A DNA stretch of 64,000 nucleotides from an uncultured SAR116 cluster alpha proteobacterium (GCA_902616005.1 CACMRG010000006.1:1-64000); one strand, 5' to 3'; counted from the stretch's first letter, positions 1 through 64,000 are shown. The notes: generated by a model not told the origin, from the letters alone. A program made the numbers and translations.

Positions 1-558
1 GGAGTTTTAAAAATTATTCTTTTTGTAATTGGTGGGATAATTTTAATTATTCTAGGTCTTGGAATTGGATATTTTATTTTTAGCGGTGCACCTGAACAGG
101 ACCCTTCTCAAGAAGTAAACCAGATTATTGAAGGAGAACCAAAGGTTAAAGATGATCAAAGCAATAATAAAAATACTGAAGAAAGTAATGAAGAAGGAAT
201 AATTACAAAAAATGTAAAAACGGTGCCTGATGTTGATGCTTATGAAACAACATATTTTGAATTTCCAGGTGACTTCACTACAAATTTAAAAAATAGTAAA
301 AAGTTTCTGCAAATAAGTGTTGGTGTTTCAACTCAATATGATGAAAAAGTTATTGAAATGGTTGATCAGCATCAGTTAGCCCTAAGATCTGTGATTCTGT
401 CAGTTATTAGTGATTTTTCTGAAGAAAGTATTGCAGGAAGTGAAGGTAAAAATGCTCTTTCTGATAAGTTGCTTAAAGAAATGAATGCAAAACTTGAATC
501 TCTTAAAGAATTTCCTGGGATTGAAGGTGTTTATTTTACAAGTTTTGTTGTTCAGTAA
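1..558 (+). CDS. fliL: Flagellar basal-body protein FliL (5' end cut by window)
   Basis: The reading frame is open from base 1, so the start codon lies before the window; 185 residues are visible. They begin with one hydrophobic membrane segment (about residues 3-29), then a low-complexity acidic/Asn-rich linker (about 30-75), then a FliL-like periplasmic domain ending in FTSFVVQ. FliL surrounds the stator at the flagellar basal body and modulates torque. It is followed 10 bases later by fliM, the usual alphaproteobacterial and gammaproteobacterial order. The membrane-linker-domain layout and the fliM-fliN neighbours support the call. An internal GTG at 223 would give a protein without its membrane anchor and is not a credible start. 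Confidence 0.85.
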   Translation, partial: GVLKIILFVIGGIILIILGLGIGYFIFSGAPEQDPSQEVNQIIEGEPKVKDDQSNNKNTEESNEEGIITKNVKTVPDVDAYETTYFEFPGDFTTNLKNSKKFLQISVGVSTQYDEKVIEMVDQHQLALRSVILSVISDFSEESIAGSEGKNALSDKLLKEMNAKLESLKEFPGIEGVYFTSFVVQ

Positions 559-568
559 GGATTTTTAA

Positions 569-1540
569 ATGTCAAATACGTCTAGGAAATTGTCGTCAGA
601 AGAAGTTTCAGCCTTAATGGATGGTTTGAAATCAGGTGAAATTAATTCTGGTGATGGTCTCAATAATGACTTAGATGTAACATCTTTTACTTTTGGATCT
701 GATAATCTTGAATTAATGGGGGATTATTATGCTCTTCGGTTAATTAATGAAAGATTTGCCAGGATGGTTAGAGGAATATTTTTGCCAATGTTAAGATTAC
801 AACCTAAAATTAATCCTTTTCCACCTGAAGTTAAAACTTATGACGAATATAGTGCTGGTTTAGAAAGTTTTATGAGTCTATCTACATCTCGTATAGAGGA
901 ATTAAAAGGATCTATGCTATTAGTTATGGATCCATCATTTATAAGCATATTAACTAATTGCTATTATGGCGGAAAATTAGCAAGCTTTCCTTCAAAAAAA
1001 GCCGAATTTACAGCTACTGAAGAAAGAATAATCGAAATTGTTAGTGATGGAATTGGAAGGTCTTTAGAAAATGCTTGGAAAGATCTAATGCCAATTTCAA
1101 TTAAAAATGTTAGTAGAGAAATAAATCCTCAATTTGCAACATTAGTTGAGGCTACAGACTCGGTAATTATATGTTCATTTGTTATACAGTTACCAAATGT
1201 AGATTCAGCTTCATTTGATATTATATATCCACTACAAACACTTAAACCAATTGCGTCACTTTTAAGGTCTAGAGTACAATCAGATGTTGTAGAAGATGAT
1301 AAGACTTGGCGAGAAAGATTACAAAATTCTGTATTAAATATACCTTTACCTATTTCTGCAATTTTGAGTGAACCAAAAGTAAAAGTGTCTCAAATGGTGA
1401 ACTTTACAAAAGGTGATTTACTGCAACTTGGTCCTGTTGATGGAGTAGATTTTTTAGTTGATAAAAAATTACTATTTAAAGCAGAAATTGGTGAATCAAA
1501 TGGACAAGCTGCTATAAGTCTTAAAAATAGAATTTCTTAA
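569..1540 (+). CDS. fliM: Flagellar motor switch protein FliM
   Basis: The product (323 residues) is a C-ring component that sets rotation direction. The N-terminus (LSSEEVSALMDGL, about residues 8-20) matches the conserved FliM peptide that binds phosphorylated CheY. The middle domain (about 45-230) and the C-terminal SpoA/FliN-like domain (about 245-320) follow in the expected order and length. A Shine-Dalgarno-like AAGGA lies just before the ATG. It sits between fliL and fliN, 10 bases from each, so these are cotranscribed. Confidence 0.93.
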   Translation: MSNTSRKLSSEEVSALMDGLKSGEINSGDGLNNDLDVTSFTFGSDNLELMGDYYALRLINERFARMVRGIFLPMLRLQPKINPFPPEVKTYDEYSAGLESFMSLSTSRIEELKGSMLLVMDPSFISILTNCYYGGKLASFPSKKAEFTATEERIIEIVSDGIGRSLENAWKDLMPISIKNVSREINPQFATLVEATDSVIICSFVIQLPNVDSASFDIIYPLQTLKPIASLLRSRVQSDVVEDDKTWRERLQNSVLNIPLPISAILSEPKVKVSQMVNFTKGDLLQLGPVDGVDFLVDKKLLFKAEIGESNGQAAISLKNRIS

Positions 1541-1550
1541 AGGAGTAAAC

Positions 1551-1868
1551 ATGGCTGAACTAGATCAAGAGAAAAATATTGAGACTGAAAGTGATCAGTC
1601 TGGAGTGAGTATTGATAATTTAAAAGTTTTAGAAAATATTGAGGTTAAACTTACTGTAGAAGTTGGATCCTCTCAATTAAAAATACGTGATCTTTTAAGA
1701 CTAAATGAAGGATCTGTAGTCGAGTTAGAAAGACTTGCTGGAGACCCTTTAGATATTCTTGCTAATGGTGTTCAAATTGCAAAAGGTGAAGTTGTAATGG
1801 TTGGTGAAAGATTCGGCATAAGATTTACAGAAGTAGCCAATCCTGAAGATACTGTAAAAAAGTTGTAA
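1551..1868 (+). CDS. fliN: Flagellar motor switch protein FliN
   Basis: This 105-residue protein has a short acidic N-terminal tail and a SpoA domain (about 24-98) that contains VELERLAGDPLDILANG, a FliN signature. FliN forms the lower C-ring with FliM and also helps dock export substrates. The ATG follows AAAGGAG by 6 bases, a strong ribosome site. It ends the fliL-fliM-fliN group; the 96-base gap to fliO contains a sigma-54 promoter match. Confidence 0.93.
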   Translation: MAELDQEKNIETESDQSGVSIDNLKVLENIEVKLTVEVGSSQLKIRDLLRLNEGSVVELERLAGDPLDILANGVQIAKGEVVMVGERFGIRFTEVANPEDTVKKL

Positions 1869-1924
1869 ATCAAAATTTTGACAAAATTTATATAATCAAT
1901 TCAATGCCTTAAGTGATCAGATAA

Positions 1925-1941
1925 TTGGCATCATTCTTGCT
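1925..1941 (+). promoter_or_regulatory. Sigma-54 promoter match before fliO
   Basis: The sequence TTGGCATCATTCTTGCT contains the invariant GG (1927-1928) and GC (1939-1940) of sigma-54 promoters separated by exactly 10 bases, with TGGCA and TTGC around them. It lies 24 bases before the fliO start, in the only sizeable gap of this operon. rpoN is in the same window (11,042). A nearly identical core (TCATTCTTGC) stands before motA/pomA. A transcript start here has not been shown. Confidence 0.7.
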
Positions 1942-1964
1942 TACCTTATAATACGAGGTTAGTT

Positions 1965-2399
1965 ATGAATGAAAGTATTTTAAATCCTTATACAATAATA
2001 ACAGTTTTAAGTTTTTTGGCTGTTTTTGTTTTGGTTGCTATTTTTATAAGAAAAAAAAGCGGCTCTTTAAAAAAAATAATAAATAATAAAAAAATTAATG
2101 TAATTGAATATTCACCATTAAGAGGTGGTTATTCTGCAATAATTTTTTCAGTTGAAAACGAAAAGTTTTTTTTTGTTGGTCATAAAACAGGTAATTCAAA
2201 TCTTTTGCAAATTTTTACATCACAAGAAGATAAAGGAAAAAAAACAACAAGTTATGTAAATGAACTTAACAAAAGTAATGAAGTGTCAAATACTTCAATA
2301 GAAAAAGACAATGAAAATAATTCTTCAAGTGTCGACATAAAAAAGCCTTTAGAACAGGTAAATATCTCAGATCTTCTTGCATTACATAAAAAGAGTTAA
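1965..2399 (+). CDS. fliO: Flagellar export protein FliO
   Basis: This 144-residue protein has one N-terminal membrane helix (about 10-28), then a basic stretch and a compact domain containing VIEYSPLRGGYSAIIFSV, the short SH3-like region typical of FliO. The Ser/Asn/Lys-rich C-terminal half is low complexity. FliO helps assemble the FliP-FliQ-FliR export gate. FliO is poorly conserved in sequence, so the position immediately before fliP (2-base gap) carries much of the weight. Confidence 0.75.
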   Translation: MNESILNPYTIITVLSFLAVFVLVAIFIRKKSGSLKKIINNKKINVIEYSPLRGGYSAIIFSVENEKFFFVGHKTGNSNLLQIFTSQEDKGKKTTSYVNELNKSNEVSNTSIEKDNENNSSSVDIKKPLEQVNISDLLALHKKS

Positions 2400-2401
2400 T
2401 T

Positions 2402-3193
2402 ATGAAAAAGTATTTGAAAAATATAATGTATTCTAATTTAAAATTTTTTATATTTTTTTTGTTTACAATTTTATGTATTAGTAACTCCGCGTTTGCAGTT
2501 GAATTTCTAAATGGACTACCTGCTTTAAATGTAAATACTAATGGTAATAAAACAGAGTATTCAGTACCACTTCAAATTTTAATACTTATGGGAGCATTGA
2601 CAATTCTGCCCTCATTAATTTTAGGTATGACAAGTTTTACTAGAATAATAATAGTAATGTCAATTTTAAGACAAGCTTTAGGAACACAACAAACTCCTCC
2701 AAATCAAGTAATTATTGCGATTTCTTTGTTTTTAACTTTTTTTATTATGAGTCCAACTTTAACAAAAATTTATAATGAGGCAGCAACACCATATATGAAT
2801 AACGAAGTTTCTGCAGAAGAGGCTGTAGATCAAGCAAGTAAGAGTATAAAAAATTTCATGGTTAAAAATACTAGAAAAACAGATCTTTTAATGTTTTCTG
2901 ACTTAGCAGGAATCAATAAAAAGTTTGATAATTATGAAGAAATACCTTTTAGAGTCGTATTGCCAGCTTTTATGACAAGTGAATTGAAAACCGCATTTCA
3001 AATAGGTTTTTTAATTTTTTTACCTTTTTTAGTTATTGATATGGTTATCTCTTCCATATTGATGTCATTAGGTATGATGATGCTTTCACCAATGCTAATT
3101 TCATTGCCATTTAAGTTGTTACTTTTTGTATTAGTTGATGGGTGGGCTATGACAGTCGGTTCATTAGTAACTACTTTTTCAGTAGGAGGTTAA
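2402..3193 (+). CDS. fliP: Flagellar type III export gate protein FliP
   Basis: The protein has 263 residues with a cleavable-type signal sequence (about 1-32, ending SNSAFA), then helices and the conserved FliP blocks: LTILPSLILGMTSFTRIIIV, a GTQQTPPNQV loop, and the C-terminal LPAFMTSELKTAFQIGF region. Five FliP subunits with FliQ and FliR form the export pore in the basal-body membrane. Start follows fliO by 2 bases. Confidence 0.95.
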   Translation: MKKYLKNIMYSNLKFFIFFLFTILCISNSAFAVEFLNGLPALNVNTNGNKTEYSVPLQILILMGALTILPSLILGMTSFTRIIIVMSILRQALGTQQTPPNQVIIAISLFLTFFIMSPTLTKIYNEAATPYMNNEVSAEEAVDQASKSIKNFMVKNTRKTDLLMFSDLAGINKKFDNYEEIPFRVVLPAFMTSELKTAFQIGFLIFLPFLVIDMVISSILMSLGMMMLSPMLISLPFKLLLFVLVDGWAMTVGSLVTTFSVGG

Positions 3194-3194
3194 A

Positions 3195-3464
3195 ATGACT
3201 TTTGACGAAAATATTTCAATGCTCAGTCTTGCGTTTTATAAAGTTATAATGATATGTGGTCCTATATTAGGCTTGGCTCTAGCTATAGGTTTACTAATTG
3301 GGATATTTCAGGCTGCAACATCTATAAATGAAATGACATTAAGTTTTGTTCCTAAAGTAATTGTAGTATTAATTGGAATTGCTTTTTTAGGAAACTTTTT
3401 TATGGTTGGATTGTCAGATTATTTTTCTTTTATATTTGATCAAATTTCAGGTGTTGGGATTTAA
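3195..3464 (+). CDS. fliQ: Flagellar export gate protein FliQ
   Basis: This is an 89-residue protein with two membrane helices (about 15-37 and 50-76), the standard size and topology of FliQ. The GIFQAATSINEMTLSFVPK loop is the family signature. One base separates it from fliP, and 11 bases separate it from fliR. Confidence 0.94.
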   Translation: MTFDENISMLSLAFYKVIMICGPILGLALAIGLLIGIFQAATSINEMTLSFVPKVIVVLIGIAFLGNFFMVGLSDYFSFIFDQISGVGI

Positions 3465-3475
3465 GAAGTATAATC

Positions 3476-4279
3476 ATGAATGTTTTAGCTTTTCCAGGAC
3501 TTGACTTGACAAATTTATATCAGATAGTCCTAACATTTTTCTTTTCTTCACTTAGAATAAGCGCATTACTTATCAGTATGCCTTTTTTTTCCACAAGTTT
3601 TATCCCTCTTCAAGTACGTATTGTTTTATCAATGTGTATAACATTTTTTATTTTTCAAAACATAAAATTACCTGACTTGATGCAAATGGGTGTGCTTAGT
3701 ATATTCATAGTTGTTTTAGCTGAAATTGGTCTAGGCTTATCTATTGGATTTATTTTAAACATTCTCTTTTCTGTAGCTTCAGTAAGTGGAGAAAAAATTG
3801 CATCTACTGCTGGCTTATCTATGGCTAATATGGTTGATCCTCAGTCTGGGGGTCAAACTTTAGTAATAAGCACAGTGTTATCTTTATTTCTTGTAAGCAT
3901 TTTTTTATCTCTTGATGGACATTTATTTTTGATAAAAATGATTATTGAAAGTTATAATTATCTGCCGATAGGTGAGTCTCTAAATTTTAGAGAAGTGAGT
4001 AATGCAGGAATCTTTGCATTTGGAAGAATGTTATATTTAGGAAGTTTAATTATGTTACCAGTTGTTGGGGGAATGTTACTTATAAATTTAGCTGGTGGGA
4101 TAATAACAAGATCTGCACCAACCTTGAATTTGTTTTCATTTATTTTCCCAATTACGTTATTGGCTGTTTTCATTTTTCTCTATTTAGCTCTAGGAACTAT
4201 AGCCAATGCCTTTTCAGACTTAGTTGGTATTAGCATAAATTTAATTGATAATGTATTACATTCAAGAGAGTATAAATAA
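3476..4279 (+). CDS. fliR: Flagellar export gate protein FliR
   Basis: A 267-residue polytopic membrane protein with about six hydrophobic segments and the FliR block GLSMANMVDPQSGGQ (about 118-132). It completes the FliPQR gate. Its stop overlaps the flhB start by one base (TAATG), implying translational coupling. Confidence 0.94.
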   Translation: MNVLAFPGLDLTNLYQIVLTFFFSSLRISALLISMPFFSTSFIPLQVRIVLSMCITFFIFQNIKLPDLMQMGVLSIFIVVLAEIGLGLSIGFILNILFSVASVSGEKIASTAGLSMANMVDPQSGGQTLVISTVLSLFLVSIFLSLDGHLFLIKMIIESYNYLPIGESLNFREVSNAGIFAFGRMLYLGSLIMLPVVGGMLLINLAGGIITRSAPTLNLFSFIFPITLLAVFIFLYLALGTIANAFSDLVGISINLIDNVLHSREYK

Positions 4280-5439
4280 TGGCTGAAGAACAAGATTCAC
4301 AAGAAAAAACGGAAGAACCTACTCAACGAAAGATTGATAAATCAATTGAAGATGGTCAATTTCTTACTTCTAAAGAAATGTTTGTTTTCACTTCTGTTTT
4401 TATCAGTTTATTGACATTAGTATCTATTTCGGCATTATTTCCAAATTTCATGACGATCTGGAAAAGTTTTTTTTTATTTTCGTTAGAAGAATTAGATTAT
4501 CAAAAACCTTATTTAGGGATATTAAAATTAATCAAAATAATAGTTATTCTAACTTTATTGATCGGTTTCCCATTATTGATAACGTCAATAATTACTCAAT
4601 TTTGTGTTGGAGGTGGAATACATTTTTCTCCTAAAGCTTTCAATTTTAAAGGTAATAAAATTAATCCCCTTACTGGACTTAAGAGAATGTTTTCAATGCA
4701 AAGTTTAATAGAATTAATAAAGTCAATATTAAAGGTATCTCTTCTAGGTGGAATTTCAGGAGTTATAATATATTTTGATTTAATTAATATAATTCATTTA
4801 TCTGATAGAAGTCTCTATCAAGCATTAAAAGGTTACATTATATTATTTCCAAAACTAACTATTTATTTATTAATAGCTTTGGCTGTTATTGCAATGATTG
4901 ATTTTATTTGGCAAAAACACTCGCATAATGAAAAATTAAAAATGTCTATAAAAGAAATCAAAGACGAGATGAAAGACACTGATGGTTCACCTGAAGTAAA
5001 ACAAAAAATTAGAAGATTACAAAATGAAATTTCTCAGCGTACAAGTGAACAAAGTTCTGCTTTGGAAGATGTAAAAGATGCTTCCGTTATAATCACAAAT
5101 CCAACTCATTTTGCTGTAGCATTAAAGTATGAAGTTGGGGAAGAAGGAGCTCCTATAATTCTTGCTATGGGAAGAGGTTTAATGGCAGAAAAAATTATGT
5201 ATTTAGGTAAAGAAAAAAATATAAATATTTTTAGTAGTCCATTATTGGCAAGAGCATTATATTTTACCGGACAAATAGGAAAAGAAATATCTGAAGATCT
5301 ATATGCAAGTGTTGCGGCTATACTCGCTTATATATTTAAAATTGAAAAAGGTGAATTTTTAGAAAAACCCGAGATTGAAATACCAAGTGATTTACAATTT
5401 GATGAGTTTGGCAATAAAACAGTAGAAGATATAGTATGA
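4279..5439 (+). CDS. flhB: Flagellar export switch protein FlhB
   Basis: The 386-residue product has an N-terminal hydrophilic tail (EEPTQRKIDKSIEDGQ), four membrane helices, and a cytoplasmic domain with the self-cleavage motif N-P-T-H at about residues 274-277. Cleavage there switches export from rod/hook to filament substrates. The coding region overlaps the next small gene by 4 bases (ATGA), so the operon continues. Confidence 0.95.
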   Translation: MAEEQDSQEKTEEPTQRKIDKSIEDGQFLTSKEMFVFTSVFISLLTLVSISALFPNFMTIWKSFFLFSLEELDYQKPYLGILKLIKIIVILTLLIGFPLLITSIITQFCVGGGIHFSPKAFNFKGNKINPLTGLKRMFSMQSLIELIKSILKVSLLGGISGVIIYFDLINIIHLSDRSLYQALKGYIILFPKLTIYLLIALAVIAMIDFIWQKHSHNEKLKMSIKEIKDEMKDTDGSPEVKQKIRRLQNEISQRTSEQSSALEDVKDASVIITNPTHFAVALKYEVGEEGAPIILAMGRGLMAEKIMYLGKEKNINIFSSPLLARALYFTGQIGKEISEDLYASVAAILAYIFKIEKGEFLEKPEIEIPSDLQFDEFGNKTVEDIV

Positions 5440-5645
5440 AAAAGAGAACAGGTTTTGGACAATTAATTATTACTTTCGCATTTGCTTATTCAGCATTACT
5501 TTGTCACTTTCATGCTAGTGAACTTAGAGAAAATGGAGATATTTATAGTGCTTTATTGTATTGGTTCTTTGGTTTAACTGCATTAGCTGGTGCATTTCGT
5601 TTCAAAATTGCAAGTATTATAGAAAAATTAATTGGTAAAAAATAA
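5436..5645 (+). CDS. Small two-helix membrane protein in flagellar operon
   Basis: The 69-residue product has two hydrophobic stretches (about 8-25 and 38-56) and a basic C-terminus. I do not recognise the family. It overlaps flhB by 4 bases and abuts the next gene by one base, so it is cotranscribed with the export apparatus genes. A flagellum-related membrane role is inferred from context only. Confidence 0.6.
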   Translation: MKKRTGFGQLIITFAFAYSALLCHFHASELRENGDIYSALLYWFFGLTALAGAFRFKIASIIEKLIGKK

Positions 5646-5833
5646 TGAGAAAAAAAGTATTTTGTCATGGTTGTGAATATTTTTTTATAACTCATAGGAT
5701 CAAAAGACCTTGGGGCTGTAAAAAGTTTGGGTTTATATCAAAAATTCTTCCTTCTTTAGAAGTTTATATAACAACTGGTATGGAATGTGCATATAAAACA
5801 GAGAGTAATTTTAAAAATAGAGGTTTAAAATGA
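5645..5833 (+). CDS. Small Cys-rich protein of flagellar operon
   Basis: This 62-residue protein carries C-x2-C near the N-terminus (residues 8-11), a WGCKKFGF block and a second late Cys (TGMECAYK). The pattern C-x2-C...GC+.FGFxSK.LPS...G..C matches a family of short four-cysteine proteins often misannotated as uracil-DNA glycosylase and frequently found near flagellar genes. Four cysteines could bind a metal; no enzyme domain is present. It overlaps its neighbours by 1 and 4 bases. Confidence 0.65.
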   Translation: MRKKVFCHGCEYFFITHRIKRPWGCKKFGFISKILPSLEVYITTGMECAYKTESNFKNRGLK

Positions 5834-6543
5834 ATGATAAAGTTGACGCCGTACAAGAAAGTATCAAGTTAGCTTTAGATGCAGCTGACGCCGCAACTGA
5901 TGTGACTTCAGAATATAATAATGTGAGGAAACAACATAAAAGTTTGGAGGATAAAGTGAAACAAATTCATAAATATACAACAGTCGTTTTCGTTTCTTCA
6001 ATAGTTTCGGGAATTTTTGTTGTAATCGTATCAGCTTTTTTGTTTATGCAAGGTTCTAGTAAATTAGATACAATGACTGAAACAAGTAGAGAAGCATTAG
6101 TAGTTTTTGCTGAAAATGTTGACAGTGTAAATAAATCACTAGAAAGTCTTAATAAAGCTATAAAAAAACAAGATGAATTTTTAGCTGTGAATAAAAATGT
6201 TATCACCACAATGAATAAAATTGAAAAGAAAATTACAGAATCAAATAAGTTAACTGCAGCAGAACTTAGGACAATTTCAAATTCTTTAGTAAGTGAATTA
6301 GATACATTTTCTAAAAACTCTGTTAAAAATAATAATGACCTAAAGAAAACTTTAACTAATTTTGCTTCACAAAGTTCTAAGGCAATTAAAAAGTCAATGG
6401 AGACAATGAGCAAAAATCCAATTTATAATAAAATTATTGCAAATCAATCAATGCAATCTCAACAGATTAATTCACTAATTAAAAAGAATAATAGTCTTGT
6501 AAGTAAAATAAAAGATAAGGCTGCTATGATTAAATACCCTTAA
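5830..6543 (+). CDS. Membrane-anchored coiled-coil protein, unknown role
   Basis: The 237-residue product has a short cytoplasmic helix (1-45), one membrane segment (about 52-76), and a long Lys/Asn/Ser-rich coiled-coil region to the end. Unlike MotB or FliL it has no peptidoglycan-binding domain. It overlaps the previous gene by 4 bases, so it is part of the flagellar operon. I do not recognise it; a scaffold or accessory basal-body role is only an inference. Confidence 0.65.
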   Translation: MNDKVDAVQESIKLALDAADAATDVTSEYNNVRKQHKSLEDKVKQIHKYTTVVFVSSIVSGIFVVIVSAFLFMQGSSKLDTMTETSREALVVFAENVDSVNKSLESLNKAIKKQDEFLAVNKNVITTMNKIEKKITESNKLTAAELRTISNSLVSELDTFSKNSVKNNNDLKKTLTNFASQSSKAIKKSMETMSKNPIYNKIIANQSMQSQQINSLIKKNNSLVSKIKDKAAMIKYP

Positions 6544-6563
6544 ATTTGAATTGAAAAAATTAT

Positions 6564-7322
6564 ATGGAAAATAATGAAAAAACAAATTCTTTAAATACAG
6601 AAAAAGATAATTTAAGTAGAAAATTTTTAAAAATTGCCAATGTCCGAGTTTTTTCTAACGCTTATAACCTTAAGATTAAAGTAGGAGACATTATTATAGG
6701 CTTAAATGGTGAATATTTTAATTCATCATATGAAGATCTAAAAACAAAACTTGTTGAAGATGAAGAAGAAGAAAAAATTCTTTCGATCTTCAGAGATGGA
6801 ACTTGTTTTAACATAACCATAAAATCATCATTAGGTGTAACATGCGAAGAAATAAATGAAAATCATGTTAAAGACTTTTCGAATATTGATATTAAAAATA
6901 TTTTCGAAAAAGATAAATCATACAAACAGTTCGAGGTATACAAAAATATAAAAAGAAATGGATTTATATTAGATATTGAACTTTCAATATTAGCAAGTAT
7001 AGCACCACCACTGTGGATGTTATATAATAGATTATGGATGAACCTTTTTTTTACAATAAGTTTTTTAGTTATAATGTTTTTAGTTTCACCATGGTTATTT
7101 TGTATATCTTGGGTTTTAAAGTCGTGGTACTATGGACTAAATCAAATCAATGTATTAAGAAATTATTATAACTATAGAGATTATCGTTTATTTTTAGTAT
7201 TAACTTGTTTGAATGAAGAAGAGGCGCAAATAATATCAAGGAAACTAGATCCTAAAATTGATTTTGATTATTCTTACCTTGAACCGCCTTTTCCAGATGA
7301 AGATAGTTTGAATACTTTATAA
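6564..7322 (+). CDS. PDZ-like membrane protein, unknown role
   Basis: The protein has 252 residues. Residues about 24-90 read as a PDZ-type fold (ANVRVFSNAYNLKIKVGDII, then IGLNG and a later SIFRDG strand). About 140-200 contain two or three hydrophobic helices with several Trp residues, followed by an acidic tail. The last gene of the flagellar operon, 20 bases after the coiled-coil gene. No protease catalytic motif is visible, so it is not a site-2 protease or DegP relative. Function unknown. Confidence 0.6.
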   Translation: MENNEKTNSLNTEKDNLSRKFLKIANVRVFSNAYNLKIKVGDIIIGLNGEYFNSSYEDLKTKLVEDEEEEKILSIFRDGTCFNITIKSSLGVTCEEINENHVKDFSNIDIKNIFEKDKSYKQFEVYKNIKRNGFILDIELSILASIAPPLWMLYNRLWMNLFFTISFLVIMFLVSPWLFCISWVLKSWYYGLNQINVLRNYYNYRDYRLFLVLTCLNEEEAQIISRKLDPKIDFDYSYLEPPFPDEDSLNTL

Positions 7323-7348
7323 TTTATATTATTAATTGTTATTTAAAT

Positions 7349-8071
7349 TTAACTTGAAGTTTGCAAATTTTGATTTTCTTCTTCCTTAACTATTTCTATT
7401 TGTTTTAAGTTATCGTTTAATTTTAAATATAGATTAACTTTTTTAACAAATATTTCATCATCCTTTTCAGTAGATTTAAAATAATTACCAAGAATTTGTT
7501 TGCGTTTTAAGACACCTAGAAATTTACCTTCATTTTCTTGTTTTAAATGATTATGATCAATTTTTTTTGTCGCCAAAGTGGCAATTTTAGTTTCAATAAA
7601 TTCATTTTGAACTGCTGCTCTAATTCTTAAGCCAGTATTTGTTTTGATCTTAGTTAACCTCATTACTAAACTATTTGTTCTTCTAATTAAGTCATCACCA
7701 ATTTCCTCTAGTTGCATTCTAGAGGGCGGTGGTACTTTTACTATAAGAAACTGAGAATTTTTCTCTTTCAATTTTACAGGAAAGCCTGATTCTTTTATTG
7801 TTGTCATTACAGTTTCTAAATTATCTTTACTGTAAACCATTACTTCTAAATTTAATGGATCATTAGGAGCTTCCACATTAGCAATGTCAGCTAGTCTTCT
7901 TTTTCTTCCGTCTATCATTACAAATATACTATTAAACACTGCTATGTTGGCATCTTCAGATTTTATATCAATCAGAACATCAGCAAAATCTTCAATAGCC
8001 TTAGAAAAGTTTGATATTGCTTCTGTAGAGTAACTTTCTAAATTTTCAGGAGTTAAACCTTGTTCTGCCAT
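7349..8071 (-). CDS. RRF-fold-like protein of the stator operon
   Basis: This 240-residue protein follows the topology of ribosome recycling factor in its first 160 residues: an N-terminal helix, a beta domain (RRLADIANVEAPNDPLNLEV), a VKVPPPSRMQLEEIGDDL block that resembles the RRF motif IRVPLPPLTEERR, and a long helix pair. The C-terminal 80 residues are extra. It lies 18 bases after motB in the same operon, so a role at the stator rather than in translation is plausible. The similarity is from reading only; a true frr gene would be expected elsewhere, next to pyrH. Confidence 0.55.
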   Translation of the reverse strand: MAEQGLTPENLESYSTEAISNFSKAIEDFADVLIDIKSEDANIAVFNSIFVMIDGRKRRLADIANVEAPNDPLNLEVMVYSKDNLETVMTTIKESGFPVKLKEKNSQFLIVKVPPPSRMQLEEIGDDLIRRTNSLVMRLTKIKTNTGLRIRAAVQNEFIETKIATLATKKIDHNHLKQENEGKFLGVLKRKQILGNYFKSTEKDDEIFVKKVNLYLKLNDNLKQIEIVKEEENQNLQTSS

Positions 8072-8089
8072 AATATTATTATATTGAAA

Positions 8090-9256
8090 TTAGTATTTAA
8101 TTTCTATTTCAATCCTTCTATTTTTTGATCTACCAACCGCATCATCATTTGAAGCCAGTGGTTTTGATTCACCATAACTTATTGCCATAAGACGATCCAA
8201 TGGTATATCGCCAGATTTTGATATTGATTGAACTACACTTGATGCTCTTGCAGCAGCTAAATCCCAATTATCTCTATATTGGCTTCCAAATATTAGTGGG
8301 ACATTATCAGTATGTCCTGATACATTTACTTGTCCCGATCCTTTTTCACTAACCTTAGCAATTTTAGCCATAATTTTTTTTGCATTTTGTGTCAGTTCTG
8401 CCGATCCAGATCTAAAGGCTCCTGCCGACCCTACAGTAATGATTACTCTATCTTTTTCTCTTTTTACGTCAGTTAAACCCTGACCAATTTCTTGTTTTAG
8501 AGCTACTTTGAATTCATCCTCTGCGCTTTTTGCTCTAATTTTAGTTTCTTCAATTTTTCTTTTTTCTTCATTTTCTTCTCTGTTAATTTTTTCAATTTTA
8601 TCTATTAGTGCTTTATTATTTTGACTAGCCATTGCTATGGCTTTGATCTCATTATTTATTCCACCGATCAATACATCTGTTTCGTAATTTCCAGATTTAT
8701 TTCTAGCATCTTCTATAGCTGTAATAGTGTTTGAAACAACATCTTGTATATCTTTTTTTCCTTCATTATTTATTTTGACAACAACTTTATCATCAACAAC
8801 TTCTGTGGAAACATTTTTGTCCAAATCAATTGATTTAAGAGCCTCCTCTAGCTTTTTAGCTTTTTCAACACTTTTTGAACTTTCTCTTTGATCTTCTTCG
8901 GATTTTAGATCTAAATTTTTTTGCTCTGTATTTGTAGATTGTTGTGTCATATTTTTTGTAACAGAAGGCTCGGGAGAAGGACTAAAATTTAGAGCTAATA
9001 CTGTTGTACCTCTTGGTTGTTCAACAACTGGGACAACTCTTTGAATACCAAAGGCATTTTTTAAACTACCACTAATTTGTTTAAATTTTGGTACATTAAA
9101 TTCAGCAAACGAAAGAATTAGAACAAAAAATGCCATTAATAAAGTTGCCATATCAGCAAAAGTTGCCATCCAAGCAGGAGCTCCTTTTGGAGGACATTTA
9201 GGACATTCTTCTTCTTCTTGTTCTTCTACATTAGGGTTTTCTTGTGATTCTGCCAT
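8090..9256 (-). CDS. motB: Flagellar stator protein MotB/PomB-like
   Basis: The 388-residue product has the PomB-type N-terminus: paired cysteines (CPKCPPKG), then APAWMATFADMATLLMAFF, whose Asp35 is the ion-binding residue in the membrane helix. The plug and KFKQISGSLKNAFG block follow. A long charged linker (about 90-260) precedes the OmpA-like peptidoglycan-binding domain (about 270-388, with VSGHTDNVP and NRRIEIEI). The PomB-like features suggest sodium coupling; this is an inference. The linker makes it longer than typical PomB (about 310). Downstream of motA by 16 bases. Confidence 0.92.
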   Translation of the reverse strand: MAESQENPNVEEQEEEECPKCPPKGAPAWMATFADMATLLMAFFVLILSFAEFNVPKFKQISGSLKNAFGIQRVVPVVEQPRGTTVLALNFSPSPEPSVTKNMTQQSTNTEQKNLDLKSEEDQRESSKSVEKAKKLEEALKSIDLDKNVSTEVVDDKVVVKINNEGKKDIQDVVSNTITAIEDARNKSGNYETDVLIGGINNEIKAIAMASQNNKALIDKIEKINREENEEKRKIEETKIRAKSAEDEFKVALKQEIGQGLTDVKREKDRVIITVGSAGAFRSGSAELTQNAKKIMAKIAKVSEKGSGQVNVSGHTDNVPLIFGSQYRDNWDLAAARASSVVQSISKSGDIPLDRLMAISYGESKPLASNDDAVGRSKNRRIEIEIKY

Positions 9257-9272
9257 TTAAATACCTATTACA

Positions 9273-10037
9273 TTAAGCAGCTTCTTCTATTTTTGCTTGA
9301 AGCTTAGGAGGTAAATTTGCAATTAACTGATCTGTAATATTTCTTGGACTTTCTCCTCTTGAGATATATTTCAATCCCATAACAACCATTTCTCTATACA
9401 AAGCTTCATGTGCAGAATAATTTTCCAATTTTGTGACTATAGGCATAAAAATACAATTTGCAATCATAGCACCATAAAGTGTAGTCAAAAGAGCAACAGC
9501 CATCGCAGGTCCAATTGCTTTTGGATCAGCCATATTTCCTAACATTGCGACTAAACCAATTAGAGTTCCAATCATACCCATAGCCGGAGCTAAATCTACC
9601 CATGCTTGAAAAACACTTTTCATATTATCATGGCGTCTTATCATGCCTTTAACTTCTCTGTTCAATTGTTCAGTTAATTTTGTTTCATCAGCTCCATCTA
9701 CAAGCATTTGAAGTCCTTTTTCAAAGAATTTATCAGGCACTTCTTGACCTTCTAAAGCCATCATTCCATCTTTTCTTGCAATCCCAGCTAATTCAGTAAT
9801 TCTTGTGATTAATTCATCATGTTTTTTTGTACCAGGTAGAAAAACCTTTGCTAAAGTTCCAAAAGATGCGAGAAAATCTGGCAAAGTAGATCTATACATT
9901 ACAGCAAAGAAAGTTCCACCAATAACAATTAGCATTGAAGGCGTATCAATGAAGGGGCCAATACCTCCCGATGAAACCATTGCGCCTGCAATCATTCCTA
10001 GTGTTCCAACCAATCCTATCAAAGATGCTATATCCAT
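9273..10037 (-). CDS. motA: Flagellar stator protein MotA/PomA-like
   Basis: At 254 residues it has four membrane helices and the PomA layout, with the cytoplasmic loop between helices 2 and 3 holding the charged residues that act on FliG (KGMIRRHDNMKS). The block DLAPAMGMIGTLIGLVAML is the helix-3 signature. Same length as sodium-driven PomA proteins. First gene of motA-motB-RRF-like, with a sigma-54 promoter match about 50 bases upstream. Confidence 0.93.
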   Translation of the reverse strand: MDIASLIGLVGTLGMIAGAMVSSGGIGPFIDTPSMLIVIGGTFFAVMYRSTLPDFLASFGTLAKVFLPGTKKHDELITRITELAGIARKDGMMALEGQEVPDKFFEKGLQMLVDGADETKLTEQLNREVKGMIRRHDNMKSVFQAWVDLAPAMGMIGTLIGLVAMLGNMADPKAIGPAMAVALLTTLYGAMIANCIFMPIVTKLENYSAHEALYREMVVMGLKYISRGESPRNITDQLIANLPPKLQAKIEEAA

Positions 10038-10084
10038 TTTTATTCCTCATCTAATATAAAAAGCATGATTTTAGGCATAAATTC

Positions 10085-10101
10085 TGCAAGAATGAGACCA
10101 A
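10085..10101 (-). promoter_or_regulatory. Sigma-54 promoter match before motA
   Basis: On the minus strand the sequence TTGGTCTCATTCTTGCAG has GG and GC separated by exactly 10 bases. Its core TCATTCTTGC is identical to that before fliO. It lies about 50 bases before the motA start. The same GC pair (10,086-10,087) can also serve a weaker plus-strand match with GG at 10,074-10,075, which points at the gene at 10,137. Confidence 0.65.
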
Positions 10102-10136
10102 AATCAAAAAAAATTAAAAAAACATAAGGTTATTAT

Positions 10137-10631
10137 ATGTGTAGAATACTTTCTAGTAAATTTATAAAATTGATTATAGGAATATTTTTTTTATTTTTAA
10201 TACCAAAATTTCTAATAGCGTCAGAGTATTTGCCACGAGGTTATTTTGTTATTGATTTAAAAAACAAAATTGAATGGATGACTTGTCCTGTGGGTATGGT
10301 TTGGAAAAATAATACTTGCAATGGGATAGCAAAAAAATATGAACTTAAATTTATACCTGAAATTATAGATTTAGCTAATAATCAATTGGAAGGAAATTGG
10401 AGATTACCTTCTAGAAAAGAGTTAGAAAGTTTAATATGTCACAAATGTGAAAAAGTTAAAATTAACTTAAAATTTTTTCCAAAAACACCTCCCGAGCCAT
10501 TTTGGACGAAAGATAAAAACTATTGGCAACCAAAGTTTAATTGGATAGTTAATTTTTTAAATGGAAATACATTTGGTCGTTATCCAGGATACAAACCGAA
10601 TTATATAAGGTTAGTCAGAGATAGAAATTAA
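10137..10631 (+). CDS. Exported protein with Lcl-type (DUF1566-like) domain
   Basis: This 164-residue protein begins with a signal peptide (about 1-29). The mature part contains GNWRLPSRKELESL and ends NYIRLVRDR, the beginning and end signatures of the DUF1566/Lcl C-terminal domain. Four cysteines occur as pairs (TCPVGM...NTC and CHKC). The molecular function of this domain is not established. It is divergent from motA across a possibly bidirectional sigma-54 promoter region. Confidence 0.6.
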   Translation: MCRILSSKFIKLIIGIFFLFLIPKFLIASEYLPRGYFVIDLKNKIEWMTCPVGMVWKNNTCNGIAKKYELKFIPEIIDLANNQLEGNWRLPSRKELESLICHKCEKVKINLKFFPKTPPEPFWTKDKNYWQPKFNWIVNFLNGNTFGRYPGYKPNYIRLVRDRN

Positions 10632-10840
10632 CTTCTTTTATCCTTTAGATACTCAAAGATTTTAAAAATTGTTATAAAAATTCCTATAATTAAAATAGCG
10701 AAAGCAGCATTTTCTGGAGTTATAAATTTTAGATAATGCAATTTATCTTTTTGAACTAAAGCTAATAAAATAAGTAGAAATATTGAAAATAAGAATACTC
10801 TTATTATTTTACATATTTTACATGATGTTGAAAAAATCAT
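10628..10840 (-). CDS. Small two-helix membrane protein
   Basis: The 70-residue product has two hydrophobic helices (about 13-28 and 44-60) and CKICK near the N-terminus. It converges with the previous gene, overlapping by 4 bases. No family recognised. Confidence 0.4.
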   Translation of the reverse strand: MIFSTSCKICKIIRVFLFSIFLLILLALVQKDKLHYLKFITPENAAFAILIIGIFITIFKIFEYLKDKRS

Positions 10841-11041
10841 TAAAATTTTCTTGTCAACTTAATGACAATTACAAATTTTTTTAAAAAATAAAACTTAAAC
10901 ATTAATATAATACTACATTAAATTTAAGAGTTGATATAGTTTTTTATTGTCAAATTTCTGTCTTTGTAATTACGTCAAATTAAAGTTTTGATTTTTTTAA
11001 CAAATTTTTCTTTGATTGATAAAATAATAAGGAGATTTGTA

Positions 11042-12520
11042 ATGAAAATTAATCAACAGTTAAAAATAAAGCAAAATCAATCTATTGTAATGACACCACA
11101 ATTACAGCAAGCAATAAAGCTGTTACAACTTACAAATATTGAATTAGCTGAATATGTAGAAAATGCTAAATTAGAAAATCCATTTATAAAAGAAGACCTA
11201 AAAACAAAAAAAATGGAGACAAAAGATAAAAAAACTTTTGATGTGGTTGAAAATACAAAACAAAATGAAGACACATTAAAGGTCAATAGCGATATAGAAT
11301 TGAATAACTCTTTTGATACGCACATTTCCGAGAAAACTTTTGAAAAAAATAATACCAATATCAAGAATAACTTTGAAAATAAGAATAGTTCTTTATCAGA
11401 GGTTATAGAAAATACCGTATCAAATAAAATTTCATTAAAAGAATATTTAGCTAATCAAATAATACTCTCCTTTGAAAAAAAAGATCAATCAGTTGCAATT
11501 TCTCTTATTGATTACTTGCATCCAAGTGGTTGGATGATTCACCCAGTTAATGAAATCGCTGAAGAATTAAACAAACCTCTTATTTACATTGAACAGATAA
11601 TTCAACAGTTACAATGTCTTGAACCAATAGGAATTTTTGCAAAAAATTTATCAGAATGTCTTAAAATACAACTAGCAGAAAAAGGAATTTTAGATAATAA
11701 GTATCAAATATTAATAGACAACTTAACATTAATCACAAAAGGGAAAATCAAAACACTGACAAAAATGTGTGAAATAGAAAATAATAAAATAATTCAGATG
11801 GTTAATTTAATCAAAACATTAAATCCAAAACCAGCAGAAAATTTTAACACTGAGCCTATAAGAATTTCAGAGCCAGATATAATCGTATCAAAAACTAATA
11901 AAGGTTGGAAAATTGATTTAAACAAATCAACTTTACCTACTATAGATTTAGATGAAGATTATATAAGTGAGATATCTAATTTAAATCTTGGTGCAGATGA
12001 TAATGATTTCACAGCGAATAAAATTGGCGAAGCGAAATGGCTCCAAAAAGCAGTTGATCAGAGAAATAAAACTATATTAAAAGTCGCATCAGTAATATTA
12101 CAAAAACAAATAGGTTTTTTTAAGCACGGATTTAGTCATATGAAACCTCTAATTTTGAAAGATGTTGCCGAAGCTATAGGTATGCACGAAAGTACAATAT
12201 CAAGAGTAACAAATAGTAAATTGATTTTAACTGATTGGGGATTATTATCTCTTAAAGAATTTTTTTCTGCATCTATTCCAAGTTCAGAAGAAAGTGATAA
12301 ACATGCAGCTTCAGCTGTAAGGGAAGCCTTAAAAAAATTAATTTCTTCAGAAATTTCAAATAAACCTCTTAGTGATGAAAAAATTGCGGATGTTTTATCT
12401 AATCAAGGCATTGATGTAGCAAGAAGAACTGTAGCTAAATATAGAGATATGTTAAGTATTCCTTCAAGTGCAGAAAGAAAAAGGAAATCAAAATTGAGTA
12501 AATTATTATCTACTGGTTGA
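11042..12520 (+). CDS. rpoN: RNA polymerase sigma-54 factor RpoN
   Basis: The 492-residue product starts MKINQQLKIKQNQSIVMTPQ, the region I activator-contact segment (QSLVMTPQLQQAIKLLQ type). The core-binding domain fills about 130-320, and the C-terminal part holds the HTH and RpoN box (about 470, DVARRTVAKYRDML for the ARRTVAKYRE motif). The ATG at 11,042 follows AAGGAGATTTGTA and is a better start than a TTG 54 bases upstream. It likely drives the fliO, motA and bactofilin promoters identified here. No hpf or ptsN gene follows, unlike in many proteobacteria. Confidence 0.95.
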   Translation: MKINQQLKIKQNQSIVMTPQLQQAIKLLQLTNIELAEYVENAKLENPFIKEDLKTKKMETKDKKTFDVVENTKQNEDTLKVNSDIELNNSFDTHISEKTFEKNNTNIKNNFENKNSSLSEVIENTVSNKISLKEYLANQIILSFEKKDQSVAISLIDYLHPSGWMIHPVNEIAEELNKPLIYIEQIIQQLQCLEPIGIFAKNLSECLKIQLAEKGILDNKYQILIDNLTLITKGKIKTLTKMCEIENNKIIQMVNLIKTLNPKPAENFNTEPIRISEPDIIVSKTNKGWKIDLNKSTLPTIDLDEDYISEISNLNLGADDNDFTANKIGEAKWLQKAVDQRNKTILKVASVILQKQIGFFKHGFSHMKPLILKDVAEAIGMHESTISRVTNSKLILTDWGLLSLKEFFSASIPSSEESDKHAASAVREALKKLISSEISNKPLSDEKIADVLSNQGIDVARRTVAKYRDMLSIPSSAERKRKSKLSKLLSTG

Positions 12521-12658
12521 ATTTATATTAGCTAAGGTTTTTAATGGAATAATTTTCTTTTTATAAACTTTATTATTTTTATTAAAAATTTTTAAATTAA
12601 TTTTTAGATCGATGAGCTTATCAATTTTTAAATCTTCATTTCTATTTAACAGTTTCAT
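12506..12658 (-). CDS. Possible 50-residue protein after M23 gene
   Basis: A short frame with an ATG preceded by AGAGGT at good spacing, 45 bases after the M23 peptidase stop, so it could end that transcript. The product is very basic with no clear fold. Its 3' end overlaps the tail of rpoN by 15 bases on the other strand. Only the ribosome site and position support it. Confidence 0.3.
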   Translation of the reverse strand: MKLLNRNEDLKIDKLIDLKINLKIFNKNNKVYKKKIIPLKTLANINSTSR

Positions 12659-12703
12659 TTGTACATACCTCTTTAAAAAGAGATTTGCATTTTATGTGCC
12701 AAA

Positions 12704-14044
12704 TTAATTTAAATCTGCAATTGATCTAAGACTATTTCTGCTTAATAATTTTCGCCCAATTGAAAAGTAAATAGCAGGATCTTTTGACTTTCCATTAACT
12801 GATATTTCATAATGTAAGTGAGCACCATCTACTCTGCCGGTTCTTCCCATTTTTCCAATAACTTGACCTTCAGATACCATTTCTCCTTTTTTAACTAAAA
12901 TTTTTGCAAGATGTCCATAGGTAGTTTTTATTCCATAATTATGCCTAATTCTAATAACTTTTCCAAATGAACCATGATAGCCAGCAAAAGTTACAACCCC
13001 ATCAGCTGATACCTTAATATTTTCTTGCCATGTTCCAGCTAGATCAATACCGTGGTGAAAACGCCACTTTTTTGTTACTGGATGTTTTCTTTTTCCATAC
13101 TTACTTGTTACATAATAATGTTCCATTGGTGGTTTAAGAGGTATAAACTCTATTGCATTTTTGTATATAGAAAGCAAATCTAGACGATGTCTAAATGCCA
13201 ATAAAAATTTTTCAGCATCTTTCATGTAATCTAATTCTGTATTCATAAAATTTTTAACTTTCTGAATCCTGTTATCTTTTAATTCTAAATCAAGTTTAAT
13301 AAACACTTGTTCTAAATTAAACAATTCGTTATCTAAAGATGAAATGAATCTGAAGTTAGATGCTCTTTCATCAAGCTTTGGGGGTGAAATATAAAAAGCA
13401 TTATCATTATTTAGATCTTCCACTTTAATATCATTTGATGTATTTTTTTCTATCAAGCTAATATCAGAATTTTCTGCCAATATTTTTGAGTTTGTTGCAA
13501 TTTTTGTATTTTGATTTTCTATTGTTTTAGGTTTGTCTGATTTGTCTGCATAAATTTTATCTGTGAACAAATTTTCAGAATTTTTAACTACTTTACTGTT
13601 AAAATTAATTTCATTAGTTTGTTCTGGTAAGCTAATATTTGTTTCAATGCCAATTTTGTTATCATTTGATTTTGTTTCATCTATATTTATTTCATTTAAA
13701 ACTGAATTTGATTCTATTTTATTTGATTTATTCTCTTTAATATTTGTCGGTAGGTTCGCAGATGCTTCAGTGATAATATCTTTTTGCGCAACATCAATCG
13801 CAGATGAAATGCCAACAATCGAATAATAAACAATACTAGAAACACCAACTACAATTGTTAAAGCCAAAGAAACGTAGTGAGAAAGTTTAAAATGTATTTC
13901 TATAGGTCCACGTTTTGTAAAAATCAAAAACCTACGCTCTGATAACAGTCCAACTTTTGGTTTTGTGAAAAGATCACCAAATCTTATACCTTTTTTAACA
14001 GAAGGAAGTTTCTTACTAAGTTTTGTTATTGTTGATTTATTCAG
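12704..14044 (-). CDS. M23 (LytM) peptidase, membrane-anchored, bactofilin-linked
   Basis: The C-terminal domain holds the zinc endopeptidase motifs HHGIDLAG and HLHYEIS, so it should cut peptidoglycan cross-links. Before it are a coiled region, an Asn/Lys/Ser-rich linker and one membrane helix. A TTG at 13,927 gives 407 residues, but protein-like sequence continues upstream in frame to the preceding stop; it includes LLSERRFLIFTKRGPIEIHF, similar to the cytoplasmic N-terminal motif of M23 peptidases that bind bactofilin. A CTG at 14,044, six bases after GGAG, gives 446 residues and is my choice. It lies back-to-back with three bactofilin genes. Confidence 0.85.
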   Translation of the reverse strand: MNKSTITKLSKKLPSVKKGIRFGDLFTKPKVGLLSERRFLIFTKRGPIEIHFKLSHYVSLALTIVVGVSSIVYYSIVGISSAIDVAQKDIITEASANLPTNIKENKSNKIESNSVLNEINIDETKSNDNKIGIETNISLPEQTNEINFNSKVVKNSENLFTDKIYADKSDKPKTIENQNTKIATNSKILAENSDISLIEKNTSNDIKVEDLNNDNAFYISPPKLDERASNFRFISSLDNELFNLEQVFIKLDLELKDNRIQKVKNFMNTELDYMKDAEKFLLAFRHRLDLLSIYKNAIEFIPLKPPMEHYYVTSKYGKRKHPVTKKWRFHHGIDLAGTWQENIKVSADGVVTFAGYHGSFGKVIRIRHNYGIKTTYGHLAKILVKKGEMVSEGQVIGKMGRTGRVDGAHLHYEISVNGKSKDPAIYFSIGRKLLSRNSLRSIADLN

Positions 14045-14047
14045 TTT

Positions 14048-14410
14048 TTACTCCAATACATTTAGCAATAGCATAAATATTCCTATATTTGAAAATACTT
14101 GTAATAGCATTAGAAATACCAAAACTTTAGAAGAAATTGGATTTTTTACCGATAATTGAACAGAAGGAAATTCCTTATTATTTTGACTTAAGGTCTCTGA
14201 CTTTGGTATGTTATTGTTTTTATTTAACTTAATTTCTTCATTTTGATGATTTATAACTTTATTCGGTAAATTGTTAATTTCTTTTTTTTCTTCATTAACA
14301 ACCTTTTTTTTATCTGTAGGTACTTCAGAAATGTCATTTTCATGATCATCTTCAAATTTGATTCGCATCTTTTCTATTCTCTCACGAATATCAATTATTT
14401 GTTGTGCCAT
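14048..14410 (-). CDS. Tail-anchored membrane protein, unknown
   Basis: This 120-residue protein has a short N-terminal helix, a long hydrophilic Asn/Lys/Glu-rich linker, and one C-terminal membrane helix (about 95-118). It precedes the M23 gene in the same frame, separated only by its stop codon and one codon. No family recognised. The context suggests a partner of the bactofilin-peptidase set. Confidence 0.55.
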   Translation of the reverse strand: MAQQIIDIRERIEKMRIKFEDDHENDISEVPTDKKKVVNEEKKEINNLPNKVINHQNEEIKLNKNNNIPKSETLSQNNKEFPSVQLSVKNPISSKVLVFLMLLQVFSNIGIFMLLLNVLE

Positions 14411-14436
14411 AATAATAATCCTATAATTACTGATAC

Positions 14437-14453
14437 TTGGCTTACATATTGCA
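14437..14453 (+). promoter_or_regulatory. Sigma-54 promoter match before bactofilin genes
   Basis: The sequence TTGGCTTACATATTGCA has GG at 14,439-14,440 and GC at 14,451-14,452, ten bases apart, with TGGC and TTGCA flanks close to consensus. It faces the first bactofilin gene 107 bases downstream. This would tie bactofilin expression to rpoN. Confidence 0.65.
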
Positions 14454-14559
14454 TTAATTATACCAAAATTTATTGTATTATAATAAAAACAACTATATTT
14501 TATTATGAATTTAAATAATTTCTATATTATAAACGTTTATTTAGGTTAGGAAAAGTAAA

Positions 14560-14895
14560 ATGGCAAATAAAACGGACGGTGAAGTAGAAAAATCAATTAT
14601 CTCCTCAGATATGAAGATTAAAGGAAAGATAACAGCTTCTGGAGGACTTGTATTGCTTGGCAATGTTGTAGGTGACATCAAATGTAATAGTCTATCAATA
14701 GAAGAATCGGGCGTACTGAAAGGAAATGTTGATGCAGAATTAGTTTCAATAGCTGGTAAATTCGACGGACAAGTTTTATCAGAAGTAGTTTCAATCCGTT
14801 CAACGGGTTCTGTTAATGGTGAAGTGTCATATGATAATATATCTATTGAAGAAGGTGCTAGAGTTGAAGCTCAATTAGGAAAAAAGAAACAATAA
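14560..14895 (+). CDS. Bactofilin 1
   Basis: The 111-residue product is a polymer-forming bactofilin (DUF583): a short N-terminal tail and a beta-helix core of repeated strands (GKITASGGLVLLGNVVGDIK and similar rungs with periodic Gly and Val). Bactofilins make nucleotide-free filaments that place peptidoglycan enzymes at curved or polar membrane sites. First of three tandem copies, with an AGGAAAAG ribosome site. Confidence 0.92.
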   Translation: MANKTDGEVEKSIISSDMKIKGKITASGGLVLLGNVVGDIKCNSLSIEESGVLKGNVDAELVSIAGKFDGQVLSEVVSIRSTGSVNGEVSYDNISIEEGARVEAQLGKKKQ

Positions 14896-14920
14896 ATAAA
14901 ATAAATTAATAGGGGTAATT

Positions 14921-15298
14921 ATGGCAGAAAAGCAAGCAATTCTTGGAAATGGTGCGAAATTTACAGGAAAAATCACTAATGCTAAATCAATTGAAATTAA
15001 TGGTGTTGTACAAGCAGATTTGGTAACTGAAAAAGTAACAATTGGAAATACAGGTAATTTTAAAGGTGCAGTAAAATCAGATTTAGTTGTTATTGCTGGA
15101 GAATATGAAGGAAAAATGAAAGCCGATAGTATTTGGCTTACTGAAAGTTCTAGAATTAGCGGTGAAATACATTATAAATCTTTGCAAATGGATAGAGGAG
15201 CAGCTCTTAATTGTCGTGTGGTTCATAATTGGGATAGCAAGAAAGATCAAGAAAAAAAACAAGAGCAGACTGAAGAAACACAAGACGCTAAAAAATAA
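14921..15298 (+). CDS. Bactofilin 2
   Basis: A 125-residue bactofilin with the same beta-helix core and a longer Lys/Gln/Glu-rich C-terminal tail (about 105-125). It follows bactofilin 1 by 25 bases with GGGG before the ATG. The different tail from copies 1 and 3 suggests distinct partners or ends in a mixed filament. Confidence 0.92.
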   Translation: MAEKQAILGNGAKFTGKITNAKSIEINGVVQADLVTEKVTIGNTGNFKGAVKSDLVVIAGEYEGKMKADSIWLTESSRISGEIHYKSLQMDRGAALNCRVVHNWDSKKDQEKKQEQTEETQDAKK

Positions 15299-15345
15299 TC
15301 AAATATTATCAGAGTTTTATTAAAAATAATTTAAATAGGTGAAAA

Positions 15346-15660
15346 ATGAGTGAAACAACATATATATCAGAAGAATTAGTTATGGAAGGTACATTAGATT
15401 CCTCTGGGTCTGCTGTAGTAATTGCTGGAAGATTTAAAGGAGAATTAAGAGCCAAAGATGTGCTTTTAGAATCAAACAGTGTTTTTGATGGTAACTTAAT
15501 CGCAGATAAAGTTACTTTGGGAGGTCTTGTTAAAGGAGAAGTTGCAGCTAATACTCTTAATGTGTCAAGTAGTGCAAGAGTTGAAGGAAACTTAAAAACA
15601 AATTCTTTATCAATTGATCTAGGTGCAGAAGTTGCTGGTAATATTAGTAGGATCTCCTAA
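15346..15660 (+). CDS. Bactofilin 3
   Basis: This 104-residue bactofilin is the shortest copy, with nearly no tails; the beta-helix rungs (KGELRAKDVLL, VKGEVAANTLNV) fill the whole length. It is 47 bases after bactofilin 2. Three diverged copies in a row suggest a heteropolymer. Confidence 0.9.
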   Translation: MSETTYISEELVMEGTLDSSGSAVVIAGRFKGELRAKDVLLESNSVFDGNLIADKVTLGGLVKGEVAANTLNVSSSARVEGNLKTNSLSIDLGAEVAGNISRIS

Positions 15661-15661
15661 A

Positions 15662-15916
15662 TCAAGATCTACTGGCAGTTTCAATGCAATCTTGAAAAAA
15701 TTGAATTGTTTCTTCTCTACCAATTAACTTAGTTAATTTCATGGCAGAATATCTTCCTGAAGAAAGACTTACTGCAAGTTCATTATTTTCAATATTAGAA
15801 TAATAGTTAAGTTTTTCTTCTATACTATCTCTTATTCTGCGTAACTTAATTTTTGTTATTAAATGTTCATCATATCTATCTTTGATATGATCAGTTAAAT
15901 CAATTACATTTGTCAT
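15662..15916 (-). CDS. Conserved-looking small protein, unknown
   Basis: The 84-residue product (from the ATG at 15,916, six bases after GGAG) is mostly helical, charged and without membrane segments. It converges on bactofilin 3 with one base between the stops. A TTG start 12 bases upstream would add only four residues. I do not recognise the family. Confidence 0.55.
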   Translation of the reverse strand: MTNVIDLTDHIKDRYDEHLITKIKLRRIRDSIEEKLNYYSNIENNELAVSLSSGRYSAMKLTKLIGREETIQFFQDCIETASRS

Positions 15917-15979
15917 TTTAAGCTCCAACTATATACTATAAATACGACAATTAATAAAAAAATTAAATAAAAAATTAAG

Positions 15980-16783
15980 ATGAAATTTAAAGTTTATAAT
16001 AATGGAAAGCAATTAAGCAATGAAGAATTGTCTTTTAATGATCTAAAGATAAACTTTATTTTTCACGGTCTGTTTGGTAGAGCAAAAAATTGGCATTCTA
16101 TTGCCTTAAGACTGAGCCATATAGTTGAAGGTCTTTTCATAGTTTTTGATTTAAGAAATCATGGAGAAAATGAGCCATCAAATGAGATTTCTTATTTAAT
16201 CATGGTTAAAGATGTATTCGAATTTATTGAAAGAAAAAAAATTTCCAAAGTATCAATTATAGGTCATTCAATGGGTGGAAAATTAGGTATGTTATTTTCA
16301 CTTCTTTATCCAAAATTTGTAAAACAATTATTTGTTGTCGACATTGCGCCAGTAAATTATCCAAGAGAAGAAATAGAAGTTGTTGACTATCTTTTAAAGA
16401 TAGATGTTAAAAGTTGTAAAAGTAGAAATGAAGTAGACACAAAATTATCTTATTATATAAAAGATAAAGAATTAAGATCATTCTTATTACAAAATTTAAA
16501 TTTTAATGATGGGACATATGCTTGGTCCTTAGATTTGAGTACTATTAAAAAGGGAATGAAAGATTTAAGAGGATTTCCACTTGATATAATTTCAAGTGCA
16601 TCTCAAATTGATACTTTATGTATTTTTGGAGGGGACAGCCCCTATGTAAATGAAAAATATAAAGATAATTTTAGAACTCTTTTTACAAATCTTAAATTCT
16701 TTAAAATCGAAAATGCAGGTCATTGGTTACACGCAGAGAAACCAAAAGAATTTATTGAGATAATTTCAAAAAAATTAATTTAA
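15980..16783 (+). CDS. Alpha/beta hydrolase (YbfF-type esterase)
   Basis: The product (267 residues) has the oxyanion/nucleophile layout of YbfF/PNPO-type esterases: FHGLFGRAKNW, FDLRNHGENEPS, the Ser elbow GHSMGGK, and the catalytic His in ENAGHWLHAEKP. A lid region follows the Ser elbow. The natural substrate is unknown; small acyl esters are typical. It precedes purU by 30 bases. Confidence 0.8.
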   Translation: MKFKVYNNGKQLSNEELSFNDLKINFIFHGLFGRAKNWHSIALRLSHIVEGLFIVFDLRNHGENEPSNEISYLIMVKDVFEFIERKKISKVSIIGHSMGGKLGMLFSLLYPKFVKQLFVVDIAPVNYPREEIEVVDYLLKIDVKSCKSRNEVDTKLSYYIKDKELRSFLLQNLNFNDGTYAWSLDLSTIKKGMKDLRGFPLDIISSASQIDTLCIFGGDSPYVNEKYKDNFRTLFTNLKFFKIENAGHWLHAEKPKEFIEIISKKLI

Positions 16784-16814
16784 TTTTTTGATTAATTACA
16801 ATATAAGAAAATAC

Positions 16815-17684
16815 ATGGATCGAAATAGAATTTATTTATTACGTTTAAATTGTAAAGATCAAATTGGCATAGTTTCAAAAATCTCAACTTTATTGGCTAA
16901 TAAAGACTGTAATATCATTGAATCTAAACAGTTTACAGATCAAAATACTAATAGTTTTTTTATTAGACAAAGTTTTCAACTCCCAAATGAATTAAACATA
17001 GAAACTATTAATAAAGAATTTGAAGATTTATCAGTTATTTTAAATGCTACATATGAAATAAGACATATACATAAAACACTTAAAACTTTAATCTTAGTTT
17101 CAAAATTTGAGCATTGTCTAATCGAACTTATTAACAAAGTAAAAAGTAAAAATCTCAACCTATCAATTGAAGCAGTAATATCAAACCATAATGAATTGAG
17201 AAAGATATCTTCTTTAGAAAGTATACCTTTTCAATATTTGCCAATAAACAATGATAAATTAAATCAAGAGAAACTTATTGTTAAATTTATAGAAGAAAAG
17301 AAAATTGATGTTATAATTCTAGCTAGGTATATGCAAATTTTATCGAGAAATTTTGTTGACCGATTTTATGGAAAAATTATAAATATTCATCACAGTTTTT
17401 TGCCAAGTTTTAAAGGGGCAAAACCTTACCATCAAGCTTTTGAAAGAGGAGTTAAAATAATTGGAGCAACCGCACATTTTGTTAATCAAAATTTAGATGA
17501 AGGTCCTATAATTGAGCAAGATGTTGAAAAAGTTGATCATGAACTTAGTCCAAGTGATTTAATTGCAATTGGAAAAGATATCGAAGCAAGAGTTTTATAT
17601 AAAGCTATAAAAAACTTTAGTGAGGGCAGAGTTTTTTTAAATGGGAAAAAAACTATTGTTTTTAAAGGAGACAAAATTTTATGA
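16815..17684 (+). CDS. purU: Formyltetrahydrofolate deformylase PurU
   Basis: The 289-residue enzyme hydrolyses 10-formyl-THF to formate and THF. An N-terminal ACT domain (RLNCKDQIGIVSKISTLLA) is followed by a formyltransferase fold with HHSFLPSFKGAKPYHQAF and DEGPIIEQD, carrying the Asn/His/Asp catalytic set. ATG at 16,815 starts the ACT domain cleanly; a TTG 27 bases upstream is less likely. The stop overlaps trxB by 4 bases. Confidence 0.92.
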   Translation: MDRNRIYLLRLNCKDQIGIVSKISTLLANKDCNIIESKQFTDQNTNSFFIRQSFQLPNELNIETINKEFEDLSVILNATYEIRHIHKTLKTLILVSKFEHCLIELINKVKSKNLNLSIEAVISNHNELRKISSLESIPFQYLPINNDKLNQEKLIVKFIEEKKIDVIILARYMQILSRNFVDRFYGKIINIHHSFLPSFKGAKPYHQAFERGVKIIGATAHFVNQNLDEGPIIEQDVEKVDHELSPSDLIAIGKDIEARVLYKAIKNFSEGRVFLNGKKTIVFKGDKIL

Positions 17685-18616
17685 ATGATATTTTAAGAGA
17701 TGTTGTTATTATTGGCACAGGTTCTGCTGGACTTACTGCTGGAATTTATGCAGCTAGAGCCAATTTAAAACCTTTAATTTTAGAAGGCCTTCAACCAGGC
17801 GGACAATTAACTATTACAACTGATGTTGAAAATTATCCTGGATTCTCTGATGTTGTTCAAGGTCCTTGGCTAATGGATCAAATGAAAGCACAAGCTTTAA
17901 ACGTAGGTGCAGAAATAATAAATGAACTAGTTACGAGTGTAGACTTCAGTGACAAATTAAAAATAATTAAATGTGATAGTGGTAAAATCATTAAATCAAA
18001 ATCTGTTATAATTTGTACTGGAGCACAAGCTCGTTGGTTAGGAATTGAGAGTGAAAAAAAATTTAATGGTAGAGGTGTCTCTGCTTGTGCGACTTGTGAC
18101 GGTTTTTTTTATAGAAATAAAAATGTTGCAGTTATTGGTGGTGGGAACACAGCTATCGAAGAGGCATTATATCTATCTAAAATATGTTCAAAAGTAATAT
18201 TAATTCATAGAAGAGATAATTTAAGAGCTGAAAAGATATTGCAAGATAGAGTTTTTTCTAAAGAAAATATCAATTTTTTGTGGAATTATGTAGTTGACGA
18301 TTTTATTGGAGATGACAAAGGCTTAAATTGTTTGAATTTGATATCTACTAAAGACTCTTCAAAAAAAAGTATAAATGTAGATGGAGCATTTGTAGCGATT
18401 GGTCATGTTCCTTCTACTGCATGCTTTAAGAATCAAATTCTTTTAGACAATGAAGGGTATATTGAAGTTAAAGAAAAGGGATCAACTTTAACAAATATTA
18501 ATGGTGTATTCGCTGCAGGTGATTGTGTTGACAAAATATATAGACAAGCCATTACTGCTGCTGGCATGGGTTGCATGGCCGCTTTAGATGCTGAAAAATG
18601 GTTGCAAGAAACTTAA
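17681..18616 (+). CDS. trxB: Thioredoxin reductase TrxB
   Basis: A 311-residue FAD/NADPH enzyme with the N-terminal dinucleotide motif GTGSAGLTAG, the redox-active CATC (about 137-140), an NADPH-binding GGGNTAIEEA, and a C-terminal FAD motif GVFAAGDC. It reduces thioredoxin in the cytoplasm. Starts inside the purU stop (ATGA). Confidence 0.95.
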   Translation: MNDILRDVVIIGTGSAGLTAGIYAARANLKPLILEGLQPGGQLTITTDVENYPGFSDVVQGPWLMDQMKAQALNVGAEIINELVTSVDFSDKLKIIKCDSGKIIKSKSVIICTGAQARWLGIESEKKFNGRGVSACATCDGFFYRNKNVAVIGGGNTAIEEALYLSKICSKVILIHRRDNLRAEKILQDRVFSKENINFLWNYVVDDFIGDDKGLNCLNLISTKDSSKKSINVDGAFVAIGHVPSTACFKNQILLDNEGYIEVKEKGSTLTNINGVFAAGDCVDKIYRQAITAAGMGCMAALDAEKWLQET

Positions 18617-18617
18617 T

Positions 18618-19484
18618 TTATTTTAAACAAAGCTTCATTAAATCATATATGATATTTGCAGATATATAATCATAAGCATGAAAATTTTCTATTGGAGCAT
18701 ATTCAACATAATCGATTCCTACAATTTTCTTGTCTTCGATTAATTTTTCTAAAATTAAAAAAGCTTCATTATAATATAATCCATTTGGAACTGGAGTTCC
18801 TGTCGCAGGCATAATAGATGGATCTAAGCAGTCTGAATCAAATGTAATATAAATATTTTTTGGAAAGTTTTTGGGTAATCTAATATTTAGATCTTTTCTA
18901 TAGTCTTCTATGTTTTTGTAATTAATATTTAATTCATCTCTTAATTTAATCTCTTCGTCAGATTGGGCTCTAACTCCAAATTGAAATATTGGAATATTTT
19001 CTTCATGTATTTTATACATCACAGTTGCATGAGAATTTACGCTTCCATTATATATTTTTCTTAAGTCAGCATGAGCATCAAATTGTATAATGCCAAAATC
19101 TTCATTAGTGTTAACGTATTTTTTTTTAAATCCCTTAATAACACCAAATGTCAAACTGTGTTCGCCACCTATACAAACAGGAATTTTATCTTTTTTTGAA
19201 ATATCAAAAATTAAATTCTCTATATTCTCAAATATTGAGTTGAAATCTAATGAACAATCAAATGCATCATGTGTGTATATACCAAAATCACATGGACTGT
19301 TGTGATTTCTTTCAAGTTGATTACTTGCATTTATTATCATTTCTGGAGCTTTAGATGTCCCTGTACCATAAGATACAGTTTTTTCTAAAGGAATAGGTAA
19401 AATGTGAAATTTAGAAAAATTGAAACTCTTTTCTTTTTCAGATAATTCCTCTCCTAAAAAAAAATTTTTTTTTAAATTTAACAT
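18618..19484 (-). CDS. speB: Agmatinase-family ureohydrolase
   Basis: The 288-residue protein carries the binuclear manganese ligands of ureohydrolases: GGEHSLTFG, DAHADLR and DSDCLDPSIMPATGTPVPNG. With speA upstream it most likely hydrolyses agmatine to putrescine and urea. The ATG at 19,484 overlaps the stop of the decarboxylase (TAAAATG) and is preferred to a start 33 bases earlier. Last gene of a four-gene polyamine operon. Confidence 0.87.
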   Translation of the reverse strand: MLNLKKNFFLGEELSEKEKSFNFSKFHILPIPLEKTVSYGTGTSKAPEMIINASNQLERNHNSPCDFGIYTHDAFDCSLDFNSIFENIENLIFDISKKDKIPVCIGGEHSLTFGVIKGFKKKYVNTNEDFGIIQFDAHADLRKIYNGSVNSHATVMYKIHEENIPIFQFGVRAQSDEEIKLRDELNINYKNIEDYRKDLNIRLPKNFPKNIYITFDSDCLDPSIMPATGTPVPNGLYYNEAFLILEKLIEDKKIVGIDYVEYAPIENFHAYDYISANIIYDLMKLCLK

Positions 19485-19485
19485 T

Positions 19486-20655
19486 TTAATTTCTTGTCTC
19501 AAAATCTTTGAAATCAAAAGATTTGATTAGTTTAAAAACATTATTATCACTATTCCATAATACAACTTCAGGATGGTTAATCCCATTAAAAAAATTAGTT
19601 TTAACTAATGTATAATGCGCTTGATCCAAGAACACTAATCTATCTCCTATATTAGGATTTTTTGCAAAATAATATTCTCCAATAATATCTCCAGCTAAAC
19701 AACTTGGGCCAGCTAAAACAACTTTTTTTCCTTGAACTGGTTCATTCATTAATAATGGTCTATATGGAGCTTCAATTACATCTGGCATGTGACAAACAGG
19801 ACTTATATCTGTAATGCCAATGTTTGGAATTTTGTTATTATCCCCTTGAATGTAATCTAGAATTTTACCAACTAAAACACCTGATTCAAAAACAACAGCT
19901 TCCCCAGGTTCAAGTATGATTTGACAATTTGTTTTTGTTTTTATTTCTTGAAGAAAATTAGTTAATTTATTTAATTTATAATCTGATCTGGTTATGTGGT
20001 GCCCACCTCCTAGATTAATCCAATTTAAGTTTTTAATTACTTCTTTTAAACATGGCCAAATCTTATTCCATGTGTTTTCTAAGGCATCAAAATTTTGTTC
20101 ACATAAAGAGTGAAAATGAATTCCCTTGATATCGGCAAAATCAATTTTATCTAATTGATTTATATGAATCCCTAGACGGGAATTTAAATTTGAAGAATTA
20201 TATTTCGAAACTTCAACCTCAGAATATAAAGGGTTTATTCTAACGCCGATGTCAATATTTTTATTTATACATAATTTTTTGTATTTATTGAGCTGTGAAA
20301 TAGAATTAAAAGTTACGTGTTGTGAATATTTTATAATGTTATCAAACTCAGAATCTCTAAATGCAGGTGAATAAGTACTAATTAAACCTCCAAAGTATTT
20401 TTTGCCAAGTTTTGCTTCATTTAATCCGGACGCACAAACACCATCTAACACATTTGAAATAATGGGAAATAAACTTTTTAGAGAAAATGCTTTTAATGCT
20501 AAAAGAATTTTTACGTCCGTATCAGTTTTTAATTTATGAAATATTTTTAAATTATCATCAATAACCTTAGTATCAATCACATAACTAGGAGAAGTTATTT
20601 TAGATAAATCAAGATTTTTAAAATATTTTTTATTGACTTTAACAGTTTTAAGCAT
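19486..20655 (-). CDS. nspC: Carboxynorspermidine/carboxyspermidine decarboxylase
   Basis: This 389-residue PLP enzyme of the alanine-racemase fold has the PLP lysine in ILLALKAFSL, LNWINLGGGHH, an ILEPGEAV block and CLAGDIIGEY, the NspC active-site Cys region. It decarboxylates carboxyspermidine to spermidine. One base separates it from the next operon gene upstream. Confidence 0.9.
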   Translation of the reverse strand: MLKTVKVNKKYFKNLDLSKITSPSYVIDTKVIDDNLKIFHKLKTDTDVKILLALKAFSLKSLFPIISNVLDGVCASGLNEAKLGKKYFGGLISTYSPAFRDSEFDNIIKYSQHVTFNSISQLNKYKKLCINKNIDIGVRINPLYSEVEVSKYNSSNLNSRLGIHINQLDKIDFADIKGIHFHSLCEQNFDALENTWNKIWPCLKEVIKNLNWINLGGGHHITRSDYKLNKLTNFLQEIKTKTNCQIILEPGEAVVFESGVLVGKILDYIQGDNNKIPNIGITDISPVCHMPDVIEAPYRPLLMNEPVQGKKVVLAGPSCLAGDIIGEYYFAKNPNIGDRLVFLDQAHYTLVKTNFFNGINHPEVVLWNSDNNVFKLIKSFDFKDFETRN

Positions 20656-20656
20656 A

Positions 20657-21862
20657 TTAGAAGTTTACAGGTTTATCTAATTCAACGATTTTGTTTGGTA
20701 GTCCATATAGTTTTAAAGCATCCATAAATGGGTCAGGGTCAAATTGTTCTAAATTCCAAACACCAGGTTTAAACCATGTTTTATTTAATATTAACAAAGA
20801 TCCAATCATTGCAGGAACTCCAGTAGTATATGATACAGCTTGACTTTCTACTTCATTAAAACATTTCTTATGATCACAAACATTGTAACAGTAAATTGTT
20901 TTAATTTTTTTGTTTTTTAGACCACTAATTATTGTTCCTATGCACGTTTTACCTTCTGTATTCTCTCCTAAAGATTTTGGATCTGGTAAAATTTCTTTAA
21001 GAAACTCAAGCGGTATAATGTCCATATTTTTGAATTTTATTGGTCTGATAGAGGTTAGGCCAACATTTTGTAAGACATTTAAGTAGTTTAAGTAATGGTC
21101 TCCAAATGTCATCCAAAATCTAGCTTGTTTTAAATCTCTAAAATTTTTTACTAAACTTTCAAGTTCTTCGTGGTACATAAGATACATGTTTCTTTTGCCA
21201 ACCTCTGGGAAATCAAATTCAATTTTTTTTAATAATGGATCACCAGTTATCCATTTACCATTTTTGTAAAATTTACTTTTTTGTGTAATTTCTCTTATAT
21301 TTATCTCTGGATTAAAATTAGTTGCAAAATGTTGACCATGATCTCCACCATTGCAATCTAAAATATCTAAATAGTGAATTTCATCCAAATAATGTTTTTT
21401 AATATAAGCTGTGTAAACATTTGTAACTCCTGGATCAAAACCAGAACCAAGAAGTCCCATCAAATTTTTTTCTTTAAATTTATCATTTAATTCCCACTGC
21501 CATTTGTATTCAAATTTTGCTTCATCTCTGGGTTCATAGTTTGCAGTATCCAAATAATTAACATTTTTATTTAAACAAGCTTGCATTATATTTAAATCTT
21601 GGTACGGCAAGGCCAGATTTACAACTAGTTCAGAATTGTATTTTGATATAATCCTTGATGTTTCAGAAATATTATCTGCATCCAATTCTTCGATGTTAAT
21701 ATCAAAATTATATTTTTTTTTTATTTGTTTTTGAATTTTTTTACAATTATCAATTGACCTACTTGCCAATGTTATTTCTTTAAAATCATTTGATAATTGA
21801 GCCATTTTATGAATTGCTACAGAAGAAACTCCACCTGCACCGATAACAAGAATTTTACTCAC
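20657..21862 (-). CDS. Carboxyspermidine dehydrogenase (saccharopine dehydrogenase family)
   Basis: The 401-residue product begins with a Rossmann motif (VIGAGGVSSVAIHKMAQ) and continues with the saccharopine-dehydrogenase-like domain (GLLGSGFDPGVTNVYTAY, LDCNGGDHGQHFATNFNPEI). In this operon it should reductively condense putrescine with aspartate semialdehyde to carboxyspermidine. It starts 11 bases after speA. Confidence 0.88.
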   Translation of the reverse strand: MSKILVIGAGGVSSVAIHKMAQLSNDFKEITLASRSIDNCKKIQKQIKKKYNFDINIEELDADNISETSRIISKYNSELVVNLALPYQDLNIMQACLNKNVNYLDTANYEPRDEAKFEYKWQWELNDKFKEKNLMGLLGSGFDPGVTNVYTAYIKKHYLDEIHYLDILDCNGGDHGQHFATNFNPEINIREITQKSKFYKNGKWITGDPLLKKIEFDFPEVGKRNMYLMYHEELESLVKNFRDLKQARFWMTFGDHYLNYLNVLQNVGLTSIRPIKFKNMDIIPLEFLKEILPDPKSLGENTEGKTCIGTIISGLKNKKIKTIYCYNVCDHKKCFNEVESQAVSYTTGVPAMIGSLLILNKTWFKPGVWNLEQFDPDPFMDALKLYGLPNKIVELDKPVNF

Positions 21863-21873
21863 AACAACCTCGA

Positions 21874-23748
21874 TTAATTTTCAAAATAAGTATAGCCATC
21901 TATAGACGCTTTAAAATTTTTTAACAATTGATTTTTTTCACTATTACTGATTAATTTTTTTTTGTAAAATCTAGTAATTTTTTCAGAAAATATTTTTAAA
22001 ACATCACTTGATGAATACTCAACATAACTCAAAACTTGAGATATTTTATCTCCAATTTGTTCATGTACAACTTTGAATTTACCATTATTCTCTAATTTTA
22101 CTGTTGATATATTTGTGTCACCGAATAAATTATGCAGATCGCCTAAAGTTTCTTGATAAGCACCAATAAAGAAAACACCCAAATAATATTCTTCATTTTT
22201 TTTTATCTCATGTATTGGTAATGTATCTTTAATTCCGTCATTTAAGACAAACTTTGAAATCATGCCGTCACTATCACAAGTAATATCATTAAGAATGACA
22301 TGTTTTTTTGGTTTATGGTTAAGTTTTTGAATTGGTGCTATAGGATGTAACTGATCTATTGCCCACATATCAGGTAAACTCTGAAATAAGGAAAAATTTC
22401 CATGATATATATCAGCTAAATTATTCAATTTGTTTGCTATTGGGTTAGAATTTAATTTTTTTTCTTCTACAAATGTTTTAATTCTATTTAAAACAAATAA
22501 ATATGTTTTTTCAATTTTAGAAATCTCTGATAAATTTATTTGTCCATTTCTAAATAAAACTCTCAATTCATCTCTATAATAATTAAGGTCATTAAAACAT
22601 TCTTGTATTCTATTTTCACTAATGTAATTTAAGATTTGTATCATATAAGATAAATAAATATGGTCTTTTTCATTTAATATAGGGCATGACTTTACATCAA
22701 AAATAGTTGTATCTAAGATATTGAAAACTAAAATAGAGCTTGGAGCTACTGTTGCTCTTCCAGATTCAGTTATAACAATAGGATGATTAATTTTTGCTTT
22801 GTCGAATTCAAGTTTGAGAGTTTCAACTATGTTAATACAATATTCTTCCATGGAATAATTTATAGAATGAAATTTTGCTTTGTTTTCGCCGGTATAATCT
22901 ACACCAAGACCTCCACCCAAATCTATATATTTCAATTGCGCTCCATAATTAGAAATTTCAACAAAAAATCTACAAGCTTCTTGAGTATATTTCCTTATTT
23001 CTATGATGTCTGGCACTTGACTACCTAAGTGAGAATGTTGAAGAATTAAGCAATCTAATAATTGATTTATTTTTAATTTATTAAGAGCTTCTGTTATTTT
23101 ATCTACTGGAAGTCCAAAAGCACTTCTATCACCACTTGATTGAGACCATTTTCCACTTATTAAATTTGTTAGCTTAATTCTTATACCCAATAAAGGTTTT
23201 ATTTTAAGTGAATTAGATATTTTGATAATCAAATCTAGTTCTTTAAGACTTTCAATTACAAGAACAGTTTTAATATCAATTTTGTTTGAAAGTAATGATA
23301 ATTTTATAAATTCTTCATCTTTCGTTCCATTGCAAACAATCAATGCATTTTTAGTTAAGTTTTGACTTAAAGCTATTAGTAACTCTGCTTTTGAACCAAC
23401 TTCTAATCCAGAATTAAATTTTTTACTATATTTGACTATGTTTTTTACAACTTGAGATTGTTGATTAACTTTTATTGGGTAAATACTCCTAAATCTATTC
23501 TTATATCCAATGGTTTTAATTGATTTATTAAAATTTTCATTAATTTCTTTAATCATAAACTCTAAATAATCAGAAACACGGATGATGTAAGGAGGAGATA
23601 GTTTTTGGTTTAGTTTCTTTACTATTTTGGGAAGGTCAATAGGTTTGTTATTTTTTTTTAGAGGATTTAACAAGCCTAAACTTCCATTTTTAAGTATTTT
23701 GAAGAAACCTTTACCCCATTTTTCTATGCCATAAATATCATTTGTCAT
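21874..23748 (-). CDS. speA: Biosynthetic arginine decarboxylase SpeA
   Basis: The 624-residue enzyme makes agmatine from arginine. It shows the fold-III PLP barrel with the lysine in YPIKVNQQ, a Gly-rich YIDLGGGLGVDY, ESGRATVAP, and late ITCDSDG with the substrate-binding Cys/Asp. Length matches the SpeA family (about 630). First gene of the operon; together with the next three it completes arginine to spermidine without S-adenosylmethionine. Confidence 0.95.
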   Translation of the reverse strand: MTNDIYGIEKWGKGFFKILKNGSLGLLNPLKKNNKPIDLPKIVKKLNQKLSPPYIIRVSDYLEFMIKEINENFNKSIKTIGYKNRFRSIYPIKVNQQSQVVKNIVKYSKKFNSGLEVGSKAELLIALSQNLTKNALIVCNGTKDEEFIKLSLLSNKIDIKTVLVIESLKELDLIIKISNSLKIKPLLGIRIKLTNLISGKWSQSSGDRSAFGLPVDKITEALNKLKINQLLDCLILQHSHLGSQVPDIIEIRKYTQEACRFFVEISNYGAQLKYIDLGGGLGVDYTGENKAKFHSINYSMEEYCINIVETLKLEFDKAKINHPIVITESGRATVAPSSILVFNILDTTIFDVKSCPILNEKDHIYLSYMIQILNYISENRIQECFNDLNYYRDELRVLFRNGQINLSEISKIEKTYLFVLNRIKTFVEEKKLNSNPIANKLNNLADIYHGNFSLFQSLPDMWAIDQLHPIAPIQKLNHKPKKHVILNDITCDSDGMISKFVLNDGIKDTLPIHEIKKNEEYYLGVFFIGAYQETLGDLHNLFGDTNISTVKLENNGKFKVVHEQIGDKISQVLSYVEYSSSDVLKIFSEKITRFYKKKLISNSEKNQLLKNFKASIDGYTYFEN

Positions 23749-23839
23749 AATCGCCTTATTAGAGGTAAAAATTATTTATTCAAGTAAATTTTAATAATTA
23801 TTGAAACATCTAATTTACCGATATATATATATATCAACT

Positions 23840-24397
23840 ATGTCCATAACCAATAATGTATATCAAAAGCCAATAGATTACGAACCATCCTCTTCTGAAA
23901 TCATTTACTTTGGTATGGGATGTTTTTGGGGAGCAGAAAAACTTTTTTGGAGCAGAAATGGCATTTATGTCACAGCTGTCGGATATTCAGCTGGTTATAC
24001 AAAAGATCCAACATATAAAGATATATGTTATGGAGAAACTTATCATGCTGAAGTAGTTAAGCTTGTATATGATACATATAAAATAGATACCTTTGAGCTT
24101 CTTAAAACTTTTTGGGAAGGACATAATCCAACTCAAGGAATGAGGCAAGGAAATGACATTGGAACTCAATATAGATCTATAATAATAACTACAAATGAAA
24201 AACAATTTGAATTAGCTAAATTAACAAAGAAAAAATATGAAGAATTGTTAAAAAAAAATGGGTTTCCTAAAATAACAACAGAGATACAAAATTTTAAAAA
24301 TTTTTATTATGCTGAAGAATATCATCAACAATATCTTTTGAAAAATCCAAATGGCTACTGTGGTATCGGTGGGTGTAATGTCAGTTACAATAATTGA
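23840..24397 (+). CDS. msrA: Peptide methionine sulfoxide reductase MsrA
   Basis: A 185-residue enzyme with the catalytic GCFWGAE and the paired C-terminal cysteines GYCGIGGC used for thioredoxin recycling; trxB is nearby. I use ATG 23,840. The TTG 39 bases upstream lies within an AT repeat. TATATA stands exactly six bases before this ATG and no Shine-Dalgarno is visible, so the mRNA may be leaderless. Confidence 0.93.
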   Translation: MSITNNVYQKPIDYEPSSSEIIYFGMGCFWGAEKLFWSRNGIYVTAVGYSAGYTKDPTYKDICYGETYHAEVVKLVYDTYKIDTFELLKTFWEGHNPTQGMRQGNDIGTQYRSIIITTNEKQFELAKLTKKKYEELLKKNGFPKITTEIQNFKNFYYAEEYHQQYLLKNPNGYCGIGGCNVSYNN

Positions 24398-24444
24398 TCT
24401 TGACCTAGACTAATATTTATTATATTGAATTTCTTGAGGTTATT

Positions 24445-24570
24445 ATGAAAGTTGTTAGTTCACTCAAAACACTTAAAGTAAGAGATAGAAATTGCCAAGT
24501 TGTAAGACGTAGGGGAAGACTTTACGTTATTAATAAAAAAAACCCTAGGTTTAAAGCTAGACAAGGCTGA
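24445..24570 (+). CDS. rpmJ: Ribosomal protein L36
   Basis: This 41-residue basic protein reads [20 protein letters not shown], then RRRGRLYVI and ends NPRFKARQG, typical of alphaproteobacterial L36. Only one cysteine remains of the usual zinc set, as in the zinc-free form. A GAGG ribosome site lies 8 bases before the ATG. The gene lies in the 180-base gap between msrA and the FMN dehydrogenase. Confidence 0.93.
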
Positions 24571-24579
24571 TTCATTTAA

Positions 24580-25728
24580 ATGAATTATAAAAAATGCTAT
24601 AATTTTCAAGATTTTAGAAGTCTTGCTAAATCTAAGCTACCCTCACCTATATTTAATTATATAGATGGTGCCGCTGATGATGAAGTAACTTACCGAAGAA
24701 ATACGTCTTCATTTGATGATGTTAGTTTAATTCCTAGAGTTTTACGTGGCGTAAAGGATGTTGATATTTCTACTACCGTTTTCGGTAAAAAACTTGAGAT
24801 GCCAGTATATTGTTCTCCAACAGCTGTTCAGAGATTATTTCATTATGAAGGTGAAAGGGCTGTTGCAAAAGCAGCAGATAAATTTGGAACAATGTTTGGT
24901 GTATCTTCACTTGGGACAGTTAGCGTTGAGGAGGTATCAAAAATTTCTTCATCTCCAAAAATGTTTCAGTTCTATTTTCATAAAGATAGAGGTCTCAATA
25001 GTAGTATGTTAGAGAGAGCAAAAGCAGCTAAATTTGATGTTCTTGCATTAACTGTCGATACTATAACTGGAGGTAATAGAGAAAGAGATTTAAGAACAGG
25101 GTTTGTTATACCACCACGTTTCACTATAAATAGTTTGATCGAGTTTATTTTAAAGCCTTATTGGGGTATCAATTATATAACAAGTTCTAAATTTGAACTT
25201 CCTCACTTACAAGATTATGTTGGAGCAGGAACTTCTGCGATGACATCTATTGGAGATTATTTTACAAACATGCTTGATCAATCAATGAATTGGAAGGATG
25301 CTGAGGATCTTGGAAAAAAATGGGGTGGACATTTTGCACTTAAAGGTGTCGTAAGTGTTGAAGATGCTAAGAGAGCTATTGATATAGGATGCACAGGAGT
25401 AATTGTATCAAACCATGGTGGAAGACAACTGGATGGTTCAATTTCACCTTTTGATCAATTAGCAAGAATTGTAGATGCAGTTGGAGATAAAATTGATGTC
25501 ATTTGTGAAGGTGGTATACAAAGAGGAACACATGTTCTTAAAGCACTTTCTGTTGGTGCAAAAGCATGTGCAGGTGGAAGACTTTACTTGTATGCACTTG
25601 CATCTGCAGGAGAAAAAGGTGTTGAGAGAGCACTAGGCTTATTAAAAGAAGAGATTATTCGTGATATGAAATTAATGGGATGCACTTCAATTGACCAATT
25701 GAGCAGATCAAATTTACATTATTGTTAG
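24580..25728 (+). CDS. lldD: FMN-dependent alpha-hydroxyacid dehydrogenase (LldD-like)
   Basis: The 382-residue enzyme has the FMN alpha-hydroxyacid oxidase barrel: FNYIDGAADDE at the start, LTVDTITGGNRERDLR, the active-site SNHGGRQLDG (His/Arg) and a C-terminal FMN phosphate loop. The family includes L-lactate dehydrogenase, glycolate oxidase and mandelate dehydrogenase. L-lactate is the likeliest substrate but the sequence alone does not settle it. Confidence 0.85.
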   Translation: MNYKKCYNFQDFRSLAKSKLPSPIFNYIDGAADDEVTYRRNTSSFDDVSLIPRVLRGVKDVDISTTVFGKKLEMPVYCSPTAVQRLFHYEGERAVAKAADKFGTMFGVSSLGTVSVEEVSKISSSPKMFQFYFHKDRGLNSSMLERAKAAKFDVLALTVDTITGGNRERDLRTGFVIPPRFTINSLIEFILKPYWGINYITSSKFELPHLQDYVGAGTSAMTSIGDYFTNMLDQSMNWKDAEDLGKKWGGHFALKGVVSVEDAKRAIDIGCTGVIVSNHGGRQLDGSISPFDQLARIVDAVGDKIDVICEGGIQRGTHVLKALSVGAKACAGGRLYLYALASAGEKGVERALGLLKEEIIRDMKLMGCTSIDQLSRSNLHYC

Positions 25729-25734
25729 AGTTTA

Positions 25735-27336
25735 TTATTTAAAAAAATCATTTCCTTTATTGTCAATGACCATAAATGCAGGAAAATTTTCAACTTCTAT
25801 TTTCCAAACTGCTTCCATCCCTAGCTCAGGGTATTCCAACACAGAAACCTTTTTAATAGAATTTTGAGCAACATTAGCTGCAACTCCTCCAATTGAACCT
25901 AAATAAAAACCTCCAAATTCTTTGCATGAATCTACAACTACTTGTGATCTGTTTCCTTTTGCAAGCATAACCATTGATCCACCAAATTTTTGAAATTTAG
26001 GTACATAACTGTCCATTCTTCCAGCTGTTGTAGGGCCAAATGAACCTGAGGGCAGGCCTTTTGGTTTTTTTGCTGGTCCTGCATAATATACAGGATATTT
26101 TTTAAAATATTCAGGAAGATCGTTATTTTTCTCTAAATATTCCAAAATTTTTGCATGAGCTATATCTCTTGCTACTATAAGAGGACCAGTGAGACTTAAA
26201 CGAGTTTTAACTTTACATAGATTTAATTGTTTTAAAATATTATCCATCCCACTTGTTAGATCAATGTGAATTATTTCTTCATTTAAATTTTCTTCAATTT
26301 CAGGAAGATATTTCGCAGGATTTGTTTCAAGTTTTTCCAAGAAAATTCCTTTTGAGTTTATCTTTCCAAATATTTGACGATCTGCTGAACAAGAAACTCC
26401 TATTCCAACTGGCATAGATGCTCCATGTCTAGGTAATCTAACAACTCTTACATCATGACAATAATATTTACCGCCAAATTGTGCACCAATACCCATTTCT
26501 TGTGTCATTTTTAAAATGATTTGTTCCCATTCTTTATCTCTAAAAGCATGTCCAGTTTTTTCATTTCCTTTTGTTGGAAGAGCATCCAAATATTTTGTTG
26601 ATGCTAGTTTTACAGTTTTTAAATTTAATTCAGCTGATGTACCGCCAATGACAATGGCCAAATGATAAGGTGGGCAAGCAGCAGTGCCTAGTGAAATTAT
26701 AATTTCATATAAAAATTTTTTTAAATCTTTGGGATTTAAAATAGCTTTTGTTTGCTGGTATAAAAAGCTTTTATTTGCTGACCCACCTCCTTTTTGAATA
26801 AATGTAAATTTATATTCATCGCTTTCTGCGGCATACAAATTAATTTCACCTGGTAAATTATTGTTAGTATTTTTTTCTTTAAACATTGAAATTGGAGCAA
26901 GTTGAGAAAATCTTAGATTATTATTTTGATAGCTATTATATATGCCTCTTGATAATTCTTCTTCTTCATTAAAATCTGTAAGGATGTGTTTGCCTCTGTA
27001 TCCGTTTATTATTGCTGTTCCTGTATCTTGACACATTGGCAAAACTCCAGATGCAGAAATATTAGCATTTTTTAACATTGTTAGTGCAACAAAGTGGTCA
27101 TTATAAGATGCTTCTTTATCCTCAAGAATTTTTTTTAATTGTTTTAAATGAGAACTTCTATATAAATGTGATATTTTATAAAAAGCATTTTCAGTAATTA
27201 TTCTAAATGCTTCTGGTTGTATTAATAAAATATTTTTACTTTTGAAAGTTTCTGAACTTACATAATCTTTTTCAATTAATTCATATTCTGTGTTATCATT
27301 TGTTATAGGAAACATTGTTGAAAAAGCAAAACTCAT
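25735..27336 (-). CDS. fumA: Class I fumarate hydratase
   Basis: This 533-residue protein is a class I, iron-sulfur fumarase. Three cluster cysteines are visible in [29 protein letters not shown] and [15 protein letters not shown]. The alpha and beta domains are fused; the beta part starts near 350 and includes [17 protein letters not shown]. It interconverts fumarate and malate in the TCA cycle. The 18-base gap to sspB suggests cotranscription. Confidence 0.93.
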
Positions 27337-27354
27337 AATAAATCTTTCTTAATT

Positions 27355-27846
27355 TTAATCTTCTTTTTTAGATCTAAACGCATCTAATGAAAATATTTCG
27401 GCGTTGTAATTGTGCTTATTATCTTCATTTGATTTATGTGACTTGATATTAGGTTCTTTTAGATTATCCTGGGCGATAAAATCTTTTTTAAACTGTAAAC
27501 TAAAACCAACAGATGGGTCTGAAAAAGATATGATTGACTCAAATGGAACAGAAATATTTTTTTTATTTCCATCAAAGGACAAGATTACCGAAAATTTATC
27601 ATCATCAATAGTTAGATCCCAAAATTGGTGTTGTAAAATAATTTTTATTTCATTATCACCACTAGTTTTTAATTCAGGTGGTACTTTTACCCCTTTAAAT
27701 TTTGAATTGAATGAAATATAGAAATGATGGTCCCCTGGCAATCCTTTTTCATTAACTAGTTGCAAAGACTTCTTAACGACTAACCTTAATGTGTCTTCAA
27801 CTATTTGATCGTAATCAATGTTTTTTTTATCCATTGTTAAACTCAT
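27355..27846 (-). CDS. sspB: SspB, ClpXP adaptor (alphaproteobacterial type)
   Basis: The 163-residue product has the SspB beta-sandwich (YISFNSKFKGVKVPPEL, ILQHQFWDLTIDD, ISVPFESIISFSDPSVGFSL) and a hydrophilic tail ending in a short conserved segment that would dock on ClpX. SspB tethers ssrA-tagged proteins to ClpXP. Its gene lies directly after the tmRNA gene on the same strand, fitting this job. Confidence 0.88.
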   Translation of the reverse strand: MSLTMDKKNIDYDQIVEDTLRLVVKKSLQLVNEKGLPGDHHFYISFNSKFKGVKVPPELKTSGDNEIKIILQHQFWDLTIDDDKFSVILSFDGNKKNISVPFESIISFSDPSVGFSLQFKKDFIAQDNLKEPNIKSHKSNEDNKHNYNAEIFSLDAFRSKKED

Positions 27847-27904
27847 TAAATAATTACATATTTACTATATTTTATCAAAAACAATTTTTACAGAGAAAAT
27901 TTTT

Positions 27905-27930
27905 AAAAAAGGCAAGACTTTAGTCTTGCC
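27905..27930 (-). terminator. Rho-independent terminator of ssrA
   Basis: On the minus strand an 8-bp stem (GGCAAGAC / GTCTTGCC) with a 4-base loop (27,911-27,930) is followed by six T residues. It ends the tmRNA transcript. Confidence 0.85.
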
Positions 27931-27931
27931 C

Positions 27932-28190
27932 TTGAATTTCTGTTGCCAGGTAGTTCAACCCCGCCAATCCTTGCTAGAGGATAGGACTTAAGTTTCGGTT
28001 ACATTAGCTGCTAAGCAGCTGCAGCAACCGGAGCGTAGTTGTCGTTTGCAACTATAATTTTGCCCGATATCGGTGGTACAATGCCGAGTAAAAATTTTAT
28101 TTTTATTACACACGTCGATCCTATTTCACCCCCATAATTATTTGGTGGAGGTGCCGGGTACTGCCCCCGGGTCCGCAGAGCCTATTTTAT
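27932..28190 (-). ncRNA. ssrA: Transfer-messenger RNA, permuted two-piece form
   Basis: Read on the minus strand, the acceptor piece comes first and ends CACCTCCACCA (28,143), with a T-arm CCGGG/CCCGG just before. After a short removed segment the coding piece starts GGGGGTG (28,133-28,127). The two ends form a 7-bp acceptor stem. The tag frame (28,049-28,011) encodes ANDNYAPVAAAA followed by TAG. This permuted arrangement is characteristic of alphaproteobacteria. Outer limits are approximate. Confidence 0.95.
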
Positions 28191-28305
28191 AAAATGTTTA
28201 TTACTATAGTCATTAGAGACATTTCAAATATATATTATTTTTAAAAATTATTAAAGAGCAATGACAATTAAAATAGTTTTTGTTATTAATGTTTAGAGGT
28301 TTTAA

Positions 28306-29097
28306 ATGATACAATACTTAGATTTATTGAACAATGTTATGGATAATGGAATTATTAAAAAAGACAGAACTGGTGTTGGAACAAAATCAATCTTTGGGTG
28401 GCAAATGAGATTTGATCTAAACAAGGGATTTCCACTCTTAACTACAAAAAAACTTCATATCAAGTCAATAGTTCACGAACTCATATGGTTTGTTAAAGGT
28501 GATACTAATATAAAGTATTTAAATGAAAACGACGTACACATTTGGGATGATTGGGCAGATGAAAAAGGTAATTTAGGTCCAGTTTATGGAAAGCAATGGC
28601 GGTCGTGGGAAAATAATGGAGTTGAAATTGACCAATTAAAAAATGCAATTGAATTAATTAAAAATGACCCAAGTTCGAGAAGAATTATTGTTTCATCTTG
28701 GAATCCAGCAGACATTTCAAGAATGGCTTTGCCCCCTTGTCATTGTTTGTTTCAGTTTAATGTTATTGATAATAAACTTTCTTGCCAACTTTACCAAAGA
28801 AGTGCTGATATTTTTTTAGGAGTTCCATTCAATATAGCTTCATATGCTCTTCTTACGCACATGATAGCTAATTTAACAAATTTAAATGTAGGATTTTTTG
28901 TTCATACTCTCGGTGATGCACACTTATATTTAAATCATCAAGATCAAGCTAAACAACAGTTAACCAGAAAACCTAAAGATTTGCCTAAACTAGTAATAAA
29001 TAACAAAAGAAAAAATATTGATGAGTTTGAATTTAATGATTTTACATTTCAAAATTATACCCCAGATCCAAACATTAAAGCTCCAATAGCAGTTTAA
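28306..29097 (+). CDS. thyA: Thymidylate synthase ThyA
   Basis: The 263-residue enzyme is of standard length (264 in E. coli). It has the catalytic Cys in [23 protein letters not shown] at the start and [20 protein letters not shown]. It makes dTMP from dUMP with methylene-THF and yields dihydrofolate for folA, which follows 3 bases later. AGAGGT precedes the ATG. Confidence 0.96.
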
Positions 29098-29100
29098 CAA

Positions 29101-29661
29101 GTGGAAACGATTAAAAAAAACAAATTTCCTATAGTTTCAATTGTTGCTATTTCTAATGATTTTATAATCGGCGATGGTAAAAAAATGTTGTGGTATTTAC
29201 CAAATGATTTAGCAAGATTAAAGACTATAACTCTTGGTAATCCATTAATTATGGGTAGGAAAACTTTTGATAGTATTGGCAAACCTTTACCAGGTAGAGC
29301 TAATATTATTTTGACTACTAAAAGAAATCTTAAAAATGATATTCAATTTGATAAATATTTTGTACAAAGTTTTGAAGATGCAGTGATCAAAGCTAATGAT
29401 TGGATTGTAAAAAAGTATGAGAAAAATGAGCAAATTAAAAAAAAAATTTTTATTTTTGGTGGAGGTGAAATATACAAATTAGCTATAAGTTTTTGTAGCC
29501 AAATTGAACTTACTCTAGTTGATGTTAATTTAAGAAATGGAGTTTCATTTCCTCATATAAATGAGGAAAAGTGGGATAAAAAATTAATCCAGAAAGTTGC
29601 AGGAAATAAAAGTTGCCCACCTCACTCATTTTGGGTTTACGATAGAAAAATTAAACTTTGA
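29101..29661 (+). CDS. folA: Dihydrofolate reductase
   Basis: This 186-residue enzyme starts at GTG. VAISNDFIIGDGKKMLWYLPNDL, shortened here to its key blocks IIGDG and LWYLPNDL, holds the catalytic acidic residue; GRKTFDSIGKPLPGR and FIFGGGEIYK bind NADPH. It is a little long (usual 160-170), owing to a Lys-rich insert near 95-115. It recycles the dihydrofolate made by ThyA. Its end overlaps the convergent ATPase gene by 11 bases. Confidence 0.93.
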   Translation: METIKKNKFPIVSIVAISNDFIIGDGKKMLWYLPNDLARLKTITLGNPLIMGRKTFDSIGKPLPGRANIILTTKRNLKNDIQFDKYFVQSFEDAVIKANDWIVKKYEKNEQIKKKIFIFGGGEIYKLAISFCSQIELTLVDVNLRNGVSFPHINEEKWDKKLIQKVAGNKSCPPHSFWVYDRKIKL

Positions 29662-30442
29662 TTTTACTAAGTACTTTTTGGCATATATCAAAAAAGGATT
29701 TAAAAATAATATCACTAGCTTCTTGCTTTATTATTGGATGTTCAAAATTATGATTTTTAATTAAACTTTCACTAAGTGGTAACTCTCCTAAAACCTCTAA
29801 GTCAAAAAAACTGGTAAGTTTGTAGTTTGATTTTTTACGAAAAATATAATGTTTTTTTTCACATTCATCGCATATGTAATAACTCATATTTTCAATTAAA
29901 CCTAGAATTGGTAAATTAATTTTTTTAAACATATTTATTCCTCTTTGAACGTCTAATAGAGATAATTCTTGCGGTGTAGTTATTATTAAGGCGCCTGTAA
30001 CATCAATTTTTTGAGAAATCGTTAATTGTACATCTCCAGTTCCTGGAGGTGTATCAATAATTAAAACATCTAACTCTCCCCACGCTACATTTGTCAGTAA
30101 TTGTGTGACTGCCTTAATAACCATAGGCCCTCTCCATATATTAGCAGTTTCTTCAGGAATCAAATAACCAATTGACATTGTTTTAAGACCATTTACTTCA
30201 ATTGGTACAAAATTATTATTTTCAATTTTGGGTTCTTGATTTGTATTTAGTAATTTAGGTAGACTAGGACCATATATGTCAGCATCTAGTAAACCTACTT
30301 TCAATTTAAAATGCTGAAATGTTAATGCTAAGTTAAGAGCAAATGTTGATTTTCCAACACCTCCTTTGCCACTTGCTACAATTATTACGTATTTAGCAGA
30401 TTTAGGTAATTTTAAAAAATTTTTAATTTCATTTTTTTTCAT
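29651..30442 (-). CDS. Mrp/ApbC-type iron-sulfur carrier ATPase
   Basis: The 263-residue P-loop protein has the deviant Walker A GKGGVGKST, the DADIYGPS switch, DTPPGTGDVQL, and C-x2-C in ICDEC for a bridging 4Fe-4S cluster. It lacks the N-terminal DUF59 domain seen in many Mrp proteins. It probably delivers iron-sulfur clusters. Confidence 0.88.
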   Translation of the reverse strand: MKKNEIKNFLKLPKSAKYVIIVASGKGGVGKSTFALNLALTFQHFKLKVGLLDADIYGPSLPKLLNTNQEPKIENNNFVPIEVNGLKTMSIGYLIPEETANIWRGPMVIKAVTQLLTNVAWGELDVLIIDTPPGTGDVQLTISQKIDVTGALIITTPQELSLLDVQRGINMFKKINLPILGLIENMSYYICDECEKKHYIFRKKSNYKLTSFFDLEVLGELPLSESLIKNHNFEHPIIKQEASDIIFKSFFDICQKVLSKIKV

Positions 30443-30572
30443 AATATCATCATATAGATAATATCATTTTAATAAAAATTTATATTTTTATTTTTTAAAA
30501 AAATAAAAGTTTAAGGTTGAAATTTTTTTATTGAAACAAATATCTTATAAAAGATTTATTTCAGGTGTTAAG

Positions 30573-31649
30573 ATGAACAATAATAATTCAGGCCCTTGGG
30601 GCAACAATGGTAATAATCCGTGGGGAAGAAGACCAAATAACCAAACACCTCCAGATGTGGATGAAATTATTAAAAATAGTAGAGATAAATTTAAAAAATT
30701 TATGCCATCAAATTTTGGTGGTGGGAAGGGTTTTTCTATAGTTTTTTTAATTTTAATTGCTTTATGGTTGGTAACTGGTATTTATAGAGTCAATCCTCAG
30801 GAACAAGGTGTTGTACTTAGATTTGGTGAGTGGGTAAGAACGACAGAGCCAGGGTTACATTATCATTTACCATCTCCAATAGAAAAGGTAATTACGCCAG
30901 ATGTAACACGAGAAAATAAAATTGAGATAGGATACAGAGCTTTTGGTGGTGGGAATTCAAATAGAAGAGACGTAGCAGATGAATCCAAAATGATAACTGG
31001 TGATGAAAATAACATAGACATTGATTTCGTAGTATTTTGGAAAATTTCTGATGCAGGTAAATACTTATTTAACCTGCAAGATCCTCCAGAAACTGTAAAA
31101 GTTGCTGCTCAATCTATAATGAGAGATATAATTGGTCAAACCAAAATTCAAACTGCTCTAACTGAAGGTAGACAAAATATACAGTTAAAAGCAAAGTCTT
31201 TACTTCAAGACCTTTTAAATCTATATGAAGCAGGTGTTGAAGTTAGAGACGTTCAATTACTTTCTGTTGATCCACCTCAGGAAGTTATTGATGCTTTTAA
31301 TGACGTACAAAGAGCTAGACAAGACAGAGATACTCTAATAAACGAAGCACAAGCTTTTAGAAATGATATTGTACCTAGAGCACGAGGTGAAGCTGCTCAA
31401 ATGATAAATCAAGCACAAGCTTATGAAAGTGAAGTTGTTAATAGAGCTAAAGGTGATACTGATAGATTTTTGTCAATATATAATAGTTACAAAGTAGATC
31501 CAGATGTAACAAGATCGAGAATTTACTTGGAAACTATGGAAAAAGTTTTATCTAATGTAAATAAAGTTATAATGGATAAATCATCAAGTTCATCAGGTAT
31601 TGTGCCCTATTTGCCGATAGATAAATTACAAGGAAAAGGATCAAAGTAA
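30573..31649 (+). CDS. hflK: HflK, SPFH-domain partner of FtsH
   Basis: With the ATG at 30,573 the protein has 358 residues: an N-terminal Asn/Gly/Trp/Pro-rich tail, one membrane helix (about 52-70), then an SPFH domain and coiled coil. HflK and HflC enclose and regulate the FtsH protease. A TTG 42 bases upstream is less likely. The stop overlaps hflC by one base (TAATG). Confidence 0.94.
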   Translation: MNNNNSGPWGNNGNNPWGRRPNNQTPPDVDEIIKNSRDKFKKFMPSNFGGGKGFSIVFLILIALWLVTGIYRVNPQEQGVVLRFGEWVRTTEPGLHYHLPSPIEKVITPDVTRENKIEIGYRAFGGGNSNRRDVADESKMITGDENNIDIDFVVFWKISDAGKYLFNLQDPPETVKVAAQSIMRDIIGQTKIQTALTEGRQNIQLKAKSLLQDLLNLYEAGVEVRDVQLLSVDPPQEVIDAFNDVQRARQDRDTLINEAQAFRNDIVPRARGEAAQMINQAQAYESEVVNRAKGDTDRFLSIYNSYKVDPDVTRSRIYLETMEKVLSNVNKVIMDKSSSSSGIVPYLPIDKLQGKGSK

Positions 31650-32518
31650 TGAGTAATATCAAAATTTTTACATACACGTTTGGAGTTATAGCATTATTTA
31701 TTGCATACAGTTCTTTTTTCACAGTTGACCAGACTAAACAGGCTATAGTTCTTCAATTTGGAGAACCAAAAAGAGTTGTGAATAAACCAGGTTTAAACTT
31801 TAAGATACCATTTATTCAAGATGTAACATTTTTTGAAAAAAGAGTTTTGTCTCTCGTCTCTAGTGATTCTGAAGAAGTAATACTATCCGATCAAAAGAGA
31901 TTAGAGGTTGATACATACTCAAGGTTTAAGATCATTGATCCATTATTGTTTTACCAAACAGTAAGAAATGAAAGTGGTGCAAGACAGAGATTAGAATCAA
32001 TTATTGATTCGTCAGTAAGACGTGTACTAGGTAAATTAGAGTTAGTATCTATTTTATCAGATGCGAGACAGAATATTGTTGATGATATTGGTAGTGAAGT
32101 TAATCAAATAGTTAAGAGACTTGGAATGCAAATTATCGATGTAAGAATAAGGAGAGCTGATTACCCAGAGGCAACTAGTCAAAATATTTTTAATAGAATG
32201 AGATCTGAAAGAGAACAGGAAGCTAAAGAATTTAGAGCACAGGGTGCTGAAGAAGCCCAAAAAATTAGATCAGATGCAGAAAAACAAAAAACAATTTTAA
32301 TTGCTGAAGCTAAACGAGAAGCTGAGGCCATCAGAGGTAATGGAGATGGTCAAGCAATCAAAATATATGCAGATGCTTTTGGAAAAGATGCAAAATTTTT
32401 TAAATTTTATAGATCAATGTTAGCTTATGAAAAAACTTTTGTTGATAAAGATACTACAATGATTTTATCGCCTGAAAGTGAATTTTTTGATTTCTTTTCT
32501 GATAAAAAAGGTAATTAA
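31649..32518 (+). CDS. hflC: HflC, SPFH-domain partner of FtsH
   Basis: The 289-residue product has one N-terminal membrane helix, an SPFH domain (VDQTKQAIVLQFGEPKRV) and a C-terminal coiled coil with EREQEAKEFRAQGAEEAQKI. Coupled to hflK and followed 67 bases later by degP, the common hflK-hflC-degP order. Confidence 0.95.
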   Translation: MSNIKIFTYTFGVIALFIAYSSFFTVDQTKQAIVLQFGEPKRVVNKPGLNFKIPFIQDVTFFEKRVLSLVSSDSEEVILSDQKRLEVDTYSRFKIIDPLLFYQTVRNESGARQRLESIIDSSVRRVLGKLELVSILSDARQNIVDDIGSEVNQIVKRLGMQIIDVRIRRADYPEATSQNIFNRMRSEREQEAKEFRAQGAEEAQKIRSDAEKQKTILIAEAKREAEAIRGNGDGQAIKIYADAFGKDAKFFKFYRSMLAYEKTFVDKDTTMILSPESEFFDFFSDKKGN

Positions 32519-32585
32519 ATTTCCTTTTTTTAACATATTTATGACATTTTTAACCTATTAATATGCTATTTCAATAGAGGTATAT

Positions 32586-34007
32586 ATGATTTTGAATGAT
32601 AAACTTAAAATTTTTTTAATTACATTTTCATTGATGTTTTTACCCATTTGCGGTTATGCCAAGAAAGCGCCAGATAGTTTTGCAAACCTGGCTGAAATTT
32701 TGAGTCCATCGGTTGTAAATATTTCAACAACAACATTAATAGAAGATAGAAAAAATAATATGCCAGCTTTCCCTCCTGGATCACCATTTGAAGAATTTTT
32801 CAAACAATTTCAAGAACCCAATCAAGGTAAAAGAAGAGCTCAATCACTTGGATCTGGCTTTATAATAGACAAAGAAGGTTATGTAATTACGAATAATCAC
32901 GTAATTGAAAATGCTGAAAAAATTATGGTTATACTTCATGATGACAAATCTTTTGAAGCTGAAGTTGTTGGTAAAGACCCAAAAACAGATGTTGCATTGT
33001 TGAAAATTAACCCCAAAAATACAAATCTTAAAGCAGTTAAATTCGGCAATTCTAACGATTTAAGAGTAGGCGATTGGGTTATGGCTATTGGTAACCCTTT
33101 CGGTTTTGGAGGTACGGTGACAGCTGGAATTGTATCTGCGAGAGGGAGAAGTATAGGTGGATCTTATGATGATTACATTCAAACTGATGCATCAATAAAT
33201 AAAGGGAATTCTGGTGGGCCATTATTTGACATGAAAGGAAATGTTGTAGGTATAAATACAGCAATATTTTCTCAATCAGGTGGGTCTGTCGGCATAGGTT
33301 TTGCTGTATCATCTAATTTAGCAAAACAAGTTTCAGATCAACTTAGAAAATATGGTCGTACTAAACGGGGCTGGTTAGGTGTTTTAATTCAACAAATCAC
33401 AAAAGAGATTGCTGATACATTAGGTCTAAAAAATACTGATGGTGCATTGGTGTCATCAGCTACCGAAAATGGTCCAGCATTTAAAGCAGGTATTAAGTCT
33501 GGTGATATTATTCTAAAATTTAATGGTACTAGGATTAAAAATATGAATGAATTGCCTAAAGTTGTTGCAGGCACTCCTGTTGGAAAATCAGTTAAAGTTG
33601 AAATTTGGAGAGAAGGTAAGATAAAAACGTTGATTGTAAAGTTAGGCGAATTAGAATTGGCAGAAAATAATAATATTATAGATAATAATAGAACAAAAAA
33701 TCAAACCAAATCATTCCCAAAGATAGGCTTTGAAATCAAGCAATTAGATAATGAGGATATTAAAAAGTACAAAATTAAAGAATTTACGAGAGGTATAATT
33801 ATATCTGACGTTAAAAAAAATAGTAAAGCTTTTAATAGTGGTCTTCGAGAGGGCATGCTTATTGTTAGAGTAGGACAATCCGAAGTTTCTGATTTAAATG
33901 TTATTTCTAATGCTATAGAAAAAGCAAAAAAACAAAAGAGGAATGCACTATTAATGCTTGTTAATTTTAGAGGTTCTAATAGATTCGTTGCTGTTGAAAT
34001 ATTTTAA
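32586..34007 (+). CDS. degP: DegP/HtrA-type periplasmic serine protease
   Basis: The 473-residue protein begins with a signal peptide (about 1-25). The trypsin-like domain shows the triad His in TNNHVIENA, Asp in KTDVALLKI and Ser in NKGNSGGPLFD. Two PDZ domains follow (about 260-345 and 380-470). It degrades or refolds damaged envelope proteins. A GAGG ribosome site precedes the ATG. Confidence 0.95.
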   Translation: MILNDKLKIFLITFSLMFLPICGYAKKAPDSFANLAEILSPSVVNISTTTLIEDRKNNMPAFPPGSPFEEFFKQFQEPNQGKRRAQSLGSGFIIDKEGYVITNNHVIENAEKIMVILHDDKSFEAEVVGKDPKTDVALLKINPKNTNLKAVKFGNSNDLRVGDWVMAIGNPFGFGGTVTAGIVSARGRSIGGSYDDYIQTDASINKGNSGGPLFDMKGNVVGINTAIFSQSGGSVGIGFAVSSNLAKQVSDQLRKYGRTKRGWLGVLIQQITKEIADTLGLKNTDGALVSSATENGPAFKAGIKSGDIILKFNGTRIKNMNELPKVVAGTPVGKSVKVEIWREGKIKTLIVKLGELELAENNNIIDNNRTKNQTKSFPKIGFEIKQLDNEDIKKYKIKEFTRGIIISDVKKNSKAFNSGLREGMLIVRVGQSEVSDLNVISNAIEKAKKQKRNALLMLVNFRGSNRFVAVEIF

Positions 34008-34015
34008 GATTTTAT

Positions 34016-34903
34016 CTAATAATCTTGCAGATAAAGAATACCTTTTAAATTTGTGTAATTAAAAACAACATCTGCAATTTTATTTAATATTTTTTTTCCT
34101 CTATATGACACCCCAATCCCAGAATTTTTTATTAAATCAACATCATTTGCTCCATCACCTACTGAAATCACATCATTAAGTGTTAAGTTAAACTTTTTTA
34201 AATAATTTTTAGTTATCTCTAATTTAGATTTTTTATCTAATATAGGGTTTTGGATATATCCATTGAGAACAATTCTTTCATTATTTTTTTTATATAAAAA
34301 ATTATTGCAGTGGTAATAATCAAAACCAATTTTTTTTGCTATAAAACTAACTGAAGGAGAAAAACCGCCTGAAATTAGTACAGTAATACATGATTTGCTC
34401 TTCATTTTTTCTACCAATTCCTTTGCTCCATCATTAATTTGTATCATTGTATTTAATGTAAAAATATTATCTAAAGGATAATTTTTTAATAATTTTATTC
34501 TTTCTAAAAGTGCATCTTCAAATTGTAATTCACCATTCATAGCTTTTTTTGTGATATTTTTAACTTTACTTCCAACTCCAGCTTCTTCAGCTATTTCGTC
34601 TAAACTTTCTTCTTTAATAATAGTGCTATCCATGTCACAAATTAAAAGTTTCTTTTTACGAGGACATCTGATTTTTAAAAAATTGATGTCAATCGGTAAA
34701 TCTATAAACAAATTTTTAATTTTTTTTTTAATAAAATCTTTGACAATATTTTCATTTAAAATCCATTCGTAAAAATTATTCTTATTGATCTCTTTATTTG
34801 TAAATTGAATATTCGCATCATTTAAAATATAATTTATATGATTAATAATATTGTTATCGATTTTAAAATTAGATGAGTTTGATATAAACAAGTAATTAGT
34901 CAT
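34016..34903 (-). CDS. serB: Phosphoserine phosphatase SerB
   Basis: From ATG 34,903 the product has 295 residues. The HAD motifs are DMDSTIIKEESLDEIAEEAG (nucleophile Asp), SGGFSPSV, and GDGANDVDLI. The N-terminal 85 residues are a weakly conserved regulatory region. It makes serine from phosphoserine. A TTG start 42 bases upstream would overlap miaA and is rejected. Confidence 0.93.
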   Translation of the reverse strand: MTNYLFISNSSNFKIDNNIINHINYILNDANIQFTNKEINKNNFYEWILNENIVKDFIKKKIKNLFIDLPIDINFLKIRCPRKKKLLICDMDSTIIKEESLDEIAEEAGVGSKVKNITKKAMNGELQFEDALLERIKLLKNYPLDNIFTLNTMIQINDGAKELVEKMKSKSCITVLISGGFSPSVSFIAKKIGFDYYHCNNFLYKKNNERIVLNGYIQNPILDKKSKLEITKNYLKKFNLTLNDVISVGDGANDVDLIKNSGIGVSYRGKKILNKIADVVFNYTNLKGILYLQDY

Positions 34904-34930
34904 TATATTTTTTAAAACATTATATTTGAT

Positions 34931-35845
34931 ATGTCCACAATTCAACGAATAGAAAGAAAGATTTTAGACCTAAATTTTGATAAAACTCCAATTATTGTAA
35001 TTTCTGGCCCAACAGGAATAGGGAAGTCAAAATTAGCTATATCGTTAGCTAAAAAAATAAATGGAGTTATAATTAATGCAGATTCTATGCAAATATATAA
35101 AGAACTTAAGATTATATCATCTCAGCCAAGTGAAAGAGATAAAAAAATTATTTCTCATGAATTATATGGAATAAGATCAATTTATCAAAGTTTTTCTGTT
35201 ATGGAGTGGTTGGAGTTAGTTAAAGAAAAATTAGATATAATTTTCAATAAAAATAAAATACCAATTATTGTTGGAGGTACTGGAATGTACATAAAATCAG
35301 CAATAAATGGAATTTCAAAAATACCAAAAGTTGACAAAGAAGTTTTTGAACATTGTTCAAAACTTTTTGAAAAAATTGGAATTGTAGAATTTAAAAAATT
35401 AGTTGAAGAAGTTGATAAAGATTTTACTGTAAAAAAAATCGATAAACAAAGACTAATTAGAGCTTATTCAGTTTATTTGCAAACTGACAAAAGTATTTCA
35501 GAGTGGCATAAAAATTCTTATGTAAATAAGGTGTATAACACTTTTTTTTCAATTTTGTTGGAACAAGAAAGAGAAAAAAATTATCAAAATTGTGAAAATA
35601 GATTCGAACAATTCATAAATAATGGTGCTATAGAAGAGGTTAAATTTTTAAAAGACAAAAAATTTGATAGATCCTTACCAGGATTTAAATGTTTAGGGGT
35701 TATTTGGATTCTCAAATATTTAGAAAAAGAAATCTCTCTAAAGGATGCGATTTTATTAAGCAAACGAGATACCAGAAGATATGTAAAAAGACAATTAACA
35801 TGGTTTAGGCATAATTTTAATCCAGATCAAATTTTAAGGATTTGA
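34931..35845 (+). CDS. miaA: tRNA dimethylallyltransferase MiaA
   Basis: The 304-residue enzyme has the P-loop GPTGIGKSKLA, NADSMQIYKEL, GGTGMYIKS and the C-terminal RYVKRQLTWFRH. It adds dimethylallyl to A37 of tRNAs reading UNN codons. It is divergent from serB with 27 bases between starts. Confidence 0.95.
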   Translation: MSTIQRIERKILDLNFDKTPIIVISGPTGIGKSKLAISLAKKINGVIINADSMQIYKELKIISSQPSERDKKIISHELYGIRSIYQSFSVMEWLELVKEKLDIIFNKNKIPIIVGGTGMYIKSAINGISKIPKVDKEVFEHCSKLFEKIGIVEFKKLVEEVDKDFTVKKIDKQRLIRAYSVYLQTDKSISEWHKNSYVNKVYNTFFSILLEQEREKNYQNCENRFEQFINNGAIEEVKFLKDKKFDRSLPGFKCLGVIWILKYLEKEISLKDAILLSKRDTRRYVKRQLTWFRHNFNPDQILRI

Positions 35846-35906
35846 TGTAAATCAATAATATATTGACCAAATTAATAAACAAAGTTATTAAATATCGGGG
35901 ACAAAT

Positions 35907-37661
35907 ATGATAAATAAAAGTATGAATGGAGCTGAAGCACTTATAAAATGCCTTATTGATAATGATGTGGATACTGTATTTGGTTATCCAGGAGGTGCAG
36001 TATTGCCAGTATATGATGCCATATTCAAAAATAATCGAATAAAACATATTCTGGTAAGACATGAGCAAGCTGCAGTTCATGCTGCTGAGGGTTTTGCGAG
36101 ATCTACAGGGAAAATAGGATGTGTGTTAGTCACCTCTGGCCCTGGTGCAACAAATGCAATAACCGGTTTAACTGATGCATTAATGGACTCAGTGCCTTTA
36201 GTTTGTATTACAGGACAAGTCCCAACGCATTTGATTGGAACTGATGCTTTCCAAGAAGCGGATACTACTGGAATTTCAAGACCAGCTACAAAACATAATT
36301 ATCTCGTAAAAAAACCAAAAGATTTGTGTAAAGTCGTACATGAAGCATTTGAAATTGCAAGTACAGGCAGACCTGGACCCGTTCTAATTGATTTACCAAA
36401 AGACATTCAACTTTCTGAAGTAAAGTATAACAAAAAAACTGCCGTTCTTAATAAAAAACCTATAATTGAGAATGATATTAAAAGTAATGAAATAAAAAAG
36501 GCGGTAGATTTAATCTTAAGTTCAAAAAAACCAATTTTTTATGGAGGTGGTGGAATAATTAATTCAGGAACTGAAGCATCACATTATTTAAACAAAATTA
36601 TTGATTTGTTAAATGCTCCAATTACACTTACTTTAATGGGACTTGGTGCTGTTGCACATGAAAATAAAAATTTTCTAGGAATGTTGGGAATGCATGGAAC
36701 TTATGAAGCTAATCTAGCCATGCATAATTGTGACTTGATGATTAATGTTGGTGCTAGATTTGATGATAGAGTAACTGGTAGATTAGATGCTTTTTCACCA
36801 AATTCAAAAAAGATACATATAGATATTGATCCTTCTTCGATAAATAAAATCGTTCAAGTTGATTTGCCTATAATAGGTGATGTCAAAGTCGTCATGAAGG
36901 CAATATACAATGAGCTTAAAAAAAGAAAAATTAAAACATTTTCATTAAAAAATTGGTGGTCAGAGATTAATAAATGGAAAGAAAAAAAATCTCTGTCATA
37001 TTCAACTGATGAAGTTATTATTAAACCTCAATATGCTATCGAAACATTATACAAAGTAACAAAATCAGTTGATCCATTTGTGACTACAGAGGTTGGTCAG
37101 CATCAAATGTGGGCTGCACAATATTTTGGATTTTCAAAACCAAATCACTGGATGACGTCTGGAGGCCTTGGGACCATGGGGTATGGATTACCAGCCTCGA
37201 TCGGAGTGCAAATAGCAAATCCTAATTCTCTAGTGATAGATATCGCTGGAGAGGCCTCTTTTTTGATGAATATGCAAGAGTTATCCACAATAGTACAATA
37301 TAATTTACCTATAAAGATTTTTATCATTAATAATCAATGGATGGGCATGGTAAGACAATGGCAGGAATTAATTCATGGATCTAGATATAGTGAAAGCTAT
37401 ACAGATTCTTTGCCAGATTTTATTAAATTAGCAGAAAGTTTTGGTATCAAGGGTGTTAGAGCTGAAAAGATGACCGATCTTCAAAATGTTATTGATGAGA
37501 TGTTATCCCACAAAGGTCCAGTGTTAGCAGATATTTGTGTTGCAAAAGAAGAAAATTGTTTTCCAATGATACCATCTGGATCTGCTCACTATGATATGAT
37601 TTTGAGTAAAGAGGATAAAAAGAAGCAAGAAGTTTCATCAGATGGATTAGCACTTGTATAA
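35907..37661 (+). CDS. ilvB: Acetolactate synthase large subunit
   Basis: The 584-residue ThDP enzyme has the catalytic Glu in [25 protein letters not shown], and the ThDP motif [20 protein letters not shown] (GD replaced by GE at its start). It catalyses the first step of valine, leucine and isoleucine synthesis. GGGGAC stands before the ATG. No leader peptide attenuator was seen upstream. Confidence 0.95.
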
Positions 37662-37663
37662 TT

Positions 37664-38221
37664 ATGTCAATATATGAAAAATTAAATATAGAAGAAAAAG
37701 AAATTATAAGAACTTTGTCTGTTGTTGTAAATAATGAACCTGGGACTTTAGCGAGGGTTATTGGTTTATTTTCTGGAAGAGGATACAATATTGAAAGTTT
37801 AACTGTTACAGAAATTGATAATAAAAGAAGTTTATCTAGGATTTCAATTGTTACAAAAGGTACAAGCAATACAATTGAACAAATTAAATCTCAGTTATCG
37901 AGGTTAATTCCAGTTCATTTAGTAAGAGATTTAACTCTTGAAGGACCATTTATAAAAAGTGAACTAGCTCTTGTGAAAGTGGTTTCATCAGGTTTAAACA
38001 GGGTTGAAGCTTTGAGAATTGCAGACACATTTAGAGCCAAAACACTTGATGTTACATTAAAGAGTTTTGTTTTTGAATTAACTGGAAAACCTAATAAAAT
38101 AGACGCTTTTGTAAATCTCATGAAATCTCTAGGTGATATTGAAATATCTCGCACAGGTGTGTCTGCAATGTCTAGAGGATATGAAACTGAAACAAAAATA
38201 ATTAATAAAATTTTTGACTAA
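37664..38221 (+). CDS. ilvH: Acetolactate synthase small regulatory subunit
   Basis: The 185-residue product has an N-terminal ACT domain (LSVVVNNEPGTLARVIGLFS, GYNIESLTV) that binds valine for feedback control, and a C-terminal ACT-like half. Two bases after ilvB. Confidence 0.95.
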   Translation: MSIYEKLNIEEKEIIRTLSVVVNNEPGTLARVIGLFSGRGYNIESLTVTEIDNKRSLSRISIVTKGTSNTIEQIKSQLSRLIPVHLVRDLTLEGPFIKSELALVKVVSSGLNRVEALRIADTFRAKTLDVTLKSFVFELTGKPNKIDAFVNLMKSLGDIEISRTGVSAMSRGYETETKIINKIFD

Positions 38222-38229
38222 ATAAATAA

Positions 38230-39258
<1,029 letters not shown>

Positions 39259-39294
39259 TTTATATTATTCTAAAATTATTTTATAGAAAGGTAG

Positions 39295-40332
<1,038 letters not shown>

Positions 40333-40357
40333 TTATTGATTATAACATATACTAAGT

Positions 40358-41251
40358 ATGTTTTTTGAAAAAAGTAAATTATATAAAAACAAATTTTTTA
40401 ATTCCTTACTAATTTTAATCTGCTTAATTCTTATATTTGTAGGTAAATTAGATTTAATTGCTCTAAGAAATGTATCATCTTTTTTAACAGATTTTTTGTC
40501 TCCAATTTCAAATTTGGTAAGCAAACCAGCTTTAGAATTAGAAAATGTAATAAAGGATGTTCAATCAGCAACTTTTCTTAGAGATGAAAATATAAAACTC
40601 AAAAATGAAAATCGTAGACTTAAAATTATTGAAACAAAACTAGCAAACTCAGAAAGTGAATTAATTGAATTAAAAAAATTATTAAATTTTAAAATTAATC
40701 GTAGCAAAATTATTTTTACTGGAAGAGTTTTAAATATATCTGGAGGTACTTTTGCAAAAACTATGGTTGTTAATGGAGGAAGTTTAGATGGTATAAAAAA
40801 AGGACAACCAGTAATTTCATCGTTAGGTTTAGTAGGATCTATTATAACTGTTGGGCCATCCTCAAGTAGAGTATTACTAACAATCGATATAAATTCAATG
40901 ATACCCTCTTATTTAACTCAAAGTGGTTGGCCTGCGATTGTTCAGGGTGAGAATGGAAAATTGTTAAAATTAAGATTTTTATCTTCAGAAGCCAAACCTA
41001 TTATTGGAGAAATTATAGAAACTTCAGGGCATGGTGGTATTTTTCCATCTGGTATAAATGTTGGAAAAATAATTTCTATGTCAAATGGAAATTATTATGT
41101 TCAGCCTCTTCCTAATCCTCAGAAATTAAGATTTGTTTCTATTTTGTCTAACTTAAAACTAGAAAAAAGAAAAAAATCTATTGGGTTTGCTCCTCTTCAA
41201 GAAAATCAAAATCAATTAAATTTGAAAGGATTTAATAAATTTAATAATTAA
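40358..41251 (+). CDS. mreC: Rod-shape protein MreC
   Basis: The 297-residue product has an N-terminal membrane helix, a coiled coil (about 58-105), and a periplasmic beta domain with VVNGGSLDGIKKGQPVIS and HGGIFPSGINVGKI. MreC links MreB to the PBP2-RodA synthase. Confidence 0.93.
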   Translation: MFFEKSKLYKNKFFNSLLILICLILIFVGKLDLIALRNVSSFLTDFLSPISNLVSKPALELENVIKDVQSATFLRDENIKLKNENRRLKIIETKLANSESELIELKKLLNFKINRSKIIFTGRVLNISGGTFAKTMVVNGGSLDGIKKGQPVISSLGLVGSIITVGPSSSRVLLTIDINSMIPSYLTQSGWPAIVQGENGKLLKLRFLSSEAKPIIGEIIETSGHGGIFPSGINVGKIISMSNGNYYVQPLPNPQKLRFVSILSNLKLEKRKKSIGFAPLQENQNQLNLKGFNKFNN

Positions 41252-41261
41252 ATTTATAACA

Positions 41262-41774
41262 ATGGAAAAGTTTAACCCAGAATTTTTTTTTAATAACTTA
41301 ATATTTACACTTATTATTTTGTTAGCTTGTTTTTTACAAATATCTCTAAATTTTTTGTCATTTTTTATTATTTCACAACCATATGTTTTAGCTATTATTT
41401 TATTTTTAGCAATAAGAAGATTAAATTTTGAAACATCTAGTATTTTGATAATTTTGTATGGTCTATTATATGATTTGATAACAGGGGGGTTAATTGGAAT
41501 TCATTCATTATTTTTTTTATTATTAAAATTTTTTACAACAAATTTAAATATTAGTAATAAGATCTTAAAAAAATTTGGTGAATGGTTTTTATTTTCTTTT
41601 TCATATATCACAAGCTTATTAATTACTAAGTTCATGTTTTTGATTGTTAATCTTAAATTTCCAGATATATATGCAATTTCTTTTAATATTGGAACAACAC
41701 TTTTAATTTTCCCTTTAATTTTATTTTTAATTGATATACCTAAAGTAGTTTTTAAAGTATTTATTAGTAAATGA
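41262..41774 (+). CDS. mreD: Rod-shape protein MreD
   Basis: This 170-residue membrane protein has about five hydrophobic helices and the central LYGLLYDLITGGLIGIHSL block of MreD. It overlaps mrdA by 4 bases (ATGA). Confidence 0.88.
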   Translation: MEKFNPEFFFNNLIFTLIILLACFLQISLNFLSFFIISQPYVLAIILFLAIRRLNFETSSILIILYGLLYDLITGGLIGIHSLFFLLLKFFTTNLNISNKILKKFGEWFLFSFSYITSLLITKFMFLIVNLKFPDIYAISFNIGTTLLIFPLILFLIDIPKVVFKVFISK

Positions 41775-43594
41775 AAAATCTAACATTAAATAAAAATATT
41801 CATAGAAGATTTTTTTTATTAACTACTTTAAAAGGAATTTCTTTTGGAATTCTTTCATGGAGATTATTTGACCTACAAGTTATTGAAAATAAAAAGTATG
41901 ATAAATTATCTAAAGATAATCAGTTTAATTTTAGTTTAGTTGTTCCAGAAAGAGGTGAAATCTATGACAGAAAAGGTAGAGTTCTAGCAGCAAATAGAGA
42001 TGCATTTAGTTTATACATAAAATCATCTAAAAATTTAAATGTAGAAAAAATTTTAGGAAAGCTTTCATTAATAACAAATCTTAATGAAGAAGATATAAGT
42101 AATTTCAAAAAAAGATATATAAATTTAAATAAAAAAAATATAAATATATTTATTACAGATAACCTTTCTCAAAGAGATATTTCAAAAATAGCTGTTAGAT
42201 TACATGAATTTCCAGAGATAAATTTTATAATGACTAAAAAAAGAGTTTATCCTCAAGGTGCTATAACAAGTCATTTAATAGGGTATACTGGAAAATTGAC
42301 TGAAAAAGATTTAAAAAGAAATAAAAATCTAATCAATTTTTCTAACTTACGTATTGGAAAATATGGTTTAGAGAAATTTTTTGATAATAAACTCAGAGGT
42401 GAATTTGGAAGAAGAAGAGAAGAAGTTAATGCTAGAGGGAAAATTATAACTTCTAATTTGTATGAAAAACCTAATCCTGGAAAAAATTTAAAAATTAGCG
42501 TTGATTTAAATATTCAATCATATGCATTAAGCAGACTTCAGAATGTAGAGACACAAAAAATAGGACTCAATGAGCCAGAAACTGGTTCTGTAGTTGCAAT
42601 GGATGTAAATACAGGGGAGATAATATGTTGTGTATCATCGCCAAATTTTAATCCAAATATTTTTACAAGAGGTATCAAGTCTAAAGAATGGAAATCTTTA
42701 ATTGATAACAAAAAAGCACCACTTTTAAATAGAGCTGTTTCTGGTCTTTACCCACCTGGATCAACAATTAAAATGGCTGTTGCGCTTGCGGCTTTAGAAA
42801 GTGGTGTAATTAGTTATGATAATAAGTTTTTTTGCAATGGAGTTAAAGAGTATGGAGATATGAAATTTCATTGTTGGCATAAATATGGGCACGGAAATAT
42901 AAATTTGTCACAAGCAATAGAAAGATCATGCGATGTATTTTTCTATGAACTTGGATTAAAAGTTGGCATTGAAAAAATTGGTCTTATGCTAAATAAACTT
43001 GGTTTATCTTCAAATATTAATTTAGAATTAAATGAGCTTCGAAAAGGATTAGTTCCATCTAAAAAATGGAAATTAGATGTTAAAGGAACAAGATGGACAC
43101 CAGGAGAAACTATTAATGCCTCTATCGGTCAAGGTTATATGCTTAGTAATCCTATTGAGTTAGCTACAATGGTTGCTAGAATAGCAAACTCAGAAATGGC
43201 GATTGAACCAACATTATTATTAAATAAAACAAAAAAATTTGGAAAATTAAATATTAATAAAAATCATTTAAATTATATTAAAGATGCAATGTCTAATGTA
43301 GTTAATAGTGAATTTGGTACAGCGTATAAATCAAAGATAAGAAAACAAAATTTTAAAATGGCAGGAAAAACAGGAACAGTTCAGGTTGTAAGAATAACTG
43401 AAGACGAAAGAGAGAAAGGAATTATTAAAAATAAAGATCGTGAATGGAAAAAACGTGATCATGCTTTATTTGTTGGATATGCTCCATTAATAAAACCTAA
43501 ATATTCAATTTGTGTTATTGTTGAGCATGGAGGAAGTGGTTCAACAACTGCAGCACCTATTGCTAGAGATATCATGGAAAAATTATTAGTGTGA
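41771..43594 (+). CDS. mrdA: Penicillin-binding protein 2 (elongation transpeptidase)
   Basis: The 607-residue product has an N-terminal membrane helix, a dimerisation domain, and the transpeptidase domain with S-x-x-K in PPGSTIKM, SCDVFFYELG and KTGT in AGKTGTVQV. It is the cross-linking enzyme of the elongasome, paired with RodA. Confidence 0.95.
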   Translation: MKNLTLNKNIHRRFFLLTTLKGISFGILSWRLFDLQVIENKKYDKLSKDNQFNFSLVVPERGEIYDRKGRVLAANRDAFSLYIKSSKNLNVEKILGKLSLITNLNEEDISNFKKRYINLNKKNINIFITDNLSQRDISKIAVRLHEFPEINFIMTKKRVYPQGAITSHLIGYTGKLTEKDLKRNKNLINFSNLRIGKYGLEKFFDNKLRGEFGRRREEVNARGKIITSNLYEKPNPGKNLKISVDLNIQSYALSRLQNVETQKIGLNEPETGSVVAMDVNTGEIICCVSSPNFNPNIFTRGIKSKEWKSLIDNKKAPLLNRAVSGLYPPGSTIKMAVALAALESGVISYDNKFFCNGVKEYGDMKFHCWHKYGHGNINLSQAIERSCDVFFYELGLKVGIEKIGLMLNKLGLSSNINLELNELRKGLVPSKKWKLDVKGTRWTPGETINASIGQGYMLSNPIELATMVARIANSEMAIEPTLLLNKTKKFGKLNINKNHLNYIKDAMSNVVNSEFGTAYKSKIRKQNFKMAGKTGTVQVVRITEDEREKGIIKNKDREWKKRDHALFVGYAPLIKPKYSICVIVEHGGSGSTTAAPIARDIMEKLLV

Positions 43595-43606
43595 ATTAGC
43601 TTAGAA

Positions 43607-44716
43607 ATGTTTTCTTATAAAAATAAATTTTACAAGCCAGATAGTTTATTAAAAAAACTTCTTAAAATGGATTGGTTACTATTATTTTTAGTTTTAATTA
43701 TTTGTATAATAGGTGTTGGTGCACTTTATTCAGCTGGAAATGGTAGTTTGAACCCTTGGGCGATGAACCACTTATATAAAATTATTTTAGGGTTCTTAAT
43801 AGTTCTTATTTTAAGTCAACTTAAAATTAAACTTATAATGAATTTTTCAGTTGCTCTATATTTTTTTTGTATTTTTTGTTTGATATATGTGATTTATTTT
43901 GGTGTAGGAGACGTAAAAAGATGGATTGATCTAAAATACTTTTTTTTTCAACCATCAGAATTGGCAAAGGTATCTATCATTTTATTGTTAGCAAAATTTT
44001 TTACTACTTATCCAAATAATTCAAAAAATTTGTTATATAATATCTTTGCAATTCTTTTAGTTCTAATACCTGGGTTTTTAATTATAAATCAACCAGATCT
44101 TGGGACAGGTTCTATGCTAATATTACTTGGTTTTTCTATAATTTTTTTAAATGGTCTTTCCTGGAATATTATTTTTTCAGTAACATTGATATCTTTAATT
44201 TCTTTACCAATAATATGGCAAAATCTTCTTGAATATCAAAAATATAGAATTTTAGTTTTTATAAATCCTGAATTGGATACTCTTGGTAAGGGTTATCAGA
44301 TAATTCAATCAAAAATTGCCATAGGTTCTGGTGGGTTGTTTGGAAAAGGATTTTTAACTGGAAGTCAGAGCAGATTAGATTTTTTACCAGAAAAACATAC
44401 TGACTTTGTATATACTTTAATTTCAGAAGAAATGGGTTTTGTTGGTTCTATATCAGTGTTAACATTATATTTTTTTATTAACATTATTTTAGTAAGAGAA
44501 TTTTTAAAAGAGGAAAATTTTACTAATAAAATTTTAATTTTTGGTGTTTCCTTTTTAATTTTTTTATACGTTATTTTCAACATTGGTATGGTAACTGGTT
44601 TAATACCTGTTGTAGGAGCACCACTTCCTTTTATAAGTAATGGGGGAACTTCTCTAATAACTATTTTTATTGGATTAGGTATAATTCAAAGTATCAGAGT
44701 TAGCAGAAATGTTTAG
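43607..44716 (+). CDS. mrdB: RodA, peptidoglycan glycosyltransferase of elongation
   Basis: The 369-residue SEDS protein has about ten membrane helices with VKRWIDLKYFFFQPSELAK, QPDLGTGS and the C-terminal GAPLPFISNGGTS. It polymerises glycan strands with PBP2. Overlaps the next gene by 8 bases. Confidence 0.95.
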   Translation: MFSYKNKFYKPDSLLKKLLKMDWLLLFLVLIICIIGVGALYSAGNGSLNPWAMNHLYKIILGFLIVLILSQLKIKLIMNFSVALYFFCIFCLIYVIYFGVGDVKRWIDLKYFFFQPSELAKVSIILLLAKFFTTYPNNSKNLLYNIFAILLVLIPGFLIINQPDLGTGSMLILLGFSIIFLNGLSWNIIFSVTLISLISLPIIWQNLLEYQKYRILVFINPELDTLGKGYQIIQSKIAIGSGGLFGKGFLTGSQSRLDFLPEKHTDFVYTLISEEMGFVGSISVLTLYFFINIILVREFLKEENFTNKILIFGVSFLIFLYVIFNIGMVTGLIPVVGAPLPFISNGGTSLITIFIGLGIIQSIRVSRNV

Positions 44717-45716
44717 ATTTTTTAAAATTAAAAAATGGTTTTTATGGTCATGGTTAGGTTCATTTTTAATTTTATTTTCATTGTGGGTTCAAGTGAAAAT
44801 TGACGTTAAAATAAATGAATGGTTTGGGATGTTTTATGATATGATACAAAAAGCACTAAGTGCACCTAATTCTATAACTATAGATGAATATTGGGATAGT
44901 TTATTTTCTTTTATAAGTTTAGCAGGAATGTATGTTGGTCTATACGTTATAATAAGTTATTTTACTGCTCACTATCTATTTAGATGGAGAACAGCAATGG
45001 TAGATTGGTATCATTCAGTATATAATACTGCAAGGAATATTGAAGGAGCTGCTCAAAGAGTTCAAGAAGACACGGTAAAGTTTGCTAGAATAATGGAATC
45101 ACTTGGAACAAGTTTTGTTGAATCTATTATGGTTTTAATTCAGTTTATACCTATTTTGTTTGGATTATCTTTAGGAATACCAATTTATTTTTTTGGCGAT
45201 TGGCAATATGGATTGATTACTGGAGCTCTTATATGGACTGTAGGAGGTACAATTTTTTTAATTGCTCTTGGTTGGTTGTTGCGGTTAGTAGGCGTTGAAT
45301 ATGATTTACAAAAAAAAGAAGCAGCATATAGAAAAATTTTAGTTATTGCAGAAGATGATCAAAATGTTAGGCCAAAAAGAATAGATGAGTTGTTTAGTGA
45401 AGTTAAGCAAATTCATTTTCTAAGTTACTTAAGATACCTTTATTTTAATATTGGTAGAATGGCATATTTACAGGCAAATGTTTTAAGTGCGTATGTTTTT
45501 CTTGCTCCAGCAATAGTTGCAGGTGTTGTAACTCTTGGTGTTATGCAACAAATTATTAGGGCATTTGGTAGAGTTGAAGGTTCTATGCAGTACTTGTTAA
45601 AGGCCTGGCCAACAATTATAGAATTAGCAAGTGTTTATAAAAGATTGAGAGAATTTGAAAAAATGATAATTTTAAATGACAAAAGTAGAACAAACAATTA
45701 TAAAATTAGCAAGTGA
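44709..45716 (+). CDS. SbmA/BacA-like peptide transporter
   Basis: This 335-residue membrane protein has the SbmA/BacA signature: HYLFRWRTAMVDWYHS followed by NIEGAAQRVQEDT. Six or so helices are visible. There is no ATPase domain, as is normal for this proton-driven family, which takes up peptides; rhizobial BacA is important in host infection. The gene overlaps rodA and the following gene, so it sits inside the cell-wall operon. Confidence 0.88.
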   Translation: MFRFFKIKKWFLWSWLGSFLILFSLWVQVKIDVKINEWFGMFYDMIQKALSAPNSITIDEYWDSLFSFISLAGMYVGLYVIISYFTAHYLFRWRTAMVDWYHSVYNTARNIEGAAQRVQEDTVKFARIMESLGTSFVESIMVLIQFIPILFGLSLGIPIYFFGDWQYGLITGALIWTVGGTIFLIALGWLLRLVGVEYDLQKKEAAYRKILVIAEDDQNVRPKRIDELFSEVKQIHFLSYLRYLYFNIGRMAYLQANVLSAYVFLAPAIVAGVVTLGVMQQIIRAFGRVEGSMQYLLKAWPTIIELASVYKRLREFEKMIILNDKSRTNNYKISK

Positions 45717-46516
45717 CGAAAAATCTTAAATTTTCAATTGGGATTTTAAGTTGGAAGGGGTATGAAAGCCTTTATAATTCTCTAAAAAGCTATGAAAAAT
45801 ATGGACTTAATTCATTAACAAAATTAAAATTTTTATGCTTGCCAGAGTATAGTAGTAGAGGCATCGAACTTGCAAAAAAATTTGAGTATAAACCTATTCT
45901 TTTCAAAAAAAATATTGGAATACTTAATGGCTTCAAAAGTTTGGCATTAAATATGCCAGATGGTCCAGTTTTACTTTTAGAAAATGACTTACCCTTAGTA
46001 GAAAATAATGAAAAAACATTTAATTTACTAAAACAATCGATTGATCATTTGTACAAGTACAATGCTGCGCAAGTAAGATTAAGAAGTATTAGAAATCCTG
46101 GTGAACCTTTCCATTCTATAAAAAAATATAATAACTACTGGGGTCGTGGATCTCTAAAAATAATAAAAAGATTGTTAAGACCAAAAAAAGCAAAAAAATT
46201 AATCGGAACAGGCATATATATAGAGGAATACCCACATTTAAAATTTTCTAAATATATAACAAAATTGGAAAATGATTCATACTTAATTAAATCTGAAATT
46301 ATGAATTGGTCAAATTTAGCAATCATAGTTGATAGAAATTTTTTTTTAAAAGTAATTATAAAAGAAGCTGAAACTACTTTTAGTAAGAAAACAATAAATG
46401 GATTTAAAAATATTGAAATTGAATTAAATAAAAAATGGTGGCGAGACAAAAGTTGGAACTTGATTATAACAAATGGTTTATTCAAACACTTTAGAGTTGA
46501 TAACAGAGGATATTAA
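45713..46516 (+). CDS. Possible glycosyltransferase (GT-A-like)
   Basis: The 267-residue product starts at GTG inside the previous stop. The first 100 residues look like a nucleotide-sugar-binding fold (FSIGILSWKGYESLYNSLKS, then NIGILNGFKSL and VLLLENDLP with a possible acidic metal site). The C-terminal part is Lys-rich and not recognised. Overlaps the convergent glmU by 4 bases. Confidence 0.5.
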   Translation: MTKNLKFSIGILSWKGYESLYNSLKSYEKYGLNSLTKLKFLCLPEYSSRGIELAKKFEYKPILFKKNIGILNGFKSLALNMPDGPVLLLENDLPLVENNEKTFNLLKQSIDHLYKYNAAQVRLRSIRNPGEPFHSIKKYNNYWGRGSLKIIKRLLRPKKAKKLIGTGIYIEEYPHLKFSKYITKLENDSYLIKSEIMNWSNLAIIVDRNFFLKVIIKEAETTFSKKTINGFKNIEIELNKKWWRDKSWNLIITNGLFKHFRVDNRGY

Positions 46517-47811
46517 TTTTTTCTCTTATTAATAGATCTATTTTTTTTATTTAATTGTCTTTGTCTACCAAGTGCTAGTTCACCATTTTTAACATCTTTG
46601 GTAATTACTGATCCAGCTCCAATTGTACTATTACTTCCAATTTTCAGTGGAGCAATTATAGTTGAATTTGAGCCCACAAAGGCATTAGAGCCTATAGTGG
46701 TTTTATTTTTTTTAAATCCATCAAAATTACATGTTATTGATCCAGCCCCTATATTACTTGATTTGCCAATAGAAGTGTCACCTATGTATGAAAGATGATT
46801 TATTTTAACTTCTTTTCCTGAATTGACATTTTTCAATTCCACAAAGTTACCAACTTTAGCATATTCATTTAAAACAGTATTTCCTCTAATTCGTGCAAAA
46901 GGACCTATAGATACATTTTTTTTAATATAGCATTTTTCTAAATGAGAAAAAGGTAAAATTTGTGATCCACTATCAATTTTAACGTTTTCACCAATAAATA
47001 CATTTGGATAGATTATTACATCTTTTTGGATAATAGTATCATAAGAAAAGTAAGTGGTTTCAGGATCAACTAATGTTACTCCCTTATTAAGAAAATAATG
47101 TCTAAGTTTTGTTTGAATAGCTTTTTCAGCTAAAGCTAAATCCTCTCTAGTATTCACTCCTATTATTTCTTGTTCATCAATATGAATTAAATCTATTTCA
47201 AGATTGATTTTGTAAGCAATTTCAATAACTTTAGTTAAATAATATTCTTTCGAAACATTGTCTGGCTTAATCTTTGATAATAAATCGAACATTACGTCAC
47301 TATTAAAAGCCATTATTCCACCATTGCATAAAAGCATATTCAATTTTGAATTTCTATCTTCAGTAATTTTTACTGGTTTATTATCTTTAGACAAAATAAT
47401 TTTACCATATGAATTTTTATTATTTTTGGTAAAACAGGTTAATGCAATATCATTACCATTTCTAATAGAAGAAATAAGATTTTTTATTGTTTTAGTTGAT
47501 ATAAAAGGAGTGTCAGCAAAACATATAATAATCACACCTTTGAAATTATTAAGTTCATTTTTTGTTTGAATTACAGCGTTACCTGTGCCTAATTGATTCC
47601 TTTGTATAACAATACTGATTGTTTCGGAATATTTTGAATAATTTATATCTTTTGATGTAACTATTATTTTTTTATCTATTTTTATAGAATTGTGAGTATT
47701 TAGGACCCAATCAATAAGTTTCAAGTTTGCAACTTTATGAAATGGTTTAGGAGTAACGGACTTCATCCTAGAACCTTTTCCAGCTCCAAGTATAACTGTA
47801 CAAACATTCAT
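46513..47811 (-). CDS. glmU: GlmU, bifunctional UDP-GlcNAc pyrophosphorylase/acetyltransferase
   Basis: The 432-residue enzyme has an N-terminal nucleotidyltransferase domain (VILGAGKGSRM, with LGTGNAVIQT) and a left-handed beta-helix C-terminal domain (GAGSITCNFDGFKKNKTTIG). It is slightly shorter than usual (about 456), with shortened loops near the N-terminal domain. It makes UDP-GlcNAc for the wall. Divergent from glmS with 60 bases between starts. Confidence 0.94.
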   Translation of the reverse strand: MNVCTVILGAGKGSRMKSVTPKPFHKVANLKLIDWVLNTHNSIKIDKKIIVTSKDINYSKYSETISIVIQRNQLGTGNAVIQTKNELNNFKGVIIICFADTPFISTKTIKNLISSIRNGNDIALTCFTKNNKNSYGKIILSKDNKPVKITEDRNSKLNMLLCNGGIMAFNSDVMFDLLSKIKPDNVSKEYYLTKVIEIAYKINLEIDLIHIDEQEIIGVNTREDLALAEKAIQTKLRHYFLNKGVTLVDPETTYFSYDTIIQKDVIIYPNVFIGENVKIDSGSQILPFSHLEKCYIKKNVSIGPFARIRGNTVLNEYAKVGNFVELKNVNSGKEVKINHLSYIGDTSIGKSSNIGAGSITCNFDGFKKNKTTIGSNAFVGSNSTIIAPLKIGSNSTIGAGSVITKDVKNGELALGRQRQLNKKNRSINKRKN

Positions 47812-47871
47812 ATATTATTTATATATTTTAATAATAAAAATTCAAATCTATTATGAGAATGGGATAAGTTT

Positions 47872-49707
47872 ATGTGTGGAATAGTTGGTATAGTTGGAAA
47901 AAACAATGCATGTAAACATGCCTTAAATGTTTTAAAAAACCTAGAGTACCGAGGTTATGATTCTGCAGGATTAGCTTTTTTAAAAAATAATGACTTAAAT
48001 ACAATAAAGGCCTTAGGAAAATTAAATGAATTAAAGTCTAAATTTGAAACTTTGGAGGAGGAAATCAAAGATGTTTTAATTGCAATAGGTCACACACGTT
48101 GGGCAACCCATGGAAAAGTTGTATTAGAAAATACACATCCAATTTTATCTGAAAATATAGCTGTAGTTCATAATGGAATTATCGAAAATCATGATCAAAT
48201 TCGTTTAGAATTAAAAGAAAAAAAAGTAATTTTTGAAACTACTACTGATACTGAAGTAATACCACATTTACTAAGTATTTCAATGAAAAATACTAATAAT
48301 TTTTTCAATGCTTGTGTTTCGGTTGTCGATAAAATAGAAGGAGCTTACGCGTTCGCTGCTATTCATAGTTCAAAAGAAGAAATTTTTGTTGCTAGAAAAA
48401 CATCACCTTTAGTTTTAGGTCTAGGTTATGGATATAATATCGTCGGTTCTGATGCACAATCTATTTCACAATTGGTTAATGAGGTTATTTATTTAAATGA
48501 TGGTGACTACGCTATATTAAATAAAACAAAAATACAAATTTATGACACTAATAACATGAAAGTAGAAAGAGAAAAAATTAATATAAAATCTAATTATAAT
48601 ATTTTGAGTAAAAATGGCTATAAACACTTTATGGAAAAAGAAATTCATGAACAACCCAACGTATTAATCAATACAATTGGTAGTTTGGTAAGAGAAGAAA
48701 ATGAGTTAAATATTTTTCCAGAAAAAATGAATATAAAAAAAAATTACGGCATTACAATTTGTGCAGCTGGAACAAGTCACTACGCTGCAATGGTTGGCAA
48801 ATATTGGATTGAAAAATTTTCATCTGTTCCTGTAAACGTAGAACTTTCATCAGAATATAGATACCGAAATCCTGCTACTTCAATGTACTCAAGTATGATC
48901 GTTATATCTCAATCTGGGGAGAGTATAGATACTTTAATGGCTATGAGAGAAGCCAAAAGGCTAAATTTGAAAACAACAGCTATAACAAATGTAGAAAATA
49001 GTTCTATTGATAGAGAAGCTGATTATTCTATCTATACTCACGCTGGACCTGAAGTTGGAGTTGCTAGCACAAAATCTTTTACTTCTCAGTTGATCGTATT
49101 GTTGTCCATTGCAATGAAAATCGCTATTAATAATAAAAAAATAACTATTGATAAATATAATGACTTTATAAAAAATTTAAAATTAGTGCCAAATTTTTTA
49201 TCTAAAATTTTATCACTTAACGAAGAGTTCATTAAATTAGCTCAGTCTATTAAAAATAGTCAAAACATTCTTTATCTTGGCAGAGGAATTCTCTACCCTC
49301 TGGCACTAGAAGGTGCTTTAAAGCTCAAAGAATTAAGTTATATCCATTCGGAAGGTTTTGCTGCTGGTGAGATGAAACATGGGCCAATAGCTCTGATTGA
49401 AGAGGGCATGCCAATTATTATGTTTTTAACTTCTGACGGCATGGAAGAAAAATCAATATCTAATCTTCAAGAGGCGCTAGCAAGAGGAGGGAATATATTT
49501 TTAATTTCAGATAAAAAAAACTTAAAAAAAATTCATAATATTCAAAACAAAGTTATTGTTCCATCTTTCCAAGAAAATTGGAATGATATTTTTTCTCCAA
49601 TTTTTATGTCAATACCAGCACAATTAATTGCCTATCATGTTGCTAGAGAAAGAGGTACGGATGTTGACCAACCAAGAAACTTAGCAAAATCTGTCACAGT
49701 GGAATGA
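47872..49707 (+). CDS. glmS: Glucosamine-6-phosphate synthase GlmS
   Basis: The 611-residue enzyme has the N-terminal nucleophile Cys2 (MCGIVGIVG), the glutaminase domain and two SIS domains, ending NLAKSVTVE. Its last 18 bases (49,690-49,707) form the first of five glmS-end blocks in the array downstream. The gene itself is intact and of normal length. The 3' end of glmS is the known Tn7 target in many bacteria. Confidence 0.97.
   Translation: MCGIVGIVGKNNACKHALNVLKNLEYRGYDSAGLAFLKNNDLNTIKALGKLNELKSKFETLEEEIKDVLIAIGHTRWATHGKVVLENTHPILSENIAVVHNGIIENHDQIRLELKEKKVIFETTTDTEVIPHLLSISMKNTNNFFNACVSVVDKIEGAYAFAAIHSSKEEIFVARKTSPLVLGLGYGYNIVGSDAQSISQLVNEVIYLNDGDYAILNKTKIQIYDTNNMKVEREKINIKSNYNILSKNGYKHFMEKEIHEQPNVLINTIGSLVREENELNIFPEKMNIKKNYGITICAAGTSHYAAMVGKYWIEKFSSVPVNVELSSEYRYRNPATSMYSSMIVISQSGESIDTLMAMREAKRLNLKTTAITNVENSSIDREADYSIYTHAGPEVGVASTKSFTSQLIVLLSIAMKIAINNKKITIDKYNDFIKNLKLVPNFLSKILSLNEEFIKLAQSIKNSQNILYLGRGILYPLALEGALKLKELSYIHSEGFAAGEMKHGPIALIEEGMPIIMFLTSDGMEEKSISNLQEALARGGNIFLISDKKNLKKIHNIQNKVIVPSFQENWNDIFSPIFMSIPAQLIAYHVARERGTDVDQPRNLAKSVTVE
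49690..49707 (+). repeat. glmS-end block 1 (native)
   Basis: Reads TCTGTCACAGTGGAATGA, the native last five codons and stop of glmS. Serves as the reference for the other four blocks. Confidence 0.85.
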
Positions 49708-50032
49708 ATTCAAACGTACCTATCGAGATTATAAATTATTTTTTAAGTTCAATATTTTAATAGAAACTAATCAATTAGGACAATTTCAACTATCTAAAGA
49801 ACGAATTAAAAGATTAGAACTAATCTATTCACTTCATAAAATTGGTTATACTAATAGAGAAATTTGTGATTTTTTAACTCGTAAAAAATTAAAAACATTT
49901 AGAACAAAAAAAGATTACACACCAAAATTGATCTACATGACCATTAAAAAGTATAAAAATAGACTTTCAAGAAACAAATCACGTTTGATAAGTTTAAGAG
50001 AGGGACTTTATGTTACTCCATTTTCAAAATAA
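49691..50032 (+). CDS. A-family junction protein, copy A1
   Basis: The frame runs in the +1 frame through the glmS stop and continues 113 codons. The protein has a basic N-terminal part (KRTYRDYKLFFKFNIL) and a helical C-terminal half with GYTNREICDFL...KT...YTPKLIYMTIKK, like the helix-turn-helix of serine recombinases. No catalytic resolvase domain is present. No ATG or GTG is available at the 5' end; a CTG at 49,691 is the only candidate. The 325 bases from 49,696 recur at 55,428 with about 15 mismatches and no gaps. Confidence 0.5.
   Translation: MSQWNEFKRTYRDYKLFFKFNILIETNQLGQFQLSKERIKRLELIYSLHKIGYTNREICDFLTRKKLKTFRTKKDYTPKLIYMTIKKYKNRLSRNKSRLISLREGLYVTPFSK
49696..50020 (+). repeat. 325-bp direct repeat, left copy
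   Basis: Matches 55,428-55,752 over its full length with no gaps and about 15 differences by hand count (about 95% identity). It starts within the glmS end block and stops 12 bases before the end of A1. The two copies bracket 5.7 kb. Confidence 0.85.
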
Positions 50033-50037
50033 TGTGA

Positions 50038-50050
50038 TAAAATGAATATA
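50038..50050 (+). promoter_or_regulatory. -10 box six bases before start, nuclease gene
   Basis: TAAAAT (50,038-50,043) is followed by exactly six bases and the ATG at 50,050. No Shine-Dalgarno is visible. No clear -35 box. Confidence 0.45.
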
Positions 50051-51150
50051 TGAAAATATCAGAAATTCCAAAACTACTTAAAGAGTTTCATCCAATAAAA
50101 AATGGGGATAAGAAACCAGAGGATTTTACTTATGGGAGTGGAATTAAACTTTGGTGGATATGTGAAAGAGGACACGAATTTCAGAACTCTCCAAATCAAA
50201 GAACTTACTATAAACAAAACTGTCCTTACTATAGTGGTAAAAGAGTAACTAAAGAAAATAATCTTGAAGTATTATTTCCAGAAGTCTCTAAAGAATGGGA
50301 TTATGAAAAGAATGGAGAATTAAAACCAAATCAAGTTACATCCAAAACTATTAAAAAGGTTTGGTGGAAATGTAAATTAGAACATTCTTGGTATTGTCGT
50401 GTTCAAGATAGGACTCAAAAAAAATCTCAATGTCCTAAATGTTCTAATAAATCATCACAATCAGAAATAAGAATATTTTCTGAATTTTTACATTTATTTC
50501 CTAATTCAATTCATAGACATAGAATTGGTAAGACCGAATATGATATTTACATTCCATCATTCAAAATAGGTATAGAGTTTGATGGAAGATATTTTCATAA
50601 AGAACGAGAAGTTACCGATAAAAAGAAATATAAATTTTCAGAAAGAATGGGTATTACTTTAATTCGTATTAGAGAAAAACCATTAGAGAAAATTAGTGAA
50701 AACGACATACTTATTCCTCATAGAAGAATACTATTAAAAAAAGATGTAGATAGTATTATACATCAAATTAGAAATTTAATTTTATTTGAAACATATCCTC
50801 CAAATTTGATTTCTAATTATTTAAATCAAAAAGAGTTTCAGAACGAAGAACATTTTGAACAATATTCAAAACAATTACCTATTCCAGTATTAGAAAAGTC
50901 ATTTCTAAAAACACACCCTCAATTTGAGAAATTTTGGGATTATGAAAAAAATTATCCTCTAAGACCTGAACATTTTACTTATGGGAGTATGAGACATGTT
51001 TGGTGGAAATGTAGTAGGGGACATTCTTACAAACGACCAATTCAAAGTAAAGGATTGAGTAATAATAGATGTCCTGTCTGTTATAATATGAGTAATTTAA
51101 CAACTTCTAGAAAAATTAATGATCCAAAACAAAGAGAGTTACAATTTTAA
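50050..51150 (+). CDS. Zinc-ribbon (DUF4379-like) nuclease-type protein
   Basis: The 366-residue protein has three copies of a treble-clef zinc ribbon (DUF4379-like): about residues 15-60 (WWICERGHEF), 80-125 (VWWKCKLEHSW) and 290-350 (VWWKCSRGHSY). Between them is a Vsr/DUF559-like nuclease core: QSEIRIFSEFL, EYDIYIPSFKIGIEFDG and GITLIRIREK, with likely catalytic Glu, Asp and Glu. The first ribbon has CPYY where CPYC is usual, so one zinc ligand is lost. Its stop overlaps the next microprotein start (TAATG). Similar proteins occur in defence-type islands; the role here is not known. Confidence 0.75.
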   Translation: MKISEIPKLLKEFHPIKNGDKKPEDFTYGSGIKLWWICERGHEFQNSPNQRTYYKQNCPYYSGKRVTKENNLEVLFPEVSKEWDYEKNGELKPNQVTSKTIKKVWWKCKLEHSWYCRVQDRTQKKSQCPKCSNKSSQSEIRIFSEFLHLFPNSIHRHRIGKTEYDIYIPSFKIGIEFDGRYFHKEREVTDKKKYKFSERMGITLIRIREKPLEKISENDILIPHRRILLKKDVDSIIHQIRNLILFETYPPNLISNYLNQKEFQNEEHFEQYSKQLPIPVLEKSFLKTHPQFEKFWDYEKNYPLRPEHFTYGSMRHVWWKCSRGHSYKRPIQSKGLSNNRCPVCYNMSNLTTSRKINDPKQRELQF

Positions 51151-51227
51151 TGTGGGAAGTTTATAAAAAATTCTTAATGATGGTTGGAGTAAGTATTATT
51201 TTTGTTTTTATTCTTTATTCGGTATAA
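51150..51227 (+). CDS. 25-residue membrane microprotein (copy 1)
   Basis: A tiny frame beginning MWEVYKKF and then a single hydrophobic helix of about 16 residues. The second copy at 55,776 differs in eight codons: six silent and two Val-to-Ile. That is the pattern of a selected protein. The ATG overlaps the stop of the preceding gene by one base (TAATG), as does the second copy (TGATG), so both are translationally coupled. Function unknown; the size resembles type I toxins or small membrane regulators. Confidence 0.65.
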   Translation: MWEVYKKFLMMVGVSIIFVFILYSV

Positions 51228-51265
51228 TTGTTAAATTAAATTAATATTTATAAAAGTAGTCTCTT

Positions 51266-52210
51266 ATGGACGTTTACAAAGTATCAAATCAAAATAAATT
51301 AGATGTAGTTAATAATACATCTTTCGAAAATGAAAAAGAAATTCAAAACCTTGTTGAAAACAATCTAGAAACCCTATTCAATTTAACTTTTGTTAAAACA
51401 GAAGTGGTGTGTGAACAATTTAGATTTGATACATTATGTTGGGATGAAGAAAATAAATCATTTATAATCATAGAATACAAAAATACTAAATCTTTTTCCG
51501 TTATTGACCAAGGATACTCTTATCTTTCTGTTATGTTGAATAACAAATCAGATTTTGTTTTAGAATATAATGAAAATATGAAAGAAAATATTAAAAGAGA
51601 TGATGTAGATTGGTCTCAATCAAGAGTAATTTTTATTTCATCCAAGTTTAATGATTATCAAAAAAATAGTGTAAATTTTAAAGATGTTCCATTTGAATTG
51701 TGGGAAATTGAAAAGTTTTCAAATGGAACAATAGGAATTCAACAAATTCTTTCAAATTCTAAAGAAAGTATTAAAAATTTAGAAAATAAAAATAATACTA
51801 TTGTTAAGAAAGTTTCGGATGAAGTTATTAAATACGATGAAGAGACAATTATTACAAAGTATAATAAAAATTCTTTGAATGTTTATGAAAAACTAAAAAA
51901 AGAACTACTTGAACTAGGTAATATATCTATAAAAGTTACAAAAGGATATGTAAGTTTCTTAAAAAATAAAAAAGGGTTTATTTACCTTAATCCTAGAAAA
52001 GATTATTTAGAATTAGATTTTATATATAGAATTGATTTTGAAGGTAAAGTTAAAACTAAGAAAAGTATGTTTAAGTTTAATGATCCTGACAAACAGTTTA
52101 CTTTCCATTCAAACAATTACAAAGAACAGTATAAACATAAGTTGACTGAAAAAAGTGATATTAGTTATGTCATGTTTTGTTTAAGACAAAAATATGAATC
52201 TATGAAGTAA
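51266..52210 (+). CDS. PD-(D/E)XK nuclease-like protein with DUF5655 domain
   Basis: The 314-residue product has an N-terminal nuclease-like fold: FRFDTLCWDEEN, then SFIIIEYKNTKSFSVIDQG, giving the D...E-x-K pattern of restriction-type nucleases. The C-terminal third matches the DUF5655 domain (YEKLKKELLELGNISIKVTKGYVSF in part). Such proteins are annotated as putative nucleases or transporters of unknown role. It sits beside the zinc-ribbon nuclease in the same cassette. Confidence 0.7.
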   Translation: MDVYKVSNQNKLDVVNNTSFENEKEIQNLVENNLETLFNLTFVKTEVVCEQFRFDTLCWDEENKSFIIIEYKNTKSFSVIDQGYSYLSVMLNNKSDFVLEYNENMKENIKRDDVDWSQSRVIFISSKFNDYQKNSVNFKDVPFELWEIEKFSNGTIGIQQILSNSKESIKNLENKNNTIVKKVSDEVIKYDEETIITKYNKNSLNVYEKLKKELLELGNISIKVTKGYVSFLKNKKGFIYLNPRKDYLELDFIYRIDFEGKVKTKKSMFKFNDPDKQFTFHSNNYKEQYKHKLTEKSDISYVMFCLRQKYESMK

Positions 52211-52217
52211 TACTTAA

Positions 52218-52310
52218 ATGAGAAAAGAACTTAAATTATTTTATAAAGTTATAAGTCTTGAAACTCTATTTTGGGTTTTGTTAATTGTAGGTTCTGTTTA
52301 TTATTTTTAG
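52218..52310 (+). CDS. 30-residue membrane microprotein
   Basis: A short frame starting MRKELKLFYK then a single hydrophobic helix ending VGSVYYF. Similar in plan (basic N-end, one helix) to the 25-residue microproteins but not clearly homologous. It is 7 bases after the DUF5655 gene and ends 23 bases before glmS-end block 2. Confidence 0.4.
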   Translation: MRKELKLFYKVISLETLFWVLLIVGSVYYF

Positions 52311-52333
52311 AATATAGGTAATTATGAATCTAT

Positions 52334-52351
52334 TCTGTTACGGTTGAATGA
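52334..52351 (+). repeat. glmS-end block 2
   Basis: Reads TCTGTTACGGTTGAATGA, which translates S-V-T-V-E-stop as in glmS, with three silent changes. The 20 bases before it (from ATAGGTAATTATGAATC) recur before block 4. Confidence 0.8.
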
Positions 52352-52706
52352 TGGGGTTAGGTGGCATTTAGATAATCCTAACATTCAAGTTTTTATGTCA
52401 TTTACGGTTAAGATTACCGCACCTTGTCTTAAGAAAATTAGATATTCTCCTTATCAACAAAAACTCTGGGAAATCATTAAAGAAAAACATGATTCTGGAA
52501 TGGGTTATCGTAGGATTTCATATTGGTTGAATGAACATGGATACAAAACACCTGGAGGACATGAGTTCAAAAATACTCATGTCTTTTCTATACTTAAGAA
52601 GAAAAAAATAGCAGATGGAAGAATGATTAAAAGATTTGAACCAAAAATTGAAAATCTAAAATTCTCGATTAAGAAAAAACTTTTAATAATTGATAATGAA
52701 ATATGA
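52344..52706 (+). CDS. R-family junction protein, copy R1
   Basis: The 120-residue protein starts at a TTG inside the glmS-end block, in the +1 frame, like A1 and R3. The N-terminal part VRWHLDNPNIQVFMSFTVKI aligns with KLFFKFNILIE of A. The C-terminal half contains GYRRISYWLNEHGYKTPGGHEF and HVFSILKKKK, a recombinase-type helix-turn-helix. Copies R1 and R3 differ by many silent changes (for example CCT/CCC, ACG/ACA, ATT/ATA), so the protein is under selection. No catalytic domain. Confidence 0.6.
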   Translation: MNDGVRWHLDNPNIQVFMSFTVKITAPCLKKIRYSPYQQKLWEIIKEKHDSGMGYRRISYWLNEHGYKTPGGHEFKNTHVFSILKKKKIADGRMIKRFEPKIENLKFSIKKKLLIIDNEI

Positions 52707-52747
52707 ATTAGACTTGTTAAAATAACTAAATCTAATTCATTTTCAAT

Positions 52748-53287
52748 TTATTTATAATCTCCAGTAATCATAACTTTCTGAATTATTGAATCAGAAAAGT
52801 CTTTTTCAAATCTTTCTAAAGTATATTTGACAGCACTAAACCCAGATGCTTTTGCTTTAACATTTTCCTTTTGAGCATATATGGCAATACGGTATGTGTG
52901 TTTACCATCAGGAGGGCACATTCCTTTATAACCTGAACCACCATGTCCCTTACCGATAGTCCCACTTGGTTTTTTACCAGATGACAACGAATAACTATCA
53001 CCATTTACTTTTATATTAAAAACATTCCAGTGAACCCAAATCTTACCAGCAGGTTTTACAGCATCTGGGTCATCCATAATTATAGAAATACTTTTTGTAC
53101 CATTTGGTATTCCTGATAATGCTAATTGTGGACTAACGTCTTTGCCACCTTTTTTACTACATGCATGTAATTTATCTATTTTGCTATTAATTATTGATTC
53201 AGATGTAAGTTTCATTTCGGCAAAAGCAAGACATGGAGTCAGTATTAATGAACAAATAGTGATGATTATTATCTTTAAAAAATTCAT
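52748..53287 (-). CDS. PEBP (YbhB/YbcL-type) exported protein
   Basis: The 179-residue product has a signal peptide (about 1-23) and the phosphatidylethanolamine-binding-protein fold: IMDDPDAVKPAGKIWVHWNV and GKGHGGSGYKGMCPPDGKH. The family binds phospholipids or anions; bacterial roles are unclear. The only minus-strand gene in this cassette. Confidence 0.85.
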   Translation of the reverse strand: MNFLKIIIITICSLILTPCLAFAEMKLTSESIINSKIDKLHACSKKGGKDVSPQLALSGIPNGTKSISIIMDDPDAVKPAGKIWVHWNVFNIKVNGDSYSLSSGKKPSGTIGKGHGGSGYKGMCPPDGKHTYRIAIYAQKENVKAKASGFSAVKYTLERFEKDFSDSIIQKVMITGDYK

Positions 53288-53373
53288 ATTTATCTCTCCT
53301 TTTGTGGTTATAATAAGAAAAATTTTAACTAAAAAAAACTATTTTGTTAATTAAATGTTTATTAAACCACACA

Positions 53374-53424
53374 ACCCCACAAATCATCTACCGTGGAATA
53401 GTTTGGTTGTGGGGTAAGTTTTTT
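53374..53424 (+). terminator. Terminator-like hairpin repeat T1
   Basis: A 9-bp stem ACCCCACAA/TTGTGGGGT (53,374-53,382 and 53,407-53,415) with a 24-base loop is followed by AAGTTTTTTATTT. The loop segment ACCGTGGAATAGTTTGG recurs at 58,184-58,200 with one mismatch, before the broken copy of the next gene. Confidence 0.55.
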
Positions 53425-53488
53425 ATTTATTCCCCATGTTTTTAGATGGTTAAAAACACTCTCCCACCCAAAACCGATAAGAAAAAAT

Positions 53489-53516
53489 TTGAACTTCCCT
53501 TTCACCTTATTAGAAT
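53489..53516 (+). promoter_or_regulatory. Sigma-70 promoter giving a leaderless start
   Basis: TTGAAC (53,489-53,494), 16 bases, TAGAAT (53,511-53,516), then six bases and the ATG at 53,523. A 65-bp block including this is also found before 55,034. Confidence 0.65.
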
Positions 53517-53522
53517 GAGTTT

Positions 53523-54245
53523 ATGAAGATTGTTAGTTGGAATATGAACAAAAGAAAAGAGGGATCTTGGACTTATTTAATAGAAAAAATAGATCCAGAC
53601 TATGCATTATTACAAGAAAGTTCACCTATATTATCGGATGATATAAGAGAAAAAACTACTGAAGTCAAAGTTAAACAAAACCTTCTAAATTCAGTATATG
53701 CAAAGAATAATTTAATAGGAAAAGTTAAATTATCGACTGATGGTGGTCTTGGTTTTAATGTAACATCGGTAAACGATCCAACCTTAGGTAAATTTTTTTT
53801 TCTAAGTGTTTACGGAAACCTAGACTTTTGGGACACACTAGATATTCACTTATTGGGAGCATTATCAATTTTTATTTATGATCTAAGAAAAAGACACGAT
53901 GCAGAGCACATTGTTATTGCTGGAGACTTTAATATGGATAGAAGGATGGATGACAATCCAACAGGAACTAGGTTTTCAAAAAAAGGTGAAAGAAGGCAAA
54001 ACATTTTTTTTGATTGTATTTTGGATCTTGGTTTCAAAGACTGTATCGCAGAATCCTATGAGGATTATGTGCAAACCCACAGACATAATTTAAGTAAGTT
54101 CCCTTGGCAGATTGATCATTTTTTTGCTACTGAAAAGTTATTCAAGGGTTTAACTAATTTGGAAGTTATAGATAATGAAGAAGTTAGAAAATTAAGTGAT
54201 CATAATCCAATTATTGCAGAATTTGACTTAAGTTTGGTCAAATAA
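53523..54245 (+). CDS. Endonuclease/exonuclease/phosphatase-family protein
   Basis: The 240-residue protein has the EEP-fold motifs: KIVSWNMNK at the start, ALLQESS (catalytic Glu), IAGDFNMDRR, WQIDHFFAT and SDHNPIIAEF (catalytic His). It could act on DNA, RNA or phosphoinositide-like substrates; the sequence does not decide. A broken copy is at 58,353. No signal peptide. Confidence 0.8.
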   Translation: MKIVSWNMNKRKEGSWTYLIEKIDPDYALLQESSPILSDDIREKTTEVKVKQNLLNSVYAKNNLIGKVKLSTDGGLGFNVTSVNDPTLGKFFFLSVYGNLDFWDTLDIHLLGALSIFIYDLRKRHDAEHIVIAGDFNMDRRMDDNPTGTRFSKKGERRQNIFFDCILDLGFKDCIAESYEDYVQTHRHNLSKFPWQIDHFFATEKLFKGLTNLEVIDNEEVRKLSDHNPIIAEFDLSLVK

Positions 54246-54256
54246 TAATCGATCAA

Positions 54257-54964
54257 ATGGATAAATTAGATATAACATTTAATGTATTTTCTGACACCCC
54301 TAAAGGGAAAGATCCAGACACTTACAGTCCGACACTTCGCAAATACCATCAAATCCTTTGGAGTAAACTTCTCCCAGATGGACGGATGTTTGAACTAGAT
54401 TTAGATACTCCTAAATTACTACATCACAAATCAGACATAGGTGAATTTTTTTTATCTAGTGACGCAATAGGTCATACTTATAAAAATGTTAAAAAAATGT
54501 CTCATATATTGGATCAACTTCGACCTGGCGAAATAGATACATTTTTTGATTTATGCACAACAATCGGAGGTTTTATTATTTTTCCTTCCAAACAGATAAA
54601 TAGAAAAATGACGATTAATGGATCAAGAGGAGTTAATCACCGAATACAAGATAGGTTTGACCTTACTCTAGAATGTATAAGGAGATATTATTTAAAAGAG
54701 ACTAGTCCTTTATCAGAAACCTTTAATAGGTACTCATCTTTTTTCAGTCTGTTTAAAAATTTCAAGGGATATGTTGATTTCTTTCTATTGCAAGATCTTG
54801 TAGAACCTAATTATACAAAGATTAAGTTTTGGCATCCTTTTGAAAGTTTTGACAACTCTCCATTACCAAATGACATAGATGAGTATTATTTATTTAAAGA
54901 TAAAGTTGTAAAGTTTATCACCTCAAGAAATGAAAGAATAAAAAGGTTTTCAAGAAATATTTAA
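54257..54964 (+). CDS. DUF6994-like protein
   Basis: This 235-residue product contains GKDPDTYSPTLRKYHQILWS near the start, then GEFFLSSDAIG, features I associate with the DUF6994 family, of unknown function. It is 11 bases after the EEP gene and probably cotranscribed. No membrane helix. Confidence 0.55.
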   Translation: MDKLDITFNVFSDTPKGKDPDTYSPTLRKYHQILWSKLLPDGRMFELDLDTPKLLHHKSDIGEFFLSSDAIGHTYKNVKKMSHILDQLRPGEIDTFFDLCTTIGGFIIFPSKQINRKMTINGSRGVNHRIQDRFDLTLECIRRYYLKETSPLSETFNRYSSFFSLFKNFKGYVDFFLLQDLVEPNYTKIKFWHPFESFDNSPLPNDIDEYYLFKDKVVKFITSRNERIKRFSRNI

Positions 54965-54999
54965 AGTGTCTACCCCTCTCAAAACTGACAGGAATTGAT

Positions 55000-55027
55000 T
55001 TGAACTTCCTTTATAAATTATTAGAAT
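55000..55027 (+). promoter_or_regulatory. Sigma-70 promoter, leaderless, before Cys-rich gene
   Basis: TTGAAC (55,000-55,005), 16 bases, TAGAAT (55,022-55,027), then six bases and the ATG at 55,034. The surrounding 65 bp resembles that before 53,523. Confidence 0.65.
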
Positions 55028-55033
55028 AATGTT

Positions 55034-55243
55034 ATGAAATTAAATTATTGTTCAAGATGTAATCGTCCTTCAAAGAAATTATTTAACTGTAAATATGAAG
55101 AGCACGAAGTAGATTGGTTTTTACTTTGTGCTAGATGTGCATTTGAGTGTAGAAAAATATATAAAAAAGCATTTAAGAATAAATCTGGACAATTCGTTTC
55201 AATAGGATTGGTTAAATCAAGAAAAGAAAGAAGTTTAATTTAA
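55034..55243 (+). CDS. Small zinc-ribbon protein
   Basis: A 69-residue protein with YCSRCNRP near the start, a single internal Cys, then LLCARCAFECRK: two C-x2-C pairs suited to zinc. C-terminal half is basic. Family not recognised. Has its own promoter. Confidence 0.55.
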   Translation: MKLNYCSRCNRPSKKLFNCKYEEHEVDWFLLCARCAFECRKIYKKAFKNKSGQFVSIGLVKSRKERSLI

Positions 55244-55314
55244 AAGATTTACCAAACTTTTATCAACTACCTCCAAACTAAATTTAGACCATTTTTCTAA
55301 ATATTTTCTTTTTA

Positions 55315-55430
55315 ACTATTCTTCTTGAAATTTCTTTTTTAACTCCTGAATCATTTCCAAAAGATCAAAGTCTACTGCAACATCGGATCTGTTTTTATGA
55401 ACTACCCCCTTACTGAAACAATCAGTAACA
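55315..55430 (-). pseudogene. 3' gene fragment cut at block 3
   Basis: A minus-strand frame without start codon reads SKGVVHKNRSDVAVDFDLL and ends ELKKKFQEE at a TAG (55,315). It looks like the C-terminus of a protein whose front was lost at the junction. Only protein-like composition supports it. Confidence 0.3.
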
Positions 55431-55439
55431 GTGGAATAA
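55422..55439 (+). repeat. glmS-end block 3
   Basis: Reads TCAGTAACAGTGGAATAA: S-V-T-V-E-stop, with two silent changes and TAA for TGA. Upstream the frame adds LKQ only. Confidence 0.8.
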
Positions 55440-55752
55440 ATTCAAACGTACCTATCAAGATTATAAATTATTTTTTAAGTTCAATATTTTAATTGAGACT
55501 AATCAATTAGGACAATTTCAACTATCTAAAGAACGAATAAAAAGATTAGAACTAATCTACTCACTTCATAAAACTGGTTATACTAATAGAGAAATTTGTG
55601 ATTTTTTAAATAATAAGAAATTAAAGACATTTAGAACAAACAAATATTACACACCAAAATTGATCTACATGACCATTAAAAAGTATAAAAATAGACTTTC
55701 AAGAAACAAATCACGTTTGATAAGTTTAAGAGAAGGACTTTATGTTACTCCA
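55428..55752 (+). repeat. 325-bp direct repeat, right copy
   Basis: Gap-free match to 49,696-50,020 with about 15 differences. Confidence 0.85.
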
Positions 55753-55776
55753 ATGAAACAGTATATTGATAAATGA
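55429..55776 (+). CDS. A-family junction protein, copy A2
   Basis: Open for 115 codons after a TAA. It is the same protein as A1 except for about six substitutions and a different C-terminal end (MKQYIDK). Contains GYTNREICDFLNNKKLKTF and the YTPKLIYMTIKKY block. There is no normal start codon (first codon CAG), even less than in A1. The stop overlaps the microprotein ATG (TGATG), a coupling that argues the frame is translated. Confidence 0.5.
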   Translation, partial: QWNKFKRTYQDYKLFFKFNILIETNQLGQFQLSKERIKRLELIYSLHKTGYTNREICDFLNNKKLKTFRTNKYYTPKLIYMTIKKYKNRLSRNKSRLISLREGLYVTPMKQYIDK

Positions 55777-55853
55777 TGTGGGAAGTTTATAAGAAATTTC
55801 TAATGATGATTGGAGTAAGTATAATTTTCGTTTTTATTCTTTACTCGATATAA
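55776..55853 (+). CDS. 25-residue membrane microprotein (copy 2)
   Basis: Same length and plan as copy 1, with six silent and two conservative codon changes. The ATG shares its A with the stop of A2. Its own stop lies inside the TATAAT box of the next gene. Confidence 0.65.
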   Translation: MWEVYKKFLMMIGVSIIFVFILYSI

Positions 55854-55854
55854 T
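55849..55854 (+). promoter_or_regulatory. TATAAT box six bases before signal peptidase
   Basis: A perfect TATAAT ends six bases before the ATG at 55,861. No ribosome site is visible. A -35 box is not clear. Confidence 0.5.
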
Positions 55855-55860
55855 TTTAAA

Positions 55861-56436
55861 ATGAAAAAGTTATTTTTAGTTATTACTATTTGTATTAGTC
55901 ATTTTATTTTTTATGAATATTACAACGTTACAACAGTTGATGGTGTCTCAATGAGACCAAACATCAGTGATAAACAAAGTTATTTTTACTTCAATGATTT
56001 TTACAAAAACAACAATATCAATCGTGGAGATATAGTTTTTATTAATGTAAAAAATAAAGATTATTACCGTGTTAAAAGAGTAGTTGGATTACCGGATGAT
56101 ATAATCGAAATGAATAAAGGAATTTTAATTATAAATGAAATACCAAAAACTATCGACAAAGAATTAGAGATGAATATTTATGAAGAAAAAAATAATGAAT
56201 CTAAATCATATAAAATTTTAAATATTTCTAAGAATGATGAAGAAGATAATTTTAATAAAATTAAAATACCTCATGGTTTTTACTTTGTTTTAGGAGATAA
56301 TAGAGAAGATAGTTTAGATAGTAGAGAATTTGGATTAATTCCCAAAAAAGATATTTTACACAAATTGGTACCAGAAACACATTTCATTTATCATCTTTCT
56401 GGATATTTTTTCACTCTCTCAAATATGTTTAAATAG
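55861..56436 (+). CDS. Accessory type I signal peptidase
   Basis: The 191-residue protein has one N-terminal membrane helix, the catalytic Ser30 in DGVSMRPN, general base Lys72 in YRVKRVVGLPDD and GDNREDSLDSREFG. It would cleave secretory signal peptides outside the membrane. A full second membrane helix is absent, so it is a short form. As cassette cargo it may be specific to other cargo proteins, or act like TraF-type peptidases. Confidence 0.85.
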   Translation: MKKLFLVITICISHFIFYEYYNVTTVDGVSMRPNISDKQSYFYFNDFYKNNNINRGDIVFINVKNKDYYRVKRVVGLPDDIIEMNKGILIINEIPKTIDKELEMNIYEEKNNESKSYKILNISKNDEEDNFNKIKIPHGFYFVLGDNREDSLDSREFGLIPKKDILHKLVPETHFIYHLSGYFFTLSNMFK

Positions 56437-56453
56437 TCAGATAATGAAATAAA

Positions 56454-56640
56454 ATGAAACAAATAGGTAATTATGAATCTATATTGTTACAGTTGAATGA
56501 TGGTGTAAGGTGGAGTTATAATCAAATATTTGTGGTTAAAGTAAAATGAAAAAATATTTATTCAACTGTAAGAGAAAAGATATTTTTTAGGTTCTCATGT
56601 TCATTCTATCATTAAGAGAAAAATGGTGAGGAATATGAAA
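56454..56640 (+). pseudogene. Broken R-family gene, copy R2
   Basis: The frame from ATG 56,454 gives MKQIGNYESILLQLNDGVRW and then diverges and stops within 31 codons. A later piece in the +1 frame, from about 56,595, reads GSHVHSIIKRKMV, like the C-terminus of R1/R3. The middle is lost. This copy shows a possible upstream ATG start for the family. Confidence 0.65.
56483..56500 (+). repeat. glmS-end block 4
   Basis: Reads ATTGTTACAGTTGAATGA: I-V-T-V-E-stop, with the first residue changed from Ser. Preceded by the same 20 bases as block 2. Confidence 0.75.
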
Positions 56641-56727
56641 GTATCTAAAAAATATAAATCAAAAATATGTGATTTTAGTCTAAGGCTTATTGATTGAACT
56701 TTAATTAATACCATTAGGTAATTTAAA

Positions 56728-56755
56728 TTGAACTTTTTTTGCTAAACATTAGGAT
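56728..56755 (+). promoter_or_regulatory. Sigma-70 promoter, leaderless, before 56,762
   Basis: TTGAAC (56,728-56,733), 16 bases, TAGGAT (56,750-56,755), then six bases and the ATG at 56,762. Confidence 0.6.
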
Positions 56756-56761
56756 AAATTT

Positions 56762-57817
56762 ATGAAGAAATTACTGTTTATTTTTTTAACATTGATATTT
56801 TGTATTAATTCCATATTGGTGTTCGCTGAACAGAAGAAAAATATAGTTTGTTCAAAAAAAGATAGAGAATATGCAGAATTTTGGAAGAATTATTATGACC
56901 CAGAGAATGCATATCAATTTGGAGAAAAAATAAAGAAGTTAGTTAGAGATAAAAATCTCCAAAAGTTATTTGATTTAGTTGATGGAGAATTGACCTCTGG
57001 ACCTAGAAAGAATTTTATTAAAGGAAAAAAATTTTCTGAGATTTTTTCAGACAAATGGAGAGATGAATTACTTAAAAGTAATTCACCTTGTTCTCCAGTA
57101 GGATGGCGTGGTTTCATGTTGGATAGTGGTTCAATCTGGTTTAATAAAGATAAAGATAAAAATAAATGGTTTATCTTTTCAATCTTAGGAGCAAAAAAAG
57201 AAGTTGTTAGTGAAAAATCACTTCCAATCGGATGGAGATTTGAGGATAGAATAATACCACCTCAATGTTTTTCAACATTATGGATGTCTGGAGACAATTA
57301 TGAAGAATTTACAGAAAAGTTTAACATACAAAAATTTAAGGATTTTGTAAAAAATCCAGGCAAATATTTTGGTGATAAAATACCCAATTTTAAAGAAATC
57401 AAAACTTCATGGAATGAAGAAATTTATTTAATATCATCCATGAAGAAATGTTTTGAAGGTGAGTTAAGATATGGAGGAATTAAAAAAATTGGATTATCTG
57501 AGATTAAAATTAAGGAAAATGCAATAGAAACTCAAATCTGTTCATCTAAAGATGTATGCACTAAATTTTCTTATACTATTTTACATAATATTAATTCAGA
57601 TAAGTGCCAAAGTCTTGCCCCAAAAGTTAAAGGAAAATGTTTGAAATCATATTTAATTGCAATTGGAGATTATAGTGGTGGAACAATTGGATGGAATATG
57701 AGTTATAATATTTATGGATTATTTAATTTACAAAATAATACAAAATTTATTTTGCCATTAAAAAACTTTTTTAAAAAAAATAATGCTCTAAACTTTGTAG
57801 ATAAGTTAATGCAATAA
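56762..57817 (+). CDS. Exported protein, unknown
   Basis: The 351-residue product has a signal peptide (about 1-22, ending VFA), then a soluble domain with six or more cysteines and aromatic motifs (PVGWRGFMLDSGSIWF, WMSGDNYEEF). Cys pairs such as CSSKDVCTKF suggest disulfides. No family recognised. It has its own leaderless-type promoter in cassette 4. Confidence 0.55.
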   Translation: MKKLLFIFLTLIFCINSILVFAEQKKNIVCSKKDREYAEFWKNYYDPENAYQFGEKIKKLVRDKNLQKLFDLVDGELTSGPRKNFIKGKKFSEIFSDKWRDELLKSNSPCSPVGWRGFMLDSGSIWFNKDKDKNKWFIFSILGAKKEVVSEKSLPIGWRFEDRIIPPQCFSTLWMSGDNYEEFTEKFNIQKFKDFVKNPGKYFGDKIPNFKEIKTSWNEEIYLISSMKKCFEGELRYGGIKKIGLSEIKIKENAIETQICSSKDVCTKFSYTILHNINSDKCQSLAPKVKGKCLKSYLIAIGDYSGGTIGWNMSYNIYGLFNLQNNTKFILPLKNFFKKNNALNFVDKLMQ

Positions 57818-57843
57818 CTTTGCTTCAAAATTAGTTTTCATAT

Positions 57844-58092
57844 GTGGAGATAAGTGTGAAGTTTATATCATTATGTATTGTAATAGCATCAATAATTATA
57901 TCTTTTAATTACGTCTGGATTAATAGGATAGAAACAATTAAATTTAATAACTATTCTTTTATGATACTAAATAAATGGACTGGAAATCATTGTATATTTC
58001 ATCCCTCTGATTCTGCAAGGAATGATAAAAGAGTAAAAAAAGAGATGACTAATTGTGAAGTTGATGATTATGGCAAAATTATATTACCATAA
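57844..58092 (+). CDS. Small membrane-anchored protein, unknown
   Basis: An 82-residue product starting at GTG (a second GTG follows 12 bases later), with one N-terminal hydrophobic helix (about 6-25) and a short outside domain with two cysteines. Gap to the previous gene is 26 bases. Family unknown. Confidence 0.4.
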   Translation: MEISVKFISLCIVIASIIISFNYVWINRIETIKFNNYSFMILNKWTGNHCIFHPSDSARNDKRVKKEMTNCEVDDYGKIILP

Positions 58093-58352
58093 AAAAAGAG
58101 AATATTAGTAGACGCATTTAATGAGACATTTTACAAACTATATAAAACTAAAAATTTAACCCAACAATTTAGCATTAAACTTCACCGTGGAGTAGTTTGG
58201 GTATAGGGTAGTTTTTTTTAGTAATATTTTGAATTATAATTTTTTTAGTTGCTTATTTCTCTTTTAATGATTGATTTTAATGAGTTTTTTTGATGATGAA
58301 GAGTAACAGGATAAATGTTTATGTAGATATTCGTTTCTGATATAGTTTTAAT
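58093..58352. other. Non-coding stretch with hairpin repeat T2
   Basis: Contains ACCCAA (58,159-58,164) pairing with TTGGGT (58,197-58,202), an ACCGTGGAGTAGTTTGG loop segment (58,184-58,200) nearly identical to that of T1, and GGGTAG followed by eight T. It ends with TATAGT (58,341-58,346), six bases before the GTG of a broken EEP gene. Confidence 0.5.
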
Positions 58353-58547
58353 GTGAAGATTGTTAGTTGGAATATGAATAAAAGAAAAGAAGGAACCTGG
58401 AGTTTTTTAATAGGAAAAATAGATCCAGACTACGCATTATAAGAAAGTTCGACTATGTTATCATATGATTTAAAAAAAATATTACTGAGGTCAAAGTTAA
58501 ATACAACCTTCGAAATTTAGTATATGCAAAAAAATATTTTAATATTT
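58353..58547 (+). pseudogene. Broken copy of the EEP-family gene
   Basis: Strongly similar to the first 200 bases of the gene at 53,523 (KIVSWNMNKRKEG intact) but starts GTG, has a 3-base deletion that makes TAA at codon 31 (gca tta taa), further frame damage, and is cut just where the AEC gene ends. Confidence 0.85.
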
Positions 58548-59465
58548 CTAAAATACACTACCTACAAACGGTATTAAAAAAAGCGCGATTATGTATGTCA
58601 AAATACCAGACCTGACAACAGCATCTGTTTTGACATTATAAATTGATGCAAATATCAATGCCATCGCACCAATAGGTGCAGATGAGAGCATTAAAGTAGT
58701 TTTGGCATCTGTAAAAGTGATACCTGACAACCAAATAATTATTGTTAATACTATTAAAAAACCAAATAACTTTAAAAATGTTATTAGAAAAGATAATTGT
58801 ATCTGGGTTGAATCTGTCTTGTAAGATAATAAAATACCCATTCCTAACAGGGTTAAAGGAACACCTGAGTCACATAAAAAATTTATTAATCTATTAACAC
58901 TCTCTGGAAGATTTATAGAACTATGATAAATTATTAAACCAAGTATTAATCCAATAAAGGCAGGATTCTTCATTTGTTTTATTAATGCTTTTTTTACATC
59001 TAATTTATTTTGAGTGGTAAAATCCAAAGCACACACACTTAGTCCAACTGTAATGAAGTCAGCAGCAATAACTGTTTCAATTGGAACAATATCTTTCGCG
59101 GCAAATTCAACTAATACTATTGGATATATAAAAAATAAATGATTTGATGAACATGATACCAATCCAATTATTATACATTCTGGAGTGCTTCTATTAAAAA
59201 ACTTTTTTGCTATTGTAAATGCAATGAAATAAATTATTCCTTGTCCCAAAAGGTAGCAAAAATATAATTTCCAATTTATGAACTCATAGTTGAAGTTACC
59301 AATTATTTTTATACCCAAAGCAGGTAAAACAACTAATCCAACAAGTTTAGTAAATACTTTTGCTTCAGAATCATTAAATAGTGAAAATTTTCCTAGAGAG
59401 TAACCAATAAAAACTAGAGCAAAAAGAGGTAGGGTTGAAAAAAATAGATTTGAAAACATTGACAA
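58548..59465 (-). CDS. AEC-family membrane transporter
   Basis: The 305-residue protein has about ten hydrophobic helices in two repeats and FIGYSLGKFSLF at the start, GLVVLPALGI, and a late SSAPIGAMALIFASIYN block, features of the auxin efflux carrier family. Substrate unknown. It lies at the end of cassette 4 on the minus strand. The N-terminal Met could be three codons later. Confidence 0.8.
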   Translation of the reverse strand: MSMFSNLFFSTLPLFALVFIGYSLGKFSLFNDSEAKVFTKLVGLVVLPALGIKIIGNFNYEFINWKLYFCYLLGQGIIYFIAFTIAKKFFNRSTPECIIIGLVSCSSNHLFFIYPIVLVEFAAKDIVPIETVIAADFITVGLSVCALDFTTQNKLDVKKALIKQMKNPAFIGLILGLIIYHSSINLPESVNRLINFLCDSGVPLTLLGMGILLSYKTDSTQIQLSFLITFLKLFGFLIVLTIIIWLSGITFTDAKTTLMLSSAPIGAMALIFASIYNVKTDAVVRSGILTYIIALFLIPFVGSVF

Positions 59466-59643
59466 TTATTTAAAATTTACACATCTAAAAATTTTAATGT
59501 ATAATTTAAGTTAACCTAGTGATGCTTATTGTTTTAACAAGATAATTATTATTATTATTTAATATAAAAAAGTATTTGCTAAATTATTAATCATAAATGT
59601 TTTTCTAATTCTAAGTTCAACTTATTTCATCAGTTCAATTCAA

Positions 59644-59661
59644 TCTGTAACTGTTGAATGA
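59644..59661 (+). repeat. glmS-end block 5
   Basis: Reads TCTGTAACTGTTGAATGA: S-V-T-V-E-stop, three silent changes from glmS. Upstream frame reads SSIQ. Confidence 0.8.
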
Positions 59662-59950
59662 TAGGGTTAGGTGGCATTTAGATAATCCCAACATTCAAGT
59701 TTTTATATCATTTACAATTAAAATAACTGCTTCATATTTAAGTAAAATAAGATATTCACCATATCAGTATGAATTATGGAATATTTGTAATTCTATGCAA
59801 GAAGAGGGTGTTATATTATATACTATTGCAAAGTATCTAAATAAAAATGGTTATAAATCTGCTCGTGGAAAATTATTTAAAAACTCACACATAAATTCAA
59901 TACTTAAAAACAAGTTAATAGCTGACAACATAATAAATAAAAAGATATGA
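59654..59950 (+). CDS. R-family junction protein, copy R3
   Basis: The 98-residue product starts at TTG inside the glmS-end block after an in-frame TAA 9 bases upstream. It has VRWHLDNPNIQVFISFTIKI and a C-terminal helix-turn-helix (IAKYLNKNGYKSARG, HINSILKNK). It lacks the final basic tail of R1. Last recognisable junction gene of the array. Confidence 0.6.
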   Translation: MNDRVRWHLDNPNIQVFISFTIKITASYLSKIRYSPYQYELWNICNSMQEEGVILYTIAKYLNKNGYKSARGKLFKNSHINSILKNKLIADNIINKKI

Positions 59951-60004
59951 ACCAAGTAATGAAAACTTGCATATATATTTTTGTAAGAATTTGTGTTGAG
60001 AAAA

Positions 60005-60463
60005 TTAAGTGCTTTTTTTAAATGGAAAGAGACAAATCAATTTGTCTTCTTCAAACTTAAAATTAATATTATCTTCATTTTTAATTAATTTTAGTTTAAA
60101 GGTTTCGCCACCGAGCCCTTTTAAGGAAACTATATTATCTTTTATTTTTGTTTCTTGACCAAGGTCATTCCAAACAATTTTATTTTTAAATAATTCTATT
60201 GTTGTTGGAGTTGTATCAACTTCCGCTAATTTGCTCATATCTGGTTTTTTATTTGACTTCAAAGCATTGAGTATTTCTTTTGAGAAAATAATAGAAGTCA
60301 TAGCACAACTAAATTCTGCCATTGGTTCCTTAGAGACTGTATATTTTTTGATATTTTTTTCCATATCATTAGAATCAAACACATATTTTTGTGATACTTC
60401 AGTTTCTCCACAACCTACTAATAGAGATAAGAGTATAATTGGTAAAAAATTTATTTTATTAAT
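60005..60463 (-). CDS. Probable lipoprotein, non-standard start
   Basis: An in-frame upstream stretch makes a classic lipoprotein signal: NKINFLPIILLSLLVGCGE with lipobox LVGC. The only possible start is ATT at 60,463 (codon context ATT AAT AAA), giving 152 residues; a stop lies one codon further up. A later TTG at 60,382 gives a protein without signal. So the ATG may be mutated, or ATT is used. The mature domain is small, beta-rich and unrecognised. Confidence 0.5.
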   Translation of the reverse strand: MNKINFLPIILLSLLVGCGETEVSQKYVFDSNDMEKNIKKYTVSKEPMAEFSCAMTSIIFSKEILNALKSNKKPDMSKLAEVDTTPTTIELFKNKIVWNDLGQETKIKDNIVSLKGLGGETFKLKLIKNEDNINFKFEEDKLICLFPFKKST

Positions 60464-61172
60464 TGTCTAATCCAGTTTTTTTATACAGTCTTTACATTAA
60501 TTATTTATGATTAATGTTTAGATGTCAAATTCTATAGATAAATAATTTAAAATTTAAGTATTGAATTTGTACATAATCATTAATATTGGATTAAAAATGA
60601 CATGTATGTTCTATTCATTAATGATGGAATGTAAAAAAATACAAAAATTCAATATAAAATAAAGTCTTTATGTTTAGAAATTTGTTATTTTATTTTTTTA
60701 ATCTTTATCATTACCAAAGAAAAAGAAACCACCGCCAAAGAAAAAAAATGCTAAAAAAATTATTAAATAAAGCCCAATGTCGTAATTATCCCATCCACAA
60801 CTGATCTTTCTGCTTAAAACTGATCCACCTAATGAATTTAGTAGAGAGCAAAAATTATTGCCAAAAAATATATTATTGTATCCATATTAAACCTCTGAAA
60901 TAATTTTATTATCAAACATTATCATAATTGTTTAAAGCCTGAAATATTTTATTGTCATACTTAATTTTGAAAATTAGTTATTTGAAATCTATTCTCTTAA
61001 TATAGAAAAACTCTATAAGTCTATTAAAATTTTTTTAATAAAATATTAATTTATATCGATGATAACATTCTTCTTAAAAGTTTATTTCTTTGATTTATAA
61101 TCTTATTAATTTTTTTAATGGTATTAGCATTTTCATAACCAAGATATTCAACATACGATAACATTTTATGAC
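60464..61172. other. Gene-poor AT-rich stretch
   Basis: No intact gene seen. It holds one possible broken membrane gene (60,698-60,885, minus). The rest is AT-rich with many stops in all frames and no structured RNA that I can recognise. Confidence 0.5.
60698..60885 (-). pseudogene. Broken small membrane protein
   Basis: An ATG (60,885) preceded by AGAGG opens a frame MDTIIYFLAIIF that stops early. In another frame the sequence continues with CGWDNYDIGLYLIIFLAFFF and ends GNDKD. A single frameshift would join them into a membrane protein of about 60 residues. Confidence 0.3.
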
Positions 61173-61464
61173 TTATTCAAATACTATTTCATAAAAAGTT
61201 TGAGTATTGGCAGCATTTATAATTTTGTCTGTGTTGGAGTCAATTATTCTGTCAGCAATTGCAAAATAATTCTTATTATAATAATTTACAAATACATGAC
61301 TGACATAATGAGTCATTCCTAATTTAATACCGTCATCAAAACCTTTTTTATTGCCTAAACTAAAATCGACCGATGCATTTCCAATTAATACACCCGCACA
61401 TGCTCCAAAATCATCTAACTCATTATTAAAAATTAAAAAAAAAATTTCGCAAATATATTAGTAA
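61173..61464 (-). pseudogene. Protein-like frame without start codon
   Basis: A minus-strand frame of about 96 codons has no ATG, GTG or TTG at its front but looks protein-like: GACAGVLIGNASVDFSLG, HYVSHVFVNYYNKNYFAIAD. It ends at TAA (61,173). A run of ten T residues near the N-terminus could hide a frameshift. Likely a gene remnant. Confidence 0.35.
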
Positions 61465-61578
61465 AAATAACTCAACAAAGAATATGGCTGAAATGAATTA
61501 GCAAATCTATTATTTTATTTGTCAAACAGAATTTCTTTTTTGTTTATTAACTTAAACTATAAATTTAAAATATATAAA

Positions 61579-61839
61579 TTAATTGGCATGAGATACATAT
61601 CCTTTAAAAATAGATGTTTCTTGATTATTTTTTCTCATATCAATTATATTATTTATTGGTCTTATTTCGTTTAAAAAGGCAATTAAGCTGGCTTCATCTT
61701 CCTTAGACCTCTTTTTACTTAATATTTTTTTAAAATTCTTAATTGATCCAAAATTTTCTTTTATAGCGAAATCATCAATATTGTATTGTTTAAAATTTCT
61801 ATTAATGTGATTTTCAACTAAAGTTATTTTAAAAGACAT
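61579..61839 (-). CDS. Small soluble protein, unknown
   Basis: An 86-residue charged protein with the best ribosome site in the region (AAGGAGGTATT before ATG). It is helical and Lys/Asn-rich with no membrane helix. Family unknown. Confidence 0.55.
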   Translation of the reverse strand: MSFKITLVENHINRNFKQYNIDDFAIKENFGSIKNFKKILSKKRSKEDEASLIAFLNEIRPINNIIDMRKNNQETSIFKGYVSHAN

Positions 61840-62170
61840 AATACCTCCTTTTTGATACTTATAAAAATTATTTTAAATACATGAAATATTTAAGTTTGAC
61901 TAGTTAGTAAGATTTAATAAATGAATAAAATTTAGTCAGGAGTTTTAAAAATTGTCTAAACTCTAAACATAAATTTATAATTTATTTAGCAATAAAAATT
62001 TTATCATATAGAATTTAGGATGATTTGTGCGCTTGTAAATCAGTTATATATTATTATTTCTCAGAATCACTAATAAAAGATATTTATTTTATAAAAACAA
62101 TTAAATGTGATTAAGAATTTATCTTAAAATATATAAGTAGTATTAACTTTTCTAAGAAAATATCAAAAAA
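61840..62170. other. Non-coding AT-rich stretch
   Basis: No gene, RNA gene or clear repeat seen. All six frames are closed by frequent stops. Confidence 0.5.
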
Positions 62171-62344
62171 GTGAATTCTTCGAAAAAGATATATGTTCAA
62201 ATGAAAGAAGTCAAAATGAGGGTGAAATTTAGATTTGGTAGTGTAAATCAATTAAAAAAAATATTTGGTAAATATGTGCGCGGAGAAAAACCAATAGATA
62301 TAATTTTTGGGAAGTTAAGTAAGAGTTATTTACAGGATAATTGA
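62171..62344 (+). CDS. Possible 57-residue basic protein
   Basis: From GTG 62,171 (or ATG 62,201) a short basic frame contains VKFRFGSVNQLKKIFGKYVR and ends LSKSYLQDN. No ribosome site is clear. Composition is protein-like but the call is weak. Confidence 0.3.
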   Translation: MNSSKKIYVQMKEVKMRVKFRFGSVNQLKKIFGKYVRGEKPIDIIFGKLSKSYLQDN

Positions 62345-62533
62345 TTAAATATTAAAGATGAAGTTTTATGACAACTCTTAATTAACTCTTAAATAATAAT
62401 AACTACTTAATTGATAAACTGTGTTATAAACCTGCATAACATAAAGAAAGTAAAAATTTATACAGGTATTATTAATTAGGATAAATAAATTTTAAAATTA
62501 TGTTTTTACAATGGTGTTTATCTTTAATTTCTT

Positions 62534-63328
62534 TTACAGGGTTTTTAAAAATTTTAATACTTTATAATTAAAAGTTTTTGGGCTCTCGATGTTAATTAGA
62601 TGACCAGCTTCTTCAATAATTGAAAATTTACTACCTTTAATTAATTTGTGAATTTTCAATGCCATTGATGGCGGTGTTAATGTATCTTTTTCTCCAACTA
62701 AAATTAATGTTGGAACATTAATTTGTTGAAAAATGTGATCGTGAAATGTAGACATAGACGCGTCAATAGTTTTTAAATAGCTTTCTTTGTGTAATTTACT
62801 CATAGAATTGACTAATGCTTTAATTGCAATTTTATTATTTAAATTGCCTATTAAAGACTTTGACACTGGAAGTGCAATATCTATAGGCTGCAATCCTTCT
62901 AAGAGAGGTTTTTTTCTACTATTAATAAACCTATTTATTTCTTCCTTTTCTAAATTTCCTAAACCAAAATGAGTATCACATAGTATCATAGATTGAACTT
63001 TATCAGGATGTTTTTCATAGAATAAACAAGCTATTTGTCCGCCCATAGAAAGACCTATGATATGTGCTTTTTTTTTACCAAAATATTTATAAATGCTTAA
63101 TAAATCATTTATAATATCATTAAAAGAGAGATTCCCTTGATAATCTTCACTTTCACCATAACCACGGGTATCCCAAGCAACACACAAAAAATATTTTGAT
63201 AACATAGATAAATTGAAATCCCAGTTATCTTTATTACCACCAATTCCATGTAAAAAAATTACCAAATCGCCCGTGCCATCATATTTGATACTTATTTTCG
63301 GTTTCGTGGAAACAAAAGTTTTTTTCAT
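62534..63328 (-). CDS. Alpha/beta hydrolase (PcaD/MhpC-like)
   Basis: The 264-residue enzyme has the oxyanion loop LHGIGGNKDNW, nucleophile Ser in GLSMGGQ, catalytic Asp in LVGEKDTLTP and His in EAGHLINIESP. The fold fits 3-oxoadipate enol-lactonase and related C-C hydrolases; substrate not determinable. No neighbours for an aromatic pathway are seen. Confidence 0.85.
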   Translation of the reverse strand: MKKTFVSTKPKISIKYDGTGDLVIFLHGIGGNKDNWDFNLSMLSKYFLCVAWDTRGYGESEDYQGNLSFNDIINDLLSIYKYFGKKKAHIIGLSMGGQIACLFYEKHPDKVQSMILCDTHFGLGNLEKEEINRFINSRKKPLLEGLQPIDIALPVSKSLIGNLNNKIAIKALVNSMSKLHKESYLKTIDASMSTFHDHIFQQINVPTLILVGEKDTLTPPSMALKIHKLIKGSKFSIIEEAGHLINIESPKTFNYKVLKFLKTL

Positions 63329-63380
63329 AAATTATTTAAAATCTTTTTTTATTTAAAATTATGTAGAACTATATATTATA

Positions 63381-63623
63381 ATGGTAAATTTTTATAAGAA
63401 TAAAATGAACTTATTCAATTTAAGCAGAATTATATCTTTAGTTAGTTTTTTTTGTATAGTAATATCATTTTACTTATTAATTTTTGAAAAAAAAAGTGCC
63501 ACAATAGATGAATTAGTTTTAGTTGTTTTAGTATCAATTTCATATTTAATACCAGTTTTGATTTTTAATTTTGTATGTTTTAGAGAAATTACTTTTTGGA
63601 TAAGAAAAATTAGAGATAAATAG
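63381..63623 (+). CDS. Small two-helix membrane protein
   Basis: This 80-residue product has two hydrophobic helices (about 15-35 and 44-65) and a basic C-terminus. No family recognised. Overlaps the convergent next gene by 14 bases. Confidence 0.45.
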   Translation: MVNFYKNKMNLFNLSRIISLVSFFCIVISFYLLIFEKKSATIDELVLVVLVSISYLIPVLIFNFVCFREITFWIRKIRDK

Positions 63624-63993
63624 AATTTAAATAAGTTTTAATTTTTTTTTCATAAGAAAAACATGAATTTTTTTTAAACTTTTGAAAATATTTTTCTGTT
63701 TCACCTTTAATTTCATAATTAATAAAGTTTACGCAGCTTTTTATGTAATTATTTATTTCAATAAGAATATTTTTATTTATACCGTCAACTGCTTCATTAT
63801 TTGTGAGTTTAATTAATTGTAATAATTCATCTTGCGTAAAAGAATTAAAAACAAAACTTAATTGTAAATAACTATCTTCATACATATAATCGTGAGGAAT
63901 CTCTTCATTCCATATTTCATTTGGCAAAGTCCAATTTTGCTTTAAATTAAATTTTAAAAGTTTAAGTTTTAATTCTTGAAAAGTATCTATCAT
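63610..63993 (-). CDS. Hypothetical soluble protein
   Basis: A 127-residue helical, acidic protein with NEIWNEEIPHDYMYED and FTQDELLQLIKL. No signal or membrane segment. Family unknown. Its start lies near the window end, with no clear ribosome site visible. Confidence 0.5.
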   Translation of the reverse strand: MIDTFQELKLKLLKFNLKQNWTLPNEIWNEEIPHDYMYEDSYLQLSFVFNSFTQDELLQLIKLTNNEAVDGINKNILIEINNYIKSCVNFINYEIKGETEKYFQKFKKNSCFSYEKKIKTYLNSIYL

Positions 63994-64000
63994 TTTATGT

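What the first reader, a model, noticed from the sequence alone, without database searches (positions are those of the whole stretch)
49690..59661. Five copies of the glmS 3' end mark a tandem cassette array
The last 18 bases of glmS recur four more times within 10 kb downstream (52,334; 55,422; 56,483; 59,644). Each copy reads S/I-V-T-V-E-stop, mostly with silent changes, so each is a diverged real glmS end rather than a recent copy. Between them lie unrelated cargo genes. Tn7-like elements also target the glmS end but insert past it and do not carry it along. Here each insertion seems to have supplied a new glmS end, as integrases do at tRNA ends. No integrase is visible. Serial insertion with accumulation of cargo is my inference.
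Basis: partly seen in the sequence, partly recalled or inferred. Interest (0 to 1): 0.92.

Follow-up and report, generated by a model that had tools for sequence, protein, structure and literature searches.

The report
Serine-recombinase cassettes stacked behind glmS
Behind the essential gene glmS, this ocean bacterium (SAR116 cluster) carries a stack of foreign gene cassettes, each inserted by cutting inside the last codons of glmS and handing the gene a new but equivalent ending; related bacteria and free DNA circles show the enzyme, the empty site and the circular form, so the array is a real and, as far as I could find, undescribed mobile cassette system.

Summary
The window (SAR116 cluster, Alphaproteobacteria) carries at least seven glmS-end blocks downstream of glmS, all on its strand, not five. 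Across relatives I found 55 further blocks downstream of glmS, none upstream and none on the other strand. The 18-bp block TCNGTN-AC-NGTNGARTRR is a chimera. Its left half belongs to the right end of the cassette on its left (or to host glmS), and its right half to the left end of the cassette on its right. The switch falls at the central AC. Cassette ends carry cassette-specific inverted repeats in one fixed register, centred on that AC. In SAR11, 12 empty sites versus two occupied sites show the exact insertion. The missing enzyme is a large serine recombinase (LSR): all 7 homologues in 136 genomes of the order end at such a block, and a SAR86 genome repeats the pattern. Two IMG/VR contigs are circular forms with the predicted palindromic attP. 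Best reading: site-specific integrative cassettes using an attB in the last codons of glmS, most of them lacking the recombinase. They work like staphylococcal/enterococcal cassette chromosomes at rlmH but are not members of that family. No paper in the held library describes them at glmS.

The parts
47872..49707 (+). glmS; its last 18 bases are the chromosomal attachment site
   Evidence: ORF; 87-89% aa identity to SAR116 genus relatives
49690..49707 (+). block 1 TCTGTCAC^AGTGGAATGA: host left half and cassette A right half (attL-type junction)
49706..50032 (+). left-end ORF of cassette A (about 108 aa, helix-turn-helix type, out of frame with glmS, no ATG start)
   Evidence: family alignment A5; purifying selection, median omega 0.19
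49708..52333 (+). cassette A: left arm ATTCAAACGTACCTAT, right arm ATAGGTAATTATGAAT ending 4 nt before block 2
   Evidence: arms and register; cargo 51477-52285 is 97.4% identical to a cassette in L068, another genus
50050..51150 (+). cargo: DUF4379 treble-clef protein with a weak restriction-endonuclease-like match
   Evidence: Pfam PF14311 3.7e-47
51266..52210 (+). cargo: DUF5655 / weak HsdR_N-like protein
   Evidence: Pfam PF18899 3.3e-11
52334..52351 (+). block 2 TCTGTTAC^GGTTGAATGA
52344..52706 (+). left-end ORF of cassette B, lone LSR-type Recombinase (PF07508) domain
   Evidence: AlphaFold model mean pLDDT 83
52352..53383 (+). cassette B: left arm TGGGGTTAGGTGG, right arm CCACACAACCCCA ending 4 nt before block 2b; cargo PEBP-family protein on the minus strand (52748-53287)
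   Evidence: sequence; Pfam PF01161
53402..55421 (+). cassette(s) B': Exo_endo_phos (53523-54245), DUF6994 (54257-54964), small zinc-ribbon-like ORF (55034-55243); terminal arms do not pair, so probably a fused or decayed stretch
55422..55439 (+). block 3 TCAGTAAC^AGTGGAATAA
55440..56482 (+). cassette C: left-end ORF (55438-55776), signal peptidase I homologue (55861-56436); left arm ATTCAAACGTACCTAT, right arm ATAGGTAATTATGAAT
56483..56500 (+). block 4 ATTGTTAC^AGTTGAATGA
56501..58177 (+). cassette D: secreted 351-aa protein (56762-57817), same cargo in G007 and G015 arrays
   Evidence: 72-74% DNA identity
58196..59643 (+). remnant cassettes: decayed Exo_endo_phos copy and a membrane-transport ORF on minus (58548-59465); right arm ACTTATTTCATCAGTT is of the G021 LSR type
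59644..59661 (+). block 5 TCTGTAAC^TGTTGAATGA
59662..60660 (+). cassette E (right end decayed, approximate): left-end ORF 59654-59950
   Evidence: 84.5% identical to an intact cassette in L068 up to 60644
61574..64000 (+). chromosomal flank that directly follows glmS in the empty relative G006

Best explanation
The array is built by conservative site-specific recombination between the 3' end of glmS and circular cassettes. The attachment core is TCNGTN-AC-NGTNGARTRR, the codons for S-V-T-V-E-stop. Shown by sequence: exchange occurs at the central AC, so glmS keeps TCNGTNAC and receives NGTNGARTRR plus stop from the incoming cassette. The old right half of glmS is pushed to the far side, where it joins the cassette's own left half. 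Each cassette carries arms that form an inverted repeat around this AC when the cassette is circular. Inferred: a large serine recombinase, encoded at the right end of a few autonomous elements often beside a small serine recombinase, makes the exchange with a 2-bp overlap, and most cassettes are recombinase-less and mobilised in trans by an LSR that recognises their arm type. Inferred: the short PF07508-like protein at the left end helps recombination, for example as a directionality factor. Inferred and uncertain: transfer may be by phage-satellite-like packaging.
For: Arms: all 37 cassettes with clear terminal inverted repeats have the same register, dyad centre between block positions 7 and 8; 37/76 reach score 20 against 2.1% of mismatched pairs. 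Chimera: pairs of blocks sharing only the right flank agree at positions 9/12/15/17/18 (0.59/0.69/0.85/0.97/0.85, baseline 0.25/0.33/0.52/0.73/0.51) but not at 3/6; pairs sharing only the left flank agree at 3/6 (0.64/0.81, baseline 0.26/0.29) but not at the rest. SAR11: 12 empty genomes TC[TC]GTTAC^NGT[AT]GAATAA-TTTATTGAC, two occupied by a 507/508-bp cassette with host halves on the outside and cassette halves inside. SAR116: G006 empty, G007 5.4-kb array with the host right half kept at the far end. LSR: 7 of 136 genomes of the order have it, and 7/7 genes end within about 60 nt of a block with 0-1 mismatch; complete LSR elements at glmS in G035, G015, G021, G074 and in SAR86 G657 with matching arms. 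Resolvase and Recombinase domains. Arms of LSR elements match arms of LSR-less cassettes up to 24/24 bases. Circles: L207 (10,265 bp, exact 123-bp terminal repeat) and L212/L199 (99-bp terminal repeat) each have one block between perfect or near-perfect arms plus the LSR. Transfer between genera: 98.7% over 1093 bp where glmS is 65%; window versus L068 97.4% over 809 bp where glmS is 67%.
Against: No serine recombinase was found in the window's own assembly (78% complete), so activity here is not shown. Mobilisation in trans is inferred from shared arms. The circular contigs could be tandem copies collapsed by assembly. About half of the inter-block segments (39/76) have no clear paired arms, which I read as decay or fusion. 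Strand exchange at AC has not been tested biochemically.
Confidence: 0.9

Rival explanations
1. A tyrosine integrase (tRNA-type islands, or a Xer/integron-like enzyme) inserts the cassettes at the glmS end with a 6-8 bp overlap.
For: Every SAR116 genome searched has tyrosine recombinases; known islands that use coding-gene 3' ends mostly use this class (general knowledge).
Against: The exchange switch lies between variable positions 6 and 9, leaving only AC in common; the LSR, not a tyrosine integrase, sits at the element end next to the block in 8/8 cases; the listed PF00589 matches were not near glmS.
Confidence: 0.05
2. Tn7-like transposition into attTn7, with stacked elements.
For: Same target gene; Tn7-like elements stack (general knowledge).
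Against: Junctions lie inside the glmS coding sequence and the glmS end is exchanged, not left intact; cassettes as short as 60-500 bp with no transposase; no target duplication pattern, as neighbouring blocks differ.
Confidence: 0.01
3. The blocks are remnants of tandem duplications or homologous recombination of the glmS 3' region, with unrelated genes in between.
For: Homologous recombination between blocks probably shuffles and fuses cassettes (mosaic stretches such as 53402-55421).
Against: No glmS sequence precedes the displaced blocks; arms pair in fixed register; blocks are chimeric at one point; clean insertions in SAR11.
Confidence: 0.03

Closest known systems
Staphylococcal cassette chromosome (SCC) and Enterococcus cassette chromosome (ECC)
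   Same: LSR-driven insertion at the 3' end of a conserved housekeeping gene; direct repeats containing the gene end; inverted repeats giving dyad symmetry at the element att site; multiple attR sites and recombinase-less members (ECC paper PMC6222049)
   Different: Target is glmS, not rlmH; the recombinases are far from CcrA/CcrB (NCBIfam CcrA 30 bits against a cut-off of 700); cassettes are much smaller (mostly 0.25-3 kb), many per array, with many arm types; a conserved left-end PF07508 ORF; hosts are marine Alpha- and Gammaproteobacteria
Integrons and gene-cassette arrays
   Same: Small, often one-gene cassettes accumulate in one orientation at one chromosomal site
   Different: No attC; the site is a gene end, the arms sit at both ends of the cassette, and the enzyme is a serine recombinase not fixed beside the array
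Tn7-like transposons at attTn7
   Same: Use the universally conserved glmS 3' end
   Different: Tn7 inserts past the stop and leaves glmS unchanged (general knowledge)
Tycheposons and VEIMEs (marine satellite-like islands)
   Same: Marine, small, integrative, found among viral contigs; the IMG/VR copies here carry a T4-type clamp-loader homologue
   Different: Tycheposons use tRNA targets and tyrosine recombinases (from memory); the original papers were not held, only citations

Membership tests
SCC / cassette chromosome | Insertion at the 3' end of rlmH (orfX) | tested here: not met
   Insertion is at glmS
SCC / cassette chromosome | ccrA/ccrB/ccrC recombinase genes | tested here: not met
   LSR reaches only 30-33 bits to CcrA, cut-off 700
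SCC / cassette chromosome | Gene-end direct repeats with dyad-symmetric element att site | tested here: met
   ECC description in PMC6222049
Large serine recombinase integrative element | LSR with resolvase plus recombinase domains adjacent to its att site | tested here: met
   (in relatives, not in the window)
Large serine recombinase integrative element | Recombination at a central dinucleotide of attP and attB | tested here: met
   Comparative evidence only: switch at AC, SAR11 empty/occupied; no biochemistry
Integron | attC site at the end of each cassette and IntI integrase | tested here: not met
   Arms split between both ends, core is a coding-gene end; IntI was not searched for as such
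Tn7-like transposon | Insertion downstream of an unchanged glmS end | tested here: not met
   glmS end exchanged at AC
Phage satellite (VEIME-like) | Packaging into helper-phage particles | not testable with these tools
   Only hint: clamp-loader homologues in 3 IMG/VR contigs; none found in 14 cellular genomes searched (that search had no positive control)

The most novel reading that the evidence does not exclude
A widespread cassette-exchange system of marine bacteria (SAR116, SAR11, SAR86, SAR92 and other Alphaproteobacteria) in which many LSR families with different arm specificities share one attB, the nearly universal glmS C-terminal codons, so that small recombinase-less cassettes from different elements pile up in one array like an integron and travel between classes, possibly as phage satellites.
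Probability: 0.55. Interest if true: 0.9.

Novelty: new variant of a known kind. Interest (0 to 1): 0.83.

Why it matters
It accounts for a hypervariable spot in some of the most abundant ocean bacteria, including very small SAR11 and SAR86 genomes with few known mobile elements, and gives its enzyme, site and circular form. Its attB is the conserved S-V-T-V-E-stop end of glmS, present in most bacteria, so these LSRs should be tested as integration tools with a near-universal chromosomal landing site. The cargo includes restriction-modification systems, nucleases and envelope proteins, so it is a plausible route for trading defence and surface genes.

Tried and rejected
Tn7-like insertion, plain duplication and integron attC were rejected (see rivals). 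Searches for the LSR in reference phages and plasmids found nothing, and the first LSR scan of IMG/VR missed the circles; they came through the left-end ORF. Two other SAR86 LSRs of a different family (L158, L160) have no block beside them, which serves as a negative control. A search with the second left-end family (A5) in IMG/VR could not be run. Foldseek of the left-end protein gave only weak hits, the first to the Bxb1 LSR (E 0.69), so I claim its recombinase-like nature from Pfam only (20/20 members match PF07508). The idea that the LSR is always fused to the left-end ORF in the circle was rejected: it holds in L207 but not in L067, G074 or G108. Literature searches found no description of such arrays at glmS; the library lacks most subscription papers.

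Full report
What was checked. The five reported blocks are at the stated places. The window is contig C6 of a 1.66-Mb SAR116-cluster assembly (78% complete). The right half of the block, ACNGTNGARTRR, occurs seven times between 49.6 and 61.7 kb, all on the + strand, and nowhere else on + in the window, which adds two partly decayed blocks at 53384 and 58178. The strict 18-bp pattern occurs four times in the whole assembly, all forward, which equals the four exact window blocks.

Relatives. Among 29 named SAR116 glmS loci, 20 have at least one further glmS-end block downstream within the sequence held. In total 34 such blocks were found in 210 kb downstream, none on the opposite strand and none in 280 kb upstream. 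Other marine bacteria (SAR86, SAR92, other Alphaproteobacteria) add 21, again none upstream or on the minus strand. What follows the glmS stop differs from genome to genome. Outside these groups arrays are rare: in 385 Alphaproteobacteria genomes nearly all have zero or one match. The named loci and the G-handle genomes overlap, so counts from the two are not independent.

Cassette ends. Between consecutive blocks, the sequence just after one block and the sequence ending 4 nt before the next form an inverted repeat that differs between cassette types. All 37 clear cases share exactly the same register, which puts the dyad centre between block positions 7 and 8, the invariant A and C. 37 of 76 segments reach the score that 2.1% of mismatched pairs reach.

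Point of exchange. Blocks that share only their right flank agree at the variable positions 9, 12, 15, 17 and 18 but not at 3 and 6. Blocks that share only their left flank agree at 3 and 6 but not at the others. Each block is therefore two half-sites joined at AC. The eight glmS ends listed for the window's genus keep host position 3 and vary to the right of AC with the adjoining cassette.

Empty and occupied sites. Twelve SAR11 genomes have glmS ending TC[TC]GTTAC-NGT[AT]GAATAA followed by TTTATTGAC. Two carry a 507/508-bp acetyltransferase-like cassette: glmS now ends TCTGTTAC-CGTGGAGTAA, and beyond the cassette stands TCAATCAC-[TC]GTAGAATAA-TTTATTGAC. In the window's genus, G006 has glmS directly followed by the flank seen at window 61574, and G007 has 5.4 kb inserted with the host right half preserved at the far end.

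The enzyme. In 136 genomes of the order, a large serine recombinase was found in seven, and in all seven the gene ends at or within about 60 nt of a block. Complete elements adjoining glmS were seen in G021 and G015 (small serine recombinase plus LSR), G035 (9.6 kb) and G074 (about 13 kb). In SAR86, genome G657 has the same arrangement: glmS with left arm GTTTAGTCGGTCTTT, an LSR, and right arm AAAGACCGATTAAAC before a block, and other SAR86 genomes carry LSR-less cassettes with these arms. Two SAR86 LSRs of another family have no block. Arms of LSR elements match arms of LSR-less cassettes up to 24 of 24 bases, and remnants of the LSR C-terminus remain at the right end of two LSR-less cassettes (L072, L055). 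The window's assembly has no serine recombinase.

The circular form. Two IMG/VR contigs have exact terminal repeats (123 and 99 bp) and read as circles of 10,265 and 9,954 bp. Each holds one block flanked by its own arms as a palindrome, for example AATTGTCCAATCCGAA-gtaa-TCAGTTACTGTGGAGTAG-TTCGGATTGGACAATT, with the LSR ending at it and the left-end ORF beginning after it. A third, linear contig (L201) has the same junction type. This is what the model predicts for attP. Collapsed tandem copies remain possible.

Left-end ORF. About half of SAR116 cassette left ends (48 of 90) have an open frame of at least 80 codons near the left end, in most cases overlapping the block out of frame with glmS. 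Its two main families (A4, A5) are under purifying selection (median omega 0.19 over 23 pairs), and all 20 members of A4 match the recombinase DNA-binding domain PF07508. It usually lacks an ATG. A role as directionality factor or target-binding accessory is inference.

Movement and cargo. A cassette in L055 is 98.7% identical over 1093 bp to one in L072 although their glmS genes are 65% identical. Cargo of window cassette A is 97.4% identical over 809 bp to a cassette in L068 with glmS at 67%. Cargo in 90 tested proteins includes type I, II and III restriction-modification, HNH nucleases, HTH regulators and secreted proteins; many have no family match. Three IMG/VR contigs with these elements carry a T4-type clamp-loader homologue, a hint of a link to T4-like helper phages; it was not found in 14 cellular genomes, in a search without a positive control.

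Comparison. The closest known systems are SCC and ECC, where CcrAB insert at the rlmH 3' end and the element att site shows dyad symmetry (PMC6222049). Mechanism and anatomy are alike; target and recombinase family are not, and the small, many-membered, many-armed arrays resemble integron arrays. I therefore call it a new variant of a known kind. No paper in the held library describes it at glmS; subscription papers were not searchable.

Noticed in passing
window 51150-51227, 52218-52310, 55776-55853: Tiny predicted membrane peptides (25-30 aa, e.g. MWEVYKKFLMMVGVSIIFVFILYSV) recur near cassette ends in several SAR116 arrays.
   Followed up: partly
window 53450-53527 and 54961-55038: Repeated intergenic stretch resembling a promoter (TTGAACTT ... 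TTAGAATAA) just before cargo genes, also in other arrays.
   Followed up: no
window 58354-58539: Decayed second copy of the Exo_endo_phos gene at 53523.
   Followed up: no
L057 4885-5263 (relative to glmS end, minus); L148 15025-15405 (minus): A second, ATG-started family of PF07508-like small proteins on the opposite strand inside arrays, beginning near Y-S-T-V-S-F-V-R-C-D.
   Followed up: no
L207, L199, L200: T4-type clamp-loader (gp62-like) homologues inside glmS-end elements on IMG/VR contigs, suggesting a phage-satellite link.
   Followed up: partly
L207 53-1858: In this circle the LSR frame runs through the block into the left-end ORF, so circularisation would fuse the two proteins; other elements have a stop before the block.
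   Followed up: partly
L158, L160 (SAR86): Another LSR family ending in VEL(R/G)GIEP..., without a glmS block, probably using a different target.
   Followed up: no
L195 (G479), L196 (G143): Arrays of 3-4 blocks behind glmS in two further alphaproteobacterial families, with small cassettes of about 240-1500 bp.
   Followed up: partly
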